64,000 nt of DNA, from the NCBI RefSeq assembly GCF_018449605.1, contig NZ_JAAVUW010000002.1, forward strand, positions 372,001-436,000, given 5' to 3'. This document shows, in pieces, positions 1 to 64,000 of the stretch. Made by a program: the position numbers and the translations under genes. Below the pieces are notes generated by a model. That model worked only from the letters and a program-made list of their open reading frames with translations, was not told the DNA's origin and did no database searches. Numbering within the stretch: the first letter of the stretch is position 1; every line of letters begins with the position of its first letter. Source of the DNA: Luteibacter sp. dw_328. Lineage in GTDB: Bacteria; Pseudomonadota; Gammaproteobacteria; Xanthomonadales; Rhodanobacteraceae.

Positions 1-168
1 CATCATTCGGTAGGCGCCATGGTGGCGACTGAGGCCATTGCTCGGAAATTCGTCGAGTGCTGGGCTGAGGTCAACCACCGGCGTATCGCGCCTGCGAAAG
101 GTCGTCAGATCATGCCGCCCGAGGGTTTAAAGCCGCGGAAACCCAAGGGCATTGAGGATCGGTCGTGA
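1..168 (+). CDS. C-terminal fragment of an unrecognised protein (cut by window edge)
   Basis: Frame 1 is open from the first base to a TGA at 166-168, giving 55 residues rich in Lys, Arg and Pro near the end (tail PRKPKGIEDRS). No start is visible, so the gene, if real, begins left of the window. I do not recognise the family. It lies upstream of an accessory ATPase and could be the tail of a mobile-element or phage-type protein, but nothing in the residues proves that. Confidence 0.3.
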   Translation, partial: HHSVGAMVATEAIARKFVECWAEVNHRRIAPAKGRQIMPPEGLKPRKPKGIEDRS

Positions 169-219
169 CTTTTGGCTAAGGAGGGCGAAAGCGCGAATCC
201 TATGAGTCATGCGAGTGTA

Positions 220-235
220 TCAAGTGGCCACTTGA
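220..235. promoter_or_regulatory. 16-bp perfect palindrome, candidate operator of the ATPase gene
   Basis: TCAAGTGGCCACTTGA reads the same on both strands. Its right half overlaps a possible -35 box TTGACG (232-237), and a weak -10-like TATTAG lies at 253-258 (15-bp spacing, shorter than ideal). It sits 51 bp before the ATPase start. The palindrome is seen directly; the operator role is inferred. Confidence 0.4.
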
Positions 236-286
236 CGGAATTTGTTAAATGCTATTAGCCTTCGCTTAACAAGTCGGAGGTAGCAC

Positions 287-1486
287 ATGGACGCCCAAGC
301 TTTAAATGCTCTTTGGTTCAACGCCGGATCGGTCTTCACCCCTGGGTCGCCAGTGAACGAACGGGACCTTTTTTCCGGCCGCGTGAATGTCTTGAATCGG
401 ATCCTGACGGCCGTGTCCCAGCGTGGCTATCACGGAGTGCTTTTCGGAGAGCGTGGTGTCGGCAAAACCTCTCTGGCGAATATCCTTACTGGCCACCTGC
501 GGGTGACGCAGAATTACCTAGTGGCAAAGGTCAACTGTGACGCGGGCGATACCTTCAGTTCCATTTGGCACAAGGCGTTCCGCGATATCACATACACCCA
601 CCACTCGACACCTGCGGGCTTTACCGGCACACCCACTCAGCAAGTAATTCCGGTGGCGTCTTCGCTTCCCAGCGTCGTACAGCCTGACGATGTGCGTCGG
701 CTACTTTTCGATCTGAGCTCACAGACGCCTACGCTGATCATTCTCGACGAGTACGATCGTATAGCGGATCGTCAGGTAGCTGTACTAATTTCGGACACTA
801 TTAAATCCCTCTCCGACAACGCCGTCGCAGCATCGTTGCTACTGATTGGAGTAGCTGAATCGGTCGATCAGCTAGTGGAAGGGCATCTGTCCATTGAGCG
901 AAACTTGGTACAGGTTCCGATGCCACGAATGTCTACCGAGGAGATCGCGCAGATCGTGTCCAACGGCCTAACGCGGCTTGGCATGACGATATCGGCAGGT
1001 GGCTTGGCTCACATCGTCGCTCTGTCCCAAGGTCTGCCTTACATCACGCACCTGCTGGCACTTCACAGTACACGCGCTGCGCTGACTAACGAGTCCATGG
1101 AGGTGAACCGCGATCACGTCGATAGGGGCGTTACCGACTCGCTCGATCAATGGCAACAGTCCATCAAATCTTCGTACTACGACGCCGTCAAAAGCCCGCA
1201 GCCGGGAAACATCTTCAAAGAAGTGCTGCTTGCATGCGCTTTGGCAGAAGTTGATGAAGCTGGATATTTCACTGCGGCTGCGGTCAGGTCGCCGTTGAGT
1301 AATATCCTAGGTCGAACGATTGATATCCCTAATTTTGCACGTCATCTGAAGGAGTTCGGACAGGTTGAGCGAGCTGAGATGCTGACCCGGGTTGGAACCA
1401 CCAAGCGATTCCGTTACCGGTTTGTCAGTCCAATCATGCGCCCGTACATCATCATGCGCGGATATGTTGAGGGATTAATCAAGTAA
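287..1486 (+). CDS. AAA+ / ORC1-CDC6-like ATP-binding protein
   Basis: The 399-residue protein carries a P-loop GERGVGKT at residues 54-61 and a Walker B with acidic pair, LIILDEYDRI, at 150-159. A sensor-like stretch LLLIGVAES follows at about 185, then IERN with a possible arginine finger. The C-terminal half looks like a small helical or winged-helix region, as in archaeal-Orc/Cdc6-type or STAND ATPases of accessory loci. A clear ribosome site (GGAGG) lies about 9 bp before the ATG. No effector domain is fused and no obvious partner gene follows directly. It may be the motor of a defence or mobile-element function, but the role is not proven. Base use is less GC-rich than in the core genes. 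Confidence 0.8.
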   Translation: MDAQALNALWFNAGSVFTPGSPVNERDLFSGRVNVLNRILTAVSQRGYHGVLFGERGVGKTSLANILTGHLRVTQNYLVAKVNCDAGDTFSSIWHKAFRDITYTHHSTPAGFTGTPTQQVIPVASSLPSVVQPDDVRRLLFDLSSQTPTLIILDEYDRIADRQVAVLISDTIKSLSDNAVAASLLLIGVAESVDQLVEGHLSIERNLVQVPMPRMSTEEIAQIVSNGLTRLGMTISAGGLAHIVALSQGLPYITHLLALHSTRAALTNESMEVNRDHVDRGVTDSLDQWQQSIKSSYYDAVKSPQPGNIFKEVLLACALAEVDEAGYFTAAAVRSPLSNILGRTIDIPNFARHLKEFGQVERAEMLTRVGTTKRFRYRFVSPIMRPYIIMRGYVEGLIK

Positions 1487-2327
1487 GTCTGCTGTCTTGA
1501 ACCGCCGCTAGATAACCGCCAATCAGGCGCTAAGTGGACCCCAAGGGCCGAGCCTCCGTGCCAAGCCAGGCCAAGGGCAGGGCATGGGTCGAGCGATTCG
1601 CTGGCCGGCGCCTCGCGCATTTGGGCAGACTCGCCGCGACACCAGGAGTAGGGCCAAGCGCCGCCGGCGGCTACGCAAAGCCGACCGCCGAGGAACAAGC
1701 CCGCTACGCCGCCTTCTACGCCTCCTACGTCCCACCCAAACGAACGAGAATTCGATCCCGGTGACTTCGCGCATTCCTTCAGGTCAGGGGAGGTTGAGTA
1801 CGCCGGCTTTCGTGCAAATAGTCGTGCAGGCTGATCGCGCACTGCGGGCAGCCACCGGTAGGCACAATCCGGCATCCCATCTTCATGTGGGTTCGATAGT
1901 AGCGCTGGTGCTTTAAACACCATGCCTCGGCGGCCAGGTTCTGGCGTGACTGGTAGCGTTCGCGCCGCCCTTGGAAAGGCATCACCGCGGTCTCGCGCGG
2001 CGAGTGCTGGACGTGGGAGGCATGAAGACGGGGCAGGGTGCGCCGATGGGGTAGCGCTCACGATGGCGCTCACAGAACCGAAAGCCTCGGCCACCATCGG
2101 AAGAGCGTCGCGTCAGCGCCTAGCGCTGGTCGCGAGCTGCGCGGGAGATACGTCGGAAGGAGTCCATTTGGCGCTTTTCTCGCCACTCGATCTCAACGGT
2201 CGCGACCAGCGGAGCGCGCACAGGCTTGCGCTTGCTGGACGCCACCAGCAGCGAGGGTTAGATTTATAACCGGCGACCTGGTTATTTCACTTCGCGACGG
2301 CTCGGTTCGACTCCATAGGGGGCGACG
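1487..2327. other. 840-bp stretch without a confident gene
   Basis: The stretch holds only short, mutually overlapping frames. Two are worth noting. A GTG-started + strand frame at 1534-1764 has a coding-like second half (Y-A-x-P-T-A-E-E-Q-A-R-Y). A minus-strand Cys-rich frame at 1779-1985 is listed separately. The rest looks like decayed or foreign DNA between the ATPase and the membrane protein gene. Confidence 0.5.
1779..1985 (-). CDS. Possible small Cys/His-rich hypothetical protein
   Basis: This 68-residue frame starts GTG-ATG and contains CLKHQRYYRTHMKMGCR followed by PTGGCPQC. The spaced Cys/His residues resemble a small zinc-binding knuckle. Codons in the middle third look genuine (GGC, TGC, CCG, CAG). 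No good ribosome site is visible upstream, and frames on the other strand overlap it. It could be a remnant or a real small gene of the accessory region. Confidence 0.33.
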   Translation of the reverse strand: MMPFQGRRERYQSRQNLAAEAWCLKHQRYYRTHMKMGCRIVPTGGCPQCAISLHDYLHESRRTQPPLT

Positions 2328-3188
2328 ATGACAGTCAGCTGCATGTCGATCAATGCATGGCTTCAAGCGCTCGGATTCGTCGTCCTCTTGTTGGCGGCTA
2401 TCGGAGGGGGAATTAATGTTGGTACTAGCGGGCTATCCAAGTTCACTCCGAAAAGAAGCTGCGTTGTAGGCGCCATAGGCTTGTTGTTCGCGGTCTTGGG
2501 ATCGCTAAAAGCCGTCCCGGATATCGGAACATGCGTCCCATTACCGTGGCTCAAAGACGACACCGTAATAGCACCACCCGCGCCGGCTGCTCGCCTTGCA
2601 TGGCCAGAGAATGACTGGATCGCTGCGTTAGAGATCAAGCCTGGCGACGGTATTCCAAAGCCGCGACCGATGCCTTTTCACTGGGCGAAGAACGACAATG
2701 GTCTGCTATTGACCTACACCGCGACCGTCGGCGGTCATGTCTGGCGCGTCGACGAACAAGTTGTTAGCGGGAGGATTACCAGGGCGACATTTTTGAGCCA
2801 AGTCGCCGACAGCTGGACCTATAGGCGCAACCAGGCGATTGTCGGTGTTTCGGGGGAAGAAGTTGCCTTGGAGTGCCGTGGCACGGGGCTCGCCAATTTC
2901 AAAGCACGCCTTGCCGGCGAATTTGGGGATCCGCTAAACGGGACCATAGATGAGTCGTCGAAAAGACTGGATCTCGATGGGGTTGGCATGTGTGGGGTCA
3001 GCAGGAGCTGCAAGGGCACGACGACGAAAACTTCTGATCGAACAATCTTCAAGGTGAACACCCAGTGGCAGCTCGAGTTCCGAGCAGAACACATACACAC
3101 CGATACATCGATGATTGACGATGCCGACGACGACGCGGGTTCGATTCGCGATACTTGCGACTGGTCGCTGTATTTCGATCCAGCGTGA
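2328..3188 (+). CDS. Hypothetical protein with two N-terminal membrane segments
   Basis: The 286-residue product begins with two hydrophobic helices, about residues 11-33 and 45-62. A long soluble part follows that is rich in aromatic and acidic residues and carries several cysteines. A purine-rich GGGGGCG precedes the ATG; an in-frame ATG five codons later is a second choice. I do not recognise the family. The C-terminal end, with a run of Asp residues (DDADDDAG), is next to a tRNA-like fragment and convergent with the TIR gene. Sequence composition suggests acquired DNA. Confidence 0.65.
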   Translation: MTVSCMSINAWLQALGFVVLLLAAIGGGINVGTSGLSKFTPKRSCVVGAIGLLFAVLGSLKAVPDIGTCVPLPWLKDDTVIAPPAPAARLAWPENDWIAALEIKPGDGIPKPRPMPFHWAKNDNGLLLTYTATVGGHVWRVDEQVVSGRITRATFLSQVADSWTYRRNQAIVGVSGEEVALECRGTGLANFKARLAGEFGDPLNGTIDESSKRLDLDGVGMCGVSRSCKGTTTKTSDRTIFKVNTQWQLEFRAEHIHTDTSMIDDADDDAGSIRDTCDWSLYFDPA

Positions 3189-3216
3189 GGCGCGATCTGG
3201 CGCTCCCGGCCGACCA

Positions 3217-3280
3217 CGTCCGAAGTTGGACTCGAACCAACGCCCCCCTGATTAACAGTCAAGGGATCTAACGGCTAGGT
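3217..3280 (-). pseudogene. tRNA-Asn(GTT)-like fragment, 5' acceptor arm missing
   Basis: Read on the minus strand, this piece has a D-loop-like AGCCGTTAGA and an anticodon arm with stem CTTGA/TCAGG closing the 7-base loop CTGTTAA. The anticodon GTT is at 3256-3254. A 4-base variable region follows, then a perfect T-arm GTTGG-TTCGAGT-CCAAC and a 3' acceptor-like TTCGGAC. No matching 5' acceptor strand and no encoded CCA are found, so it cannot be an intact tRNA. Such 3'-weighted tRNA remnants often mark integration sites. It overlaps the last bases of the TIR gene. Confidence 0.6.
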
Positions 3281-4066
3281 TTGGCCGTCGCCCGAAGGGA
3301 TTGCGTCAGTCCCGTCAGCGACGCTACCGCCCATCATGGCGCCCCCCGGTGAGATCGAACGCGGATACAAGTGCCGAGCTTGGTTTGCATAAGCCAAGTC
3401 AGACAGGTAAATCTGGGGATCAGCCGGAACGCTCTGATGGATCAAAAGCGCCTTCGCGAGCGCCTGGGCGCTCGGTGTGACCTGATCCTTCTCAAGCCTT
3501 TGGATGCGGCCGGACAGGCCGTGTACGAGGCTCAAGACCTCGTCGAGCTTGTCGCCGTCCGACCTTGGAATGACCGGTTCTGGAGACTCTGTCGTGGCGA
3601 GAATTCCCGACAGTCGAGTTTCAAATCGCGCCCAGTGCGCGGCGATCGACGTTTCCACGATCTCCTGGGGCAGGGGCTCGTCCGTCGCACGATTGACCGT
3701 GTGAACGAGCTGCGCTATTCCTTCGCGTGTGCAAGAGGTTGCGTTAAATTGGCTGAGTGGCATCCCCAAATCGGTTGGCTGAAGATCAATGAGCAGGGGA
3801 ATTACCCGAGACTTCGCTAACCCCTTGGCAAGCGCGCCGGCCTCGAACAGGAGCCAAGGCGCATTTTTATTCGCCGCCGTGACACACAGCACCCCGACAT
3901 TCGTGGAGCTGAGCGCGGTGCTGATCTCCCCAACCCAGTTCGAGCCACGATCAAGCTCTGTGGAAACCCATGGTTTCGACGCTTGGACCACGACCTTGAT
4001 CCAGTCCGCGAGCAACTCGGCGACCCGCTGGCTTCGCTCGCCTGACCAGCTTATAAAGACTTGCAT
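3275..4066 (-). CDS. TIR-domain protein (candidate defence NADase/effector)
   Basis: Residues 1 to about 125 form a bacterial TIR domain: opening strand MQVFISWSGE, DRGSNWVGEI at 39-48, and the box around WLLFEAGALAKG (71-82). Glu75 sits where TIR NADases have their catalytic Glu. The rest (about 130-263) is helical, with heptad-like Leu spacing near 165-195, and may oligomerise or bind a partner. TIR proteins of this kind act in antiphage systems such as Thoeris; here no ThsA-like partner was found next to it. A strong ribosome site GGAGG precedes the ATG, and the promoter region carries a near-exact direct repeat. It is encoded convergently to the membrane protein gene. Confidence 0.85.
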   Translation of the reverse strand: MQVFISWSGERSQRVAELLADWIKVVVQASKPWVSTELDRGSNWVGEISTALSSTNVGVLCVTAANKNAPWLLFEAGALAKGLAKSRVIPLLIDLQPTDLGMPLSQFNATSCTREGIAQLVHTVNRATDEPLPQEIVETSIAAHWARFETRLSGILATTESPEPVIPRSDGDKLDEVLSLVHGLSGRIQRLEKDQVTPSAQALAKALLIHQSVPADPQIYLSDLAYANQARHLYPRSISPGGAMMGGSVADGTDAIPSGDGQT

Positions 4067-4092
4067 GCCGCCTCCGTTGCGGGCTGTCAGCC

Positions 4093-4170
4093 CCGTAAAA
4101 TTGTGCCTCGCATCCTATGCTAATCAATGGTCTATCTGCAAAGCAGCCGTAAAATTATGGTTCGCATCCG
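4093..4170 (-). promoter_or_regulatory. Promoter region of the TIR gene with a 23-bp direct repeat
   Basis: Two copies of CCGTAAAATTxTGxxTCGCATCC lie at 4093-4115 and 4148-4170, differing at three positions and offset by 55 bp. On the minus strand a possible -35 TTGATT (4127-4122) and -10 CACAAT (4105-4100) are separated by 16 bp, with the proximal copy covering the -10 box. The offset is close to five helical turns, which suits cooperative repressor binding. The regulatory role is inferred. Confidence 0.4.
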
Positions 4171-4189
4171 TGTGATTTAGCTGATTCTT

Positions 4190-4211
4190 GCAAGGGACTT
4201 AAATCTCTTGC
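4190..4211 (+). other. 8-bp stem hairpin resembling a tRNA-Leu(UAA) anticodon arm
   Basis: GCAAGGGA-CTTAAA-TCTCTTGC folds with eight pairs, one of them G-T. GGGACTTAAA is the core of the tRNA-Leu(UAA) anticodon arm, although the loop here lacks one A. It lies just upstream of the excisionase pseudogene. It could be a tRNA-derived integration scar or only a hairpin. Confidence 0.3.
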
Positions 4212-4241
4212 CATTCCAACCACGTCCGCGGAGGCCTTGGG

Positions 4242-4475
4242 ATGACGATCGAGGGCAGGATACCGTTCGAAGAACTGGCCCTGACTGCCGACGAGGTCGG
4301 GTAGCTCTTGGGGTGCACCGGCCGCCAGGTGCTCGAGCGGATCGCCTGTAAGCCAGACTTCCCGGCACGGCTGTCTGTTCGGCCAGCCTCGTGGATTGCC
4401 CGCGAGGTTCTGGAGTGGCGTAAGAAGCATCGGGCCGGGCCGCAGAAAAGGCGGCAAAGGGACTCATCCGCTTAA
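4242..4475 (+). pseudogene. Excisionase / AlpA-family DNA-binding protein, broken by an in-frame TAG
   Basis: From ATG 4242 the frame reads MTIEGRIPFEELALTADEVG, then TAG at 4302-4304, then 56 more residues including TGRQVLERIACKPDFPARLS, SWIAREVLEWRKK and a basic tail. This is the winged-helix/AlpA-type layout (LTADEV...LLG...FP.RL...W...EVLEW) of small excisionases or transcription activators of integrative elements. One base change in codon 21 would restore the gene. A ribosome site GGAGG lies upstream. It sits immediately before a tRNA-derived attachment-like site, as expected at the end of an integrative element. Confidence 0.7.
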
Positions 4476-4487
4476 TCACCGGCATTT

Positions 4488-4583
4488 GTGAGTAATGGTG
4501 TGAGTAAGATCCGACGTTAATGGTTGAACGGCATTGTCGCCCATGGGTTCCTACAATAGTTTCGAGTCCCACTCCGGGCACCA
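4488..4583 (+). other. Attachment-site-like region (copy 1): GTGAGTAA arms plus tRNA 3' end
   Basis: GTGAGTAA occurs at 4488-4495 and again at 4500-4507, exactly 12 bp apart. A tRNA 3' end follows at 4561-4583: T-loop TTCGAGT, T-stem 3' strand, acceptor strand TCCGGGC, discriminator A and CCA. The bases before the T-loop do not pair with the T-stem, so only the 3' end of a tRNA gene is present, as left by tyrosine-recombinase integration. A related copy lies at 9278-9360. The excisionase pseudogene adjoins it on the left. Confidence 0.65.
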
Positions 4584-4754
4584 TAGGCTTAGGCTGTTTC
4601 CCCCTCGATCTCTCGTCCGGCTATGTCTGTTAAGACGTAAGACGAGTGAAGATAAGAAACCAAGCAGCACCATCCCCCAAGAAGCGCCGCACCGGAAGCG
4701 CACCGCCCGGGTTCGGGCGCGTATCCAGGTTGTCGGGGCTCAATCTTGCTCGTG

Positions 4755-4805
4755 TTCGCAGAGGCTGCGATGCTGGGTAGGTCAGCTTTCGCGGCGTAGC
4801 AGACC
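4755..4805 (+). repeat. Divergent copy of the GACCC-loop palindrome with its left flank
   Basis: TTCGCAGAGGCTGCGATGCTGG at 4755-4776 matches 7351-7372 at 20 of 22 positions. The following GTCAGCTTTCG...AGCAGACC (4781-4805) corresponds to the palindrome found after 7376. It ends upstream of the zinc-ribbon gene and is the most decayed copy of the family. Confidence 0.45.
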
Positions 4806-4851
4806 ATGTACGGACACGTATAACCCAGAAGCCAAAGGAGGGTGCGGGCAG

Positions 4852-5151
4852 ATGGTCACGTCAGTCGAATGTTTGAACTGCGGAACACCGCATGGGGTCG
4901 ATGTGCTTCTCGATAGTTGCGCAATCTCATCAACAGAGGCCTCGGTATTACACTTTTCGTGCCCTAAATGCTCGGCGGAATGTCCAATTGCAGTGCAGGA
5001 AGACCGGGTTGCTTGGGCTCGCGAGCTGCCCATCGAATCATGGCTTCCTGTTCCGGGCCTGGAAGTGCGCGCGTTCTCTGGCTTTGTTCACGTCTGGTAC
5101 GCAGGCCGACACTGGGCTATTGCAGACCGTCATATGATCGACACGCATTAG
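4852..5151 (+). CDS. Small zinc-ribbon hypothetical protein
   Basis: The ATG at 4852 is preceded by AAAGGAGG at good distance, so the longer upstream open frame is not used. The 99-residue product has CLNC (9-12) and CPKC (39-42) pairs, a classical zinc-ribbon spacing, then a short aromatic C-terminal part (WYAGRHWAIADRH). No signal peptide is seen, so it should be cytoplasmic. Family unknown. Its stop codon abuts a palindromic repeat, as do other small genes of this segment. Confidence 0.65.
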   Translation: MVTSVECLNCGTPHGVDVLLDSCAISSTEASVLHFSCPKCSAECPIAVQEDRVAWARELPIESWLPVPGLEVRAFSGFVHVWYAGRHWAIADRHMIDTH

Positions 5152-5175
5152 GTCTGCTTCTGACCCGAAGTGGAC
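5152..5175 (+). repeat. GACCC-loop palindrome, copy A
   Basis: GTCTGCTT-CTGACCCG-AAGTGGAC begins directly after the stop codon of the zinc-ribbon gene. The 8-base arms pair if two G-T pairs are allowed. Confidence 0.5.
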
Positions 5176-5250
5176 TTGGGCGCGTCGGTTTGAGCGGCTT
5201 ACCTTGTCAGGATTTCTACACGTTTGGATGGGTTCTGAGGAGCTTGGTCA

Positions 5251-5763
5251 ATGAAGTGTCTCGCGTTTCTATTGCTCGCGTTCGTTTCCTTTGCTGCTGC
5301 GGGTAGGCCTTCCAACTTCTTTGCGGGCGATCTCAAACCCGCGGCGAGCGAATACGCGCGTGCTGCTGGCCTTGCACCGTTAAGGTCGACAACAGGCTTT
5401 GAGCTCCGCGTCTGGACCCGCGACTACATGTCCGGCAGGGTCGCTGGATTTATTGTGTCTAACGGCAAGCAACGCTCATTCGCAAGCGAATCAACTCATC
5501 ATCAAGGAACCTTGGTCGTCAAAACGGCCGGTTTAGAAGTCGAGAAACCGGTGTTCGATCTGGCCGGCCTGAAGAAGCTCATTGAGGTGTTGAAGGCTTA
5601 CAACGGAAAAGCTGCGTCGTGCGGTGTTATGGATGGCGAATCGGACCTGGTGGACGCGGTTGTGCAAGGTCAGGTTGTTACCGTCGAAGTCGACAACCCA
5701 AGACTGTGTTCCGACAAGGCGTCCAGGACGGTGGCTGCAGTTCTCGATGCGCTTCGGCACTGA
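5251..5763 (+). CDS. Secreted hypothetical protein
   Basis: The 170-residue protein starts MKCLAFLLLAFVSFAAAG, a signal peptide with likely cleavage after AAA or AAAG. The mature part (about 150 residues) is mixed alpha/beta with two cysteines (CGVMDGESDLVDAV and NPRLCSDK) that could form a disulfide. GAGGAG lies 9 bp upstream of the ATG. I do not recognise the family. The next small gene follows closely and may share its transcript. Confidence 0.65.
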   Translation: MKCLAFLLLAFVSFAAAGRPSNFFAGDLKPAASEYARAAGLAPLRSTTGFELRVWTRDYMSGRVAGFIVSNGKQRSFASESTHHQGTLVVKTAGLEVEKPVFDLAGLKKLIEVLKAYNGKAASCGVMDGESDLVDAVVQGQVVTVEVDNPRLCSDKASRTVAAVLDALRH

Positions 5764-5830
5764 AATGAGCAAACGCTCAGGCTGCTTTTGCCACCCATCG
5801 TCAAAGGCCGAGTTTCAGGAGGATCTGATC

Positions 5831-6139
5831 GTGGTTGGAAGAGAATCGCCCGATTTCATCGCTGAAATTAAACTTCTTCCTACCGAAGCAGGGGGGCGCA
5901 AGATCGCGTTGCCCCGTGGCGAGTGGCGCACCGTGCTGGGTATAGATGGTGAACACTGGTCTGCGATACTTAGGTTCGAGGAGGCGCCAGCTCCTGGGGC
6001 GACCTTCGAAGCGAACGTATGGCTACTAATGGGCGACATAGCGCTTCCAATGTTCGAAGCGGGCAAGATGTTCGAGGTTTGGGAGGGCGGCACGAAGGCA
6101 TGGGGGCGCGTGAAACGAGTGACGGCGCGCTCCGCTTAG
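5831..6139 (+). CDS. Small EF-Tu domain-III-like beta-barrel protein
   Basis: I chose the GTG at 5831 because AGGAGGA sits seven bases before it; an in-frame ATG at 5765, right after the previous stop, would add 22 residues unlike the family. The 102 residues read FIAEIKLLPTEAGGRKIALP, an EF-Tu C-terminal-barrel signature (AEVYVLSKEEGGR in EF-Tu). The closing GDIALPMFEAGKMFEVWEGG matches the HPIAM...FAIREGGRTVG region. It lacks the GTPase and domain II, so it is a stand-alone barrel. Its role is unknown; stand-alone versions of this fold may bind RNA or proteins. Confidence 0.65.
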   Translation: MVGRESPDFIAEIKLLPTEAGGRKIALPRGEWRTVLGIDGEHWSAILRFEEAPAPGATFEANVWLLMGDIALPMFEAGKMFEVWEGGTKAWGRVKRVTARSA

Positions 6140-6158
6140 AATTCGCTTGCACAAAGAT

Positions 6159-6180
6159 GTCCGCTATCGACCCAAAGCGG
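6159..6180 (+). repeat. GACCC-loop palindrome, copy B
   Basis: GTCCGCTATCGACCCAAAGCGG has arms CCGCT/AGCGG around a loop with GACCC. It starts 19 bp after the EF-Tu-like gene. Confidence 0.5.
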
Positions 6181-6221
6181 CCTTAGTGCAGGCCGGGCAT
6201 AGGATCAGTCAGGGGGTTCCC

Positions 6222-7061
6222 GTGTACGTAAATCGAGTCTCTGTCACAAGTACGAAGCCGGACAAATGCAGCAGGGAATCCGGCGTGGATCTGCTTGTAA
6301 CGATGCTCGCGGCATACCGTATGAATGGACAGATCTGTGGACGCGAATGGCCGATCGTAGCTGAAGGAGAAATCGTTTCGGCGATCGTGCTTTCTCCCGA
6401 AGAGCGGTCGTTCGATGCCCGCTTCAATGGCAAGTATGTCACCGCGGCGATGGCGCACTGCGAAGCTGAAGGACTGCTCATTACATTGGAAGTGCTTGGT
6501 GAGGATGCCGAATCCTTACCCTCATGTCAGTGCCATCGCCCGAGCGCCTATGTGCTGTTCACGAGCTACACCGCTTTAGAATCACCGATTCGATGCATGG
6601 ATTGCTTCGGCCCGATAGCGTTGTATCACATGGAAGTCATGGCAAGTGGGGAGTTCCACGAGCTTGTAACGTGGCAATCAGACTATCAGTCCTGCGATCA
6701 GCTTCAAATGAATTGCAGCGTTCTAGAGCAGGAGGCGACGCGAGAGCTTTCAAGCATTGACAGTAGCTTGAATAAAATCGGGTTGGCGCACTGCCAGACA
6801 CTCGCCACCACCAGCAATCGCCCCTTCTACTATTACCTATTCAGTGGTGAGAGCGAGAGCCTTCAGACTGAACTTGAACGGCGGTGCCCTGGCTGCGGAA
6901 ATGATTGGCGCCTCACGTCACGACTTCACGACCTATTCGACTTCAGATGCGATCGTTGCCGTTTGCTATCGAATATAGCTTTCGACGTCAGATGGGAGCT
7001 TTCCGCCGAGCCAGGCCGAACGCCGGAAGGAACACCAACAAACGAGCCAAAGCTGATATGA
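6222..7061 (+). CDS. DUF2310-type Zn-ribbon protein, possibly nucleic-acid binding
   Basis: The GTG at 6222 follows AGGGGG and starts VYVNRVSV, a natural N-terminal strand; an ATG at 6147 would add 25 residues overlapping the repeat. The 279-residue product has CQC and CMDC pairs in the middle, the block WQSDYQSCDQLQMNC...E...LSSIDSSL, then PFYYYLF, and a C-terminal ribbon CPGCG...FDFRCDRCRLLSN. This layout matches DUF2310 as I remember it. It ends in an ATGA overlap with a doubtful downstream frame. The protein is cytoplasmic and its role unknown. Confidence 0.7.
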   Translation: MYVNRVSVTSTKPDKCSRESGVDLLVTMLAAYRMNGQICGREWPIVAEGEIVSAIVLSPEERSFDARFNGKYVTAAMAHCEAEGLLITLEVLGEDAESLPSCQCHRPSAYVLFTSYTALESPIRCMDCFGPIALYHMEVMASGEFHELVTWQSDYQSCDQLQMNCSVLEQEATRELSSIDSSLNKIGLAHCQTLATTSNRPFYYYLFSGESESLQTELERRCPGCGNDWRLTSRLHDLFDFRCDRCRLLSNIAFDVRWELSAEPGRTPEGTPTNEPKLI

Positions 7062-7460
7062 GAACCTCTGTAGAAGATGAGCTGACGGCCTTTCTCGTCG
7101 TTCTGGTAGGTTCGGTTACGATAAATGGTTGGATTCCGGGGGGCGGGGCACCCCCACCGCGGAAAACCTTCAGCTCATCCTGCTCGGTTCTTCCGCAGGC
7201 GCTTCTATGGAGGAATCGTCGTGTCGACGATCCGTCCCTGCTTTGTTCCCCCAGGTTCCCGCCATCCGCTAGGTCCAATGTTAGAACTTGCCCTTTCCTA
7301 GGTGGCCTTATGACCAGCCGCCACCCGTTGAACCAACGGTTTCACTATGCTTCGCAGAGATTGCGATGCTGGTGATGTCCGCTTCGACCCGAAGCAGCCA
7401 CTATCAGCCTAGGGTAGCCAACATGGCTCGGCGCACGTTGCTGGCCGATAAAGGGGAAAT
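7062..7460. other. 400-bp stretch without a confident gene
   Basis: A frame from ATG 7058 (overlapping the previous TGA as ATGA) runs 105 codons to 7375. After the first 25 residues its composition (Pro, Arg, Ser) is unlike a folded protein, so I do not call it. A GC-rich inverted stretch GGGGCGGGGCACCCCC lies near 7138-7155 and could act as a terminator-like hairpin. Copy C of the palindrome family lies at 7377-7399. Confidence 0.45.
7377..7399 (+). repeat. GACCC-loop palindrome, copy C
   Basis: GTCCGCTTCGACCCGAAGCAGCC has a perfect GCTTC-GACCC-GAAGC core. Its left flank TTCGCAGAGATTGCGATGCTGG (7351-7372) matches the flank of the copy at 4755. Confidence 0.5.
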
Positions 7461-7922
7461 ATGAAGAAGTTCTTCCAGATCCTTGGCGGGATCTTTTTGG
7501 TGCTGGTCTTGATCATCGCCGCATTCGTGGGTATGGGCATTTACCAAGGCACTCGCCTCGACTCGTCTAGTAAGGCCTATGTCGAAGCAAACGTGAAGCC
7601 GGTCGTCGCTACCTGGTCAAAAGATGAGCTTCTGAAGCGTGCGTCACCGCAGCTGATTGAAATTCTTGGCAAGGAACCGAGTCAGGTTGATCGCCTGTTC
7701 GAAAAATTCTCCAAGCTCGGCGCTCTGAAGAGTTTGAGCGAACCGAAGGGCCAGTCGCTTGTGGCGATCAATACCGGTAGCGGCAAGGTGATCAGCGCCT
7801 CTTATACAGAAACCGGCGAGTTCGAGAACGGGCGCGCCGACTTTAATATTCGGCTGATTCAAATCGACGGCGAGTGGCGCTTCCTTGGGTTCCACGTGGA
7901 CTCGCCGATCATGCTCCAGTAG
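7461..7922 (+). CDS. Single-pass membrane-anchored hypothetical protein
   Basis: The 153-residue protein opens with MKKFFQILGGIFLVLVLIIA, one strong membrane helix (about 7-28) that most likely stays as an anchor. The remaining 120 residues would face the periplasm. They end in a beta-rich part (NIRLIQIDGEWRFLGFHVDS) reminiscent of NTF2-like or DUF4019-type folds. AAAGGGGAA precedes the ATG. The family assignment is tentative. Confidence 0.65.
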   Translation: MKKFFQILGGIFLVLVLIIAAFVGMGIYQGTRLDSSSKAYVEANVKPVVATWSKDELLKRASPQLIEILGKEPSQVDRLFEKFSKLGALKSLSEPKGQSLVAINTGSGKVISASYTETGEFENGRADFNIRLIQIDGEWRFLGFHVDSPIMLQ

Positions 7923-7963
7923 CCGGAGGCGGTTCAGTCGGTAAAGGCATCGATGTCGCATGC

Positions 7964-7983
7964 CCGCTTCCGACCCGGAGCGG
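7964..7983 (+). repeat. GACCC-loop palindrome, copy D
   Basis: CCGCTTCCGACCCGGAGCGG forms arms CCGCTtC/GgAGCGG around CGACCC, 40 bp after the membrane-anchored protein gene. Confidence 0.5.
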
Positions 7984-8165
7984 ACCCTTTTATTTCACTT
8001 CATGCGAGAGGGTAAGAATTGGACTTCAACGCTTTCAAATCGCTCGTAGTCGCGGCGGTCGCCTACGCGAAACAGTTACATTAATTCCGAACTCAAGATC
8101 GGACCGCTACTGAATACGGGGGGCGTCGGTGGGAGTGAGGTGCAGAATGCGCCATCCGGCAGTGG

Positions 8166-8678
8166 TCACATCGCCTTGGCAACCTTCGTAGCCATGCTCT
8201 CAATGATGGAGTCCGGGCTGCTCAGGTTGTTAGCAGTGCCTCGGTCGTTGAAGAACGACACCACGGAGCCGTCAGAGGTCTTCAGGATGCGGACCGCAAC
8301 ACCTGCTCGCTCGCTTCGAAACGTAAACGGGGCCACCCGGTAGTAATCCTGCACCTCACCGTTGACCACGTAGGCGTAGCCCCTGCCTTTGGCGTAGGCG
8401 GCTGCATCGCTGTCGGATAAGGCATCCTTCGGGCCTACTGGCCTGTCCAAGGGCACTGCCTTCTTCCCGGCCGTGGAGGCGATGACTCTGGCGAATACGG
8501 AGCCGGCGCTCAGCCCAGAACCGTCGCAGTCCTCTTGCCCTTGGATTGTGCAGTCCCGAAACATGACGACTGCCACGTCGGAGCCGGTGGGCATCTTGTC
8601 TCTGACGGTCACGGGGGCCCCTGCGCAGCCTGTCATTAGCCCAGCCACAATTCCCACTGCGGCAATTCGCCTGTTCAT
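8166..8678 (-). CDS. Lipoprotein, DUF4823-like
   Basis: The ATG at 8678 overlaps the TGA of the gene before it (ATGA), so the longer upstream frame is not used. The 170-residue product starts with a lipoprotein signal (IVAGLMTGCAG, lipobox Cys near residue 18). Its soluble domain has FRDCTIQGQEDC, DAAAYAKGRGYAYVVNGEVQDYYRV and TSDGSVVSFFNDRG. That pattern resembles the DUF4823 family of outer-membrane lipoproteins. Third gene of a minus-strand three-lipoprotein operon. The substrate is unknown. Confidence 0.7.
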   Translation of the reverse strand: MNRRIAAVGIVAGLMTGCAGAPVTVRDKMPTGSDVAVVMFRDCTIQGQEDCDGSGLSAGSVFARVIASTAGKKAVPLDRPVGPKDALSDSDAAAYAKGRGYAYVVNGEVQDYYRVAPFTFRSERAGVAVRILKTSDGSVVSFFNDRGTANNLSSPDSIIESMATKVAKAM

Positions 8679-8905
8679 CGCTTGCACTCCACTTTTAGGG
8701 TCTTTCGGTTGAACCCCGGTTCCTCCGAAACGGTTCGGTAGCCGTTCGGGCACTCCTTCGCGGCCCTGTCGTAACAGATGGAGAACGACAAGCCAGACCC
8801 GCACTGGACCATTACGATGGGGTCGCCACGGTCGTCATAGATATGGGTTGCAGTGGTGCAACCGGCGAGAAAGATTGATATGGCCGCGACTATCAGGGCC
8901 CTCAC
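8675..8905 (-). CDS. Small lipoprotein
   Basis: The 76-residue product starts MRALIVAAISIFLAGCTTAT, a type-II signal with lipobox LAGC and Cys16. The mature 60 residues carry four further cysteines. It overlaps both neighbours by 4 bp (ATGA), which indicates translational coupling within the operon. Family not recognised. Confidence 0.65.
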   Translation of the reverse strand: MRALIVAAISIFLAGCTTATHIYDDRGDPIVMVQCGSGLSFSICYDRAAKECPNGYRTVSEEPGFNRKTLKVECKR

Positions 8906-9216
8906 TGGACGGGGGCCACGATGACCAAACCGGTATTCGCCTGGTTCTGCCGGACCACGCCAGAGCCGTACTGGGCGACACGTCCGTCCTTCAGCAATAC
9001 CTGATAGTCAGCCAGGTCCCACGACCAGCCGCTCATTAGGCGATTCTTGTAGGTGAGCACCTGATAACCGTCCTGCTCGCTGAAGCCATCGGGACGCCCC
9101 ATCTGCTTCTCCACGGTCTGCCGGTCCATACCGGCATCGAGGCGACGCATCTTTTCGCCTGTCGCACACCCGGCCAGCAGTAGCGATCCGACGACCGCAA
9201 GAAGCACCTTGTGCAT
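8902..9216 (-). CDS. Lipoprotein with a BamE/SmpA-like motif
   Basis: First gene of the lipoprotein trio, with GGAGGG upstream of the ATG. The 104-residue protein starts MHKVLLAVVGSLLLAGCATG (lipobox LAGC). Then comes RLDAGMDRQTVEKQMGRPDG, the helix-turn pattern typical of BamE/SmpA-like folds (G-M-T...V...G.P), and a two-strand end LTYKNRL...YQVLLKDGRVAQYG. It should be anchored in an envelope membrane facing the periplasm. It lacks evidence of being the true BamE, which is usually elsewhere. Confidence 0.7.
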   Translation of the reverse strand: MHKVLLAVVGSLLLAGCATGEKMRRLDAGMDRQTVEKQMGRPDGFSEQDGYQVLTYKNRLMSGWSWDLADYQVLLKDGRVAQYGSGVVRQNQANTGLVIVAPVQ

Positions 9217-9277
9217 GTTCGTCCCTCCCCAGTGACGACCCCGAACCTAGTTTAGGCTCATCTAGGCAAGTCAGCAG

Positions 9278-9360
9278 GTGAGTAACTATGGGAGTAACCG
9301 GCAGGTTTCGGTCTTAGAAGCCGCCTACTATCTAGGTTCTGGATGCCCACTCCGGCACCA
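9278..9360 (+). other. Attachment-site-like region (copy 2)
   Basis: GTGAGTAA at 9278-9285 is followed 12 bp later by GGGAGTAA (9290-9297). CCCACTCCGGCACCA follows at 9346-9360, one G shorter than CCCACTCCGGGCACCA at 4568-4583. Same order and same arm spacing as copy 1. Together they bracket 4.8 kb of small accessory genes. Confidence 0.55.
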
Positions 9361-9409
9361 AAGTCAGAGAATCGACATCTCACCTGTGGCTTTCGTTCTT
9401 CTTCATCCC

Positions 9410-9604
9410 ATGCCCGCGACGGGCCCAGGACCTCTGTTCCTCACGGGCTGGGGGGCCCTAGTGGCGTTCGTGATCCTCGCGACCATCGCTGTGGGGGGAT
9501 GGAGCTGGCTGCTGCGCCGAAACCGTGGGCGCATCGAAGCCGAGAAGAAGCGTTTCGGAAAGGGTAGTGCGGAAGGCCGACGCAAGCGCCTCAAGCTGCG
9601 CTAG
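9410..9604 (+). CDS. Small single-pass membrane protein
   Basis: The frame from ATG 9410 gives 64 residues: a short polar start, one membrane helix (about 10-32, WGALVAFVILATIAVGGWSWLL), and a very basic tail (RRNRGRIEAEKKRFGK...RRKRLKLR). The basic end fits a positive-inside cytoplasmic tail. No ribosome site is visible. A GTG at 9386 or 9278 in the same frame is possible, so the start is uncertain. Confidence 0.5.
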   Translation: MPATGPGPLFLTGWGALVAFVILATIAVGGWSWLLRRNRGRIEAEKKRFGKGSAEGRRKRLKLR

Positions 9605-9714
9605 GCAAACTATGATTGCGACTTCCCCGAGGCGAAGCTTTGGGGACCAAGGAAGCCGCCCAGTTCGACATTGTCGGCGCGGCGGTCGAAGTCCGGATCT
9701 TAGGAGAGTCAACC

Positions 9715-9909
9715 ATGCGCTTTCTTGCCTGCTTGTGCGTCGCGTTCTGTCTCTCGGCATGCGCCACGGCGTCGCCGAACTGGGCTGACGATCGTCCTCC
9801 CGTCGGTGTGCAGGGTCCTAAGCCTATGTGCTCATCCGGCCCTGGTGGCAAGACCGCTGCGTGTGCCACGGCGATTCTCGAAAACACGGCCATCCAGTCG
9901 AAGAAGTAA
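9715..9909 (+). CDS. Small lipoprotein
   Basis: AGGAGA lies upstream of ATG 9715. The 64-residue product starts MRFLACLCVAFCLSACATAS, with lipobox LSAC, then a short Pro/Gly-rich mature part with two cysteines (PMCSSGPGGKTAACA). It ends 4 bp before the next gene, so the two are probably cotranscribed. No family recognised. Confidence 0.6.
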   Translation: MRFLACLCVAFCLSACATASPNWADDRPPVGVQGPKPMCSSGPGGKTAACATAILENTAIQSKK

Positions 9910-9913
9910 ATCC

Positions 9914-10372
9914 ATGGCAGCAACACCCGATCAACTACACGAGCTTCTTTCCTACTGCATGGACTTTGCTCACACCATGCTCAAGGACTCCGGGGAGTTC
10001 TTCCCGTTTGGAGCGACACTTTCGCCTGACGGCGAGGTGGCCGCTGTCGGGGGGTGGGACGGCGACGAGAGGCCAAAAAGCCAGGAGATCTACCAACTGC
10101 TGGCCGGTGCATTCATCTCAGCGGTGGGGGAGGGGAGAGTCATCGGTGTCGCGCTTGCTGCCGATGTCAACGTACCCGACCGATACAACTCGCCAGTGAA
10201 GGATGCACTTCGGGTGCAACTGGAAGCTCCGGGCTTCGCTCGGTTCATCTACGTGCCCTATGAACTCCTGCTGCCGAGTTTGACGGTGGCCGAGCCCACG
10301 TGGGTCATGCATGAACCCTTCGCGGTCGAGATCAAGCCGATGTTCTTTCCGCTCCCGTCTGACAAGATGTAA
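9914..10372 (+). CDS. Conserved hypothetical cytoplasmic protein
   Basis: The 152-residue product begins MAATPDQLHELLSYCMDFAH and contains FFPFGATLSPDGEVAAVGGW and GDERPKSQEIYQLL. These look like a widespread family of small soluble proteins often met beside polymorphic-toxin or accessory loci. No signal or membrane segment is seen. It follows the small lipoprotein by 4 bp. The immunity-protein idea is only a guess; no toxin lies nearby. Confidence 0.65.
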   Translation: MAATPDQLHELLSYCMDFAHTMLKDSGEFFPFGATLSPDGEVAAVGGWDGDERPKSQEIYQLLAGAFISAVGEGRVIGVALAADVNVPDRYNSPVKDALRVQLEAPGFARFIYVPYELLLPSLTVAEPTWVMHEPFAVEIKPMFFPLPSDKM

Positions 10373-10477
10373 TAGATATAGCGGAGTGGCGGTGCTTTGA
10401 CGGCCGTTGACGCGTTGTGCAGTAACGACTGAGAATCCTTAAGCGTCAGTCGGCGCATGACAGGGAAGGAAGTGGAC

Positions 10478-10861
10478 ATGATGGGGAACGATGCAGAGAT
10501 ACTCGATGCCTTCCTTGCCGCCCCTTCGGACGAGCTGGTGGTATTCGAACGACGCATGCCGGGCATAGACGACGAGCACGATGAAGGTCTACTCGTTGCC
10601 ATTCTGGATGAGTGCAAGGCTCGCTTCGCCAGTTGGCGCGAACTCTGCGAGTTGAAACTGGGGCCACCCGACCTGACGCATAAAACGCGCGGGGAGTGGG
10701 TATGGGAGCTTCACCCCTTTGCTGGCGCACTGAACGCCTGGGAACGCGGCTATCACTTCCTGTTCGTTGCGTCGTGCCAGGAAGACCGCGATATGCCGAT
10801 CCGGGTCGTTCTTGGCTTTCGCAAACCTATGGACCCTGACGAACGCATGGAGTTGGAGTGA
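10478..10861 (+). CDS. Hypothetical protein
   Basis: AGGGAAGGAAG precedes ATG 10478, so the ATG seven codons upstream is less likely. The 127-residue product is acidic in its first half (PGIDDEHDEGLLVAILDECKARF) and has a Trp-rich centre (GEWVWELHPF, NAWERGYHFLF) and a soluble profile. It may be an immunity-type or accessory protein; I do not recognise it. Confidence 0.55.
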   Translation: MMGNDAEILDAFLAAPSDELVVFERRMPGIDDEHDEGLLVAILDECKARFASWRELCELKLGPPDLTHKTRGEWVWELHPFAGALNAWERGYHFLFVASCQEDRDMPIRVVLGFRKPMDPDERMELE

Positions 10862-11028
10862 CCATACTCGATGGTGGCATTGGATAGCCCAGCTTTTCGT
10901 GGACACTCAGGAGCTGTTTTGCGCCAGAGGGGGTGGTAGGCCGGATGTCGTCCCGCAGCTACAATGCGCCTGCCCCAAGGGGCCCAACCGGTCAGCCGGC
11001 CGGGTATCGATCTGGAACAGGGAATTTC

Positions 11029-11667
11029 ATGAAGAACGTTCTGCTACTCACCGCCGCTGCCGTCGCGGCACTCTCCACGTCGAGCGCTGTCTTCGCGGAC
11101 AGTCAGGGCGCTTTCGTCCAGGCGAACGCTGGACACGCCAATTCAAACGTCAAGAGCAGTTCCGCGTACGGCGTGTTAGGCGGTTACCGGTGGACGGTCG
11201 ACGCGCCTTTCTACCTGGGGATGGAGGGCGGTTACATGAACCTCAACCACTCTCACTTCACATACAAGAACACCCTGGTGACTACCGACATCGTCGGGCC
11301 GCACACGTTGACGAGTCAGAGCCGGGTCGGTTCGAAGAACGAAGCCCTGCTCTTGGGCGTCAACGGGAAGTGGGAACTTCCCGGGCGGTACTTCATCACC
11401 GCTCATGCGGGTGTCGCCCGCTATAGGAACGTCGTTCGCGTGCATTCGACGGGCACGCTCGATGGTTTGCCCACGGATGGCTTCCATGACCGGTACCGCT
11501 ACTACGACACCAACTATTACGCAGGCATTGGCTTCGGCTACGACTTCAATCCGCAAGTCAGCCTCAGCTTCAACTACGACCACTACGCTCCCCGGTACGA
11601 AGCGTTCGGCGTCAAGGAAGATGTCAATTTCGACGCTTACGGCATGGCTGCGGAATTTCGATTCTGA
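11029..11667 (+). CDS. OmpA/OmpX-like outer-membrane beta-barrel protein
   Basis: The ATG at 11029 (ACAGGGAA upstream) begins a clear signal peptide, MKNVLLLTAAAVAALSTSSAVFA. The mature 190 residues alternate polar and aromatic residues in eight-strand fashion (GVLGGYRW, FYLGMEGGYMNL, YYAGIGFGYDF, VSLSFNYDHY). The chain ends with Phe (AEFRF), the signal for barrel insertion by the Bam complex. It is a small outer-membrane porin-like or adhesion barrel; the specific ligand is unknown. Confidence 0.8.
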   Translation: MKNVLLLTAAAVAALSTSSAVFADSQGAFVQANAGHANSNVKSSSAYGVLGGYRWTVDAPFYLGMEGGYMNLNHSHFTYKNTLVTTDIVGPHTLTSQSRVGSKNEALLLGVNGKWELPGRYFITAHAGVARYRNVVRVHSTGTLDGLPTDGFHDRYRYYDTNYYAGIGFGYDFNPQVSLSFNYDHYAPRYEAFGVKEDVNFDAYGMAAEFRF

Positions 11668-11874
11668 GTGAACCGCGCTTGTCGACAGGTGCCTGATTCG
11701 CGGATGACATCGCAATCAAAACCATCGTGAGTCCGTTGTTGTTTTTCTTCTTCGTCACGCTGGCGCTTTGGATTCGTCAGCGCATGACTTACGGCAGGTG
11801 ATGTGACCTACGGCCATTGACGGATCCTCCGAGCGCTAGCCAGAATGCCCGCGCCATCAGGGGAGATGATGTTC

Positions 11875-12045
11875 ATGGATGTAGTGCAGGGTTTCTGGGA
11901 GAGGCCAGCAGGGAACACGCTTCGCTGGGTTTTGTTCGTACCAGCAGCGATAGCTGGAAACTTCTTGGCGTCCGTCCTCGTGGGCGTGTATGACCGCACC
12001 CCCGCGCTCTCGGCAGAACGCATCGACAGGGAAGAGTGGACATGA
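11875..12045 (+). CDS. Small membrane protein, coupled to the next gene
   Basis: GGGGAG lies about 10 bp before ATG 11875; ATGs at 11866 and 11845 are in frame. The 56-residue product has one membrane helix (NTLRWVLFVPAAIAGNFLASVLVGVY) and an acidic tail. Its TGA overlaps the next ATG (ATGA at 12042-12045), which supports its being translated. Confidence 0.5.
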   Translation: MDVVQGFWERPAGNTLRWVLFVPAAIAGNFLASVLVGVYDRTPALSAERIDREEWT

Positions 12046-12626
12046 CAACGGAAGACTGGCTCAAACGCGGCATGGACATCGCGTGGCTGATACTCCTGTT
12101 GTGGTGGCTGGTCAGCGCGTGGGGAAATAAATCCGTCGCGCGCGGCGAACCGTGGCTGACGCGGTTATTGCTTTACTGGTTGCCACTCGTCGTGGCGTTC
12201 GGCTTGCTTGGGCCCGGGGATTGGTTTGGCCACACCTGGCTTCGCGAGGGAATCGTGCCGCATACGGTGCCGGTTTTCGCTGTCGCGCTGCTGCTCGTGG
12301 TGACGGGAGTCGCCCTGGCGTGTTGGTCCAGGTATCTGCTCGGGCGCAACTGGAGCAGCGTTGTCCAGATCAAAGAAGATCATGAGCTGATCGAGGCCGG
12401 CCCCTATCGTTACATTCGGCATCCCATCTACACCGGCATCCTGCTTGCCTTCATCGGCACTGCGCTGAAAGAGGGTGACGTGCGAGTCATCTTCGGCGTG
12501 TTGATCGTCTTCCTCTCGTTCTGGCGCAAGCTGAGAATGGAAGAGCGGATGCTGGGCGAGACCTTCGGCGAAACCTACGCCGCTTACCGGGCGCGGACGA
12601 AAGCCTTGATTCCCGGCGTCCTCTAG
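12042..12626 (+). CDS. Isoprenylcysteine carboxyl methyltransferase-like membrane protein
   Basis: The 194-residue protein has four or five membrane helices. The ICMT/PEMT signature GPYRYIRHPIYTG lies near residues 121-133, followed by EERMLGETFGETYAAYRART, the second conserved block that helps bind S-adenosylmethionine. Bacterial members methylate unknown lipids or small molecules. It is translationally coupled to the small membrane protein before it. An in-frame GTG two codons earlier is the only start alternative. Confidence 0.85.
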   Translation: MTTEDWLKRGMDIAWLILLLWWLVSAWGNKSVARGEPWLTRLLLYWLPLVVAFGLLGPGDWFGHTWLREGIVPHTVPVFAVALLLVVTGVALACWSRYLLGRNWSSVVQIKEDHELIEAGPYRYIRHPIYTGILLAFIGTALKEGDVRVIFGVLIVFLSFWRKLRMEERMLGETFGETYAAYRARTKALIPGVL

Positions 12627-12639
12627 TCGACACGAACGT

Positions 12640-13083
12640 TCAGAACCACCGTGATTCGCGATCGATGACCAATCGGTAATAGCTGACATTGGCGCGTGCG
12701 CCATAGACGGCCGAGATGCCGGCACCTAGCGCTCGGAAGTGACGACCCAGTCCGATCATTTCGAGGACGAACAGGCAGACCAGGCTCAGCATGAAATAGC
12801 CGAGTGCCTGGCGGTACATCCCTTTGACGATGAAGTAGATCGGGCCGAAAAGAAACGCGAGCAGGTTGAGCGTGACCGCGAACCGTTCGCCGAAGGGGAG
12901 AGCCCTGATGTTGGGCAGGTCCGGGCCGCCTGCGTCCCTGATCGTGCGAAAACGGCGCTTCCAGGTCTCGGACACGTCGGCCCGTTCGATGGGATCGGGT
13001 GCGACGAAGGGTTTCCTGGGCTCCGCCGACTCAACGGGCATGGGAGCCACCTGGGAGCCATAGGAGTTGTAGGGATCGCTCAT
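12640..13083 (-). CDS. DUF2628-like membrane protein
   Basis: The 147-residue protein has a soluble N-terminal 80 residues. The last part holds helices FAVTLNLLAFLFGPIYFIVKGMYRQALGYFMLSLVCLFVLEMIG and the GPIYFIVKGMYR motif typical of DUF2628 proteins. The function is unknown. It is convergent with the ICMT-like gene. Confidence 0.75.
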   Translation of the reverse strand: MSDPYNSYGSQVAPMPVESAEPRKPFVAPDPIERADVSETWKRRFRTIRDAGGPDLPNIRALPFGERFAVTLNLLAFLFGPIYFIVKGMYRQALGYFMLSLVCLFVLEMIGLGRHFRALGAGISAVYGARANVSYYRLVIDRESRWF

Positions 13084-13296
13084 CGGGTCCGTCCGGTGGG
13101 AACTAAGGTGGGCAGATTCTCAAATAGGAAAGGGTCAAATCGCAAGTAGTTGCCGAATTCGCAGATTATTGATGTCAGGAGTGCTCGACGGATAAGGGTC
13201 GACGCGTCCGCAGGTTGTCGGTTCATTGCCCTGAGAAAGCCAGCCGCCACGGCCACAGTGATGGCTCTTGGATTCGCTATTCGCACAGGGGACGAC

Positions 13297-14286
13297 ATGA
13301 GAAAGGCAGGATGGATCGGCTTGGCCATCGCACTACTGATATCGGCGACGGCGGGGGCGAAGACCACGGGTACCGGGGACCTTCTCAACCAGCAAAACAA
13401 ACCGTGGCAACCTGCGGCGCCTGCTATCCAGACCCCGCTCTGGCCAGAGGGCCTCAAGATCGCACCGCCCGCCACGCCCGGTGACGAAGCCTTCGGTACG
13501 TCGAAAGGGCAAATCGCGGGCCTGCCGATCACGATGGTCGAGCATGTTTCCGTGCCGACGATGACGATCTATCGCCCGACAGCAAAGAACACGGGTGCCG
13601 CCGTACTCGTGTTTCCCGGCGGCGGTTATCGCGTCCTGGCGATCGACCTGGAAGGCACGGAAGTGTGCGACTGGCTTACGGCCAAGGGCATCACGTGCGT
13701 CGTCCTGAAATACCGCGTGCCCGGCTCCGGCCCGTACTGGAATGATGAATGCAACTGCCGCCGCGCCCCCTCCGTACCCATGGCCTTGCAGGATGCACAA
13801 CGCGCGATGGGCCTGCTGCGCGAGCAGGCGGCAACCATGGGTATCGATCCGCACAAGATCGGCGTACTTGGCTCTTCCGCGGGTGGACGCATGGTCGCTG
13901 ATATCAGCAATCATTCCCGGCGCAGCTATCGACCCATCGATGCCGCCGATCGACAGAGCAGCCGACCGGATTTCGCCATCGCACTTTATCCGGGGCATCT
14001 GTGGACATCTCCGGGCCTGACCTTGATGCCGGACGTGAAAATTGCCGCTGACGCGCCACCGACGTTCATTGTCCAGGCAGAAGACGATGCCACGGACGAC
14101 ATCCGGGAATCGCTGACTTACTACCTGGCACTGTCGCAAGCAAAAATCCCCGCAGAGATGCATTTGTACGCCAAGGGTGGCCATGCGTTCGGCGTTCGAC
14201 CCACGGCGAATCCGATCACGCGGTGGCCCGTGCTTGCCGAACAATGGATGAGGACGCTTGGTGTCCTTCCTGCGGCGGTGCCATAG
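13297..14286 (+). CDS. Secreted alpha/beta hydrolase (esterase/acetylxylan-esterase-like)
   Basis: ATG 13297 starts a signal peptide (MRKAGWIGLAIALLISATAGA). The 329-residue protein carries the oxyanion-hole run VFPGGGY, the nucleophile elbow GSSAGG, a C-terminal acid region EDDATDD and the catalytic His in GGHAFG. This is the BD-FAE/BCE-type esterase layout, with the QTPLWPEG opening common in secreted xylan or pectin esterases. It is exported to the periplasm or beyond; the natural ester substrate is not known. Confidence 0.85.
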   Translation: MRKAGWIGLAIALLISATAGAKTTGTGDLLNQQNKPWQPAAPAIQTPLWPEGLKIAPPATPGDEAFGTSKGQIAGLPITMVEHVSVPTMTIYRPTAKNTGAAVLVFPGGGYRVLAIDLEGTEVCDWLTAKGITCVVLKYRVPGSGPYWNDECNCRRAPSVPMALQDAQRAMGLLREQAATMGIDPHKIGVLGSSAGGRMVADISNHSRRSYRPIDAADRQSSRPDFAIALYPGHLWTSPGLTLMPDVKIAADAPPTFIVQAEDDATDDIRESLTYYLALSQAKIPAEMHLYAKGGHAFGVRPTANPITRWPVLAEQWMRTLGVLPAAVP

Positions 14287-14384
14287 AGAGGGGCGAGCCC
14301 CCGGCACTTGAAACGGGCCCGATCGGTAGTGCAGCCTTGCCCACGGTAAACACGGGCACACTTCATTCGAACGGGAGTCGGACG

Positions 14385-15116
14385 ATGAAAGCACCGGGCC
14401 AGCGTTTCTTGATGATTTACTCGGGCGTGCTGACGGCGGTCTTTGTCGTCACCGTCGCCAGCGGATTTGTCGTCTCGCCAAGGACGATGACACTCGATCA
14501 ATTGGACGTCCAACGCATCAACCTGCGCGAGCCCGACGGCACCTTGCGGATGGTGATGACCAGTGCGGGCAGATCCCCGGGCATCTACTACAAGGGCAAA
14601 GAATTCCCTCATCCGGCGGGTCGAAAGGATGCTGGGTTTCTCTTCATGAACGCGGAAGGCACCGAGAATGGTGGCCTGAGTTTCGGCGGCGAGATGGGGT
14701 CCGGTGGCATCAAGGAGTCGAGTGGGCACCTTTCGTTCGACGCTTATGAGCAGGACCAGACCATGGCACTCGGTTCCGCGCAGCATGGCAAGCAGCGCAC
14801 GGCAACGCTGCAGTTCACCGACTACCCCGACTACTCGATCATGGAACTCGTGACGTTCCTCGAATCGACAAAGGGCTTACCCGAGGAACAACGAAACGCA
14901 AGGCTGGAAGCGTTCTTCAACGAGCGTGGCCGACCCACGCCGCGCATGATCCTCAACCGCGGTGGCAAAGACGGCAATGACGGCGTGGCGCTGACCATGG
15001 CGGACACCGCAGGTCACCCGCGTATCGTGATGAAAGTGGCCGCGGACGGTACGCCGTCATTGCAGATGCTCGACGCGAAAGGCAAGGTGGTCGGACAGAT
15101 GGTTCCCGCGAGCTGA
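14385..15116 (+). CDS. Membrane-anchored hypothetical protein
   Basis: GGGAG precedes ATG 14385. The 243-residue product has one N-terminal helix (RFLMIYSGVLTAVFVVTVASGFVV) and then a beta-rich soluble domain. Internal repeats include LDVQRINLREPDGTLRMVM and HPRIVMKVAADGTPSLQMLD, each a strand-turn-strand of the type R-I-x-M-x-D-G. It is probably periplasmic. I do not recognise a named family. Confidence 0.7.
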   Translation: MKAPGQRFLMIYSGVLTAVFVVTVASGFVVSPRTMTLDQLDVQRINLREPDGTLRMVMTSAGRSPGIYYKGKEFPHPAGRKDAGFLFMNAEGTENGGLSFGGEMGSGGIKESSGHLSFDAYEQDQTMALGSAQHGKQRTATLQFTDYPDYSIMELVTFLESTKGLPEEQRNARLEAFFNERGRPTPRMILNRGGKDGNDGVALTMADTAGHPRIVMKVAADGTPSLQMLDAKGKVVGQMVPAS

Positions 15117-15141
15117 CGTCGTGCACCCGGCGCGGTGGTCC

Positions 15142-15480
15142 TCAGTCGGCGAGCGACTCCCCGCGGTGATCGTCGTCCATCCAGCCCTTGCGCTTCTGCA
15201 TCGCCCATTCCATATCGCGCGCCATGGATGGCGTAATCTCGGCGCCACGTAACAGCTCGGTCAGCACTTGGCGTTTCCCCAGTCCCAGAAACGAGGCCTG
15301 GTTCTCGTATGAGCAAACACCCAGCCAGTCCAGTTCGATAAGGACGCCACGAAGGTTCGCGCGCCGGTTCAGCTGTATGTCGTCGAGCGGCGAGGTGACG
15401 TGCTGATCGCGTCTGGGCGTGTAGTTGGCCCTATGCCGATGTGGCGCCAACCGTGCGGACGCGGGGGTGAGGTTGCCCAT
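15142..15480 (-). CDS. Small XRE-like helix-turn-helix protein
   Basis: The 112-residue product has a basic N-terminal tail. It then carries RGVLIELDWLGVCSYENQASFLGLGKRQVLTELLRGAEITPSMARDMEWAM, which matches the XRE/Cro layout (Q-A-x-x-L-G...L-x-G...I...A-R-x-x-E). The end KGWMDDDH is typical of small regulators in Xanthomonadales. GGAG lies upstream of the ATG. It is a candidate DNA-binding regulator; the target is unknown. Confidence 0.65.
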   Translation of the reverse strand: MGNLTPASARLAPHRHRANYTPRRDQHVTSPLDDIQLNRRANLRGVLIELDWLGVCSYENQASFLGLGKRQVLTELLRGAEITPSMARDMEWAMQKRKGWMDDDHRGESLAD

Positions 15481-15567
15481 GAGCGGAGTCTCCGGAGAGG
15501 ACGCCTGGCTGCGTGGCGTCCATGCGCGTGAGTACGCGCGAAACTTCCGTCGCCCGCTACCGTAGTT

Positions 15568-16929
15568 CTACGTAGCGACGGTTTCCTGCCGTCGGCGCTC
15601 GAGAACTTTGGCCCGCCAGTTCATGAGTGGCGTCGTGGTCACGCCGTGGACGAAGATGCTGAGGGCGACGACGGTCAGGACCACGGTCGCGAGGTCGTCG
15701 CCGTTCCGCGCCACCAGGCCGTGAGTCAGGGCGTAGGCAAGGTAGTTCAGGCTGCCGAGTCCGCGGATGCCGAACCAGCCCAGGAGCAGGCGGCGCTGCC
15801 ACGGCAGCCCGTTGCCGACCGTCGACAACCAGACGGACGCCGGCCGTATGCCCACGAAAAGGACGAGGGCAACGAGCGCACCCGTCCCGCTGAAAACAGG
15901 CAACACCGCGACGCCCACGACGAAGACCAGAAGCGCGCCGATCAGGCGCTCGATCGTGTCACCGAACGAGAGGGCATCCGAGACCACCCAGCCCACGGTC
16001 TGCACGGGGTGGTCGTTGCCGGCGGTGCTGCGCTCGTTGGGGCGCACGAGCAGCTCCGCAGGATTCGTCGTGCCGTCGGCGGCGGCGTCTTCGCTCTGCG
16101 AAGAGTGTTTGCCGGCTACGTGCACTTCGACCCGGCGCAAGCCCACACCGGCCGCAAAGGCCGCCAGGAAGCCCGATGCGTGCAGCAGCTCGGCGCCCGC
16201 ATAAGCCAGCGCCATGATGCCCAGCGCCAGAAAATCGCTGGGCGCCACGTCCTTCGTGACATGGCGCAGATGGGTTCCGGCGTAGCCAACCAGCCAGCCA
16301 ACGGCGAAGCCCAGTCCAGCCCCGGCCAGCCACCCCCAGGCGACGTCGATGCCGATCCAGCGGATCCAGAGGTCGGTGTCTCCGGTGTGCGCCGTCATCA
16401 GGCCCAGGGCCAGCAGGAGGAAGGGAAGGGCTGTGCCGTCGTTGAGGCCGGCTTCGCCCGAAAGGGCAACACGGAGGGCATCGTCATCGCGCGCGTCGTC
16501 CACCGAGACCAGGTTGGCCAGCACCGGATCGGTGGGGGAGAGGATCGCCGCGAGCGCCAGCGCCAGAGGCCACGACCAGCCAAGGACAAGGTGGGCAAGC
16601 ACGGTGAGGCCGCCGATGGTGAGCAGCATGGCGGGCACGGCGAGCCGTGCGGCAGTCACCCAGGCGCCGTGCCGGAAGGACACGCGGAGCTTGAGGCCGG
16701 TGATGAAAAGCGACACCACCAGCCCCGTCTCGGTCACCGAGCGCAGCCAATCGGCGTTGTCATGGTCGAATGACAGGCGCGCAACGCCCAGTAGCGCGGG
16801 GCCAGCGGCTATGCCGGCGGCGAGATAGACGGCGAACGACGTGATAGGGCCGCGACGTATGACGCCAGCGGCCATGGACGTGGTCACCAGCAGCACGCCG
16901 ATGAAGAGTATCCATGCGAAGTAGCTCAT
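15568..16929 (-). CDS. Cation:proton antiporter (CPA1/NhaP type)
   Basis: The 453-residue integral membrane protein has about 12 helices. The helix with LSPTDPVLANLVS and the following ALSGEAGLNDGTALPFLLLALG carry the TDP and ND motifs of Na+/H+ exchangers. A 40-residue polar loop near 310-350 precedes the last helices. The ATG at 16929 starts the first helix (MSYFAWILFIGVLLVTT); a longer upstream frame would add a non-membrane Arg/Pro-rich stretch and is not used. It works in the inner membrane for pH or sodium homeostasis. Confidence 0.88.
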   Translation of the reverse strand: MSYFAWILFIGVLLVTTSMAAGVIRRGPITSFAVYLAAGIAAGPALLGVARLSFDHDNADWLRSVTETGLVVSLFITGLKLRVSFRHGAWVTAARLAVPAMLLTIGGLTVLAHLVLGWSWPLALALAAILSPTDPVLANLVSVDDARDDDALRVALSGEAGLNDGTALPFLLLALGLMTAHTGDTDLWIRWIGIDVAWGWLAGAGLGFAVGWLVGYAGTHLRHVTKDVAPSDFLALGIMALAYAGAELLHASGFLAAFAAGVGLRRVEVHVAGKHSSQSEDAAADGTTNPAELLVRPNERSTAGNDHPVQTVGWVVSDALSFGDTIERLIGALLVFVVGVAVLPVFSGTGALVALVLFVGIRPASVWLSTVGNGLPWQRRLLLGWFGIRGLGSLNYLAYALTHGLVARNGDDLATVVLTVVALSIFVHGVTTTPLMNWRAKVLERRRQETVAT

Positions 16930-16975
16930 GCGCCGATGCTCGGCGCATGGCCATGAAACGGGCGCGAAGGGGGAG

Positions 16976-17197
16976 CTAGGGGTTTTCCGCGCCGGACGGG
17001 GAGCGGGGCCTGTTCGCACACGACGCACGATTCAGCGCACGGGTGGCGTCAGTGTCGTCGGAGGTGGCGAGACGGGCGAGGCAGTCGTCGTACGTTTCTC
17101 GCCCGCTCGGTGCGTTCAGGGCGAAGTACGCTGCGGCGACGCCGATGGCCAGGGCAATGGCGATCCAGGGCGCAAAGTCGGCTAGGGTTCGGCGCAT
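16976..17197 (-). CDS. Small membrane protein
   Basis: This 73-residue frame has one helix (FAPWIAIALAIGVAAAYFAL) and a polar tail with two cysteines (CLARLATS...ASCANRP). It ends about 50 bp before the antiporter start on the same strand. No ribosome site is obvious. The tail pattern looks protein-like, so I keep it with modest confidence. Confidence 0.5.
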   Translation of the reverse strand: MRRTLADFAPWIAIALAIGVAAAYFALNAPSGRETYDDCLARLATSDDTDATRALNRASCANRPRSPSGAENP

Positions 17198-17280
17198 CGG
17201 TTCGTGGCATCGGATCGGTAGAGGTCGTCATAGTGAATGTCGCCGCCGCGCTTGTCGACTTCGTTTCTCACCTGAGGACG

Positions 17281-17430
17281 TTATTTCTTCGTCTGATGAT
17301 TGTCTTCGCCCGAGTCGTCGAGCGGATCGCCCGATGCATCCGTCTCGGGTTCACGCGTCGGATTGCGTTGGTCGTTCGGCGCATCGTTCTGGCCCGGATG
17401 CTGTGGCGGGCGATTTTTCTCATTAGCCAT
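17281..17430 (-). CDS. Small hydrophilic protein
   Basis: ATG 17430 has GGAG in good position. The 49-residue product is very rich in Asn, Pro, Asp and Glu (QHPGQNDAPNDQRNPTREPE), with no hydrophobic core, so it is probably disordered. Short proteins like this are often stress-related in Xanthomonadales; no function can be read from it. Confidence 0.5.
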   Translation of the reverse strand: MANEKNRPPQHPGQNDAPNDQRNPTREPETDASGDPLDDSGEDNHQTKK

Positions 17431-17522
17431 GGGGTGCACTCCGTTCGGTAGGGGAGGATGCACCATGCTTCGATGTGGTTGACGATGTCGTGCCCGGGAC
17501 GTGACGACAGCGTGGTCGACGC

Positions 17523-17816
17523 CTAGTGCGCCTTGCGCTTGCGGGTAGGAAACATCGTGTCACCGGGCGCGGTCATGCCGGCAAACAAGGGGGATGTCTC
17601 GTGACATGCCTGGTCGGTCAATAAAGGTGTCACGACCGCCATCCATCCTTCTGCGAATGAACTCTCATCTTGCGGTCGACAGGCAGGTGTATACCGGCAC
17701 ATGGCTTCGGCCAGCGCCGCTATCAGCGCGGGAGGGTCGGGATGCGTGGCCATGGCGGCATCGAGAGCCGATTCCAGCGCGGCAAGTTTACCGAGGAGGT
17801 AGGTGGTGTCTTCCAT
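17523..17816 (-). CDS. Hypothetical helical protein
   Basis: The 97-residue product has an amphipathic first half (LLGKLAALESALDAAMATH...ALIAALAEAMCRY) and a basic end TRKRKAH. No ribosome site is clear. It is soluble and of unknown family. Confidence 0.5.
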   Translation of the reverse strand: MEDTTYLLGKLAALESALDAAMATHPDPPALIAALAEAMCRYTPACRPQDESSFAEGWMAVVTPLLTDQACHETSPLFAGMTAPGDTMFPTRKRKAH

Positions 17817-18053
17817 GAGAAAAGCATGTCCTTACGTATACGCCTACAAACAGGCGTGGGCGACGATGACACGAACATCAGGTCATGTCACCTCACGCAG
17901 CACGGCGTCTACCGCTACAGGCTGTCGCGACCGAGGTTGATGATATGCACACGCTGGTTGTCTCGCCTGCACATCTGGCATTGTATGCGTCCGCAGGCCG
18001 CGCGCGATCGATCCGCGCGCATTGAAGTACAGTCGGCCCAGGGAGGGCACTTA

Positions 18054-18707
18054 ATGATTAACGTTGTATTGGTCGACGACCACGAGCTGGTCAGGACCGG
18101 TTTCCGGATGATCCTGCAGCAACAAGCGGATTTCCGGGTCAGGGGAGAGGCGGGCACGGCGGAAGAGGGCCTGCGGCTCATCCGTACGCTCGCACCGGAC
18201 ATCGCACTCGTGGATGTGCACATGCCGGGCATGAGCGGCGTGGAACTCACTGAGCGAGTCGTACGCGCCAAACTGCGCACGAATATCGTGATTCTCACTA
18301 TCGTCGATGACGCCCGTTTTCCGAAGCGCCTTCTCGATGCAGGCGCGCTCGGATATCTCACCAAGGGCTGCTCGTCGGACGAACTGCTCAGCGCCGTGCG
18401 TCAGGTTGCCTCCGGTCGGCGTTATCTGGCTCCGTCCGTCGCGCAGCAACTTGCCCTCGCGACGCTGGACGGCTCGGAGTCGCCCTTCGACACCTTGTCC
18501 ACTCGCGAGATGGAAGTCTCGATGATGCTGGTTCGCGGGATGCCGCTCACGTCGATCGGTGAGCGTCTCAACCTCAGTCCCAAAACGGTATCCACGTACA
18601 AACAGCGCCTGATGGAAAAGCTGCATGTGGACCATGTCGTGGGCCTTGCTCACCTGATGACCGTGCATGGACTTCTCGACACCCACAACCATCAGGTCGG
18701 CAGTTGA
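18054..18707 (+). CDS. LuxR-family response regulator, GacA/UvrY-like
   Basis: The ATG at 18054 follows AGGGAGGG. Residues 1-120 are a receiver domain: acidic pocket DDH at 8-10, phospho-acceptor Asp54 in LVDVHMPGMSG, Lys104 in GYLTKGC. Residues about 148-208 are a LuxR HTH (LSTREMEVSMMLVRGM...IGERLNLSPKTVSTYKQRLMEKL). Length (217) and the STREMEV and YKQRLMEKL blocks resemble GacA/UvrY, which turns on small RNAs that sequester CsrA. No sensor kinase gene is adjacent, as is usual for GacA. Confidence 0.85.
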   Translation: MINVVLVDDHELVRTGFRMILQQQADFRVRGEAGTAEEGLRLIRTLAPDIALVDVHMPGMSGVELTERVVRAKLRTNIVILTIVDDARFPKRLLDAGALGYLTKGCSSDELLSAVRQVASGRRYLAPSVAQQLALATLDGSESPFDTLSTREMEVSMMLVRGMPLTSIGERLNLSPKTVSTYKQRLMEKLHVDHVVGLAHLMTVHGLLDTHNHQVGS

Positions 18708-18726
18708 GATAGTTCGCAATCGGTAA

Positions 18727-18761
18727 CAAAAAAAACGCCGGGCAATGCCCGGCGTTTTTTT
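18727..18761. terminator. Bidirectional intrinsic terminator between the regulator and rne
   Basis: CGCCGGGC-AAT-GCCCGGCG (18736-18754) is flanked by an A run on the left and seven Ts on the right. It therefore works for both the + strand regulator and the minus-strand rne. Confidence 0.9.
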
Positions 18762-18793
18762 GTGAGGGAGGCCGAGGCCTCCCCGTACTTCCC

Positions 18794-21700
18794 TTAGTGC
18801 TCGTCGCGCGGCGTGTCGCCGTGCGGCGTTTCCTGGCGAGGACGCGTCAGGAGATCGCCTTGCGCCGGTGGCGCCCACGGCGAACCGGTGGACGGTTCAT
18901 CAGCTGCCGGAGCCGGCTCAGCGACCGGAGCGCGGGTCGTATCCGGAGCCGGGGCCGGTGCCGGCGCAGCGACCGGCGTCGGTGCCGGAGCAGCAACCGG
19001 CGTCGGAGCCGTGACCGGAGCCGGGGCCGGGGCCGGGGCCGGGGCAGGTGCCGGAGCAGCAACCACCGGGGCTGGCGCGGGCGCCGCTACCGGTGCAACG
19101 GCAGGTGCCGGTGCATGGTGTGCTTCGGGCGCCTTGGCCTCGGTAACGACCGGGGCCGGAGCCGGAACCGGGGCTGGAGCCGGAGCGATGACGGGCTTCG
19201 GCGCTTCGACCGGGGCGGCTGCCTCGGCGGGCACTTCCACGATCGGGGCTTCCGGTGCCGTTTCCGGCAGCATGCCGCGAGCCGGCGTGTCGAGCACGGA
19301 CGACTGCCTGGCCGGCGTGGAGAGCGGGATGGAAGGCTCGTCTACGGCCGGTGCGATCGAGGCTGGTGCGACTGCGGCCGGTGCATCGACGTGGACGGGT
19401 GCGCTTTCGACAGCCTTGGTTTCGACCGGCGTGGCCGCGACTGGCGCCTCTGCGGAGACGTCTGCCGTCTTCAACGGGGCGCCCGACTCGGTCTGGCGAC
19501 GTTCGGTCGTACGCGCCTGCGCCGAGTCGGCCGGAGTAGCGGGATCGACAGGATGCGCATGCGGCGCGACCGGAGCGGAGGTGCCCGGGATCGGCGGCAG
19601 CTTCGGCAGCGAGGTCAGGGTGAGTGCCGAGGGCACCGACTCGTCATCCGCTGCCGTTGACGCGGCTGTTGTGACCGCAGCCGTCGCCGCGGCGGGAGCC
19701 GGACGGGTGGCTTCATTGCGTGGCGCTTCTACCGCGAAGGCGTTCTCGGCGGCAGCGGCGGTGTCGAGCATCGGCGGCACGCTGGCGCTGTCACGCGTGG
19801 TGCGAGCTGGCGTGGTCTCGACGATGTCGTCGTTGTCATTCTCGTCGTCATCGAGGTCGTCGGCGTTGCCGCCTTCGATCGAGCCGGCCTGCGTACCATC
19901 TTCCTGGCGACGACGACGACGACCGCCGCGACGGCCACGACGACGGCGCTGGCCACCCTCGGTGTCCTTGGTTTCGGTGGACGGGGCACCGCCATCGGCG
20001 GCGACCGAACCCTCGACCTGCGTGAGGGCTTCGTCGGTAATGACCGGCGAGATGCCGTCCTCGTCCTTCAGTGGGGCATTCGGCTTCTCGGCCGGGACAC
20101 GAACGGTGCCCGGTGCGGCGGTCTGCGCAGCACCGGCAACGAGCGTCGTGGCCTTTTCGATCTTCTCGACCTTGTCACCCTGCGGCTGGCGCTCGCCACG
20201 CGGCTGACGACGGCCTTCGCCGCCCTGACGGCCTTCACCCTGGACCTGCTGCTCCTGGCGGCCGCCCTGGCGACCACCCTGCTGCTGTTCCTTCGGCTGA
20301 CGCGGCGCCTTCTCTTCGCCCTGGCGTGGCTCGCCCTGACGCGGCTCGTTACGGGCCTGCTTGTTGCCGCCCTTGGCCTGCTGCTGGCCCTTCGGCTGCT
20401 GCTGCGCGTTGTCCTTGCGCTCGCCACGTTCGCTGCGTTCGCCGCGCTGACGCTGTTCGTTGTTCTTGTTGCGACCTTCGTTGCCACGACGGTCATCACG
20501 GCGCGGGTTGCGCTCGTTACGTCCACCGCTGCCCTGGCGCGATTCGTCGCGACGGGCCGGCGCCGGCTCGGCGGCGGGCGCTGCTGGCTCGGAGGAGCTG
20601 AACAGGCCACCGAAGAGGCGCGAGAAGAAGCCGCCCTTCGCTGCCGGAGCGGCAACCGGGGGACGTGCCTTCGCGGCGGCGACGGGCGCGACCGGAGTCT
20701 CGTCCTCGTCGTCACGGATCGGGGCGGGGGTGGACGGCACGACGCCGGTCACCAGCGGCTGCTCGCCACTGCCCAGGGCCTGGCCCATCTTCGGCAGGGC
20801 GACCGCGACCACCGGGGTGGTGCGCTCGTAGCTCGGCTTGCTGTGCTCGCCCATGTCCGCTTCACGGATACGGGTGATTTCCAGGTGCGGCGTCTCGAGC
20901 TTGTCGTCAGCGACGACGACCACGTGCACGTTGTGGCGCAGTTCGATCTCGACGACGCTGGCGCGCTTCTCGTTGAGCATGAAGTTGGCGACCGCGGGCG
21001 GCGCCTGCACCAGGACCTGCCCGGTGTTTTCCTTCATCGCGTGCTCTTCGATGAGACGCAGGGTGGACAGGGCCAGCGATTCGACGCTGCGGATGTGGCC
21101 ATGGCCTTCGCAACGCGGGCAGACGATCTGGGTGGCTTCGCCCAGGCTCGGGCGCAGGCGCTGGCGCGACATTTCGAGCAGGCCGAAACGTGAGATGCGA
21201 CCGATCTGGACACGGGCGCGGTCCGCCTTGAGGGCGTCCTTGAGGCGCTCTTCCACCTCGCGCTGGTGGCGCGGGCTATCCATGTCGATGAAGTCGATGA
21301 CGATCAGGCCGCCGGCATCGCGGATGCGCAGCTGACGGGCGATCTCGCTGGCGGCTTCGAGATTGGTGTTGAACGCCGTCTCTTCGATGTCGCTGCCCTT
21401 GGTCGCCTTCGACGAGTTGATGTCGATGGCGGTGAGGGCTTCGGTCTGGTCGATGACGATCGAACCGCCGGAGGGAAGGCGGACGTTACGCTCGAAGATG
21501 CTTTCGATCTGGGTTTCGATCTGGTACCGCGAGAACAGCGGCGTCGGATCCTGGTAGAGCTTGAGCTTGCGCAGATTGTTCGGCATCACCTGCTGGACGA
21601 AGTCGCGGGCGTCGTTGAACAGCTGCTCCTCGTCGATGAGGATCTCGCCGATGTCATTACGCAGGTAGTCGCGCAGGGCGCGGATGAACAGCTTGGATTC

Positions 21701-22321
21701 CTGGTAGATCAGGAATGGGGCCTTCTGCGAGTTCGCAGCGCCCGAGACCGACTTCCACAGTTGCAGGAGGTAGTCGAGATCCCACTGGAGCTCTTCGGCG
21801 TCACGGCCCATACCGGCGGTGCGCACGATCAGGCCCATGTCGTCGGGCACCGAGAGGTGCTCCATCGCTTCCTTAAGGGCCTGGCGGTCTTCACCCTCGA
21901 TGCGACGGGACACGCCGCCAGCACGGGGGTTGTTCGGCATCAGCACCATGTAGCGACCGGCGAGGCTGATGAAGGTGGTGAGGGCGGCTCCCTTGTTGCC
22001 GCGCTCTTCCTTCTCGACCTGGACGATGATTTCCTGGCCTTCCTTCAACAGCTCACGGATGTTGGACTTGCCTTCCGCGTTCGGGTTGAAGTACTCGCGG
22101 GCCACTTCCTTGAGCGGAAGGAAGCCGTGGCGTTCGGCGCCGTAGTCGACGAAGCAGGCTTCGAGGGACGGTTCGACGCGGGTGATACGACCCTTGTAGA
22201 TATTGGCTTTTTTCTGTTCCCGGGACGGGATTTCAATATCGAGATCGTAAAGGTTCTGGCCATCGACGATGGCCACGCGCAACTCTTCGCGCTGAGTCGC
22301 GTTGATCAACATACGCTTCAT
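18794..22321 (-). CDS. rne: Ribonuclease E
   Basis: The 1175-residue endoribonuclease is the core of the RNA degradosome. The catalytic half is canonical: start [11 protein letters not shown]1 domain about 36-120, RNase-H/DNase-I-like core with metal-binding Asp300 and Asp343, and a Zn-link CPRC at 401-404. The C-terminal half is disordered, with Arg/Gln/Gly-rich RNA-binding stretches (about 560-720). Its last 200 residues are dominated by Ala-Pro repeats ([10 protein letters not shown]), unusual in extent and of unknown role. It has its own terminator and a 350-bp upstream region consistent with autoregulation known for rne. Confidence 0.97.
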
Positions 22322-22671
22322 TGTAAGTTCCTCGGCCTTGCCGCGCGGCCGCGGGCCGCGGTGGCGCCCTTTGGGGCGGCCTGCCGGGGATCGCGCCGCA
22401 GCGGTGAGGCTTCAAGCGGCATGGGATCCGGGACCGATACCTGGACCCGGCGTGATTCGTGATAAGCGCCTTGCAACCGGTCCGCGTCCTTACGGATTAG
22501 CCGGACAACCGCAACCCGAACCGCTACGATGTGGGGTGTGCTCACCTTCCGACCCCTCGGACGGAATGGCATGACACTCGCCTTACGTGACGGTACAGGC
22601 ACCCCGCGAGAGATAAGTCTTCAGCGGAGCCTGGCGCTCGCCGAGTATCCTATCAAATTCGAGTTTTATCA
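22322..22671. promoter_or_regulatory. Divergent regulatory region between rne and rluC
   Basis: This 350-bp gap separates divergent genes. The rne side is long enough for the structured 5' leader through which RNase E regulates its own mRNA in known cases; GC-rich blocks near 22330-22400 could pair. The rluC side has AT-rich TATCCTATCAAATTCGAG just before the ATG and no clear ribosome site, so rluC may be leaderless or weakly initiated. Confidence 0.4.
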
Positions 22672-23619
22672 ATGCAGACGGTAACTTCCCTCGACGGCGG
22701 CCAAGGTGTGCGCATCGTCGAAATCGGCCCTGAGCGGGACGGCCAGCGCGTGGACAACGCCCTGATGACCATGCTCAAGGGAGTGCCGCGCAGCCTGGTC
22801 TACCGCATCCTGAGAACGGGGCAGGTCCGGATCAACGGCAAGCGGGCCAAGCCGGACACGCGCCTTGCCCTGGGCGATATGTTGCGGATTCCGCCGGTCC
22901 GCGTGGCCGAGCGCGAAGAGAACGAGGCGCCTTCCGGCATGGTCCGGTCGGTGGCGGACGCCGTCATCTTCGAAGACAAACACTTCCTGGTGATCGACAA
23001 GCCGGTCGGCATCGCGGCCCATGGCGGCAGTGGCGTCAGCCATGGCGCCATCGAGCTGCTGCGCGCGGCACGGCCGAATGAGCACCTCGAACTGGTCCAT
23101 CGCCTCGACCGCGATACCAGCGGTGTGCTCGTGCTGGCGAAGTCCCGGTCGGGACTGACGGGCCTGCAGGCGCTGATCCGGGAAAATACGGTGACCAAGC
23201 AGTACCTCTGCCTGATGACCGGTACGCCGCGCAAAGCCAAGTTCGACGTGAATGCGCCGCTTCTGAAGTCCGTGATGCACGGTGGCGAGCGCCTGGTCCG
23301 CGTCGACGATGCGGGCAAGCCCTCCCTGACCTATTTCAAGGAACTGGAGCAGTACCCGAACGCCCGCCTGATGCAGGCGACCCTGGGTACCGGCCGTACC
23401 CACCAGATCCGCGTCCATGCACAGTACGCCGGGCATCCACTGGCCGGTGACCCGAAGTATGGCGACGAGGCGGCGAACAAGCGGTTCCGGGCCATGGGCC
23501 TGAAGCGGATGTTCCTGCACGCGGCACGCATGAGCTTCGACCTGGACGGCAAGAACTACGATTTTTCCTCGCCGTTGCCCGACGAACTCAAGGCGTTCCT
23601 CAACAAACTGGCCGGCTGA
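22672..23619 (+). CDS. rluC: 23S rRNA pseudouridine synthase RluC
   Basis: The 315-residue protein has an S4 RNA-binding domain (about 25-75, SLVYRILRTGQVRINGKRAKP) and an RluA-type catalytic domain. The signature HRLDRDTSG (143-151) places the catalytic Asp at 146. TGRTHQIRVH and GDPKYGD follow as expected. It isomerises three uridines (955, 2504, 2580 in E. coli numbering) of 23S rRNA. Its position divergent to rne is the common gammaproteobacterial arrangement. Confidence 0.93.
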   Translation: MQTVTSLDGGQGVRIVEIGPERDGQRVDNALMTMLKGVPRSLVYRILRTGQVRINGKRAKPDTRLALGDMLRIPPVRVAEREENEAPSGMVRSVADAVIFEDKHFLVIDKPVGIAAHGGSGVSHGAIELLRAARPNEHLELVHRLDRDTSGVLVLAKSRSGLTGLQALIRENTVTKQYLCLMTGTPRKAKFDVNAPLLKSVMHGGERLVRVDDAGKPSLTYFKELEQYPNARLMQATLGTGRTHQIRVHAQYAGHPLAGDPKYGDEAANKRFRAMGLKRMFLHAARMSFDLDGKNYDFSSPLPDELKAFLNKLAG

Positions 23620-23625
23620 GGCCGG

Positions 23626-25053
23626 TCAGCCAAGGAACCTGGCGCTCACTTCCAGCGAGCGCAGGATCCCGCCGGCCAGGCAGGCCTGCAGCAACAGGGC
23701 GCTGGACGCATGGGCCAGTGCCACGGGAAGCAGGGCGCGGTGATGCAGGTACCACCAGGCCCAGCCGAGCTCGGCGACGAAACACAGCTGCATCAACAGG
23801 CTGTTGGGCGTGTGCAGCAGAGCGAAGGTCAGCGCCGCGAGCAGGACGGCCAGCGGCCGCGTAAGGGCCCGCGCGAGCAGCGAGGCGACCACGGCGAGGA
23901 TCAGCCACTGCTGGACGAAGGCCCACGCTATATAGAGGAGTGCGCGGCCCGGTACCGGCCAAACCGGTGCGTGGCCCGCCACCGCCACGATCGCGATGGT
24001 GACTGGCAGGGCAAGGAGCGGCCAGCCTGCCGTGCGCCAGGCACCGAGCCAGCGCCAGCGCGGCAGCTGGCGCCTGATCGCCAGGACAAGGGCGTAAACC
24101 ACGCCCAGCGCGAACATGACGACAGCCGGTGCGGCCGGCCTCGCAGACAAGCCGAGACCCGCAATGAACCAGACGGGTCCGGCGATGACGAGCAGTGCTT
24201 CTATCGGACCGGCCCGGACGGGCCGCACCGCGTCCGCTTCGGCGGGTTTCATCGCCGCGCGTACCGACGGCACGACGACCAGCAGCAAGAGGTAGAGCAG
24301 CGGAGCCGCCCAAGGCTGCCAGGCGGGAGCCGGAGGTTGCCGGACGGCATTGCCGAAACTCGCCGTGGGCGAGGTCGCCAACCGGGCGTCGCGCCAGTCG
24401 AGCAGGCCTTCGGCCGATAGTCCGTCAGGCAGGGACGTGGCGGCCGGTGGTAGCCATGTTTGAGGCGGTGCGAGAGAGGCCTCGCGAAGGGTAAGGGTCT
24501 GGCCGGCGGGCAGTGTGGCGACGAGTCGCAGCATGGCGGCGCGGCCCGGCGCGTTGACGGTGTGGTGGGTGTCATCGGTCCACTTGAGCCGGTCAAGCCG
24601 CACGGGGTGCGACAAGGCCTCCGGCGACAGATTACCCAGATCGGCATGTGCCACGGGTGCCTGCAGCGTCGGGCGGACCGCCAGGGCGTAATGCCCGGCC
24701 GCCGACGCCGAGGCATCCAGGCGCAGGGTCGCCAGCGCACGCAGGTCGGCCGGGCGGCGCAGCGGGAAGCCAATCTCGAGCGGGCTGCCGTCGGTTGCCC
24801 GCACCTGCAGGCCGCCCGGTACCTGTTGCAGTCTTCCACCACCGAAGACCCGCCCGGCAACGACATCGCCGCTGTCACGGAGATGCCAGCGCCATGGGGA
24901 CGATCCCGTGGCGTACGCGGCGCGGTCGTTTGCGCTATCGCGCTCGATCGCCCCGCGAACCACCGTGGCCGCAAGCCAGGGCAGGGCGAACAGCGACGCG
25001 ACCGCCAGCAGCACCGCTGCGAAAGCGGTCCCGCGAGGCGACAGCTTGCGCAC
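23626..25053 (-). CDS. CPBP/Abi-type intramembrane protease-like protein, first motif degenerate
   Basis: The product (475 residues) has an N-terminal helix and a periplasmic beta-rich domain (about 45-240) resembling a carbohydrate-binding fold. Seven or eight helices follow. The last part resembles the CPBP family: motif 2 as FALLHTPN and motif 3 as HASSALLL. The expected EExxxR motif 1 is QQWLILA, lacking both Glu. I chose GTG 25053, two bases after the phhB stop; GTG 25080 inside phhB would add nine residues. It may be an inactive protease. Confidence 0.65.
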   Translation of the reverse strand: MRKLSPRGTAFAAVLLAVASLFALPWLAATVVRGAIERDSANDRAAYATGSSPWRWHLRDSGDVVAGRVFGGGRLQQVPGGLQVRATDGSPLEIGFPLRRPADLRALATLRLDASASAAGHYALAVRPTLQAPVAHADLGNLSPEALSHPVRLDRLKWTDDTHHTVNAPGRAAMLRLVATLPAGQTLTLREASLAPPQTWLPPAATSLPDGLSAEGLLDWRDARLATSPTASFGNAVRQPPAPAWQPWAAPLLYLLLLVVVPSVRAAMKPAEADAVRPVRAGPIEALLVIAGPVWFIAGLGLSARPAAPAVVMFALGVVYALVLAIRRQLPRWRWLGAWRTAGWPLLALPVTIAIVAVAGHAPVWPVPGRALLYIAWAFVQQWLILAVVASLLARALTRPLAVLLAALTFALLHTPNSLLMQLCFVAELGWAWWYLHHRALLPVALAHASSALLLQACLAGGILRSLEVSARFLG

Positions 25054-25054
25054 C

Positions 25055-25396
25055 TCAGCGATCCAGCAGGGCCTCGACACGGGCCGCGCAGATCATGTCG
25101 TTCAGCGAGAGCCCGCCGACATCATGCGTGGACCAGAGCAGCTGGCAGTGGCCATAGCCCGCTTCGAGATCCGGATGGTGATCTTCCTGGTTGGCCATGA
25201 AACCTACGGCGTTGATGAAGCCCAGCGTGTGTTGGAAGTCCTTGAAGGGGAAGTCCTTGACGATGGCCTTGCCGTCCGACGTGATCTTCCAGCCGGGCAG
25301 GGTCGCGAGGTGACCCTCGACGGTGGCGCGGTCGAGGGCGTGCTCGGCGCCCTTGCGCGGCGTGCAGTGCTGGCTGGCGAGGGGGGAAAGGGTCAT
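25055..25396 (-). CDS. phhB: 4a-hydroxytetrahydrobiopterin dehydratase (PCD/DCoH)
   Basis: The 113-residue protein has the family blocks PGWKI, FPFKDFQHTLGFINAVGFMANQEDHHPDL (the EDHHP pterin-binding motif), and WSTHDVGGLSLNDMICAARV. It recycles the pterin cofactor used by phenylalanine hydroxylase. GGAGGA precedes the ATG at 25396. Its end nearly abuts the CPBP-like gene, so they may be cotranscribed. Confidence 0.93.
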   Translation of the reverse strand: MTLSPLASQHCTPRKGAEHALDRATVEGHLATLPGWKITSDGKAIVKDFPFKDFQHTLGFINAVGFMANQEDHHPDLEAGYGHCQLLWSTHDVGGLSLNDMICAARVEALLDR

Positions 25397-25535
25397 GGAG
25401 GAGGTCCGTCCTGTGAAAGCGCGAAGCGTCGGCGGTCGCGGTTGAATTGTCAAAAGGCGGCGTCCATTTCTAAACAGTACTAGAATGGTGCTATATCCGG
25501 CGCTCCCCACGCCGGACCCCAGTCCGGAGCCATCC

Positions 25536-26129
25536 ATGATCGACATTTCGGAGCGCGCCCAGGCGCATTTCCAGCGCCTGCTTTCGCAGCAGGGCGACGA
25601 CGACCTCGGCATTCGCGTGCGCGTGGTCAACGCCGGCACGCCGTCGGCGCAGTGCGAGCTCGAGTTCTGTTCCACCTCGGAACTGACCGGGGACGAATGG
25701 ACCATCGAATGCACGGGCTTCAATCTGTATGTGGACGGCGAGAGCGCGCGTTGGCTCGATCCGGCCAATATCGACTACGAGACCACGGAGACCGGCAGCC
25801 AGCTCAATATCCGCGCCCCGCGGATCAAGGGTGAGGCACCGGGCGAGGGCGCCGGTCTTATCGAACGCGTGCAGTTCGTGCTGGAGTCGGAGATCGCGCC
25901 GCAGATCGCCTCCCACGGCGGGCGCATCTCGCTGGTCGAAGTCGCCGCCGGCAATATCGTGGTGCTGCGCTTCGGCGGCGGTTGCCACGGCTGCGGCATG
26001 GTGGACGTCACGCTGAAGAACGGCGTCGAAAAGACCCTGCGCGAGCGCATCCCCGAGATCACCGAGGTACGCGACGTCACCGACCACGAAACCGGCGAAC
26101 AGCCGTATTTCGCCAAGGCCGCCGGTTAA
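25536..26129 (+). CDS. nfuA: Fe-S biogenesis protein NfuA
   Basis: The 197-residue scaffold has an A-type-like N-terminal domain (degenerate, without the usual Cys triad) and a C-terminal Nfu domain. In the latter, GGGCHGCGMVDVTLKNGVEKTL carries the CxxC that holds a 4Fe-4S cluster at the dimer interface. GGAG precedes the ATG. It delivers clusters to target proteins under stress. It is followed by a REP palindrome and a shared terminator. Confidence 0.95.
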   Translation: MIDISERAQAHFQRLLSQQGDDDLGIRVRVVNAGTPSAQCELEFCSTSELTGDEWTIECTGFNLYVDGESARWLDPANIDYETTETGSQLNIRAPRIKGEAPGEGAGLIERVQFVLESEIAPQIASHGGRISLVEVAAGNIVVLRFGGGCHGCGMVDVTLKNGVEKTLRERIPEITEVRDVTDHETGEQPYFAKAAG

Positions 26130-26143
26130 ACCGAGCCTGCCCG

Positions 26144-26214
26144 TGTAGGAGCCGATTCATCGGCGATAGCAATCTTGCCGCAAGCTCCCAATCGCCGATG
26201 AATCGGCTCCTACA
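26144..26214. repeat. REP-type inverted pair (GATTCATCGG variant)
   Basis: GTAGGAGCCGATTCATCGG... (from 26144) and its reverse complement (ending 26214) face each other across about 23 bp, making a 71-bp hairpin between convergent nfuA and the cytochrome gene. The same element recurs at 30345, 49222 and 52170, with a variant at 33623. Confidence 0.85.
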
Positions 26215-26220
26215 GAAATA

Positions 26221-26246
26221 AAAAAAGCCCGCATAAGCGGGCTTTT
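26221..26246. terminator. Bidirectional intrinsic terminator
   Basis: AAAAAAGCCCGC-ATAA-GCGGGCTTTT has a GC stem of six pairs extended by A/T pairs on both sides. It serves nfuA and the convergent cytochrome c gene. Confidence 0.85.
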
Positions 26247-26270
26247 CGTCTTCAGGCAGGCAATAACCGG

Positions 26271-26627
26271 TCAGTCGCTGCCCTGGATGTGATGCTCCAG
26301 CCCGTCGAGCTTGGTCGGCATCGTGGCGAAATACGCCGAGACATCCTCGATGTCCTGGTCGGAGAGCGTGGCGGCGAAGCCCTTCATGATCGGGTTGCCG
26401 CGGCGGCCGTCCTTGTACTCATGCAGGGCCATCGCGAGGTAGTCGGCGTATTGGCCGGCCAGTCGCGGGTACTGCGGGTCGACGGCATTGCCGTCCTGGC
26501 CGTGGCAGGCCACGCAGGTCGCGATCTTGGTCTTGCCGCGGGCGGGATCACCGGCGGCGAAGGTCTGGGTGGCGGTCAGCGCGAGTAGCGCGCCGATGGC
26601 TATCAGGGAAAACCCACGGATCATCAT
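26271..26627 (-). CDS. Periplasmic class I cytochrome c
   Basis: The 118-residue product has a signal peptide (MMIRGFSLIAIGALLALTATQTFAA) and one heme site CVACH. A distal region includes MKGFAATLSDQDIEDVSAYFATM, where Met80-like ligation is expected. It resembles small soluble c553/c4-like single-heme electron carriers. It lies 15 bp from the next cytochrome gene on the same strand, so the two form an operon. Confidence 0.9.
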   Translation of the reverse strand: MMIRGFSLIAIGALLALTATQTFAAGDPARGKTKIATCVACHGQDGNAVDPQYPRLAGQYADYLAMALHEYKDGRRGNPIMKGFAATLSDQDIEDVSAYFATMPTKLDGLEHHIQGSD

Positions 26628-26641
26628 TCGTCCTCGGCGGC

Positions 26642-26962
26642 TTACTTGGCGAGACTGGAGAGGTAGGCGGCAACGTCCGCGATTTCCTCATCGGACAGGC
26701 TCTGCGCCTGGATACCCATCGTCGGGTGGGTGCGCTCGCCGCTCTTGTAGGCCTTGAGGGCGTTGACGATGTACTGCTCGTTCTGGCCCGCGATATGCGG
26801 CACGTGGTATTCGGGGTAAGCGTTGGCATAGCCCGGCACGCCGTGGCAGCCGTTGCAGGTATAGACCAGCGTCCGTCCCTTGGCCTTGTCCCCTTCGGCG
26901 TGCGCGGCGGACGCGGCGCACAGTGCTACAGCGATCAGACCAACCAGTTGCAGACGCTTCAT
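26642..26962 (-). CDS. Periplasmic class I cytochrome c
   Basis: ATG 26962 with AGGGAAC upstream starts a signal peptide (MKRLQLVGLIAVALCAASAAHA). The 106-residue protein binds heme through CNGCH and has a Met ligand candidate in THPTMGIQAQSLSDEEIADVAAYLSSL. It is about 40% like its neighbour by eye, so the pair may have arisen by duplication of a c4/c5-type carrier, each half on its own. Upstream gene of the two-cytochrome operon. Confidence 0.9.
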   Translation of the reverse strand: MKRLQLVGLIAVALCAASAAHAEGDKAKGRTLVYTCNGCHGVPGYANAYPEYHVPHIAGQNEQYIVNALKAYKSGERTHPTMGIQAQSLSDEEIADVAAYLSSLAK

Positions 26963-27058
26963 TAAGAGTTCCCTGGGTGCCGGGCGGGGCCGGGGTTGAA
27001 AAGCCGTCGAAGTATAGAGGCCTGTCGCGACGGCGGACAACTCAGGGAGACCCGGACC

Positions 27059-28294
27059 TCAGATCAGGCTGCGAATGATGTGGAAGCCCGCGATGTATTC
27101 GCCGGCGATGGTACCGGCGCAAACCAGGAAGAAATTGAGCAGGGTCCGCGCCACACGGTTCTTCCACCAGCCCGTCCAGTGGGTGATGTCGTCGCGCAGG
27201 TGCTCGAAGTCGACCACGCGCGGCTTGCGGATCCAGGCCTCGGCCATGGCGCTGATGGCGCCGGAGGGGATGCCGGGGCGGAAGGGCTTCAGGGGCCCGG
27301 CGATGAAGGCTGCCACGATCGACAGCGGATGGCCGCCGGCGATGAGTGCGCCCAGAGCCGACAGGCCACCGGTCAGCAGGATCCAGTTCTTTACCGCGTC
27401 GGCGCCCAGGCTGGGGCTGCGATGAAAAGCGAAGCCGATGGCGACGAAGATCGCCAGCACCAGGCCCACGGCGACGATCTTGGGCCACTTCGAGGCGGGC
27501 GGCGTGACGGCGAGGTCATCCGCGAGTGCCTGCGCGTCGCCATGCTGGTGGGCCAGCTTCTCGCTCATGCCCTTGAGGTGGCCGGCGCCGATGACGACCA
27601 GCACCTTGCGCGTGGCGGCCTCGGTGTCCATGCGCAAGCCGTTCTCTCGCAGGCGCGCAGCCATGTACGTATCGCGCTCGGCAATCAGTGCGTTGTAGAG
27701 CGGCGCGGAGTTGGTGGCGAACTCGCTGAAGGCGCTTTCGAGCAGATCGGACTCCTTCAGCTTCTCGATATCGGCTTCGGCGATCTCCTCGCGTTCGAAC
27801 ACACTGCCGAGCATGCCGGCCATCAGGCCGAACCGCTGGAAGAAACCGACGCTGCGCCAGGCTCGTTTGAGGGTCGTGCCGACTTCACGATCGACGAGCC
27901 ACACCGGCATGCTGCGCGCATCGGCGCCGTCCATCGCGGCTTTCATCTCGGCGCCCGGCTCGATGCCGTATTGCGCGGCGAGACGCTTCTGGAACGAACC
28001 GAGCACAAGGCTGGCCGCGACCATGCCGGCCTTGCCCTGGCGAATCATCTGGAAGAGGTCGAGCTGCTTGAACGCTTCCGGGTCGCGAATGCCATGCGCA
28101 CGGCTGGCGCATAGCTCGACGGCGACGGCGTCGAAGTGCTCGGTCTCGAGCAGGGCTTCGACCGCGTGCACGCTCGCACGCGAAACATGGGCCGTGCCGA
28201 GGATGACGTAATCGACACCGTCGCGCCTCATGCGCTCGATAGGTTGGCCTTCCAGGGCCGCGGGAAGCGGTGCGTCGTGCTCGGCAGGGATCAT
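27059..28294 (-). CDS. TraB/PrgY (GumN/TIKI-like) family membrane protein
   Basis: The 411-residue protein starts with a soluble domain bearing VDYVILGTAHVSRASV (the GTAH motif) and AVAVELCASR (the VE-L-C/D-R motif). A later GAGHLKGM block completes the family pattern. The C-terminal 150 residues have four or more membrane helices. Eukaryotic TIKI relatives are metalloproteases, and PrgY blocks a peptide pheromone; the bacterial substrate is unknown. It lies downstream of aguB on the same strand, 26 bp away. Confidence 0.85.
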   Translation of the reverse strand: MIPAEHDAPLPAALEGQPIERMRRDGVDYVILGTAHVSRASVHAVEALLETEHFDAVAVELCASRAHGIRDPEAFKQLDLFQMIRQGKAGMVAASLVLGSFQKRLAAQYGIEPGAEMKAAMDGADARSMPVWLVDREVGTTLKRAWRSVGFFQRFGLMAGMLGSVFEREEIAEADIEKLKESDLLESAFSEFATNSAPLYNALIAERDTYMAARLRENGLRMDTEAATRKVLVVIGAGHLKGMSEKLAHQHGDAQALADDLAVTPPASKWPKIVAVGLVLAIFVAIGFAFHRSPSLGADAVKNWILLTGGLSALGALIAGGHPLSIVAAFIAGPLKPFRPGIPSGAISAMAEAWIRKPRVVDFEHLRDDITHWTGWWKNRVARTLLNFFLVCAGTIAGEYIAGFHIIRSLI

Positions 28295-28319
28295 GCGCTC
28301 GGAGTCCTTAAGAGGGGGA

Positions 28320-29210
28320 TCAGTCGCGGTAGCGCTTGGTCAGGTCGCCGTAAGCGTCGATGCGACGGTCACGCAGGAAGGGCCAGATGCGCCGGACGTG
28401 CTCGCTGCGCTCCATGTCGACATCGCAGATCAGCAGCTCACGGCCCTCGGTGCCGGCCTGGGCGATGAACTCGCCCTGCGGGCCGGCCACGAAGCTCGAA
28501 CCCCAAAACTGGATACCGCTGCCGACGTTGGACGGATCCGCCTCATAACCCGTGCGGTTGCACGAGAGCAACGGCAGGCCATTGGCGACGGCATGACCGC
28601 GCTGCACGGTGATCCAGGCATCACGCTGACGGGCCTTCTCGGCGTCGTCATCGTTAGGGTCCCAGCCGATGGCCGTGGGGTAGAACAGGATATCGGCGCC
28701 GGCCAGCGCCATCAGGCGCGCGGCTTCCGGGTACCACTGGTCCCAGCACACCAGCACGCCGAGCTTGCCGACCGAGGTCTGGATAGGGTCGAAACCGAGG
28801 TCGCCCGGCGTGAAGTAGAACTTCTCGTAGAAGGCCGGGTCGTCGGGGATGTGCATCTTGCGGTACTTGCCGGCGATCTCGCGCGAGCGATCGAAGACCA
28901 CGGCCGTGTTGTGATACAGGCCGGTCGCGCGCTTTTCGAAGATCGACGCGATGACGACGAGCTTGAGCTCCTCGGCGAGCTTGCCGATGCGCTCGGTGCC
29001 CGGGCCGGGAATGGTCTCGGCGAGGTCGAACACGTCCACGCTCTCGCGCTGGCAGAAGTACGGGCCGTTGTGCAGTTCCTGCAGCAACACCAGTTCGACG
29101 CCAGCCTTCGCGGCTTCGCGCAGGCCGGCTTCGATCGCATCGAGGTTACCGTCGCGGCTGCCGCGGTCGGTTTCCTGGAGCAGGGCGACCTTGAGGGTCT
29201 TGCGGGTCAT
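28320..29210 (-). CDS. aguB: N-carbamoylputrescine amidase
   Basis: The 296-residue nitrilase-superfamily enzyme has the catalytic triad Glu45 (LLQELHNGPY), Lys118 (YRKMHIPDD) and Cys155 (VCWDQWYPEAAR). It turns N-carbamoylputrescine into putrescine, CO2 and ammonia. It lies 19 bp downstream of aguA on the same strand, giving the complete agmatine-to-putrescine route. Confidence 0.95.
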   Translation of the reverse strand: MTRKTLKVALLQETDRGSRDGNLDAIEAGLREAAKAGVELVLLQELHNGPYFCQRESVDVFDLAETIPGPGTERIGKLAEELKLVVIASIFEKRATGLYHNTAVVFDRSREIAGKYRKMHIPDDPAFYEKFYFTPGDLGFDPIQTSVGKLGVLVCWDQWYPEAARLMALAGADILFYPTAIGWDPNDDDAEKARQRDAWITVQRGHAVANGLPLLSCNRTGYEADPSNVGSGIQFWGSSFVAGPQGEFIAQAGTEGRELLICDVDMERSEHVRRIWPFLRDRRIDAYGDLTKRYRD

Positions 29211-29228
29211 CGTGTTCGTTCCTCAGGG

Positions 29229-30266
29229 TTACTGGGCAATCGCGGCGGGCAGCTGCATGGTGATGCAATGCAGGCTGCCGTTCTGCCAGATCAGCGGACG
29301 GCATGGCACCTGGACGACTTCGCGGCCCGGATGAGCCACGCCGATGATCCTCGCTGCTTCCGCGTCCTTTTTGTCGCCATAGGCCGGCACGAGCACCGCG
29401 CCGTTGACGATCAGGTAGTTCGCGTAGGACGCCGCCAGGCGACGACCTTCGTCGAGGATCGGCTCGGCCCAGGGAAGCGGATGCAGCGGGTACGGCTTGC
29501 CTTCCGGCGAACGCAGCGCGGCGAGTTCCGAGCCCATCTGGCCCAGTTCGGCGAAGTGCGGATCGCTTTCGTCGTCGCAAGCCTGGTACACGATGCCGCC
29601 GTCCTCCGAGAAGCGCGCCAGCGTGTCGATATGGGCGTCGGTGTCGTCGCCTTCAAGGTAGCCGTGGTCCAGCCACAGCACGCGGTCGGCGTGCAGGGTG
29701 GTCGCCAGCGTCTCGGTCATCGTTTCGCGCGAGAGCTCGGGATGGCGCTGGTTGAGGCACTTCCACGTGGTCAGGATGGTGCCGCGGCCATCGCTCTCGA
29801 TGCCGCCACCTTCCAACGCCCAGTCGATGCGCTTGTGCGGGAGGCCGGAGAGTACGCCGCGTTCGAGCAGACCGGAGATCAGCGCATCGTCCTGCTCGGC
29901 GCCGAACTTGCCGCCCCAGCCGGTGAAACGGTAATCGTTGAGCAGCACGCCGTCCGGGCCGGTGAGCGTGATCGGGCCGGAGTCGCGCAGCCAGGTGTCG
30001 TCGTAGGGCAGCTCGATGAAGTGCACGCGCGACAGGTCCGCGCCGGCTTCGGTGATTGCCAGGCGGGCGCGCTCACGCAGCGCGGCGTCGGCCACGATGA
30101 TGTGCAGCGGTTCGAAGCGGGTCACCGCGGCGGCCAGCGCCACATAGGTCGTCTCGACCTCGGCCAGGCGATCGGCCCAATCGGTGTCCGCATGCGGCCA
30201 GGCGATCAGCACGCCGGCCTGCGGCTCCCATTCGGCGGGAAGTCGATAAGAAGTGCGGTCGGTCAT
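29229..30266 (-). CDS. aguA: Agmatine deiminase
   Basis: The 345-residue guanidino-modifying enzyme shows PAEWEPQAGVLIAWPH at the start, DDTWLRDSGP, WGGKF and EGGGIESDGRGTILTT in the middle, and the catalytic Cys near residue 334 in NGSLHCITMQ. It deiminates agmatine to N-carbamoylputrescine. It is the first gene of the aguA-aguB pair. Confidence 0.95.
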   Translation of the reverse strand: MTDRTSYRLPAEWEPQAGVLIAWPHADTDWADRLAEVETTYVALAAAVTRFEPLHIIVADAALRERARLAITEAGADLSRVHFIELPYDDTWLRDSGPITLTGPDGVLLNDYRFTGWGGKFGAEQDDALISGLLERGVLSGLPHKRIDWALEGGGIESDGRGTILTTWKCLNQRHPELSRETMTETLATTLHADRVLWLDHGYLEGDDTDAHIDTLARFSEDGGIVYQACDDESDPHFAELGQMGSELAALRSPEGKPYPLHPLPWAEPILDEGRRLAASYANYLIVNGAVLVPAYGDKKDAEAARIIGVAHPGREVVQVPCRPLIWQNGSLHCITMQLPAAIAQ

Positions 30267-30344
30267 GGCGGGCGGGGAGGCAGCTGGGGAAGCCGCCTAT
30301 TGTAGGGCTTCCGGGTTACCGTTGCCTCGCCGCTCACCGCGCGG

Positions 30345-30474
30345 TGTAGGAGCCGATTCATCGGCGATCCCGCGGCAGCGGGCCGGATTGTCGTAGGAGC
30401 CGATTCATCGGCGATCCCGCGGCAGCGGGCCAGGTGCCCGCGAGCACCCATTCGCCGATGAATCGGCTCCTACC
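30345..30474. repeat. REP cluster: two direct copies and one inverted copy
   Basis: GTAGGAGCCGATTCATCGG occurs at 30346 and 30393 in direct orientation (each followed by CGATCCCGCGGCAGCGGGCC), and inverted at 30453-30473. The two direct copies are a 48-bp tandem duplication of the left half. It lies between aguA and the next minus-strand gene. Confidence 0.85.
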
Positions 30475-30490
30475 GAACAGGGCCTGCCGC

Positions 30491-30829
30491 TTATTTTGGC
30501 GCTTGCGGGTTCGTATTATTCCCGGCCGGCGTGTTCAGCACCGTGTGGACCACGTGGCTCTTCTCGAAATAGACGATGTAGCCCGGATACATCCAGCGGT
30601 TGATGACCGGCTGCTTGGCGCTGCCGCCGCCACGGGCGTCGAGCTTGGAGGTGGGTGCGCCGAACTGGCGTTCCACCTCGGCCATGCTCATGCCCTTCTT
30701 GGGCAGGCTCATGCCCTTTTCCTGCTGGACGCGCTGCATCAGCAGGCTGTCGGCGTGAACCGAAGGCGCCACGGAGGCGGAGACGATAGCCAGGGCGATC
30801 GCGGTGAAAACAGGCTTGAAGGTATTCAT
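30491..30829 (-). CDS. Secreted hypothetical protein
   Basis: ATG 30829 starts a signal peptide (MNTFKPVFTAIALAIVSASVAPSVHA). The 112-residue protein then has PKKGMSMAEVERQFGAPTSKLDARGGG, a SmpA/BamE-like G-M-x-x-x-V-x-x-x-F-G-x-P motif, and YIVYFEKSHVVHTVLNTP. It should be a small periplasmic protein; there is no lipobox. Family is tentative. Confidence 0.7.
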   Translation of the reverse strand: MNTFKPVFTAIALAIVSASVAPSVHADSLLMQRVQQEKGMSLPKKGMSMAEVERQFGAPTSKLDARGGGSAKQPVINRWMYPGYIVYFEKSHVVHTVLNTPAGNNTNPQAPK

Positions 30830-31002
30830 GATGGCTCCGTCGCGCTCCCCATGCGGCGCAAGACGCCGTTTTAACATGCCGCCTCATCCCGCGCCATGGG
30901 CGGCGTGCGCCGGGCGTCACGGCTGTGTGCTGCGTCGCGTTTCGGCCACGTGGGGGGCGGGACGGCTATCATGGGCAGTCGCTCATTGCAGTAACCCTAT
31001 TC

Positions 31003-32892
31003 ATGATCTCTTTTCGCAACCTCGCCCTGCGCCGGGGCAGCCGTACGCTGCTGTCGCAGATGGACCTCACTATCCAGAGCGGCTGGGCGCTCGGCGTCAT
31101 CGGCCGTAATGGCTGTGGCAAGTCGACCCTGTTCGCTGCCCTGAAGGGCGAGCTGGAGCCGGAAGTCGGCGATCTGGACATGCCGTCGAAGATCCGGCTG
31201 GCCTCCGTGGCCCAGGAAACGCCGGCTTTGCCCGACCCGGCGATCGAGTACGTGCTCGGCGGCGACGTGGAAGTGGCCGCCGCGCTGAAGATGGAAGCCG
31301 ATGCCTACGACGCGGAAGACTACGAAGCCGTGGCTCGGGCAAACATGCGCATCGAAGAGGTCAACGGCTACGACGCGCGTGCGCGTGCCGGACGGCTGAT
31401 GCACGGCCTGGGTTTCAGCCCGGAGACCCATGAGCAGCCCGTCGCCTCGTTCTCGGGTGGCTGGCGCGTGCGCCTCAACCTGGCGCGCGCACTGATGGCA
31501 CCCTCGGACCTGCTCCTGCTCGATGAGCCGACCAACCATCTCGATCTCGACGCGGTTCTCTGGCTCGAAGAGTGGCTGCGCCGTTATCCGGGCACGCTGC
31601 TGATCATCTCGCACGATCGCGAATTCCTCGACGGCGTGATCTCGCACACGCTGCATCTGCACGAAGGCAAGGCCAAGCTCTACACCGGCGACTACACCGC
31701 CTTCGAACGCCAGCGCGCGGAACACCTGCGCCAGCAGCAGATCGCGCATGTGCGCGAACAGGCCGAGCGCGCCCACCTGCAGTCGTTCATCGATCGCTTC
31801 AAGGCGAAGGCTTCCAAAGCCAAGCAGGCACAGTCGCGCATGAAACGCCTGGAAAAGATGGCCGGCACCGAAGCGGTGCGTGCGGAACGCTCCTTCAGCT
31901 TCACGTTCCCCACGCCCGACCGGTTGCCGACCTCGATGCTGCAGCTCGATCACATCGATGCGGGCTACGGCGACCACGTTGTGCTCCGCGACATCGCCTT
32001 CGGCCTGGAAGCGGGCGATCGCATCGGCCTGCTCGGCCCGAACGGCGCCGGTAAGTCGACGATGGTGAAATCGCTGGTCGGCGAGCTCGAGCCCATGGTG
32101 GGCGAGCGCACCTTCCATAAGGACATGAAGATCGGCTACTTCGCCCAGCATACGGTCGAAAGCCTGCACGAAGGTTGGAGCGCGTTCGACCATCTTCAGG
32201 AGAAGGCGCCTAACGCCGGCGCACAGGTGCTGCGCGACTATCTCGGTACCTGGAACTTCCCGGCCGATCGCGTCTTCGAACCGGTCGACAAGTTTTCCGG
32301 TGGCGAGCGCGCGCGTCTCGCCCTGGCGCTGATCGCCTGGGACAAGCCGAACCTGTTGCTGCTCGACGAGCCGACCAACCATCTCGACCTCGACATGCGC
32401 GAAGCGCTGGCCGATGCGCTGGCCGAATTCGACGGCGCGCTGGTGTTGGTCTCGCATGATCGCCACCTTCTTGGCATGGTCTGCGACGAGTTCTGGCGCG
32501 TGGCGGACGGCAAGGCTGAAGCCTTCGACGGCGACCTCGACGATTACGCCAAGTGGTTGCGTACGCGTGGCACCACGCGCAAGACCGCGGCTGTCGCCTC
32601 GGCGCCGCAGAATGCGCCGGTGCAAGAGGCCGCGAAAGAAAAGCGCAAGCTCAGCGCCGACGAGCGTGAGAAGGAAAAGCCGTTGCGCGCCCGGGTGAAG
32701 AAGATCGAGACGCTCATCGCGACCATGGACAAGGAGCTCACCGACATTGAAGGCAAGCTCGCTGATCCGACCGTTTATGGCGGCAGCACCGCAGACCTGA
32801 TGAAGCTCGGTCAGCGCCAGGCCGAAGTGCGTGGCGAGAAAGAAGCGCTTGAGCTGGAATGGCTCGGGATTTTGGAACAGATCGAGGTCTGA
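31003..32892 (+). CDS. ABC-F family ATPase (YheS-like)
   Basis: The 629-residue soluble protein has two ATP-binding cassettes and no membrane part. Domain 1: GRNGCGKST, SGGWRVRLNLA, LLLLDEPTNHLDLD. A helical linker rich in Lys and Arg (about 240-300) follows. Domain 2: GPNGAGKST, SGGERARLALAL, LLLLDEPTNHLDLD. A C-terminal coiled coil (about 550-625) closes it. Length and layout fit YheS, an ABC-F factor that acts on ribosomes. The ATG at 31003 starts MISFRNLAL, the usual opening. The next gene starts 2 bp after its stop. Confidence 0.92.
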   Translation: MISFRNLALRRGSRTLLSQMDLTIQSGWALGVIGRNGCGKSTLFAALKGELEPEVGDLDMPSKIRLASVAQETPALPDPAIEYVLGGDVEVAAALKMEADAYDAEDYEAVARANMRIEEVNGYDARARAGRLMHGLGFSPETHEQPVASFSGGWRVRLNLARALMAPSDLLLLDEPTNHLDLDAVLWLEEWLRRYPGTLLIISHDREFLDGVISHTLHLHEGKAKLYTGDYTAFERQRAEHLRQQQIAHVREQAERAHLQSFIDRFKAKASKAKQAQSRMKRLEKMAGTEAVRAERSFSFTFPTPDRLPTSMLQLDHIDAGYGDHVVLRDIAFGLEAGDRIGLLGPNGAGKSTMVKSLVGELEPMVGERTFHKDMKIGYFAQHTVESLHEGWSAFDHLQEKAPNAGAQVLRDYLGTWNFPADRVFEPVDKFSGGERARLALALIAWDKPNLLLLDEPTNHLDLDMREALADALAEFDGALVLVSHDRHLLGMVCDEFWRVADGKAEAFDGDLDDYAKWLRTRGTTRKTAAVASAPQNAPVQEAAKEKRKLSADEREKEKPLRARVKKIETLIATMDKELTDIEGKLADPTVYGGSTADLMKLGQRQAEVRGEKEALELEWLGILEQIEV

Positions 32893-32894
32893 GC

Positions 32895-33872
32895 ATGGGT
32901 GCCGCCCTTAACGTCCTGCTGCCGAGTCGCGACAAGCTTCGCTATGTGCCCGCCTTCGCGGCGTGGCTGGCACGCGGCACGACGTTGTCCGCCGCCATGC
33001 CCGGCTACCTCGTGGCCATGGCGGAACAGTTCCGCTGGCCGAGCGGGCCGCTGCCGGCGGCCGCGCTCATCCGTCAGTCCGTGGCGGGTGATGCCGGCGA
33101 CGCCTTGTGGCTCTCGGCGGACCCGGCCTGGGTGCAGCCGGAACTCAACGGCGCGCGACTGCTTGCCTGCGGCAACCTTGGCTTACGCCTGGAAGAGTCG
33201 ATGGCGCTGGTCAACGCGCTTGCCGAGACGTTCGAAGCCGAAGGCATGAAGCTGCTCGTCGGCGATTCGCAGCACTGGCAGTTGCGTCTGCCGACCTATG
33301 TGGACGTGCCCTCGTTCCCCGAGCCGGAGGAAGCACTGGGGGCGGACCTGTTCGAACAGCTGCCCAAGGGCGAGGAAGGCCGCCGCTGGCGCGCGCTGAT
33401 CAATGAGGCGCAGGTGGTACTGCACAACCACCCGGTCAACGCCGCGCGTGTCGCGCGTGGCCTGCCGCCGGTCAACAGCGTATGGCTATGGGGCGCCGGT
33501 GCGTTGCCTGATTGGGTCGAGTGCGGTCTGGGTCGCATCTATAGCGACGATTTGCTTGCGTGGGCGCTGGGTCACCGCGCCAACGTCGACGTCCAGCCCC
33601 GAAGCGCCTTCAGGGCCCCTCCTGTAGGAGCCGCTTCAGCGGCGATGGGTGCTCGCGGCAAACGGGCTATCGCCGCTGAAGCGGCTCCCACAGAGGTGCC
33701 TTACAGCCTGCTCGACCTCCAGGACATCCAGCCTGCCGAATTCGAACAGGTCTGGTGGCCCAACATCGAAGCACGCCTCGACGCCGGCACCGAAATCCGC
33801 ATCGCCTTCGCCGATGGCGTTCGCATGGTCATACGCAAGAGCCACCGCCTGCGCTTCTGGCGCAAGGCATGA
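32895..33872 (+). CDS. Phosphoglycerate-mutase-like / conserved hypothetical protein with a REP palindrome in frame
   Basis: The 325-residue soluble protein lies between the ABC-F gene and recJ, where Xanthomonadales carry a gene often labelled phosphoglycerate mutase. Motifs LPTYVDVPSFPEPEEALG and EAQVVLHNHPVN...GLPPVNSVWLWGAG fit that family (PVNSxWxWG is diagnostic of it). Residues about 243-266 (VGAASAAMGARGKRAIAAEA) are encoded by a 70-bp REP element, so this Ala-rich loop is a recent insertion that kept the frame. Function uncertain. It overlaps recJ by ATGA. Confidence 0.7.
   Translation: MGAALNVLLPSRDKLRYVPAFAAWLARGTTLSAAMPGYLVAMAEQFRWPSGPLPAAALIRQSVAGDAGDALWLSADPAWVQPELNGARLLACGNLGLRLEESMALVNALAETFEAEGMKLLVGDSQHWQLRLPTYVDVPSFPEPEEALGADLFEQLPKGEEGRRWRALINEAQVVLHNHPVNAARVARGLPPVNSVWLWGAGALPDWVECGLGRIYSDDLLAWALGHRANVDVQPRSAFRAPPVGAASAAMGARGKRAIAAEAAPTEVPYSLLDLQDIQPAEFEQVWWPNIEARLDAGTEIRIAFADGVRMVIRKSHRLRFWRKA
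33623..33692. repeat. REP-type inverted pair (GCTTCAGCGG variant) inside a coding sequence
   Basis: GTAGGAGCCGCTTCAGCGG... from 33624 and its complement ending 33692 form a 70-bp hairpin like the intergenic ones, but with GCTTCAGC in place of GATTCATC. It lies wholly within the phosphoglycerate-mutase-like gene and leaves its frame open. Confidence 0.85.
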
Positions 33873-35581
33873 CGGCGCGCGTCTGGCGTCAGCGTCACGT
33901 CGCCACCGCGCCGAGCGGCTGGCCGCCCCATGTTCATCCGGTGATCCAGCGCATCTACGCGGCGCGTGGTGTACCCACGCCTGAGGGCGCCGAGCATCGT
34001 CTTGCCAGGATGCTGTCGCCGACCCTGCTTGGCGGCATGGACGCGGCCGTCGCCTTGCTGATGGAAGCCATCGCGAGCGACAGGCACATCGTCATTGCGG
34101 GGGATTACGACTGCGATGGCGCCACTGGTACAGCCGTGGCCGAGCGTGGCCTGCGGCTACTGGGCGCACGGCACGTTCGTCACGTGGTGCCCAATCGCTT
34201 TGTCCACGGTTATGGCCTGAGCGAAGCACTGGTCGCTTCGCTTGACCCGTCACCTGATCTCATCGTCACCGTCGACAACGGCGTGGCGAGCGTCGCAGGT
34301 GTCGCCGCCGCCCGCGCCCGTGGTATCGACGTATTGATCACGGATCATCATCTGCCGGGCGACACCTTGCCCGACGCCAACGCCATGGTGAACCCGAACC
34401 TCGTAGGCGACGGTTTCCCGAGCAAGGCGCTCGCCGGCGTCGGTGTGATGTTCTATCTGTTGCTGGCACTTCGCGCCGCAATGCGCGACGCCGGTCACTT
34501 TGCCGGTGGCGAACCGGACCTGAGCGCGCTGCTCGATCTCGTGGCGCTGGGTACCGTGGCCGATCTGGTGCCGCTGGATTTCAACAATCGCGTGCTCGTG
34601 GAAGCGGGCCTGAAACGCATGCGCGCCGGGAAGGCCTGCGCCGGTATCACGGCGTTGATCGAAGCGAGCGGCCGCTCGCTCGCGACCGTTGGCGCGACGG
34701 ATCTTGCGTTTGCGATTGGTCCGCGACTCAACGCGGCCGGCCGGCTCGAAGACATGTCGTTGGGCGTCGCCTGCCTCCTCACCGATGACACGGGCATGGC
34801 CCGTCGTTACGCCGAGCAGCTGTCGACGATCAACCAGGAACGCCGCGAGATGCAGGCGGGCATGGTCGAAGAAGCCGAGACAATGGTCGCACGTGCCGCG
34901 CACGTGGATTCGGTGGGCGTGGCGCTGTTCGATGACGGCTGGCATCCGGGCATCGTCGGGCTGATCGCGTCCAAGCTGAAAGAGAAGCTGCATCGTCCTG
35001 TCATGGCGTTTGCGCCGGCTGGCGACGACAGCGACGAGCTGCGCGGTTCGGCGCGTTCGATTCCGGGGTTCCATATCCGTGATGCGCTCGCGGAAATCGA
35101 CGCGAAGCATCCGGGTCTGATCCTGCGATTTGGCGGCCACGCCATGGCTGCCGGCCTCAGCCTTCGCGCTAATGACTTCGATCGTTTCGCTGCTGCATTC
35201 GACGCGACCGCACGAGCACATCTAGACGACGAACGTCTGCAGGCCCTCGTCCACACAGACGGCGAACTCGATTATCGCGATCACACGCTCGATCTGGCCA
35301 AACAGCTGCGCTATGCCGGCCCTTGGGGCCAGGGATTCCCGCCACCGGTCTTCGAAGCGCGCTTCGAATGCGCGTCGTGGAAGCCCATGGGGAGCCGTCA
35401 CCTGCGTCTGCAGTTGCGTCACACGCAGGGCGGTGCGCCGCTCGATGCCGTGATGTTCAACTGTTACGACGGCACGCCGCCGCCTGATCGCATACGGGTG
35501 GCGTACGAGCTGTCTGTCAACGACTGGCAGGGCAGGGAGAGCCTGCGGTTGTTGCTGACGCATATGGAACCGGTGGGCTGA
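33869..35581 (+). CDS. recJ: Single-stranded-DNA-specific 5'-3' exonuclease RecJ
   Basis: The 570-residue protein has DHH-family motifs: DYDCDG at 79-84 (two Mn2+-binding Asp), TVDNG with Asp136, TDHH at 158-161, and DHHA1-domain signatures including RFGGHAMAAGLSL. It degrades single-stranded DNA in mismatch repair and RecF-type recombination. The start overlaps the previous stop by ATGA, so translation is coupled. A 33-bp part (35080-35112) is exactly duplicated at 38521. Confidence 0.95.
   Translation: MTARVWRQRHVATAPSGWPPHVHPVIQRIYAARGVPTPEGAEHRLARMLSPTLLGGMDAAVALLMEAIASDRHIVIAGDYDCDGATGTAVAERGLRLLGARHVRHVVPNRFVHGYGLSEALVASLDPSPDLIVTVDNGVASVAGVAAARARGIDVLITDHHLPGDTLPDANAMVNPNLVGDGFPSKALAGVGVMFYLLLALRAAMRDAGHFAGGEPDLSALLDLVALGTVADLVPLDFNNRVLVEAGLKRMRAGKACAGITALIEASGRSLATVGATDLAFAIGPRLNAAGRLEDMSLGVACLLTDDTGMARRYAEQLSTINQERREMQAGMVEEAETMVARAAHVDSVGVALFDDGWHPGIVGLIASKLKEKLHRPVMAFAPAGDDSDELRGSARSIPGFHIRDALAEIDAKHPGLILRFGGHAMAAGLSLRANDFDRFAAAFDATARAHLDDERLQALVHTDGELDYRDHTLDLAKQLRYAGPWGQGFPPPVFEARFECASWKPMGSRHLRLQLRHTQGGAPLDAVMFNCYDGTPPPDRIRVAYELSVNDWQGRESLRLLLTHMEPVG
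35080..35112 (+). repeat. 33-bp segment of recJ, exactly duplicated at 38521-38553
   Basis: The 33 bases from t35080 encode the recJ stretch DALAEIDAKHP and occur again, same orientation, 3.4 kb downstream at the end of the third NTF2-like gene. Confidence 0.9.
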
Positions 35582-35721
35582 TCCGGACTACGCGACGACG
35601 GCAATCGTGCACGTCCGAGGCCACGGCACATCCGAAAACACGCTTCTCTCGTCGGTGTATTTTCCCGCGGCGCGGCGCATGATGGGATTCGACCCCAGAA
35701 CGGGACTCTCAAGGATGAGAC

Positions 35722-36783
35722 ATGAAGACGATCCTGCTCACCGGAGCAACGGGCTTTGTCGGAAGTGCGTTGGCGGCAGCCTTTCTCGCAAGATCCGATC
35801 GGGTCATCGCCCTGGCTCGAAATGACCCCGATGGCGAACGAACGCGCGCAGCCGTCCGGGCTGCTGCGAAAGGCTTTGAGATCAGCCTTCCCGAGACGGT
35901 GCTAGACCAGCACCTGGACGTCGTCGAAGTCGATCACGATAGTTACGTGGCAAGGTTGGCGTCTGCTCGTCTCGCGGCGATCAGCGATGTCTGGCACGTC
36001 GCAGCGGATATGAGTATGGGGAAAAGCAAGCTTCCCCAGTCATTCGCCACGAACGTCGGCATGACGAGTGAGCTGTACGGATACGTGGCAACCCACGTTC
36101 CCCAATGCCGCCGCTTCTACTACATGTCGACTGCCTACGTGGTTGGACTGGATGGCGGCCAGGTAGACGAATCGCTGCACTTCGGTGGCAATTGCGTCAA
36201 TCCGTACCAGGTGAGCAAGCGTTGTGCGGAATACTCCCTGGCGTTGTTGTCGTCGGCGTCCCGACTGCCTGTGACGATATTTCGTCCCACTATCGTCGTG
36301 GGCCACCGAGTGACGGGTTGGACCGTCAGAAATGGGTTCGGACTGTACATGTTCGTGGAGGCGATAAAGATGATAGCCGCCGGCACGCAGACGTCATGCA
36401 ACTTACCCCTGACGAGCACGAGTCGTCCCGATCTCCTTTCTGTCGATCGGCTCGTCGAACAAGCCGTAGCGTTGACCGTCCGGCCACAGGCGACAAAGCC
36501 TCTGGAGATTTTCAACTGCTCAGGTGGCGGTGGCATGTCGATGGGTGAAGTCGTGACGGAAATCGGACGGTTGTGCGGCGTCGCGGTCCGTTTTTCTCCC
36601 CCGGAGACTGAGCTGGAAAAAGTCGTGGTGGCCGGTATGGAGCCGCGAATGCCTTTCGCAAACACGGACTGGCAGTTTAGTCGGTCGAAGCTTGACCAGG
36701 CGATGGGCGATCGTCACGGGGACATGCCCCTCAGTCTGGAAGAGCTCCGTCGGATCGTAAGCTGGTACCTGGCGGCGCCCTGA
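35722..36783 (+). CDS. Extended SDR / NAD(P)-dependent epimerase-reductase
   Basis: The 353-residue protein begins with the nucleotide-binding TGATGFVGSALA (7-18). YYMSTAYVVG, YQVSKRCAEY (the YxxxK catalytic pair) and TIFRPTIVVGH follow. This is the thioester-reductase/male-sterility-like NAD-binding group, which reduces acyl carriers or epimerises sugars. AAGGATGAG precedes the ATG. It starts a segment with three secreted NTF2-like genes inserted between recJ and core genes. Confidence 0.85.
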   Translation: MKTILLTGATGFVGSALAAAFLARSDRVIALARNDPDGERTRAAVRAAAKGFEISLPETVLDQHLDVVEVDHDSYVARLASARLAAISDVWHVAADMSMGKSKLPQSFATNVGMTSELYGYVATHVPQCRRFYYMSTAYVVGLDGGQVDESLHFGGNCVNPYQVSKRCAEYSLALLSSASRLPVTIFRPTIVVGHRVTGWTVRNGFGLYMFVEAIKMIAAGTQTSCNLPLTSTSRPDLLSVDRLVEQAVALTVRPQATKPLEIFNCSGGGGMSMGEVVTEIGRLCGVAVRFSPPETELEKVVVAGMEPRMPFANTDWQFSRSKLDQAMGDRHGDMPLSLEELRRIVSWYLAAP

Positions 36784-36893
36784 AAGCTCGACCCGAACGG
36801 CCCGGCGCACGGGACGACCGTTTTGCCGCAGCGGCGTGGAATGCCCGCAATCGTGTGTCTAGGCTGCAAGCTCCACTATCAAGGACACTCGGT

Positions 36894-37400
36894 ATGCTTG
36901 CTCGTAGCTACGTAATGCTCGCCATCTCACTCTGTGCGACCCCATGCGCTCACGCTGCGACATCCGCTTCCTCGACGACAACGTCGGAAATTAAACAGCT
37001 TGTCGATACATTCAAGGCTGCGATCATCGCGAGGGACGGTGCGAAGCTCGACACGCTCTTCGTTCCGGAGAACACCAGCTGGTTCTCCGCTCTCGATCAA
37101 GCGTCGCTCGAGCAGACGCGCATGAAGAAACCCGATGCCAAACGCGTCCGGCCTGAACCAGACGCCTATAAGGGTTTCACGAAGTTTGTCGGCAGCACCA
37201 ACCATGCCATCGAAGAGAAGTTCGACAACGTGCGCATCGATACGGATGGCATCGTCGGCTCCGTGTACTTCGACTACGTCTTCCTGCTCGACGGCAAGCC
37301 GACCAATCACGGCAACGAAACCTGGCAGGTGGTTCGTACCGACAACGGCTGGAAGATCAACGCGATGCTTTATTCGGTGATCCTGGATGCCGCGAAATGA
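36894..37400 (+). CDS. Secreted NTF2-like (SnoaL-like) protein 1
   Basis: ATG 36894 opens a signal peptide (MLARSYVMLAISLCATPCAHAA). The 168-residue protein then has the NTF2 pattern IKQLVDTFKAAIIARDGAKLDTLFVPENTSWFS...IVGSVYFDYVFLLDGK...GNETWQVVRTDNGWKINAMLYSV. Such folds bind small hydrophobic ligands or have isomerase activity. Its stop overlaps the next start (ATGA). Confidence 0.75.
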   Translation: MLARSYVMLAISLCATPCAHAATSASSTTTSEIKQLVDTFKAAIIARDGAKLDTLFVPENTSWFSALDQASLEQTRMKKPDAKRVRPEPDAYKGFTKFVGSTNHAIEEKFDNVRIDTDGIVGSVYFDYVFLLDGKPTNHGNETWQVVRTDNGWKINAMLYSVILDAAK

Positions 37401-37828
37401 CCAGTTGTGCGCTGTTCTTTTGCGGGGCGCTTGTCATAGCGGCAACGCCTTCGTACGCCGCTTGCCTCGCACCTGGCGTCGAGCCAACCCCGTCCGCCGT
37501 GGTCGACGCGCAATTCGCGTACTACAACGCGCATAACGTCGAGGCGTTCGCCAGTTGTTACGCGGAAAACGTCGAGATGGTGTACCTCGATGCTTCGCAT
37601 CCGGTGATCCGGGGCAGGGCGGAAATCCTCGAGAGGTTCGCCTTTCTCCGGACCATGCCAAAGGAGATGGGTGTGCAGATCGTCCGCCGCACGCTGACCG
37701 GCCCTACCGTGATCGACAAGGAGCATGTGATTGGCTTGCCCTCGGGAAAGAGCGCGCCGGATCTGGCGGCGATTTACGAGGTACGTGAGGGCCAGATCGT
37801 GAAGGTCTGGTTTCCGCCAAGCCACTGA
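37397..37828 (+). CDS. Secreted NTF2-like (SnoaL-like) protein 2
   Basis: The start overlaps the stop of the preceding paralogue. The 143-residue protein has a signal peptide (MTSCALFFCGALVIAATPSYA), then VVDAQFAYYNAHNVEAFASCYAENVEMVY and RGRAEILERFAFL, the SnoaL-like polyketide-cyclase-type pattern. Exported; ligand unknown. Confidence 0.75.
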   Translation: MTSCALFFCGALVIAATPSYAACLAPGVEPTPSAVVDAQFAYYNAHNVEAFASCYAENVEMVYLDASHPVIRGRAEILERFAFLRTMPKEMGVQIVRRTLTGPTVIDKEHVIGLPSGKSAPDLAAIYEVREGQIVKVWFPPSH

Positions 37829-37855
37829 GGCGCGGGAAATCGGGCAGGGTCAGAA

Positions 37856-37880
37856 ACTTGCCCGATATACCTCGGGTATA
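37856..37880. repeat. 25-bp hairpin motif, copy 1
   Basis: ACTTGCCCGATATACCTCGGGTATA contains CCCGA/TCGGG arms. It matches 39842-39866 at 23 of 25 bases. It lies 28 bp after NTF2-like gene 2 and 125 bp before gene 3, so it could be a terminator-type hairpin or an operator. Confidence 0.5.
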
Positions 37881-38004
37881 GCTGCCGCCGCGCTAGTTCC
37901 TGACCTTCAAGCATGCGATGTTTTCCAGTCACCTCAACGCACAACCAGTTGCCCTGTCGGGACGCTGTTGTGAGTACCTAAGACCAACCGGAGCTCGTAA
38001 TAAA

Positions 38005-38523
38005 ATGACTATCAAAATGGCATCACTTGCGGTTATCTGCCTCCTGGTAGTCGCAAGCGCCGTTTCGGGCGAGACGACAACTCCCGGCCAAGATGTCGGT
38101 CCAGCACAATCAGTATCCGAACTGAGGGCGATGGCGAGCGGATACCACGAAGCGATGGTGAAAAAAGACAAGAATGCGCTCCTTGGCTTTTTTGTGGACG
38201 CATCCGTGCCGGTGAAGGGTGTTCCAAGTGATGCCTCTTACACGTTCATGGTGGAAGCGAGCAAAAAAGTAGCACCAAAACAAGTCGTTCCTCGATTCAT
38301 GGCGTTTTCGGCGCAGGTATCGGTCGATGGCGACGTTCGCGCTGACGCGCCGGTCGAACAGGTTACAAATTTGCGCATTCTTACGGATGGCGCAATTGGC
38401 ACTGTCACCTACGACTATTCGGTACCGGCAGGACATGGCACAGAAATCTGGACAGTTATACTTGCCAAGAAAGGCTGGAAGATAATGTCTATCGCCTACT
38501 CACTCAATCTTGCCTCACTCTGA
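38005..38523 (+). CDS. Secreted NTF2-like protein 3
   Basis: ATG 38005 starts a signal peptide (MTIKMASLAVICLLVVASAVSG). The 172-residue product shows LRAMASGYHEAMVKKDKNALLGFFVDASVPV and GAIGTVTYDYSVPAGHGTEIWTVILAKKGWKIMSIAYSL, clearly parallel to NTF2-like protein 1. Codons are more AT-rich than in the neighbours. The TGA stop lies inside the 33-bp recJ duplicate, so the gene end is a junction. Confidence 0.75.
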   Translation: MTIKMASLAVICLLVVASAVSGETTTPGQDVGPAQSVSELRAMASGYHEAMVKKDKNALLGFFVDASVPVKGVPSDASYTFMVEASKKVAPKQVVPRFMAFSAQVSVDGDVRADAPVEQVTNLRILTDGAIGTVTYDYSVPAGHGTEIWTVILAKKGWKIMSIAYSLNLASL

Positions 38524-38553
38524 TGCGCTCGCGGAAATCGACGCGAAGCATCC
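38521..38553 (+). repeat. 33-bp duplicate of recJ
   Basis: Exact copy of 35080-35112, same orientation. Flanking bases differ on both sides (recJ ...cg and gggt; here ...ct and caat). It includes the stop of NTF2-like gene 3. It marks a probable insertion or gene-capture junction. Confidence 0.9.
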
Positions 38554-38744
38554 CAATGCGTGCGATCAGGCGGGACGGGGTCATGCACATTCCTTGGCGT
38601 TAATCCGATGGCGGCGCCAGCTTAAGACAAGCAGCGCGTCAGCGCCCGGGTGGATGCCCCGAAAAAGCTATGGACGCGCCACCCGGTTGGCCCGGCGGGC
38701 CGTATGATGGCCCTACAACCCGTCGACTCCAGGGGAAGGACAAC

Positions 38745-39380
38745 ATGGCAAGCGGTACGCAGGATCTTGAAAGATTCGTACGCAAGGCGCTGGAAAAGGG
38801 AAGCAGCAAAGAGCAGGTCCAGTCGGCGCTGATCGCTGCGGGATGGACTGTCGAACAGGTGCGCAGCGCACTGTCTGGCTTTGCGGATGTACCGTTCGTG
38901 CTGCCGGTACCTCGACCGCGACCTTACCTGTCGGCACGCGAGGCGTTTCTTTACCTCGTACTGTTCACGACGCTTTATGTGAGCGCCTATCACCTGGGCA
39001 GCTTGCTATTCGACCTGATCGACCGCGCCTTTCCGGATCCGGCGAGTTTCACGGACAGCAGTTCGAACGGTATCCGTTGGTCCATCGCTTCGATCATCGT
39101 CGCCTTTCCGGTTTTCATCGGCATGTCGATGAAGGTCGGTGCCGAACTCACCCGGCATCCGGAGAAGCGTCTGTCCGGGGTGCGACGCTGGCTTACCTAC
39201 CTCACGCTGTTTGTGGCTGCAGTCGTGCTCCTGTGCGATCTGATCACCCTGGTCGACCATGGGCTCGGCGGTGAGTTGAGCGTCCGCTTTCTGCTGAAGG
39301 TCGTGGTGGCCGCGATCATTGCGGTGGCGGTGTTCGGCTATTACCTGTGGGACCTGCGCCGCGACGAGCGTGAAGCATGA
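38745..39380 (+). CDS. DUF5671-type membrane protein
   Basis: The 211-residue protein has a soluble N-terminal 45 residues (LERFVRKALEKGSSKEQVQSALIAAGWTVEQVRSAL, a helical UBA-like repeat typical of the family). Four helices follow, beginning FLYLVLFTTLYVSAYHLGSLLF, with the DUF5671 core LIDRAFPDP. AGGGGAAGG precedes the ATG. Overlaps the next gene by ATGA; function unknown. Confidence 0.8.
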   Translation: MASGTQDLERFVRKALEKGSSKEQVQSALIAAGWTVEQVRSALSGFADVPFVLPVPRPRPYLSAREAFLYLVLFTTLYVSAYHLGSLLFDLIDRAFPDPASFTDSSSNGIRWSIASIIVAFPVFIGMSMKVGAELTRHPEKRLSGVRRWLTYLTLFVAAVVLLCDLITLVDHGLGGELSVRFLLKVVVAAIIAVAVFGYYLWDLRRDEREA

Positions 39381-39814
39381 GCCGGCCGACGCCGGGTAAA
39401 TGGCTGGCCATCGCCGGTGGTGTCGTCATGGTGGCTGCTGTCGTGGCGGGACTATCGTTACTGGGGTCCCCCGCGCATCAGAGGGCCGTCCGTCTCGATA
39501 GTCAGCGGGTGTCGAACCTGCGCACGTTGTCGACGTACGTTGGACTGGAGCTTGAGCGCAAGAAGGCCCTTCCTGCGTCGCTGGCGGCGATGGGTGTGGG
39601 TCAGAACGTGTCGACCGATCCCGTTACGGGGGTGCGTTACCGGTACGAGGTGATTGGGACTAGTGCCTTCAGGCTCTGCGCCACATTCGATGCTGCTTCC
39701 GAGAACGACGGCCGCGCGCGGCATGCGGTGGAAGGCTGGGCGCATGCGGCGGGCCCGCAGTGCTTCACGCGGCATGGCGGCTCCGATCAGGAAATCGACA
39801 ACGCAGACCCGTAA
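39377..39814 (+). CDS. Membrane-anchored hypothetical, coupled to the DUF5671 protein
   Basis: The 145-residue product has one helix (WLAIAGGVVMVAAVVAGLSLLG). A soluble part follows: VSNLRTLSTYVGLELERKKALPASLAAMGV, then DPVTGVRYRYEVIGTSAFRLCATF, a pilin-like or type II-pseudopilin-like C-terminal sheet. It is translated right after the DUF5671 gene through an ATGA overlap, and such pairs are common in Xanthomonadales. Likely works with it in the inner membrane. Confidence 0.7.
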   Translation: MSRPTPGKWLAIAGGVVMVAAVVAGLSLLGSPAHQRAVRLDSQRVSNLRTLSTYVGLELERKKALPASLAAMGVGQNVSTDPVTGVRYRYEVIGTSAFRLCATFDAASENDGRARHAVEGWAHAAGPQCFTRHGGSDQEIDNADP

Positions 39815-39841
39815 CGTCGATGTAATCCGGTCGGCTCAACC

Positions 39842-39866
39842 ACTTGCCCGATAAACCTCGGGTAAA
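39842..39866. repeat. 25-bp hairpin motif, copy 2
   Basis: ACTTGCCCGATAAACCTCGGGTAAA matches copy 1 (37856-37880) at 23 of 25 bases. It lies 51 bp before the next start and 28 bp after the previous stop, exactly the same distance from the stop as copy 1. Confidence 0.5.
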
Positions 39867-39916
39867 CCCGACACCCCGTCCACATCTATGAGACGCCGCC
39901 CACCTAACCTCGCCCC

Positions 39917-40264
39917 ATGGCGATGGTTCACTGGGTCCAGATGGGGGAACGGCAGTACGCGATCCTGGAAGGGACGTCGCGGGCGTTTGCCCGCGTCAGC
40001 CCGCAGGACGGCAACTGGGTCGTCCGCTGGCGCTATGGGCCGCGGCGCGGGCAGGGCACCACCTTGAAGGGCGTCTCGCTCATGCAGCGCATGGTGATGC
40101 GTTGGGCGGAACACAATGAGGCGCGGCTGCGAAAGCTCATCCCGGCAGCCGGACGGCCCTACGAGCCACCTTCGGCGCTCGAACGCTACTTCTACGATGC
40201 GATCTGGCCGGGCTACGTGCCGGCGTCGCGTTGCTCTCGGCGCGCGGGACGGGAGCATTACTGA
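39917..40264 (+). CDS. Hypothetical protein
   Basis: The 115-residue soluble, basic product has WVQMGERQYAILEGTSRAFARVSPQDGNWVVRWRYGPRRG, a beta-rich start, then helices. The frame has good codon use. No ribosome site is clear; ATG at 39923 is a second choice. No family recognised. Confidence 0.55.
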   Translation: MAMVHWVQMGERQYAILEGTSRAFARVSPQDGNWVVRWRYGPRRGQGTTLKGVSLMQRMVMRWAEHNEARLRKLIPAAGRPYEPPSALERYFYDAIWPGYVPASRCSRRAGREHY

Positions 40265-40354
40265 AGGCCGGCGACACGCCCCCATTGACCCGGGGGCTGT
40301 CCTCCCACACATAGGGTGCATCACTTAACCGTCTCCTTATCAGGTGGCAGCCCC

Positions 40355-40696
40355 ATGTCTCCCGACCACTTTGTCCAGGCCATCCAGAACGCCGTGGTCC
40401 GCGACAATCTCGCGGTCTACAACGAGATGTTCCGCACCACGCCCGTGGACCGGGCGGTGGATCCGCTGTGGATTCGTGCGCTCACCATGTTCAATACGCT
40501 CGACGACGAGGGCAAGGACACCCTTATCGAAGTGATCGCCAACGTCATGGTCGACACCACGGCGAACATCCTTGGCATTGTCGATGGATGCTGTCCGGTC
40601 TCGGGCGTCGACGGCGATGTAACGCTTTCCGTCGGCGGCCAGGTCATCGGCGGCGAGCTGCAGGAACTCTTCCTCGAATTGAACGAAACGGGCTGA
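40355..40696 (+). CDS. Hypothetical protein
   Basis: AGGTGGCAG precedes ATG 40355. The 113-residue product is helical in its first two thirds (HFVQAIQNAVVRDNLAVYNEMF...LTMFNTLDDEGKDTLIEVIANVMVDTTANILGIVDG) with a short beta end. Soluble and acidic; family unknown. Confidence 0.6.
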   Translation: MSPDHFVQAIQNAVVRDNLAVYNEMFRTTPVDRAVDPLWIRALTMFNTLDDEGKDTLIEVIANVMVDTTANILGIVDGCCPVSGVDGDVTLSVGGQVIGGELQELFLELNETG

Positions 40697-40748
40697 CGCA
40701 CCCGCGCGACACTGGCACACTCGGCCTTCGCTCCATGCAAGGCTGTCC

Positions 40749-41726
40749 ATGCGTTCCCATGCCCTCAAGGCGGTGACGATCGCGCTGATTTCGGCGCTGT
40801 TCTTCACGCTCACCTATGTCCTCAATCGTGCTGTCGTCAGTGGCGGCGGGCATTGGCAGTGGGCGGTGATTCTTCGCTATCTGATGACCTTGCCATTGCT
40901 GGCGGTGGTACTGCCGTTCCAGGGTGGCCTGGGCGCCTTGCCGCACGAGTTGCGCGCGCACACGCGCCAGTGGCTGACGTGGAGCAGCGTGGGCTTCGTG
41001 TTGTTCGGCGTGCCGCTGACCTGGGCGGCGAGTAGTGGGCCGTCGTGGCTCGTCGCGGGTAGTTTCCAGACCACGGTACTGGCGGGGCCCATGTTGGCGC
41101 CCTTCATTTATCGCGATGCACGGGCGCGCTGGCACGTTGCTGCGCTGTCGATCGGCGTGCTGATCGTTGCCGGGGTGATGTTGCTGCAGTTCGGGCATTC
41201 GCACGGGACACTCGACGCATCAGCGTGGCTTGCGGTGGGCGCCGTGGTTTTTGCCGCGTTCGCTTATCCGCTTGGCAACCGGATGATCCTGCTGCATCTG
41301 GAACGCACGGGAACGAAGCTTGGCGCGGTGCAGCGTGTGTTCGGGATGACGTTGGCGAGTTGGCCGTTGTGGTTGCTGCTCGCCGTCGTCACGTGGCTCA
41401 CCATCGGGCCGCCGTCGCTCCGTGAAGCGTTGCTCGCCGGTGGCGTGGCGTTGTCTTCGGGTGTGATCGCCACCGTGCTGTTTTTCCATGCGACGGAGAT
41501 GGTGGGGCGCCAGGCGACCGCCCTTGCGGCCGTGGAGGCGATGCAGGCTGCCGAACTGCTGTTTGCCACCGTTATTGGAGTGATCTTCCTGCACGAGACC
41601 TTACCCGGACCGGTTGCCGCCTTGGGTGCCGTGGCCATCATGGTCGGCATCGCCTTGTTCGCCTGGGTCAGCGGCAGGGAAGGCGCCGCCGATACTGGGG
41701 AAGCGGCAGGCGATCGTGGCGCTTGA
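40749..41726 (+). CDS. EmrE-type/EamA multidrug-resistance efflux transporter
   Basis: The 325-residue protein has about ten helices in two five-helix halves (first half from LKAVTIALISALFFTLTYVLNRAVV; second from SAWLAVGAVVFAAFAYPLGNRM). It ends with a polar tail. This is the putative multidrug-resistance efflux (PF13536-like) branch of the DMT superfamily. Substrate unknown; inner membrane. Confidence 0.85.
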   Translation: MRSHALKAVTIALISALFFTLTYVLNRAVVSGGGHWQWAVILRYLMTLPLLAVVLPFQGGLGALPHELRAHTRQWLTWSSVGFVLFGVPLTWAASSGPSWLVAGSFQTTVLAGPMLAPFIYRDARARWHVAALSIGVLIVAGVMLLQFGHSHGTLDASAWLAVGAVVFAAFAYPLGNRMILLHLERTGTKLGAVQRVFGMTLASWPLWLLLAVVTWLTIGPPSLREALLAGGVALSSGVIATVLFFHATEMVGRQATALAAVEAMQAAELLFATVIGVIFLHETLPGPVAALGAVAIMVGIALFAWVSGREGAADTGEAAGDRGA

Positions 41727-41780
41727 CGCCATCGCCACGCGCGAAGCGTAGGCTGCAAGGCGACTCCAGGAGACGCCACC

Positions 41781-42236
41781 ATGAAATCGTTCACGCTCGC
41801 GTTGCTGCTCGGCATTCCGTTGATGGCATCGGCACAGATGCGGCCGGGCACGCACGGCGAGGCTGCCCCGACGCCGGAACCGATGAAGCGCTTTGCGTGG
41901 CGGGACGAAGCAGCGGGTTATACGTTCGTCGCGCCACCTCGCTGGGCGGGCAAGGTGAAGGCCGTGCCGCTGGATTCGAAGGCGTTGGCGACGTCGGGTG
42001 CGACCAGCGGGGTACGCTTCGTTGCCGGGTCGAAAACCTTGCTGGTGTTGCTGTCCTCGGACGATGAGCGAGCTCACGCCATGGCAAGTTCGGGAGCGCG
42101 CGAGCTGTCGCGGCACGACGGGCATGTGGTGTCGCTGAAGACCGAGGCAGATTCGGGAGAACTGGCCCTGACCGGGGAAGAGTTGGCTTCGGCGATCCAG
42201 TGGGATGGCGATGCGCCGGGGACGGCGGTTCGGTGA
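41781..42236 (+). CDS. Secreted hypothetical protein
   Basis: CAGGAGA precedes the ATG. The 151-residue product has a signal peptide (MKSFTLALLLGIPLMASA), then MKRFAWRDEAAGYTFVAPPRWAGKVKAVPL, resembling the start of a photosystem/PsbP-like or DUF1795-type beta fold. Family uncertain. Confidence 0.65.
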   Translation: MKSFTLALLLGIPLMASAQMRPGTHGEAAPTPEPMKRFAWRDEAAGYTFVAPPRWAGKVKAVPLDSKALATSGATSGVRFVAGSKTLLVLLSSDDERAHAMASSGARELSRHDGHVVSLKTEADSGELALTGEELASAIQWDGDAPGTAVR

Positions 42237-42361
42237 CACGGTAAGGACCAGCATCCGGCGCCATTGAGACGTTTCAGCTATGGAATCGGTGCCTGCACTA
42301 TCTCGATCCGACTCAATTCAGGGTTTAGCCTTGTCTCATGGCACATTCCCTGGAGGTTCCC

Positions 42362-43597
42362 GTGGACGGCTCATCGTCCGCCGCGCCGGCGGTTGTCGTG
42401 GATCGGCGCATTCGTCATGGCACGCCAGCGTTTCGGCGCACCAACCTGGCGTTGTTCTCGTCGGGCTTCGCGACGTTCGGTCTGCTGTATTGCGTGCAGC
42501 CGTTGCTGCCGGCGTTCTCGCGCGCCTTCGCGCTCGACGCGGCATCCAGCAGCCTGTCGCTATCGCTGACGACCGGCGTGCTCGCTGTCTCGATGCTCTT
42601 CGCCGGTGCGATCTCCGACGTCTTCGGACGCAAACCGATCATGCTGGCTTCGCTGCTCGGCTCATCGCTGCTCGTGCTGCTCAGTGCGATGGCGCCGACC
42701 TGGGGCACCTTCCTCGTGCTGAGGGCGCTCCTGGGCATCACGCTCGCGGGTTTGCCCGCTGTGGCGATGACCTACGTGAGTGAAGAGATCCACGGCGACT
42801 CGCTGGGTTTCGCCATGGGCCTGTACATCGGCGGTAACGCCATCGGCGGCATGGGCGGCCGGTTGATCTCCGGCTTCGCGGCGGATCACGCCTCATGGCG
42901 CGTGGCCGTGGCGATCATCGGAGCGATGGGGTTGATCGCCGCCGTACTGGTTGCCCGCGGTCTTCCTGCTTCAGCGCATTTCGAAAAGTGTCGCTCGCAT
43001 CCACGCGCGCTACTTGCCTCGTTCGGTTCGCTATGGCGCGACAAGGGACTGCCTTGGCTGTTCGCCGAAGGCTTCCTGCTAATGGGAGCCTTCGTCACCA
43101 TCTACAACTACGTCGCGTATCGCCTGCTGGCGCCGCCGTTCTCGCTTTCGCAATCGCACGTCGGCGCCGTGTTCATGGTCTACGTGGTCGGCGTGGCGAG
43201 TTCGGCATGGATGGGCAAGGTGGCGGACAAGCTGGGTCGTCCCCGCGTGCTCTGGACCACCTTCGTGATCATGCTGGCAGGCGTCGTGCTGACGGCGAGC
43301 TCGTCACTGTGGGCGATCGTGGCCGGCATTGCGATGATGACCTTCGGTTTCTTCGGCGGTCATTCGATTGCAAGCGGTTGGGTCGGCAAGCGCGCGACGT
43401 TCGCACGCGCGCATGCCTCGTCGTTCTACCTTTTTTCGTATTACATGGGTTCGAGCATCGCCGGATCGATCGGCGGCCTGGCCTGGACTTACGCAGGTTG
43501 GAACGGCGTGGCGACGTATGTCGCGCTGCTCGTCCTCGCAGGCCTCGCAATCGCTCTGAAGCTGCGCAGGCTCACGCCTTCAGCATCAACTGCATGA
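42362..43597 (+). CDS. MFS transporter (YnfM/arabinose-efflux-like)
   Basis: I chose GTG 42362 because GGAGG lies 5 bp before it; ATG 42338 without a ribosome site would add eight residues. The 411-residue protein has 12 helices. MFS signature A appears between helices 2 and 3 (GAISDVFGRKPIMLASLLG), and the middle loop is near 200. It overlaps the LysR gene tail to tail by 26 bp. LysR regulators often control adjacent efflux genes, but here they converge. Confidence 0.85.
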   Translation: MDGSSSAAPAVVVDRRIRHGTPAFRRTNLALFSSGFATFGLLYCVQPLLPAFSRAFALDAASSSLSLSLTTGVLAVSMLFAGAISDVFGRKPIMLASLLGSSLLVLLSAMAPTWGTFLVLRALLGITLAGLPAVAMTYVSEEIHGDSLGFAMGLYIGGNAIGGMGGRLISGFAADHASWRVAVAIIGAMGLIAAVLVARGLPASAHFEKCRSHPRALLASFGSLWRDKGLPWLFAEGFLLMGAFVTIYNYVAYRLLAPPFSLSQSHVGAVFMVYVVGVASSAWMGKVADKLGRPRVLWTTFVIMLAGVVLTASSSLWAIVAGIAMMTFGFFGGHSIASGWVGKRATFARAHASSFYLFSYYMGSSIAGSIGGLAWTYAGWNGVATYVALLVLAGLAIALKLRRLTPSASTA

Positions 43598-44462
43598 AGG
43601 CCTTCACCAGCGGCGACGAATCGCTTTGGCGGTGCACGAGATAGAGAGCACTGGCCGCATCCGGCGAATCGATGGGTACGTAGGCAACACCTTCGACATG
43701 CACCTGACTCATCGACGCCGGAAGTACGGCGACGCCGAGCCCGGCAGCAACCAGACCGACCATCGTGGCCGATTCACCGGCTTCCTGCGCAACGCGAGGC
43801 GAGAAACCCGCGCGACGACACATCGCCTGTACCTGCGCGGCAACGCCCGTCCCGGCGTTTCGACTGAACACCACGAACGGCTCCGCGGCGAGTTGCTCCA
43901 CACGCACGCGTGGCTTGCGGCCCTTTGCCAGCGGATGGTCTACACGCAGCACGGCAACGAGCGGATCCTCGACCAGCTTGCGTGCCGTCAGCGACGGCGG
44001 TAGGTCGGTGCCGCGAATCAGCCCCACCTGCTGACTGCCGTCGAGCAGCCGCTCGATCTGCTGCAGCGTGTTGTGTTCCTTCAGCACCAACCGCACGGCC
44101 GGGTAGGCTTCGCGAAAAGCGCGAACGGCCCGCGGAAACCGCGCAATCAATGGCGTGCTCTGCGTGAACCCGACATGCAGTTCGCCAATCTCCCCGCGTT
44201 CCGCGCGGCGAGCGAGGTCGCCGGCTTCGCCGACGCGAGAAAGGATGTCCCGGGCAGCATCGAGGTAAACGCGTCCCGCGTCGGTCAGCTCCACGCGCCG
44301 ATTGGTCCGCCGCAGCAACCTCAAGCCGAGCATGCCTTCGAGGTCGCGAATCTGCTGACTCAACGGCGGCTGGGAAATACCCAGCCGTTCGGCAGCACGA
44401 CTGAAGTGCAGCTCATCGGCTACGGCGATGAAGTAACGCAGATGCCGTAGCTCGATGCTCAC
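43572..44462 (-). CDS. LysR-family transcriptional regulator
   Basis: The 296-residue protein starts MSIELRHLRYFIAVADELHFSRAAERLGISQPPLSQQIRDLE, a textbook LysR HTH (residues 1-60). A periplasmic-binding-type effector domain follows from about 90 to 290. It resembles regulators such as BenM/CatM types. It lies 4 bp upstream of tesB on the same strand counted from the other side: tesB starts farther right and is read before it. Confidence 0.9.
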   Translation of the reverse strand: MSIELRHLRYFIAVADELHFSRAAERLGISQPPLSQQIRDLEGMLGLRLLRRTNRRVELTDAGRVYLDAARDILSRVGEAGDLARRAERGEIGELHVGFTQSTPLIARFPRAVRAFREAYPAVRLVLKEHNTLQQIERLLDGSQQVGLIRGTDLPPSLTARKLVEDPLVAVLRVDHPLAKGRKPRVRVEQLAAEPFVVFSRNAGTGVAAQVQAMCRRAGFSPRVAQEAGESATMVGLVAAGLGVAVLPASMSQVHVEGVAYVPIDSPDAASALYLVHRQSDSSPLVKAFMQLMLKA

Positions 44463-44466
44463 CTGA

Positions 44467-45333
44467 TCAGTCGGGACGAACGCGGATCAGGCCTTCCTGC
44501 GCCGTCGAGGCGACGAGACGGCCGTCACGTGTGTAGATCATGCCGCGTGCGAGGCCGCGTGCACCCTGCGAGGTCGGGCTGTCGAACGAGTACAGCAGCC
44601 ACTCGTCGATCCGGAACGGCCGGTGGAACCACAGGGCGTGATCCAGGCTGGCCATCTGCATGTTGCGGGTGAGATAGGAGATGCCGTGGGGCAGGGTGGC
44701 CGTGCCGATCAGGTGGAAATCGGAGGCATAGGCGAGCAGGGCCTGGTGCAGAGCCAGGGTGTCTTCGATCGGCGCGGTGAGCCGGAACCAGATGTGCTGG
44801 TAAGGCGGACGCTTGGCCGGACGCAGTTCGTCGCGTGGCCACACATGGCGAAACTCGAACGGGCCGTTGATGCCGAGCCAGCGCTGAGTCTTCTCCGGCA
44901 GCTTGGCGACCTGCTCCGCGTTCATCGCGTGCATCGGCTCGATGTCTTCCGGCGCCGGCACTTCCGGCATCGTCATCTGGTGCTCGTAGCCGGTCTCCGG
45001 CTCCTGGAACGAGATGGAACCGTTGAGGATGGGCTGGCCGTGCTGGATGGCGACCACGCGGCGTGAGGAGAACGCGCCGCCGTCGCGCGTACGCTCCACG
45101 TTGTAGACGATCGGCGCATTGATGTCGCCGGCGCGCAGGAAATAAGCGTGCAGCGAGTGCGCTTCACGCTTGGGATCCACGGTGCGTTGTGCCGCCGACA
45201 GGGCCTGGCCGAGCACCTGGCCGCCGAAGACGAAGCGTGTGCCGATGTCCCGACTCTGGCCGCGGAAGAGGTTGTCTTCCAGGCGTTCGAGTTCGAGGAG
45301 TTCGACGAGTTCGCCGACGTGAGCGTCCGACAT
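44467..45333 (-). CDS. tesB: Acyl-CoA thioesterase II
   Basis: AAAGGAAA precedes ATG 45333. The 288-residue double-hotdog enzyme shows RFVFGGQVLGQALSAAQRTV, LHAYFLRAGD, DRDGGAFSSRRVVAIQ-type text and SLDHALWFHRPFRIDEW with the catalytic Asp. The end GMIYTRDGRLVASTAQEGLIR is canonical. It hydrolyses medium- and long-chain acyl-CoA. LysR gene 4 bp downstream on the same strand may be cotranscribed. Confidence 0.93.
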   Translation of the reverse strand: MSDAHVGELVELLELERLEDNLFRGQSRDIGTRFVFGGQVLGQALSAAQRTVDPKREAHSLHAYFLRAGDINAPIVYNVERTRDGGAFSSRRVVAIQHGQPILNGSISFQEPETGYEHQMTMPEVPAPEDIEPMHAMNAEQVAKLPEKTQRWLGINGPFEFRHVWPRDELRPAKRPPYQHIWFRLTAPIEDTLALHQALLAYASDFHLIGTATLPHGISYLTRNMQMASLDHALWFHRPFRIDEWLLYSFDSPTSQGARGLARGMIYTRDGRLVASTAQEGLIRVRPD

Positions 45334-45382
45334 GGGTTTCCTTTCTGACCGTGGAGCGAATGAGCGCCGAGTATAGCGGGCG

Positions 45383-45937
45383 TCAGCCGTCGAGCCGGCC
45401 CAGGCGCCCGGCGTCATAAGCACGAACCCAGGGAAACTGCGGACCGGGATCGCGCTTGCGTGGGACCTCGTTCTCGGGATCGTCGCTGGACGGGACCATG
45501 GCGGTGTCCAGGTCTTCGTGGCCGGCGATGTGCCGGAGCGAAGGAAAGCGTTCGACCAGGTGGTCGAGCAGGGCGCGCAGGGCGGTGATCTGCGCCTCCG
45601 GGTACGGCTCGGTCATGGTCTGCTTCGCCGAATGGAACCAGTCCGGGTAACGCCCGGTGTTGACCAGTTCGATGCCGATGGAGCGCGGGTTGTAGCCGCG
45701 GGTGTGATGGGCGACGCGCAGGGGGTCCACGTAGCAGAGCACCGTGCCGTCCCGATCGAGGTAGTAATGGCCGCTATTGCCGGCCCCGGTGTCGTACAGC
45801 ACCTTCTCGCCGTACTCCCGGGCCATGGCCAGGTCGGGCAGCTCGGTGCAGTGGATGACCACGAGGTCGATGGTGTCCGCGGCCCGTTCGGGCAGGCGGG
45901 CGACATAGGGCAGGGGGGTGTCGAGAATGTCGATCAT
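45383..45937 (-). CDS. N-acetylmuramoyl-L-alanine amidase (AmpD-like)
   Basis: The 184-residue protein has zinc ligands in DLVVIHCTEL (His29-like) and HIAGHEDL, with the Asp of KRDPGPQFPW. Further blocks GHYYLDRDGTVLCYV and HHTRGYNPRSIGIELVN are typical of Amidase_2. No signal peptide is present, so like AmpD it may act in the cytoplasm on recycled anhydro-muropeptides. It faces the divergent hydrolase gene. Confidence 0.88.
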   Translation of the reverse strand: MIDILDTPLPYVARLPERAADTIDLVVIHCTELPDLAMAREYGEKVLYDTGAGNSGHYYLDRDGTVLCYVDPLRVAHHTRGYNPRSIGIELVNTGRYPDWFHSAKQTMTEPYPEAQITALRALLDHLVERFPSLRHIAGHEDLDTAMVPSSDDPENEVPRKRDPGPQFPWVRAYDAGRLGRLDG

Positions 45938-45982
45938 GGCGCTTTGATAACATAGCCGGTCATTCCGCGTCCGGAGACCGCC

Positions 45983-46501
45983 ATGCGCGGCCACATCATT
46001 CTTTCCCACGGCTCCGATTCGGGCCCCGACGCCACCAAGGTGAGCGTCCTGGCGGCCCTGGCCGAGTCGCAGGGCTGGACCACGGTCCGCCCGGATTACC
46101 GGGAGGACGACGCCCGCGGCCATGCCGGCAGCATCGATCCGCGCCTGGCCCGGCTGACCGGGGCCATCGCGGCCTCGCCGACACCGCCGGTCCTGGTCGG
46201 CTCGAGCATGGGCGCCTTCGTCTCCGGGCTGGCCTCGCTGGACGTTCCCGTGGCGGGCATCTTCCTGCTGGCCCTGCCGACGAAGATCCCGGGCTATCCG
46301 AGGGAGTTCGCCCTGAGGGCCGCTGTACCGACCTTCCTCGTCCATGGCTATGCCGACGACGTCTGCCCCCTGGACGAGGCACTGGCTTTCGCCCGTGACC
46401 ACGCCATTCCCGCCCTGCTCGTGCAGGACGACCACCGCCTAGGCGCCACCTTGCCCGACATCGAAGCCGAGTTCCTTCGCTTCCTGGGGAACCTCGCATG
46501 A
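45983..46501 (+). CDS. Alpha/beta hydrolase (YcfP/UPF0227-like or RsbQ-like)
   Basis: The 172-residue soluble hydrolase starts MRGHIILSHGSDSGPDATK and has the nucleophile elbow VGSSMGAF, Asp in YADDVCPL and His in DDHRLG. It overlaps rlmKL by ATGA, so it is coupled to this rRNA methyltransferase. Substrate unknown. Confidence 0.8.
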   Translation: MRGHIILSHGSDSGPDATKVSVLAALAESQGWTTVRPDYREDDARGHAGSIDPRLARLTGAIAASPTPPVLVGSSMGAFVSGLASLDVPVAGIFLLALPTKIPGYPREFALRAAVPTFLVHGYADDVCPLDEALAFARDHAIPALLVQDDHRLGATLPDIEAEFLRFLGNLA

Positions 46502-48648
46502 CCAAGACCAAGTTCTTTGCCACCTGCCCGAAAGGCCTCGAGTACCTGCTCAAGGACGAACTGATCGCCATCGGCGCCGGTGACGTTCGCGAGGCACTCG
46601 CCGGTGTCGCCTTCACCGGTTCGATCGAGACCGCTTACCGCGCCTGCCTCTGGTCGCGCATGGCCAGCCGGATCCTCTTGCCGCTGTCGGAGTTCGACGC
46701 CGCCGATCCGGATCAGCTCTATGCAGGCATCCAGGACATCGACTGGTCCGAGCACCTGGCGCCGCACGGCACGCTGGCCGTGGACGCCAATACGGCGATG
46801 AGCAAGCTCACCCACAGCCAGTTCATCGCGCTGAAGACCAAGGACGCGATCGTCGACCAGTACCGGGCCGCGACCGGTTCGCGCCCGGATGTCGATCCGG
46901 AAGAGCCGGACCTACGCATCAACGTCCGCGTGAGGCGTGACCGCGCCACGCTGTCGATCGATCTCTCTGGCCTGCCGTTGCACCGCCGTAACTGGCGCGA
47001 GGAGCAGGGCGAGGCACCGCTGAAGGAAAACCTCGCCGCGGCGATGCTGGTGCGCGCGCAGTGGCCTCGCATCTATGCCGAAGGCGGCGCGCTGGTCGAC
47101 CCCATGTGCGGTTCGGGCACCCTGCTGATCGAAGGCGCGCTGATGGCCGCCGACGTGGCACCCGGCCTGAAGCGCGACTACTACGGCTTCCTCGGCTGGG
47201 CCAAGCACGATTATTCCCTGTGGCGCTCGATTTACGACGAGGCCAGGGCCCGCGCCGACGAAGGCTTGCGGAACCAGCGTCCGGTGTTCTTCGGCAGCGA
47301 CTCCGATCCGCACATGGTGCAGACCACCAAGCGCAATGCGCAGAACGCGGGCGTAGCCGGCTTCTTCCACCTGGACCGCCGCGACGCCGTCCACGTCGAA
47401 CCGCCGCCGGAGACGCCGCTCGGCCTCGTCATCACCAATCCGCCGTATGGCGAGCGTCTGGGCGACCGCGCCGAACTGCCGGCCCTCTATCGCGACCTCG
47501 GCCAGGCCCTGAAGGACCGCTTCGCAGGCTGGCGCGCCGCCGTGCTGGCCGGCGACGAAGAACTGGGCCGTGCCCTGCGCCTCAGCCCGGACAAGCGCTA
47601 CGTGCTGTTCAACGGCGCTCTCGAGACACCGCTGCTCACCTTCGCCCTGCGCGCGCGTGACGAGGCGCCCCGCGAGGCCAAGCCGCTGTCCGACGGCGCG
47701 CAGATGCTGAAGAACCGGCTGGACAAGAATGTCCGCCACCTGCGCAAGCGTCTGAGCCGCGAGGGCATCACCTGCTGGCGCGCCTACGACCAGGACCTCC
47801 CCGAATACGCCGCCGCCATCGACGTCTACGAAAACTGGCTGCACATCCAGGAATACAAGGCGCCGCTGGATGTGCCGGTGGACGTCGCGCGCATCCGCAT
47901 GCGCGAGATCGTCCGCGTGGCCAGTGAAGTGCTCGAGATCCCGCGCGACCGGATCGCCGTGAAGACGCGCGAGCGGGGCAAGGGTGGCTCCAAGTACGGG
48001 CAGTTCGACCAGAAGGGCGAGTTCATCGAGGTGAACGAAGGGGGCCTGAAGTTCCTGATCAACCCCACCGATTATCTCGATACCGGCTTGTTCATCGATC
48101 ACCGCCTGGTCCGCGCCAGGATCCGGGAACTTGCCGCCGGCAAGCATTTCCTCAACCTGTTCGCCTATACGGGTACGGCCAGCGTCTATGCCGCGGCCGG
48201 CGACGCGCGCGACACCACCACGGTGGACCTCTCGGGGACCTACCTCGATTGGGCCTCGCGCAACCTCGACCTGAACGGCTATAGCGGTGCCCGCCACCGG
48301 CTCGTCCAGGAAGATGCCCTGACCTTCCTCGAAAAGCGCTCCATGATGTACGGCCTGATCTATGTCGATCCGCCGACCTTCTCCAACTCGAAGAAGGCCG
48401 ACGACTTTGACGTCCAGCGCGACCACGTGAAGCTGTTGCTGGCCTGCAACGAACGCCTCCTGCCGGACGGCGTGATCGTTTTCTCCAACAACTTCCGTCG
48501 TTTCCAGCTTGATCGGGAGGCTTTGGAGCCCCATTTCCAGATTGAAGACTGGAGTGCACCGAGCATCCCGTTCGACTTCGCCCGCCGCCACAACATCCAT
48601 GGCTGCTGGCTGCTTCGGAAGCCGTTCGTGAACCCGTGGAAAACGTGA
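46498..48648 (+). CDS. rlmKL: Bifunctional 23S rRNA methyltransferase RlmKL
   Basis: The 716-residue fusion has an N-terminal THUMP and RlmL half, with the methyl-transfer motif NPPYGERLG near residue 310 (m2G2445). The C-terminal RlmK half has FAYTGTASVYAAAG for SAM and DPPTFSNSKK near 620 (m7G2069). Both activities act on the peptidyl-transferase region of 23S rRNA. Full length, no frameshift. Confidence 0.95.
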   Translation: MTKTKFFATCPKGLEYLLKDELIAIGAGDVREALAGVAFTGSIETAYRACLWSRMASRILLPLSEFDAADPDQLYAGIQDIDWSEHLAPHGTLAVDANTAMSKLTHSQFIALKTKDAIVDQYRAATGSRPDVDPEEPDLRINVRVRRDRATLSIDLSGLPLHRRNWREEQGEAPLKENLAAAMLVRAQWPRIYAEGGALVDPMCGSGTLLIEGALMAADVAPGLKRDYYGFLGWAKHDYSLWRSIYDEARARADEGLRNQRPVFFGSDSDPHMVQTTKRNAQNAGVAGFFHLDRRDAVHVEPPPETPLGLVITNPPYGERLGDRAELPALYRDLGQALKDRFAGWRAAVLAGDEELGRALRLSPDKRYVLFNGALETPLLTFALRARDEAPREAKPLSDGAQMLKNRLDKNVRHLRKRLSREGITCWRAYDQDLPEYAAAIDVYENWLHIQEYKAPLDVPVDVARIRMREIVRVASEVLEIPRDRIAVKTRERGKGGSKYGQFDQKGEFIEVNEGGLKFLINPTDYLDTGLFIDHRLVRARIRELAAGKHFLNLFAYTGTASVYAAAGDARDTTTVDLSGTYLDWASRNLDLNGYSGARHRLVQEDALTFLEKRSMMYGLIYVDPPTFSNSKKADDFDVQRDHVKLLLACNERLLPDGVIVFSNNFRRFQLDREALEPHFQIEDWSAPSIPFDFARRHNIHGCWLLRKPFVNPWKT

Positions 48649-48725
48649 ACGGGCCGTGGAAAAAACTTCAGTCCGGATTCAGTGGCCGAGCGCGAATCTG
48701 CGCTCAACACCCGGAGGTAATTGTC

Positions 48726-49136
48726 ATGAAAGCTAAGTTCGCTAAGTCCGCCCTTCTTCTCGCCGCCGCGGGTCTGATGGCGTTCGCACCTGCTGCGTTC
48801 GCACGTGGGTATGGCTACGGCGGTGGCTACCATGGCGGTTACGGCGGCTACCACGGCGGCTACGGCTACCATGGCGGCGGTTACTACGGCCGCGGTCACT
48901 ACGATCACGCCGGTCGCTGGATCGCCGGTGCCATCGTGGCCGGTGCGGTCGTCGGCCTCGTTGCCAATGCCTCGCAGCCGCGCACGGTCGTCTATGACGA
49001 CGGCCCGGCTTACTACAGCCGTCCGGCCACCGTCGTCTACCAGGACGCCCCGGTCGTTACCCGTCGCGTGACCACCACCACCTACGTGGACGACGGTTAC
49101 AGCACCACGCGCTATGTGCGTGACGACGGGTATTGA
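48726..49136 (+). CDS. Gly/Tyr/His-rich secreted protein
   Basis: GGAGG precedes ATG 48726. A signal peptide (MKAKFAKSALLLAAAGLMAFAPAAFA) is followed by GYGYGGGYHGGYGGYHGG repeats (about 28-60), a membrane-like segment WIAGAIVAGAVVGLVANA (about 67-85), and a Tyr/Thr/Arg end. It resembles small outer-surface or YMGG-like envelope proteins. Function unknown. Confidence 0.7.
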   Translation: MKAKFAKSALLLAAAGLMAFAPAAFARGYGYGGGYHGGYGGYHGGYGYHGGGYYGRGHYDHAGRWIAGAIVAGAVVGLVANASQPRTVVYDDGPAYYSRPATVVYQDAPVVTRRVTTTTYVDDGYSTTRYVRDDGY

Positions 49137-49167
49137 TCGTCGCTGAGCAGGTAAGTGGTTGAAACAG

Positions 49168-49197
49168 GAAGCCCGGCTTATAGCCGGGCTTCTTTTT
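49168..49197 (+). terminator. Intrinsic terminator
   Basis: GAAGCCCGGCT-TAT-AGCCGGGCTTC is followed by five Ts, about 30 bp after the Gly/Tyr-rich gene. Confidence 0.9.
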
Positions 49198-49221
49198 GTG
49201 CGGGCTGGCCCGCTGCCGCGG

Positions 49222-49246
49222 GATCGCCGATGAATCGGCTCCTACA
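49222..49246. repeat. Single REP half-element
   Basis: GATCGCCGATGAATCGGCTC... is the right half of the REP pair, preceded by CCGCTGCCGCGG like the copies at 30345. No left half is present. It lies between convergent genes. Confidence 0.8.
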
Positions 49247-49265
49247 GAGGGGGATAGGCTCTGGC

Positions 49266-49718
49266 TTATGGCTTTGAGCCGCTGGTGCCGGCACCGGAGC
49301 CGCTGAGCTTCGCGTTCTTGGACATGGCCTTGTAGGTGTCCTTGTCGATCGTGCTTACCGACTGGATGTCACACGGCGGGTCGCCGTTGATACGCAGCAC
49401 CTTCTCAGTGGGGGTGCCACAGATGCGAAACCCGCCAATGGCCTTGTTGCTCTCGGCGGTCTTGAAGCGGACACCCCCGCCCAGCCCTATGCGCGGGCAC
49501 GCCACGTTCGTCTTGACCAGGAAGTGATCGGGGCCGGTCGCGACAACGACGGTCTGATCGTCGATCACCTTCCAGTCGGTGATCCTGTCGGTCCGCATGC
49601 AGTCGTTGAACTCGAGGGGTTTGGTGGCGGGGGCGGCGCCGGGCGCGGGCGCCTGGTCGGCGGCGTGGGCGGCCACGGTGAGGAGCAGGGAAGCGACAAA
49701 CAGGTGACGGACTTTCAT
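49266..49718 (-). CDS. DUF6491-like secreted protein
   Basis: AGGAG precedes ATG 49718. The 150-residue protein has a signal peptide (MKVRHLFVASLLLTVAAHAA), then FNDCMRTDRITDWKVIDDQTVVVATGPDHFLVKTNVACPRI and GGFRICGTPTEKVLRINGDPPCDIQSV. The four paired cysteines and the D-W-x-V-ID-D pattern fit DUF6491. Periplasmic; function unknown. Confidence 0.75.
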   Translation of the reverse strand: MKVRHLFVASLLLTVAAHAADQAPAPGAAPATKPLEFNDCMRTDRITDWKVIDDQTVVVATGPDHFLVKTNVACPRIGLGGGVRFKTAESNKAIGGFRICGTPTEKVLRINGDPPCDIQSVSTIDKDTYKAMSKNAKLSGSGAGTSGSKP

Positions 49719-49906
49719 GGCCGGGCACTCCTTCGTATGAATCTGCACGTTAAGCCCGTTTGTGCCCCGAAACGAGAGAAAAGGCGGCGTCGGTAGATCT
49801 GCCGTTAAGGCGGCGGTCGGGTCCGCTCACGTTCGTTGAACAGTTCCGCTGGCAAGGTTTCCGTAATGACTGACGAGTCCGTCGGCAGTGCAGGAAAACC
49901 CACTTT

Positions 49907-51175
49907 ATGACCGTCCGACCGCTTGGCATCGACCCGAACCCGCCGGCCAGCGCGGACCTCGCCCAACGCTTCCTCAGCATCCGCCACCGTACGGCGGAGC
50001 TGGCGTCGCGCCTGAAGGCCGAGGATACCGTGGTGCAGTCCATGTCGGACGCCAGTCCGACGAAGTGGCACCTCGCGCACACCACCTGGTTCTTCGAGCA
50101 GTTCATCCTGTCGCGCGACCCCGCCTACGTGTCGCCGAACCCGGAGTGGCACTTCCTGTTCAACTCGTACTACCAGTCGGTCGGGCCGATGCACGCGCGC
50201 CCGAAGCGCGGCCTGCTCACGCGGCCTGCACTGGATGAGGTTCGGGACTATCGATGTCGCGTGGACGACGCGATCGTCACGTTAATCGCGCGTGGTGACG
50301 ATGCCACCTTGCCGACACTGGTCGAGTTGGGCGTTCAGCACGAGCAGCAGCACCAGGAGCTCCTGCTCACCGATATCAAGCATGCGTTTGCGCAGAACCC
50401 GCTGGAGCCCGCGTTTGCGCCGGATGCGCCTCGGTCGCTGTCCGTCGCTGCGCCCGTCCTGGCCTTCGTACCGTTCGACGAAGGTATCGTCGAGATCGGG
50501 TACGGCGGGGAGGGCTTCTCGTTCGACAATGAAGGTCCGCGTCATCGGACCTACCGACAGGCCGGATCGCTGGCCAATCGTCCGGCCACCAATGCGGAGT
50601 TCGCGGCCTTCATCCGCGATGGGGGCTACCGCCAGCCCACGCTATGGCTGGCCGACGGTTGGGCCACGGTCCAGGCAGAACAGTGGCAGCGGCCCTTGTA
50701 CTGGGACGAGGCCCTGGAGACCGAATTCACCCTGCAGGGGCGCCGTGCGATCGACCCGCATGCCCCCGTGTGTCACATCAGCTATTTCGAAGCCGACGCC
50801 TTCGCGCGGTGGGCTGGCGCGCGCCTTCCCACCGAAGTCGAGTGGGAAACCATGGCGGCGGCCTTACCCCTGCGCGGGAACCTTCAGGATAGCGGGGAGT
50901 TCCAACCCCGTGCCTGCTCGTTCGAGACCCCGCTCGGGCAGATGTATGGCGACGTTTGGGAATGGACAATGAGCCCATATGTCAGTTACCCGGGTTACCG
51001 GACATTGGCCGGAGCCCTTGGCGAATACAACGGCAAGTTCATGAACGGGCAATGGATCCTCCGCGGAGGTTCCTGCGCTACGCCCGCCGATCACGTTCGT
51101 GCGACTTACCGGAACTTCTTTCCTCCCCATGCCCGTTGGCAGTTTTCGGGGATACGACTGGGAAACGATCGATGA
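49907..51175 (+). CDS. egtB: Ergothioneine biosynthesis protein EgtB (sulfoxide synthase)
   Basis: The 422-residue iron enzyme has an N-terminal DinB-like domain with iron-binding His in KWHLAHTTWFFEQF (near 55-58) and HEQQHQE (His145, His149). The C-terminal formylglycine-generating-like domain includes RLPTEVEWE, GDVWEWT and LRGGSCATP. It couples trimethylhistidine to a thiol with O2. It overlaps egtD by ATGA. Confidence 0.93.
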   Translation: MTVRPLGIDPNPPASADLAQRFLSIRHRTAELASRLKAEDTVVQSMSDASPTKWHLAHTTWFFEQFILSRDPAYVSPNPEWHFLFNSYYQSVGPMHARPKRGLLTRPALDEVRDYRCRVDDAIVTLIARGDDATLPTLVELGVQHEQQHQELLLTDIKHAFAQNPLEPAFAPDAPRSLSVAAPVLAFVPFDEGIVEIGYGGEGFSFDNEGPRHRTYRQAGSLANRPATNAEFAAFIRDGGYRQPTLWLADGWATVQAEQWQRPLYWDEALETEFTLQGRRAIDPHAPVCHISYFEADAFARWAGARLPTEVEWETMAAALPLRGNLQDSGEFQPRACSFETPLGQMYGDVWEWTMSPYVSYPGYRTLAGALGEYNGKFMNGQWILRGGSCATPADHVRATYRNFFPPHARWQFSGIRLGNDR

Positions 51176-52155
51176 GCGCTCAACCGAAAGACATCCGCGT
51201 CGACGACCGCCATCCGGATGTCGAGGACACGCTGCACACCGTTCGCCGTGGGCTCGCTTTGAAGGCGAAGAAACTTCCGTCGCGACTGTTTTACGATGAA
51301 CGCGGCTCCGCCCTTTTCGAGGCGATCTGCGAGCAGCCCGAGTACTACCTCACGCGTACCGAGATCGCGATCATGCGCGATCACGCGGGTGACATTGCCG
51401 ACACGCTTGGGCCCGACGTGCGTCTGGTCGAGTACGGCAGTGGCAGCGGCATCAAGACGCGCATGCTTCTTGAGCACCTGGTGACACCCGTGGCCTATGT
51501 GCCAGTGGAAATCTCGCGTTCGGCGTTGATGGAAAGCGTTGCCGAGCTGGCTACGCGTTTTCCCGATGTCCCGATGCAGCCGGTGTGCGCGGACTTCACC
51601 CAGCCCCTTCGTCTTCCGGTCGCTTCACGCTCACCGCGACGCACGGCCATCTATTTTCCGGGCTCGACGATCGGCAACTTCGAGTCGAAAGAGGCGATCC
51701 GCATCCTTCGACTGATGCGCACGGAGATGAGCGACGGTGGTGGCATCATCATCGGCGTGGATCTCAAGAAGGATCCGGCGGAGATCGAAGCCGCCTACAA
51801 CGATGCGGCGGGCGTCACGAACGACTTTACGCTCAATATGCTGGTTCGCCTCAATCGCGAGATCGGTACGGACTTTGACGTGAGCGCGTTCCGTCATCGT
51901 GCCCGTTACAACGTGCTTGCCGGGCGCATCGAAACCGCCCTGGTGAGCACCAAGCGGCAGGACGTGCACGTCGGTCACGACACGTTTGCCTTCCGCGAAG
52001 ACGAAGCCATGCACGTCGAATACAGCTGCAAGTATTCGCTCGAGGACTTCGCGCAGCTGGCAGCCAAGGCGGGGCTCAGCGTGGCGAAGGTCTGGATGGA
52101 CGAGGATCACCGCTTCAGTGTGCAGTACCTCGTGCGTTCGACACCCGTGGCCTGA
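51172..52155 (+). CDS. egtD: L-histidine N(alpha)-methyltransferase EgtD
   Basis: The 327-residue SAM enzyme has LPSRLFYDERGSALFEAI, LTRTEIAIM, VEYGSGSGIKTRMLL (SAM motif) and FPGSTIGNF, with closing CSCKYSLEDF-like text (YSCKYSLEDFAQLA). It makes hercynine (trimethylhistidine) for EgtB. With egtB it forms a minimal two-gene ergothioneine operon; no egtC or egtE is adjacent. Confidence 0.94.
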   Translation: MSAQPKDIRVDDRHPDVEDTLHTVRRGLALKAKKLPSRLFYDERGSALFEAICEQPEYYLTRTEIAIMRDHAGDIADTLGPDVRLVEYGSGSGIKTRMLLEHLVTPVAYVPVEISRSALMESVAELATRFPDVPMQPVCADFTQPLRLPVASRSPRRTAIYFPGSTIGNFESKEAIRILRLMRTEMSDGGGIIIGVDLKKDPAEIEAAYNDAAGVTNDFTLNMLVRLNREIGTDFDVSAFRHRARYNVLAGRIETALVSTKRQDVHVGHDTFAFREDEAMHVEYSCKYSLEDFAQLAAKAGLSVAKVWMDEDHRFSVQYLVRSTPVA

Positions 52156-52169
52156 GTGCCGTTGCTCTT

Positions 52170-52256
52170 TGTAGGAGCCGATTCATCGGCGAAAACCCGG
52201 TCGCGATAACCACCATCGTTTCGCTGCGCCGGGATCGCCGATGAATCGGCTCCTAC
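52170..52256. repeat. REP-type inverted pair between egtD and mfd
   Basis: GTAGGAGCCGATTCATCGG from 52171 and its complement ending 52256 form an 87-bp inverted pair between convergent genes. Confidence 0.85.
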
Positions 52257-52270
52257 CGAGCAAATGCTGG

Positions 52271-55200
52271 TTAGCTCGGGCGGCGGGCGCCTAGCGATAC
52301 CAGCGTTTCCTGCGCCGTCCGGATGCGCTCGGCGGAGCCGGGTAGCTCCAGGATCACGCGAAGCTTGTCCTGGCCATCCATCTTGAAGATGCGTGGCTGG
52401 GTCTGGATGAGCTTGATCAGGGCGACGGGATCGATGTCCGGCTTGTCGCGGAAGGTGATGCGGCCGCCACTGGCGCCGAAGTCCACCTTGCGAATACCGA
52501 GCGGCGTGGCCATGAGCTTCAGCTGGGCAACGGCGAACAGGCACTTGGTCTGGTCTGGTAGCAGACCGAAACGGTCGATCATTTCCACCTGCAACTCGCG
52601 CAAGCCTTCGTCGTTGCGCGCGCTGGCGATGCGCTTGTACAGGGTCAGGCGCGCGTGCACGTCCGGCAGGTAGTCGTTCGGGATCAGGGCGGGCAGGTGC
52701 AGTTCCACCTCGGTCTCGTGTTCGGAAGTGAGGTCGAAGTCGGGCACCTTGCCGGATTTCAGGGCGCGGACCGCGCGATCGAGCAGCTCAGTGTAAAGCC
52801 CGAAGCCGATTTCCTGGATCTGGCCGGACTGTTCGTCGCCCAGCATTTCGCCGGCGCCGCGGATTTCGAGGTCGTGCGTGGCGAGGGTGAAGCCCGCGCC
52901 CAGTTCTTCCAACGAGGCCAGCGCTTCGAGGCGCTTCTCGGCATCGGCCGTCATGGCCTTGCGGTCCGGCACGATGAGGTAGGCGTAGGCGCGATGATGC
53001 GAGCGACCGACGCGGCCACGCAGCTGGTGCAACTGCGCCAGGCCGAAGCGATCCGCGCGGTTGACCACGATGGTATTCGCCGTCGGAATGTCGATGCCCG
53101 ATTCGATGATCGTCGTCGAGACGAGCACGTTGAAACGCTGGCGATGGAAATCCGCCATGACCTGTTCCAGCTCGCGCTCCGGCATCTGGCCGTGGGCGAC
53201 GCGGATGCGCGCCTCCGGCACCAGTTCGCCGAGTTCGCGCGCGATGCGCTCGATCGACTCCACTTCGTTGTGCAGGAAGTACACCTGACCACCACGCGCC
53301 AACTCACGTTGAATCGCTTCGCGGATAAGGGCGGGCTGGTAGGTCGAGATCAGCGTACGTACGGCGGTACGGTGCGCGGGCGGCGTGGCGATGATGGACA
53401 GATCGCGCAGGCCGCTCATCGCCATGTTCAGCGTGCGCGGGATGGGCGTTGCCGTCAGCGTGAGGAGGTCGACTTCGGCACGCAGCTTTTTCAGCTGTTC
53501 CTTCTGGCGCACACCGAAACGCTGTTCTTCGTCGACGATGACCAGGCCGAGGTTCTTGAAGCGAATGTCGGCCTGCAGCAGCTTGTGCGTGCCGACCATG
53601 ACGTCGATCTGACCGTCGGCAAGGCGTTCCAGCGCGGCGTCGGTTTCTTTCTTCGATTTGAAACGCGAGACCACGTCCACGCGTACCGGCCAGTCGGCGA
53701 AGCGGTCGGCGAAGTTGCGGTAGTGCTGCTGGGCGAGCAGGGTGGTGGGCACGAGCACGGCGACCTGCTTGCCGGCGGTAGCCGCTGCGAACGCGGCGCG
53801 CAGGGCGACTTCCGTCTTGCCGAAGCCCACATCGCCGCAGACCACGCGATCCATCGCGCGAGGCGCGGCGAGATCGGTGATGACGGCGTCGATCGCCGCC
53901 TGCTGGTCGGCGGTCTCTTCGAAGGGGAAGGTGGCACCGAATTCCTCGAGCATCTGGCGGTCGATCGACAGCGCTTCGCCCTGGCGGGCTTCGCGCTGTG
54001 CGTAGATCGCGAGCAGCTCGGCGGCGACGTCGCGGACCTTCTCGGCGGCCTTCTTGCGCGCACGTTCCCAGGCGTCGCCGCCCAGCGAATGCAGCGGCGC
54101 CAGTTCCGGGGCGGTGCCGGTGTAACGGCTGACCAGGCCAAGCTGCGCCACGGGCACGTAGAGCTTGTCGCCCTTGGTGTATTCGATGGTGAGGAACTCG
54201 CCGGGCATGTCGCCAACGTCCAGCGACACCAGGCCCTGGTAGCGGCCGACACCGTGGTCGATATGCACGATGGGCGAGCCGATGGAAAGCTCGGTCAGGT
54301 CCTTGATGATGCTTTCGGGGTCGCGCGCGGCACCCACGCGCTTCTTACGGTCGGTGCGCACGCGCTCGCCGAAGAGTTCGCGCTCGGTGAGCACCGTGAG
54401 CGCCGGCTTCGTCAGGGCAAAGCCCTGCTCGAGCGAAGCGACGGTAATCGCGAAACGCTCGTCTTTGGCGAGGAAATCTTTCCAGCCGTCCACGTTGACG
54501 GGCTTCATGCCGCCCGCGCCGGCGAGCTGCTCGATGAGCGCTTCGCGACGGCCGGCCGAGTCGGCGGCGATCAGCACGCTGCCCTTGTAGCTGGCGAGGA
54601 AGTGGCGCAACGAGGTGCCGGGTTCTTCGCCTTTGCGGTTGAGCGGTACTTCCGGGGCCGGCATCGTGCCGAGGTCGACGGCGTGCTCCTGTCCCTTCGG
54701 CACGACATCGATGCGGACCTGCTTGTTCAGGCGCTCGCGCAGGTGTTCCGGGGGCAGATAGATCTCGGCGGGCGGCAGCACCGGGCGCTCGATATCGTGT
54801 GCGCGCTGGTCGTAGCGCTCGGATGTCTGCGTCCAGAATTGCTCGGCCGCGTCGAGTACCCCGTCACCGAGGACGAAGAGAGCGTCGCCGGAGATGTAAT
54901 CGAACAGCGTTTCCGTCACCGGGAAGAACAGCGGCAGGTAGTACTCGATGCCGCCGGGCGTCACGCCTTCCTTCATGTCCTGGTAGAGGTTGCACCGGCG
55001 TATGTCGATGGGAAAGCGCTCGCGCAGGTTGGCGCGGAAGTTCTTCGCGGCCTCCTCGGTCACCGGGAATTCGCGCGCGGGGAGCAGGTCGACACTATCG
55101 ACCTGCTGTTGGGAGCGCTGGGTCTCGGTGTCGAAGGTGCGGATCGATTCGACTTCGTCGTCGAACAGCTCGACGCGGTAGGGCTCGTTCGCGCCCATGG

Positions 55201-55723
55201 CGAAGATGTCGATCAGTGCGCCGCGCACGGCGAAATCGCCCGGCTCGCCCACCTGGGGGACGTTACGGTAGCCGGCGGCTTCCAGGCGGCGCTGCTCGGC
55301 GCCGATGTCGAGCTTCTGACCCTTGCGCAGGACCAGGCCCGAGCCGGTGATGTGGGTGCGCGGCGCAATGCGCTGCATCAACGTTGCCACCGGCACCACC
55401 AGCACGCCGCGCTTGATGCTCGGCAGGCGGTAGAGCGTGGCGATGCGCTGGGAGACGACTTCCGGGTGAGGGCTGAAGACGTCGTAGGGCAGGGTTTCCC
55501 AGTCCGGGAAGTGCAGCACGGGCAGCTCGCCGGCGAACACGGCCAGCTCGCTTTCCAGGTTGTCCGCACTGCGCGTGTCACGGGCGACCACGACCAGCAG
55601 GCCGTCGTGCGCCCGGGCCGCTTCGGCCACCTCGAGCGCCCATGAGGAGCCATGGGGCACGGCCCAGTAGCGGCGGGTCTTGGCGTTGGGAGGGAGCGGC
55701 GGGCGGGGAAGCGCTACAGGCAT
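52271..55723 (-). CDS. mfd: Transcription-repair coupling factor Mfd
   Basis: The 1150-residue protein has the UvrB-homology start (RYWAVPHGSSWALEVAEAA), the RNA-polymerase-interaction domain near 480-560, and RecG-like helicase motifs (GDVGFGKTEVALRAA Walker A, VDEEQRFG Walker B, TATPIPRT, RGRVGRS). The TRCF C-terminal domain completes it. It removes stalled RNA polymerase and recruits UvrA. Full length, single gene. Confidence 0.96.
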   Translation of the reverse strand: MPVALPRPPLPPNAKTRRYWAVPHGSSWALEVAEAARAHDGLLVVVARDTRSADNLESELAVFAGELPVLHFPDWETLPYDVFSPHPEVVSQRIATLYRLPSIKRGVLVVPVATLMQRIAPRTHITGSGLVLRKGQKLDIGAEQRRLEAAGYRNVPQVGEPGDFAVRGALIDIFAMGANEPYRVELFDDEVESIRTFDTETQRSQQQVDSVDLLPAREFPVTEEAAKNFRANLRERFPIDIRRCNLYQDMKEGVTPGGIEYYLPLFFPVTETLFDYISGDALFVLGDGVLDAAEQFWTQTSERYDQRAHDIERPVLPPAEIYLPPEHLRERLNKQVRIDVVPKGQEHAVDLGTMPAPEVPLNRKGEEPGTSLRHFLASYKGSVLIAADSAGRREALIEQLAGAGGMKPVNVDGWKDFLAKDERFAITVASLEQGFALTKPALTVLTERELFGERVRTDRKKRVGAARDPESIIKDLTELSIGSPIVHIDHGVGRYQGLVSLDVGDMPGEFLTIEYTKGDKLYVPVAQLGLVSRYTGTAPELAPLHSLGGDAWERARKKAAEKVRDVAAELLAIYAQREARQGEALSIDRQMLEEFGATFPFEETADQQAAIDAVITDLAAPRAMDRVVCGDVGFGKTEVALRAAFAAATAGKQVAVLVPTTLLAQQHYRNFADRFADWPVRVDVVSRFKSKKETDAALERLADGQIDVMVGTHKLLQADIRFKNLGLVIVDEEQRFGVRQKEQLKKLRAEVDLLTLTATPIPRTLNMAMSGLRDLSIIATPPAHRTAVRTLISTYQPALIREAIQRELARGGQVYFLHNEVESIERIARELGELVPEARIRVAHGQMPERELEQVMADFHRQRFNVLVSTTIIESGIDIPTANTIVVNRADRFGLAQLHQLRGRVGRSHHRAYAYLIVPDRKAMTADAEKRLEALASLEELGAGFTLATHDLEIRGAGEMLGDEQSGQIQEIGFGLYTELLDRAVRALKSGKVPDFDLTSEHETEVELHLPALIPNDYLPDVHARLTLYKRIASARNDEGLRELQVEMIDRFGLLPDQTKCLFAVAQLKLMATPLGIRKVDFGASGGRITFRDKPDIDPVALIKLIQTQPRIFKMDGQDKLRVILELPGSAERIRTAQETLVSLGARRPS

Positions 55724-55791
55724 GAAGTCGGCTTGTCAGCTGCGGGCAAGCCGATGATTGTACTACCCGGGGGCGAAGGGGTTGTGTGGGC

Positions 55792-56700
55792 TCAGTCGGC
55801 GATGTCCGGCTCGAAGAAGCTCCAGCGTACGTCCTTGAATTCCGCCTTGAAGTCGGCCTCGACGATGTTGATCGCCTCGATCATGGCCTTCGCCGTGGGC
55901 GCGGGAGCCATTTTGGCCTTGGTAGCCACCATGACATCCGTACCCATCTGCAGGGTCAGCAGGTTGTAGACCGAGTCGATTTCGGGGCGTGCGGTGAGGA
56001 AGGCGATCATCTCGGCCCGGCGCTTGGGCTCGACACCCTGGCCGATCAGCAGGGCTTTCACCTCGCGGGCCACGGCAACGGCCACGACGATAAGCAGCAC
56101 GCCAATGGCGATGGTGCCGATGGCGTCGTAGACCAGGTTACCCGTGAGAATGGTCGCCACCACGGCCAGCATCGCCAGGCACAGGCCGATCAGGGCCGCG
56201 AGGTCTTCACCGAAGATCACCAGCAGCTCGCTGGCGCGGGTCTCACGGAACCACTGCCACAGGCCGCGTCCTTCGCGGGCCTTGTTCACTTCCTGCATGC
56301 AGCCATGCATGGAAATGCCCTCGGTGACGATGGAGAAGGCGAGCACGCCAACGGCGAGCCAGGGCCACTTCAGCGGTTCGGGGTTCGTCAGCTTATGCAC
56401 GCCCTCGTACAGCGAGAACATACCGCCGACGCTGAACAGCAGGATCGCGACGAGGAAGGACCAGAAGTACAGCGCGCGGCCCCAACCCAGCGGATAGTCC
56501 GGCGAGGGCGGCCGCTTGGCCTGCTTCATGCCGAGCAGGAGCAGCCCCTGGTTGCCGCAGTCGGCCGCCGAATGGACCGCTTCCGCCAGCATGGCGCCGG
56601 ATCCGGTGAACAGGGCGGCGACCAGTTTGGCGATGAAGATGGCGAAGTTGGCTCCGAGCGCGAGAAAAATGGCGCGCTTCGAATCGGCGTGTCCCGACAT
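55792..56700 (-). CDS. Cation diffusion facilitator transporter
   Basis: The 302-residue protein has six helices and the HSAADCGNQ motif in helix 2 (HxxxD metal site). A C-terminal cytoplasmic domain ends FFEPDIAD. It resembles the CDF group with Zn/Fe or Mn; the metal cannot be told from the sequence. It lies downstream of mfd on the same strand, 68 bp away, but probably independent. Confidence 0.88.
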   Translation of the reverse strand: MSGHADSKRAIFLALGANFAIFIAKLVAALFTGSGAMLAEAVHSAADCGNQGLLLLGMKQAKRPPSPDYPLGWGRALYFWSFLVAILLFSVGGMFSLYEGVHKLTNPEPLKWPWLAVGVLAFSIVTEGISMHGCMQEVNKAREGRGLWQWFRETRASELLVIFGEDLAALIGLCLAMLAVVATILTGNLVYDAIGTIAIGVLLIVVAVAVAREVKALLIGQGVEPKRRAEMIAFLTARPEIDSVYNLLTLQMGTDVMVATKAKMAPAPTAKAMIEAINIVEADFKAEFKDVRWSFFEPDIAD

Positions 56701-57246
56701 GGTTGCTACTGCCCTTCAGAAGGAAGCCGCCGGCCATCATGGCTGGCGGTACGCGGCAGATACTAACGCACTGGAACGCTCTGTTGACCGCGATCGCGCT
56801 GGTCACGTGCACAGCGCCGAGCGGCGCATTCGCCAAGCGCATCGACGTTGAAGTCGGGGATGACTGCTAAATGGTTCGTTTTCCAGCTCATGATATGAAC
56901 TCCTCAAAAATGGACTGACAGGAAATCACGCATCGAACCGATAGAGATCGGCGTCGACGTCTTCCACACGCCATGGGTTCCGACACGCCAGTTCGACGTG
57001 ATGAGCACGCCCACGACGAGGCGCTTGCTCCCGTCGCCGACTCGCGGCTTCGCCGGAACCCATCCCTGCACCTGACGATTTTGTTGCACGACATGGGTTT
57101 TTCGAACGAGAGGCAGTTCCAGCGGGCGTTCCATGAACATCTGGGGATGTCGCCGTCCCGCTGGCGTCGTGCCCACGTCATGCCGTGACCAGATCGGCCA
57201 GGGTTTTACGCACTCCTGTTTAGGCACGACAAAACAGGGGATCGCC
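56701..57246. other. 546-bp gap with an AraC remnant and the leader of the autotransporter gene
   Basis: The gap has short frames without clear coding. The AraC-type fragment is listed separately. A stem CCTGTTT (57215-57221)/AAACAGG (57232-57238) with a 10-base loop overlaps the ribosome site (AGGGG at 57236-57240) of the autotransporter gene. The rest (56720-56970) shows nothing I can name. Confidence 0.5.
56973..57188 (+). pseudogene. Truncated AraC-family HTH (C-terminal part)
   Basis: The frame ends LHDMGFSNERQFQRAFHEHLGMSPSRWRRAHV, the second helix-turn-helix of AraC regulators (G-F-S...F-x-R-A-F...G-x-S-P-x-x-W-R). The N-terminal part does not resemble the first AraC HTH, so only a 3' remnant survives. 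It may once have regulated the downstream gene. Confidence 0.55.
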
Positions 57247-60200
57247 ATGTTTCGTATTTCTTCAATATCCGCGCGGTTGCGCGGCAGACTGGCCGTGGGC
57301 TTGCTGGGTACCGCCGCGGTCCTCACCCCGCTGCAGGCTATCGCGTCCACGGGCTGCCAGGTACTCGACGGGCTGTCCGGCACGATAAGCACGTCCCAGA
57401 CCTTCACCCTTAATCCCTCGCAGGCCGTTAACTTCAATGTCGGCGACACGATTGGCCTCACTACCGTTGCGAACCAGGAAGGGTTGCTCATTCAGCTGGA
57501 TGCAGTAGGTGGCGCAGGCTCCGTCGTCCAGCGCGTTGAAACCACCTCCCAGTCGTCCAGTGACGTGTTTTCGCAAGCGATCACGGCTGGCCCATCGACG
57601 CTTATCCTCCGGACTAATGGCGCTTTCCCCGGAACCGTCATCAACTACAGCATCCAGTGCCAGTCGGCCCGACCGGCGGTGACCGGGCTGGCGCCATCGG
57701 CGGGCCCTGCAGGTACCGTCGTCGACATCACGGGTTCGGCTTTCCTGGGGACCACGGCAGTGAGTTTCGGTGGCAGTCCGGCCGTGAGCTTCACGGTAAG
57801 CAGCGATACCCACATTTCTGCTGTCGCACCTCCCGGTACGGACACGGTGTCCGTCGCGGTGACGACCGACGCCGGTCAGGCCACAGGCGGAGCCTTCCTT
57901 TATGCTTTCCTGCCGGATGCGCCGACGATCGGCACAGCGGTCGCCGCGCCGGAACGGGCAGTGGTGTCATTCACGCCCGGGGGCAACGGCGGCGCACCGG
58001 TCGGGCGCTACACCGTCACCTCGTCGCCCGGAGGCATCACGGCGTCCGGTGGGGGCAGCCCAATCACCGTGAGCGGACTGACGGATGGCATCGCCTATAC
58101 CTTCACCGTGGCGGCCACCAACCCCGTGGGTACCGGTTCGCCATCGGCATCTTCCAACAGCGTGACACCCATCGCGTTGCCGACGGCCCGTGACGTTTCG
58201 TTGCATACCGACTACGGCGTGGCGACCCGCATCGACCTCGGCAGCGTGACCAACGGGACGGGAATTACATCCGTCGCGGTCGCTACGCCCCCGGCTCACG
58301 GTACGGCTGCTGTCTCCGGAACCGTCGTCACCTACACGCCGGCCACCGGCTTCCAGAATGCCGCGGATAGTTTCACTTACACCACGCGAAACACCGCGGG
58401 CGATTCGGCGCCTGGCAAGGTGATCATTGCCGTGGGCACGATTCCGCTTCCCGTGGCATCGGCTGTCGCCGTGAGCACACCGTATGCCACGGCAGTTTCG
58501 ATCGACCTGGCTGCGCATATCGACGGTGCCGGTGTGACCGGCGTGGCGGTCGTGACGCCGCCTGTGCATGGGCAGATCAGTATTTCCGGACAGACGGTGA
58601 CCTATACGCCGGTGTCTACGTTTTATGGCGGCAGCGACAGTTTCCGCTACACGGCGCGCAATGCGGGCGGCGATTCCGTGGCGGCCAGCGTGACAATCCA
58701 GGTGCTTCCCGCGGCGACGCCTTCCACGCAGGCGTTGTCGGTGGTTACCTCGGCCGGTACGCCGGTCACCATCACGCCGCCGGCGGATAGTACGGGCGCG
58801 CAGGCGTGGACGAGCATCGGCCTGGCGACGGCGCCGTCTCACGGAAGGGCTTCCACACAGGGCAAGACCCTTGTCTACGTGCCGGCCGATGGCTTCACGG
58901 GCACCGATACATTCACTTATCAGTTGAATAATGCGTTCGGGGCGTCGGCGCCGGCGGCAGTCACGGTGATCGTGACGCGGACAGGCGGTACGGCGGAACG
59001 CAGTCGCACGGTCACCGTGATGCCGGGCGCACCGGTCGCAGTAGATCTGGCTGACCTTGCTCCAGGTGGTGTTGCACGCGCGCATCTCGTCGGCTTGTCG
59101 CCGGCGAGCGCGGGGCAGGCGTCGCTTACTTCCCAGGGCATGCTTGATTTCACATCGACATCTTCATTTCATGGGCTGGTTCAGATCAGTGCCATGGTGG
59201 TGACCGCCGGTGGTGACACGGTGCCGGTCAGCGTGCTCGTCCTGGTGAGTACCCAGCCCGATCCGTCAAAGAACGCGGACGCCCTCGGCCTTGTCAATGC
59301 GCAGGTCTCGCAGGCGCTACGTTTCGCCGAAGGGCAGCTCGACAACATCCGCGGTCGTCTGGAAAGCCTGCACGATCATCTGTCTGACACGCCTTCCTTC
59401 AGCAACGGCCTCTCGTTGAACGTGAATGGCCGTCCCTTGCCGGCACAGGGCAATCGTGGCGACGCAAGGACCGACGGTGGTATTCACACGTGGGTGGCTG
59501 GCGAGGCGCAATTCGGCAGCATCGACGCGTATCGGCAGGCGGCGAGTGTCGATAGCAACGCGATGTCCGTCAGCGCGGGCGCGGATGTACGAGTCGCCGA
59601 TCGCGCCTTGCTGGGCATGACCCTCGGCTACAGCCACGACAACAGCGACATCGGCAGCGCCGATACCCGAAGCATCGGCAAGGGCTACAGCACGGCGCTT
59701 TACGGCAGCGTGCAGCCCGGCGAACGGTCGTACGTCGACGCTGTGCTGGGCGGGGGTGGTCTGCGTTTTGCCACCCGGCGTACGGATCCCGATGGCGGGC
59801 CGTCGCTTACGGGAAGCCGTAACGGTCAGCAATGGTTCGGGTCGCTTACGGCAGGCCTCGAATTCCGGGCGGCGCGCTGGGTATGGTCGCCCTATGGTCG
59901 GGCGGCATGGTCGTTGTCGTCGTTGAACGGCTTTGCCGAAAACGGGGCCGCCTCCAGTGCACTCGCCTATGGTCGCCAGACGGTGCGTAGCTCGGTCGCA
60001 TCGGTCGGTGTGCGGGTCAATGGCGACATCGACCTGGGCTGGGCTAGCCTGGCCCCCCGGGCCCGACTGGAAGCGGGTCATGATTTCCAGGATGGAAGCC
60101 GGACCACGCTTGCTTACGCGCAGGTACCGTCGGCCGGCAGCTGGGATATCGTCGGTAGTCCGTACGGCAGGAACGGAAATCGCGTGCAGTTGGGTCTTGG

Positions 60201-60312
60201 CCTGGACCTTCGCCTCGCTGGTGGATGGTTACTAGGCGGCGGATACGACTATCTCAGGCAACCGGGTGCACACGACCAGATGATCCGCTTCAGCGTCAAC
60301 AAACCGTTCTGA
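57247..60312 (+). CDS. Large autotransporter with TIG/FN3/Ig-like repeats
   Basis: The 1021-residue protein begins with a signal region (RLAVGLLGTAAVLTPLQAIAS). It then has an IPT/TIG-like domain (PAVTGLAPSAGPAGTVVDITGSAFLGT, about 142-225), an FN3-like domain (about 230-310), and at least three cadherin/Ig-like repeats (TPPAHGTAAVSGTVVTYTP...F.Y). A linker helix follows, then a C-terminal 12-strand autotransporter barrel (about 740-1021) ending in Phe. The passenger should be displayed on the cell surface as an adhesin; no protease motif was seen. It converges with the sigma/kinase pair. Confidence 0.88.
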   Translation: MFRISSISARLRGRLAVGLLGTAAVLTPLQAIASTGCQVLDGLSGTISTSQTFTLNPSQAVNFNVGDTIGLTTVANQEGLLIQLDAVGGAGSVVQRVETTSQSSSDVFSQAITAGPSTLILRTNGAFPGTVINYSIQCQSARPAVTGLAPSAGPAGTVVDITGSAFLGTTAVSFGGSPAVSFTVSSDTHISAVAPPGTDTVSVAVTTDAGQATGGAFLYAFLPDAPTIGTAVAAPERAVVSFTPGGNGGAPVGRYTVTSSPGGITASGGGSPITVSGLTDGIAYTFTVAATNPVGTGSPSASSNSVTPIALPTARDVSLHTDYGVATRIDLGSVTNGTGITSVAVATPPAHGTAAVSGTVVTYTPATGFQNAADSFTYTTRNTAGDSAPGKVIIAVGTIPLPVASAVAVSTPYATAVSIDLAAHIDGAGVTGVAVVTPPVHGQISISGQTVTYTPVSTFYGGSDSFRYTARNAGGDSVAASVTIQVLPAATPSTQALSVVTSAGTPVTITPPADSTGAQAWTSIGLATAPSHGRASTQGKTLVYVPADGFTGTDTFTYQLNNAFGASAPAAVTVIVTRTGGTAERSRTVTVMPGAPVAVDLADLAPGGVARAHLVGLSPASAGQASLTSQGMLDFTSTSSFHGLVQISAMVVTAGGDTVPVSVLVLVSTQPDPSKNADALGLVNAQVSQALRFAEGQLDNIRGRLESLHDHLSDTPSFSNGLSLNVNGRPLPAQGNRGDARTDGGIHTWVAGEAQFGSIDAYRQAASVDSNAMSVSAGADVRVADRALLGMTLGYSHDNSDIGSADTRSIGKGYSTALYGSVQPGERSYVDAVLGGGGLRFATRRTDPDGGPSLTGSRNGQQWFGSLTAGLEFRAARWVWSPYGRAAWSLSSLNGFAENGAASSALAYGRQTVRSSVASVGVRVNGDIDLGWASLAPRARLEAGHDFQDGSRTTLAYAQVPSAGSWDIVGSPYGRNGNRVQLGLGLDLRLAGGWLLGGGYDYLRQPGAHDQMIRFSVNKPF

Positions 60313-60315
60313 CCT

Positions 60316-60873
60316 TTATGCCAGCAGTTCCCGTTGGAGCCACGCGCGCGCCATGCGCCATTCGCGCTGCACGGTTGCCGGCGAGATGCCGAGGCTCGCG
60401 CCGATATCGGCGGCGTTCATGCCGACGAAGAAGCGCAGCGTGACGATTTGCGCCTGGCGAGGGTCGAGCCGCTCGAGTCTTTCCAGGCTTTCGGACAACG
60501 CCATGGGATCGACGTCCTCACTGATGGACGCGGCGATTTCGGTCAGCTGCAGGCGATCGACGTCCTGCGGTCGCTTCGCCGCCTGACGACGGCGCGCCGC
60601 GTCGATGAGTACCTCGCGCATGGCACGCGCGGCCACCCCAAGAAGGTGGCCGCGATCGTCCCAGTCGGGGCTTTCAGGTACACAGAACACCTTGAGGTAC
60701 GCCTCGTTGACCAAGGCGGTGGCACTCAAGGTGCGCTCGCTGCGGTTCTGCCGCAGCTTGCCCATGGCCAGCGCGTGCAAGGCGTTGTACATCTCCCGCA
60801 GCGCGCGATCGAGCGCTTGCGCATCGCCCGCCCGCGCGCGCTGCAGCCAAAGGGTAACGTCATGGTCCTTCAT
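60316..60873 (-). CDS. ECF-type RNA polymerase sigma factor (TIGR02999-like)
   Basis: ATG 60873 (AGGGAA upstream) overlaps the kinase stop by ATGA. The 185-residue protein has sigma region 2 (ALREMYNALHALAMGKL, TALVNEAYLKVF) and region 4 (LDPRQAQIVTLRFFVGMNAADIGASLGISPATVQREWRMARAWLQREL). The text L-V-N-E-A-Y-L and R-A-M-R matches the ECF group usually encoded beside Ser/Thr kinases. Region 1.1 and an anti-sigma gene are absent. Confidence 0.9.
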   Translation of the reverse strand: MKDHDVTLWLQRARAGDAQALDRALREMYNALHALAMGKLRQNRSERTLSATALVNEAYLKVFCVPESPDWDDRGHLLGVAARAMREVLIDAARRRQAAKRPQDVDRLQLTEIAASISEDVDPMALSESLERLERLDPRQAQIVTLRFFVGMNAADIGASLGISPATVQREWRMARAWLQRELLA

Positions 60874-63641
60874 GGCGATGGTTCCCTTTGCGCGATATCC
60901 GTCGCTGGTGGCGGGCAAGCGGGGGAGGGTAACACCCGGTCCCCGGCCGGGGCGGCTTGCTGCCAGGCGACAAGCAGTTCGCGGCTGAGCAGATCGCAGC
61001 GAACGCGCCTGCCCGAAGCGGTGGCATAGGCTGCGGCGGCCACACGTTGCGCGCCGATGCGATCACCTTGCGCGGAGCGCAGGCGCGCTTCGAGCAAGCG
61101 GGCACGCAGTGCCGCGGTACTGTGAGCGTCAACCTTCAGTTTCACATTGACCTCGTCGAAGCGACGCAAGGTTTCGCTTGCCAGCGCATACTGGCGTTGC
61201 GCCATTTGCAGCGCCCCATTGCCCTCGAGCAAGGCCGTCCATGCGTCCGGTGTCACCTCGGGGGAAGGAAGTGCGGGCATGCGCGCATAGATCGCTTCCG
61301 CGTCGGCCAGTCGGCCGTCATGTAGCGCCACGGTGCCAAGCGTATTCAGCGCTTCAACGAGATTGGCCACCGACCACGGCGACTTTTCGTTCGCCTGCGC
61401 GATGAACGATTCGAGTTTCGGCTCGAGCAACGATTGAGCATCGTGGTAACGCCCCAGCTCGAGGTACTCATTGGCCAGAAACACCAGTACGCCCTGTTGG
61501 AAATCCGTTCGTGGCGTACTTTCGGCGACCGAAGAAGCGTACGTCTGTTGCAGCATGTCCGCTGCACGCGCGTGCTCCCCCATACCAGCCAGGGTCTGGG
61601 CGAGGTAGCCCTGCAACGTCGACATGCCGGCACCCGACACGCCGAGCATCCGCGTGCGTTCGGCGATGAGGTGCTCGTATATCGCGACGGCCTGCTCCGG
61701 GGCGCTGGCAGACGTCGCCAGTGCGAGGATGAAGTCCGCATGCAGGCGTTCGGGATCGTCGTTTCCGTAAACGCTGTCGGAAAGCGCGGAGGCGCGTTTG
61801 CCGATGCTCACGGCGAGTTCGTTCTGCCCAGCCTGGCTCAAGGCGAGCTCCCAGGTCGTCAGGGCCTGCACCTGCGCGATCGGCAGGGCGGGTTGCTCGC
61901 GATCAAGTTCGGCGACAAGGAGTCCAAGCTGTGCGGCGAGGACTGGGGCCGACGCTTCCCCGGCATTGAGTTGTTGTAGCAGGAGATGAGTGCGCAGGCT
62001 GAACCACTCTTCCCGTGGCACGCCGCTTGCCTCGGCATACAGGGCGAGGGCCTTCCGGTCAGCAGCTACGGCGCCCGCGGGGTCGGTCTGAATGCCGTAA
62101 GCGCGTCCGAGCGCGTTCCAGGCGCGTGCACGCTCGATGGCACCCAAGCCGCTGGTGGCCTGAAGTTCCAAGACCTGTTTCAACAAGGGAATCGCGCGCG
62201 CCCCCTGGTCTAATGCGTTATAGCTTTGCGCGATGGATAGCAGGAGTGCGGCCCTCACTTCCGGAGTCAGGCGTGGGTCGTCGCTGGCCTGCCGCGCGCC
62301 CCGGTCGAGCATGTCGCGCACGCGCAGATTTTCACCTTGCGCGTGTCCGGGATCAGCGTGCTCGAAGAGGTCGCTCATGAACCCTGCCACCGCCTGTGTC
62401 TTGTCGCGTTCGCGCTGGACGCGTTGCAACTGCATGAGCAACGTCATGACAAATGCCGCCACCAGCACGGTCAACAGCGAAGCGACGCCCATCGCGATAC
62501 GGTGGCGACGGGCGAACAGTCGTACTCGGTACCAGCGTCGGCCCTGTCTCGCCAGCACGGGACGTGCTGCCAGGTAGCGACGCAGATCCTGGGCCATCGA
62601 GGTGACGCTGGCGTAGCGATGCGCCGGATCGACACGCAGCGCCTTCATGACGATGGCATCGACGTCGGCAGGCACGACGCCGGGTGTATGTCGGCTTGGC
62701 GCGGTCAGGCCGCCCTCGACGATCGCCTTCGACAGGTCGATCGGGGATTGCACGGTATCGACATCGAAGGGGCGCCTGCCGCAGGCGAGTTGATAGAGCA
62801 CGACGCCGAGAGACCATACGTCCGTACGTACGTCGAGCGGCTGGCCACTGACCTGTTCCGGACTCGCGTAGGCCAGGGTCAGCGCGCGGTGAATCGTACC
62901 GGTGCGTGCCTCGGTCATTTCTCCGGTGGCGTCGAGGAGTCGCGAAATACCGAAATCCAGAAGTTTTGGCTCGCCCTGCGCGGTGACCAGGATATTCGCG
63001 GGTTTGATATCCCTGTGGATTACCAGCTTTCCATGGGCGTATTGAACCGCGTCGCACACTTTCAGGAACACTTCGATGCGCTCTCGCAACGACAGGTCAT
63101 GCCTCTGGCACCAGTGGTCGATACGTTCGCCCTCGACGTATTCCATGGCCAGGTAGGGCGTGTTACCTGCCGTGCGGCCTGCATCGAGCAAATGGGCAAT
63201 GTACGGATGATTCAGCGTGGCCAGAATGCGGCGCTCTTCGGCGAAGCGTCGATGGGCCTCGCTTCCTTCGAAGCCGGCGAAGCGCAATAACTTCAAGGCC
63301 ACGCGCTGCCGCCACTCAGCGCTAGATCCCGCGTCGACCGTGCGTTCTGCGAGATACACCATGCCCATGCCGCCTTCGCCCAGTAAATGGTCGATTCGGT
63401 AGCCGCTGGGCAGCGCGGCGGTCAGGTTTGCGCCGTCTTCCGGCATGGCCGTTGGCAGGGCCGGGTAGGGGTGCCCGGTCTCCTCCGCGGCGCCGAGTGT
63501 CCAGCGGACTTCGGAAAGTAGTGTTTCGTCGCCCGCGCACGCCGAGGCGACATACGATTCACGCTCGTCGATGGGCAATTCCAGCGCGACGAGGGCGACG
63601 GATTTCGCGCGCAGGTACAGCTGGCCACGATCCTCCGACAA
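60870..63641 (-). CDS. Membrane Ser/Thr protein kinase with TPR region
   Basis: The 923-residue protein has an N-terminal stretch and then a kinase domain (about 80-350): GEGGMG loop, Lys117 in VALKLLRF, HRDIKPANI with Asp211, DFGISRLL with Asp229. One membrane helix lies near 385-410. A long TPR-like helical domain (about 420-923) follows, probably periplasmic. Its end overlaps the ECF sigma gene start by ATGA, so the kinase is made first and sigma second. The pair probably forms a signalling switch as in related STPK-ECF modules. Confidence 0.9.
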   Translation of the reverse strand: MSEDRGQLYLRAKSVALVALELPIDERESYVASACAGDETLLSEVRWTLGAAEETGHPYPALPTAMPEDGANLTAALPSGYRIDHLLGEGGMGMVYLAERTVDAGSSAEWRQRVALKLLRFAGFEGSEAHRRFAEERRILATLNHPYIAHLLDAGRTAGNTPYLAMEYVEGERIDHWCQRHDLSLRERIEVFLKVCDAVQYAHGKLVIHRDIKPANILVTAQGEPKLLDFGISRLLDATGEMTEARTGTIHRALTLAYASPEQVSGQPLDVRTDVWSLGVVLYQLACGRRPFDVDTVQSPIDLSKAIVEGGLTAPSRHTPGVVPADVDAIVMKALRVDPAHRYASVTSMAQDLRRYLAARPVLARQGRRWYRVRLFARRHRIAMGVASLLTVLVAAFVMTLLMQLQRVQRERDKTQAVAGFMSDLFEHADPGHAQGENLRVRDMLDRGARQASDDPRLTPEVRAALLLSIAQSYNALDQGARAIPLLKQVLELQATSGLGAIERARAWNALGRAYGIQTDPAGAVAADRKALALYAEASGVPREEWFSLRTHLLLQQLNAGEASAPVLAAQLGLLVAELDREQPALPIAQVQALTTWELALSQAGQNELAVSIGKRASALSDSVYGNDDPERLHADFILALATSASAPEQAVAIYEHLIAERTRMLGVSGAGMSTLQGYLAQTLAGMGEHARAADMLQQTYASSVAESTPRTDFQQGVLVFLANEYLELGRYHDAQSLLEPKLESFIAQANEKSPWSVANLVEALNTLGTVALHDGRLADAEAIYARMPALPSPEVTPDAWTALLEGNGALQMAQRQYALASETLRRFDEVNVKLKVDAHSTAALRARLLEARLRSAQGDRIGAQRVAAAAYATASGRRVRCDLLSRELLVAWQQAAPAGDRVLPSPACPPPATDIAQREPSP

Positions 63642-63693
63642 CGCTTGCTCCCCTGTGCGGCTCGACCGGCCGTCGGGAGAGTATAAGCTGGCG

Positions 63694-64000
63694 TTACCTT
63701 ATGACGCCGACCCCGAGGCCAAAGCTCACGTTCGGGTGGCCGCCGGACATTTCCTTGGCCGTCCATACGTGGGACTGGTTCACCGTGACGAGCGGGAAGG
63801 TGTAGTTGGCCTGGCCCACGTTGCTGGCGCGCGTACCGTTGATACGCCCCGACACGGTGACGAGGCGGCCGGCCGGATAGTCGAGGCTTTCGACATACCC
63901 AGGCATGGCTGCAATGAAGCGACCGTTACCGGTGTCGTTGGATTGCGGACGCTGCGAGCCGTCGAGCGGATAGGCCAGGATCTCGATTTCGCTGTGATCG
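63694..64000 (-). CDS. Slp-family outer-membrane lipoprotein, N-terminus outside the window
   Basis: Open to the right edge, 101 residues to a stop at 63694-63696. The text EILAYPLDG, then GRFIAAMPGYVESLDYPAGRLVTVSGRINGT and NYTFPLVTVNQSHVW, matches Slp-type lipoproteins (GRF.....G..DP..Y..GR.VTV.G). The N-terminal lipobox would lie beyond 64000. Slp in E. coli is a starvation and acid-stress lipoprotein. Confidence 0.75.
   Translation of the reverse strand, partial: DHSEIEILAYPLDGSQRPQSNDTGNGRFIAAMPGYVESLDYPAGRLVTVSGRINGTRASNVGQANYTFPLVTVNQSHVWTAKEMSGGHPNVSFGLGVGVIR

Follow-up and report, generated by a model that had tools for sequence, protein, structure and literature searches.

Among the described systems closest to the locus analysed here are CIMEs (cis-mobilizable elements) and tandem accretion, which, as set out in part of PMC5704250, involve elements whose integration genes are gone, whose attachment sites are kept, and which lie stacked at a tRNA gene that other elements enter. 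The window, a 64,000-nt stretch of a Luteibacter sp. dw_328 contig, appears to share these traits. Unlike the CIME of that account, which is flanked by attL and attR, the segment of interest has a left boundary consisting of a core without arms inside the segment, so that its attL is incomplete, and the two sites found are both of the attR type; relatives carry the same type of right end together with an integrase. In the KplE1-type module, as presented in part of PMC2951348, attL overlaps the integrase promoter by a tRNA gene. The integrase start beside a tRNA, with arms in the promoter region, is common to both systems, whereas the present family has two spacing subclasses and a heptamer that varies with the integrase clade, its arms being predicted from sequence.

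Two further comparisons concern the genes carried between the sites. Integron arrays and CALINs, in the portion of PMC12444791 that describes them, resemble the arrays reported below in their one-strand, single-gene units, some exchanged unit by unit, and in proteins mostly without known function; the arrays here differ in having a hairpin near AATGTCCGCTTYCGACCCGAAGCGGACATT, in lacking the R′ and R″ attC boxes, and in occurring mostly in genomes without an IntI match. Arrays of polymorphic-toxin immunity genes are brought to mind by the one SUKH protein among ten array proteins sampled, but the hairpin tag sets the present arrays apart, and no toxin gene was recognised beside those inspected by eye.

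Two attR sites derived from one tRNA-Leu

An initial annotation had placed two matching, tRNA-derived attachment-like sites at 4488-4583 and 9278-9360. Both are present at these positions in the letters of the window, and both are right-end attachment sites (attR), with the following parts:

4488..4507, plus strand: arm-type pair GTGAGTAA-N4-GTGAGTAA of the left attR, 96-nt subclass (from motif matches and arm-to-CCA spacing)
4559..4583, plus strand: core of the left attR, a copy of the tRNA-Leu(TAA) 3′ end, right end of the outer segment
9278..9297, plus strand: arm-type pair GTGAGTAA-N4-GGGAGTAA of the right attR, 83-nt subclass (from motif matches and spacing)
9346..9360, plus strand: core of the right attR, a copy of the tRNA-Leu 3′ end minus one G, right end of the inner segment

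The shared tRNA target was borne out by a whole-genome check, which found an intact tRNA-Leu(TAA) with this 3′ end at C11:364808-364894, within a Gly-Cys-Leu tRNA cluster 7.1 kb left of the window. Its final 22 nt are repeated exactly at 4562-4583, and the left core as a whole is identical to it at 24 of 25 nt, the last 22 being exact; the 3′-end duplication by which tRNA-targeted genomic islands are recognised is therefore present. The right core reads CCGG-CACCA, with one G fewer than the tRNA. The two sites share one tRNA target, as proposed; both are attR on a tRNA-Leu, but they belong to two subclasses (96 versus 83 nt) and are not copies of one site; a single site family for both ends is ruled out by this spacing.

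The motif GTGAGTAA-N4-GKGAGTAA, allowing up to two mismatches, has two matches in the window, both exact, compared with 0.01 expected from shuffled sequences. Octamers of the form G[TG]GAGTAA, sought on both strands of the contiguous 104 kb at C11:332001-436000, are limited to the four of the two sites.

The tRNA-Leu(TAA) gene is a hotspot: the DNA 3′ of it differs strongly between species, in agreement with the variation at the site that had been anticipated. G107 shares 80% identity with the first 1475 bp behind the tRNA of this genome. A comparison of flanks drew on thirteen genomes whose match was long, and G060, G062, G088, and G089, with short matches, were left out. The empty sites that the initial annotation had suggested looking for in related strains did not appear, as no precise empty version of the 4.8-kb segment was found among the genomes compared. 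Literature on Luteibacter islands offered nothing on the arrays described below among the matches listed.

The arm motif and its integrase in relatives

The proposed search for further arms found 25 places with the motif, distributed over 19 of the 233 family genomes; the reversed control had none. In relatives it precedes either an integrase gene of the arm-binding type (PF13356) beside a tRNA, or a copy of a tRNA 3′ end. Read by inspection, eight places have inverted copies and are followed by an integrase-like start (L017 among them, without a tblastn match at 1e-40), ten lie before a tRNA-like 3′ end, and three before a CCA at 96 nt with no tRNA assigned; three are ambiguous, and one (G106) is arranged as before an integrase start, with inverted copies, but without an integrase. 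With the tRNA end taken as the first CACCA or CGCCA ending 60 to 110 nt downstream, the arm-to-CCA distance is 83 nt in seven sites (including the right site here), 96 nt in five (including the left), and 97 nt in one; outside these classes are G017 (72 nt) and two G141 places where no tRNA end was seen. The 83- and 96-nt spacings are two subclasses using one tRNA.

Two-ended elements with an integrase were found in G055 at tRNA-Leu(TAA), in G050 at tRNA-Asn, in G105 at tRNA-Leu(CAA), and, behind a 57-nt tRNA-Leu copy, in G107. Among five backbone proteins of complete elements, four had no PHROG match and one matched DNA-binding families. The integrases of relatives contain the domains PF13356, PF22022, and PF00589. 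Upstream of 31 of 35 such genes, a heptamer pair at exactly 12 nt occurs together with an inverted copy near the start codon, whereas pairs at other spacings from 8 to 17 nt occur upstream of 0-3 of them. The motif itself had served to select five members of this set (L017 would have been a sixth but had no tblastn match and was excluded); among the other 30, 26 have this arrangement. In IMG/VR the arrangement was present in 30 of 36 usable stretches, many of them near-duplicates since only exact duplicates were removed, and 17 further loci were too short. Relatives of the G107 integrase were found in 218 phage records, all below 60% identity. The earlier suggestion that the repeats are arm-type sites of a tyrosine recombinase is supported by the matching arms at integrases of relatives.

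No G107-type integrase was found in the genome analysed here at E 0.001, while a control search at E 1e-80 placed the integrase in 113 of the 233 family genomes, seven genomes of the genus among them. The cognate integrase expected inside a tRNA-targeted island was accordingly not found for this element and is present in relatives. An integrase adjoining the tRNA was considered as the cognate enzyme and rejected, as it lies on the minus strand, without a PF13356 match and without GTGAGTA arms.

The outer segment

To the left of the first attR, the following features were assigned:

287..1486, plus strand: AAA ATPase (PF13401, E 7e-9)
3214..3276, minus strand: fragment of a tRNA-Asn, anticodon arm to T arm
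3275..4066, minus strand: TIR-domain protein (PF13676, E 1.4e-8)
4242..4475, plus strand: small ORF with an in-frame stop, adjoining attR (from sequence)

The tRNA-Asn fragment matches the intact tRNA-Asn of G050 at 93% over 58 nt and G112 at 95% over 43 nt. The small ORF may be an excisionase-like pseudogene; the 56-aa piece behind its in-frame stop had no PHROG match. Of the tandem, decayed elements originally proposed, the tandem decay holds, but the outer one is a composite, in which a prophage-like remnant forms the left end and is joined to an arm-type element's right end. The prophage-like left end carries another integrase, which is probably broken.

The inner 4.8-kb segment

Between the two attR cores lie about five hairpin-tagged gene units, followed by a block of small genes:

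4781..5175, plus strand: unit C1, decayed hairpin 4781-4804, small gene 4852-5151, hairpin 5152-5175
5176..5800, plus strand: unit C2, gene 5251-5763, end hairpin not recognisable
5800..6182, plus strand: unit C3, gene 5765 or 5831 to 6139, hairpin 6159-6182
6183..7399, plus strand: unit C4, DUF2310 gene 6222-7061, decayed hairpin 7377-7399
7400..7985, plus strand: unit C5, gene 7461-7922 (membrane-anchor-like start), hairpin 7962-7985
8060..8130, plus strand: remnant of an insertion sequence end (a 70-nt repeat, which in relatives lies behind a transposase-like C terminus)
8166..9216, minus strand: three small lipoprotein-like genes, 8166-8678, 8675-8905, and 8902-9216, adjoining attR

C1 is 87.6% identical to a G059 unit, in an alignment that begins and ends 0 nt from a hairpin in both genomes, and 90% identical to G112 at the same tRNA hotspot. 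C2 is homologous to units of G052 and G088, starting at hairpin 5152; the homology of C3 to G049 stops at the hairpin in both genomes; and the match of C5 to G084 (83%) ends at 14 nt from the hairpin here and at 1 nt in G084. Many family genomes share the 70-nt repeat at 8060-8130, which was considered as a new element but is actually a transposon end; we take the transposon to be of the IS3 type. In G105, G122, and G112, too, parts of the lipoprotein-like block stand next to the armed right end.

Of the cargo as first annotated, the DUF2310 protein was upheld by Pfam (PF10071, E 4.7e-75), whereas at E 0.05 neither the "zinc ribbon" nor the "EF-Tu-like barrel" has a match, nor do two of the three "lipoproteins", and the remaining one matches only below the curated cut-off. 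No integrase was recognised in the segment, as had been noted, and Pfam found no integrase or transfer family among its eight ORFs; Rfam returned nothing at gathering score for window positions 1-16000. The arm motif is absent from the left end, where the boundary consists of the core only, so the segment is not a complete element; having kept attR but not the left arms, it would be movable at most in cis or within a composite. The description of the segment as non-autonomous cargo is right about the missing integrase; it is modified by the lack of left-end arms, and it overlooked the hairpin-tagged units, which make up most of the cargo. At the same hotspot, G112 has C1 and the gene at 9914-10372, without arms or right core, which indicates that part of the segment is old and that its inner boundaries are not those of one recent unit.

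Hairpin-tagged gene arrays

In Dyella and its kin, which are related soil bacteria, the hairpin units form long one-strand arrays of single-gene units, each ending in a hairpin of about 30 nt. The largest number in one genome is 103 (G056), spread across several arrays. The stretches were chosen for a match to the inner segment or for hairpins, with L088 and L090 omitted as hairpin-poor; L141 was cut where the hairpins switch strand, so that its one-strand result is by construction. Eighty loci out of 92 stretches, after removal of hairpins within 100 nt of a locus end, yielded 96 exact hairpins. Conservation around the hairpin stops beyond the AAT...AT flanks. Among 38 alignments, three run from hairpin to hairpin, with all four ends within 10 nt of one, and in a further eight a hairpin stands within 14 nt of one end in each of the two genomes; the remaining 27 fit neither description, and many of them, judged by eye, represent copies of transposases, flanking genes, or gene parts. 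Rfam gave three matches below gathering score on L136 and L085, none at a hairpin. The hairpin occurs in two IMG/VR stretches. Its sequence was not found in the literature searched, and literature on Dyella cassettes contained nothing on these arrays among the matches listed.

Alternative explanations

It is extremely improbable that the sites are tRNA-like words that happen to stand beside direct repeats, with no history of recombination. Some of the counts do fit chance: CCCACTCCGG alone shows no excess (8 observed versus 7.8 expected at one mismatch), and in the whole genome, where the arm motif with up to two mismatches is confined to the two sites, the reversed pattern gives four matches, so that the weight of the motif rests on exactness and context. 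The significance comes from the exact 22-nt tRNA match, the fixed arm-to-CCA spacing in relatives of several genera, and the same arms at the integrases of relatives. A working non-autonomous satellite, moved in trans by the integrases of related elements, is a rather improbable reading of the inner 4.8 kb. The right end is kept in its exact 83-nt spacing, arms, and core, and G112, which has no integrase match at E 1e-80, carries a stretch of about 2.9 kb, with no integrase recognised in it, from tRNA-Leu(CAA) to an armed right end that is homologous to the one here (83% over 625 nt) and has the 83-nt spacing by hand count. However, an armed left end is absent from both segments, and the G112 site, with a base change in the first arm and a core ending CGCAACA versus CGGCACCA, looks like decay.

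The hairpin units, for their part, are unlikely to be ordinary integron cassettes (CALINs, with attC but no integrase), even though they hold one gene each on the same strand, three of the 38 alignments run hairpin to hairpin, and CALINs occur in about half of Xanthomonas genomes according to part of PMC12444791. The 96 hairpins lack attC boxes: GTTRRRY is found downstream of 8 and upstream of 7, and RYYYAAC upstream of 5 and downstream of 4. By a hand count from tables, an integron integrase (TIGR02249, E 1e-60) has no match in 33 of 39 hairpin-rich genomes, six having one, as against matches in 107 of the remaining 194, and there is none in the present genome at this threshold. A reading of the hairpins as terminators, or as REP-like repeats that a RAYT transposase has spread, with the arrays a by-product, is likewise doubtful. 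The hairpin is short and stable (fold z -5.9), and a stop trinucleotide often stands directly before it (within 15 nt upstream in 72 of 96, versus 33 and 44 of 96 in two control windows). Against this, a Y1 transposase was found in six of 12 genomes tested and was not found in G056 with its 103 hairpins or in G046, G054, G055, G232, and G202; none of its seven places has a hairpin within 1.5 kb, nor does any show the RAYT gene flanked by the repeat; and the hairpins keep to one strand per array. We tentatively suggest that the cargo may represent a non-integron cassette exchange system, with an IntI-independent recombinase, riding on tRNA-targeted elements.

Proposed history and significance

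The two sites are very probably attR remnants of two PF13356-type integrative elements that entered one tRNA-Leu(TAA) sequentially, leaving the 4.8 kb as a CIME-like remnant. The N-terminal domain of such an integrase would bind the paired arm heptamers (GTGAGTA, phase 12 nt) at the two ends of the element, with strand exchange near the CCA end of the tRNA and, at the left end, arms directly before the integrase gene. After the two elements had accreted in succession, a prophage-like element may have entered the same tRNA, and deletions would have joined it to the outer element's right end, at about 3.3-4.6 kb of the window, with loss of the integrase and attL of both elements. What presumably stayed between the attR cores is the 4.8-kb remnant, with core sites and one armed end, hairpin units, and lipoprotein-like genes.

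The earlier reading of the locus as tandem, decayed integrative elements is supported in most but not all of its parts, and the cassette-type hairpin arrays are the newer part, more novel than the decayed islands. The arm rule, with two heptamers at 12 nt, an inverted copy where the integrase starts, and a fixed distance to the tRNA end, reveals the integrase clade behind an orphan attR even after the integrase and attL have been lost, so that decayed islands could be mapped across genomes. If the units do move one by one without IntI, bacteria would have a second type of cassette platform in the hairpin arrays.

Attachment sites and their tRNA target

The genome comprises 5.05 Mb in 21 contigs, and the window corresponds to C11:372001-436000 on one of them. 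Two places in the window had been proposed to be attachment-site remnants, each consisting of an arm pair with a tRNA 3′-end copy downstream, and both were found as described. The pair GTGAGTAA-N4-GKGAGTAA matched twice in the window, against an expectation of 0.01 from shuffles, and G[TG]GAGTAA occurred only four times in 104 kb, always inside these two pairs. At 2 mismatches, the whole genome held no further place with the pair; the reversed control pattern matched four times. The tRNA word CCCACTCCGG alone was no more frequent than expected by chance, so that an independent test was needed. A search for the intact tRNA with this 3′ end identified tRNA-Leu(TAA), the last 22 nt of which are copied exactly at the left site. 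The features are as follows:

C11:364808-364894, intact tRNA-Leu(TAA), downstream of tRNA-Gly and tRNA-Cys and also of uvrC and pgsA (the latter two as read from ORFs)
tRNA-Leu(TAA) to window 4583, outer segment, 11.7 kb
Window 4488-4583, left attR, with the exact tRNA copy at 4562-4583
Between the two attR cores, inner segment, 4.8 kb
Window 9278-9360, right attR, with a tRNA copy at 9346-9360 that lacks one G

A search of 233 family genomes for the arm pair revealed 25 places in 19 of them, and none for the reversed pattern. Two contexts were prominent. In one, the pair lies 113-125 nt downstream of an intact tRNA, with inverted TTACTCAC copies and then the integrase start behind it; in the other, the pair precedes a tRNA 3′-end copy. 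Single elements with both ends were found in G055 (tRNA-Leu(TAA), as here; about 13 kb) and G050 (tRNA-Asn; about 7 kb), and G105 has a left end with slightly altered arms at tRNA-Leu(CAA) and, at a distance of about 18 kb, a right end that matches it. The integrases contain the domains PF13356 (arm-binding), PF22022 and PF00589.

Measured from the pair's first base to the last base of CCA, the distance was 83 nt at the right site, as in G055, G105, G107, G109, G122 and G050, and 96 nt at the left site, as in G087, G074, G142 and G210; it was 97 nt in G144. The 72 nt of G017 is ambiguous, the pair also lying 113 nt downstream of an intact tRNA-Asn, and two places in G141 showed no CCA-type tRNA end at such a distance. 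Five of the seven 83-nt sites (own, G055, G105, G107 and G050) allowed a comparison of the core with an intact tRNA from the genome concerned; each of these cores was one base short directly before CACCA/CGCCA, suggesting that the exchange point would lie within the last bases of the tRNA.

The arm rule and the integrase

A heptamer pair at phase 12, with a perfect inverted copy close to the start codon, was found upstream of 31 of 35 such integrases (26 of 30 when the five picked by motif are excluded), compared with 0-3 integrases at the other phases from 8 to 17 and none in shuffles. The heptamer tracks the integrase clade, with GTGAGTA in the eight closest (identity 73% or more); many others, 60-66% identical, have GGGGGTA, GACGGTA or GGGGGCA. 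In IMG/VR, the rule was obeyed in 30 of 36 usable stretches, with about eight heptamers, many rows being near-identical. That attL can overlap the promoter of the integrase gene is known from KplE1 (PMC2951348).

With the G107 integrase as query, 113 of the 233 family genomes, including seven of the genus, matched at E 1e-80, and the own genome gave no match at E 0.001; as far as this search goes, it lacks this integrase. The ORF adjoining its tRNA was rejected as the cognate integrase, being of another type and on the minus strand. It matches a PHROG integrase over residues 42-295, with a Pfam match below cut-off, and is probably broken.

The outer segment

The tRNA-Leu(TAA) gene is a hotspot; its end was located in 20 of the 23 genomes of the genus, this one among them. 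Over the 1.5 kb downstream, near-full-length similarity starting near the tRNA was seen in three pairs only (own/G107; the second G107 copy/G108; G110/G112), the remaining pairs having parts in common. In G111, G113 and G123 this stretch matches window 12-19 kb, the DNA beyond the elements. A further tRNA copy lies 40-44 kb downstream in G107, G110 and G112, and in G107 the terminal ORFs before it resemble phage tail genes by eye. G107 thus shows the order tRNA, prophage-like element, 57-nt tRNA copy, arm-type element with integrase, and armed attR. The own outer segment fits this order, allowing for deletion: over its first 1475 bp it shares 80% identity with G107, an SRAP gene and 54 nt elsewhere in it have their matches in the right part of the G107 prophage-like element, and it terminates in an arm-type attR.

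PAPS-reductase-like, SRAP, AAA ATPase and TIR genes in the outer segment (window 287-4066, and locus L007:14185-19597) may be defence cargo. A minus-strand tRNA-Asn fragment at window 3214-3276, spanning the anticodon arm to the T arm (93% to intact tRNA-Asn) and present also in G112 (L083:2298-2340), may be what remains of another attachment site, or a piece of tRNA carried by a phage.

The inner segment and hairpin arrays

Between 4781 and 7985 the inner segment holds about five single-gene units (C1-C5) with terminal hairpins near GTCCGCTTYCGACCCRNAGCRGAC, some decayed. The lipoprotein-like block at 8166-9216 recurs in part beside armed right ends of G105, G122 and G112; in G112 the counterpart spans about 2.9 kb at tRNA-Leu(CAA), with no integrase seen in it. 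At the tRNA-Leu(TAA) hotspot, G112 retains unit C1 and a gene matching 9914-10372, and an acyltransferase-like gene (by eye) replaces the rest, indicating that the segment is old and partly rearranged. Window 8060-8130 is an IS3-type insertion sequence end repeated across many family genomes.

At up to one mismatch, the hairpin occurs in 77 of the 233 genomes, with a maximum of 103 copies; the reversed control occurs in none. Median spacing was 533 nt (93 spacings; 15 stretches from 14 loci), and no opposite-strand copies were found at 2 mismatches in these stretches; one of the loci had been truncated where the strand changes. Exact hairpins occur in Lysobacter, Pseudoxanthomonas, Rhodanobacter, Luteibacter, Massilia and others. 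The hairpin is flanked by AAT upstream and AT downstream, its flanks contain no attC boxes, and its DNA stability is far above that of shuffles (z -5.9). Among the 39 genomes with at least five hairpins, 6 matched the integron integrase TIGR02249, versus 107 of the 194 others.

Of 38 alignments between array stretches, three had a hairpin no more than 10 nt from each of the four ends (own 4781-5175/G059; G049/G048; G112/G059), a further eight had one hairpin-adjacent end in both genomes, including own C2, C3 and C5, and the remaining 27 had neither. A flank gene conserved in 13 genomes of the Dyella group (Dyella belongs to Rhodanobacteraceae) adjoins an array in G049 only; in the remaining 12, no hairpin lies closer to it than 1.5 kb. 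Ten sampled array proteins included one SUKH and one DUF7674 match below cut-off. The hairpin sequence was not found in the literature searched.

IS30-like transposases (by eye) lie within the arrays of four G049 loci (L135, L136, L137 and L138). One G049 array (L137:5217-5301) begins about 1.3 kb downstream of tRNA-Leu(GAG), a tRNA-Leu gene again being the neighbour; the 20 kb examined yielded no second copy of this tRNA end.

The reading of the sites in the initial annotation, as remnants of tandem elements with one common tRNA, proved right. In the corrected picture there are two subclasses of a single integrase family, the outer segment is a fusion, and the inner one is a remnant with hairpin-tagged units. 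The tandem-element part closely resembles CIME-like accretion, but differs in that the armed left end is absent here, and the cassette arrays may be new.
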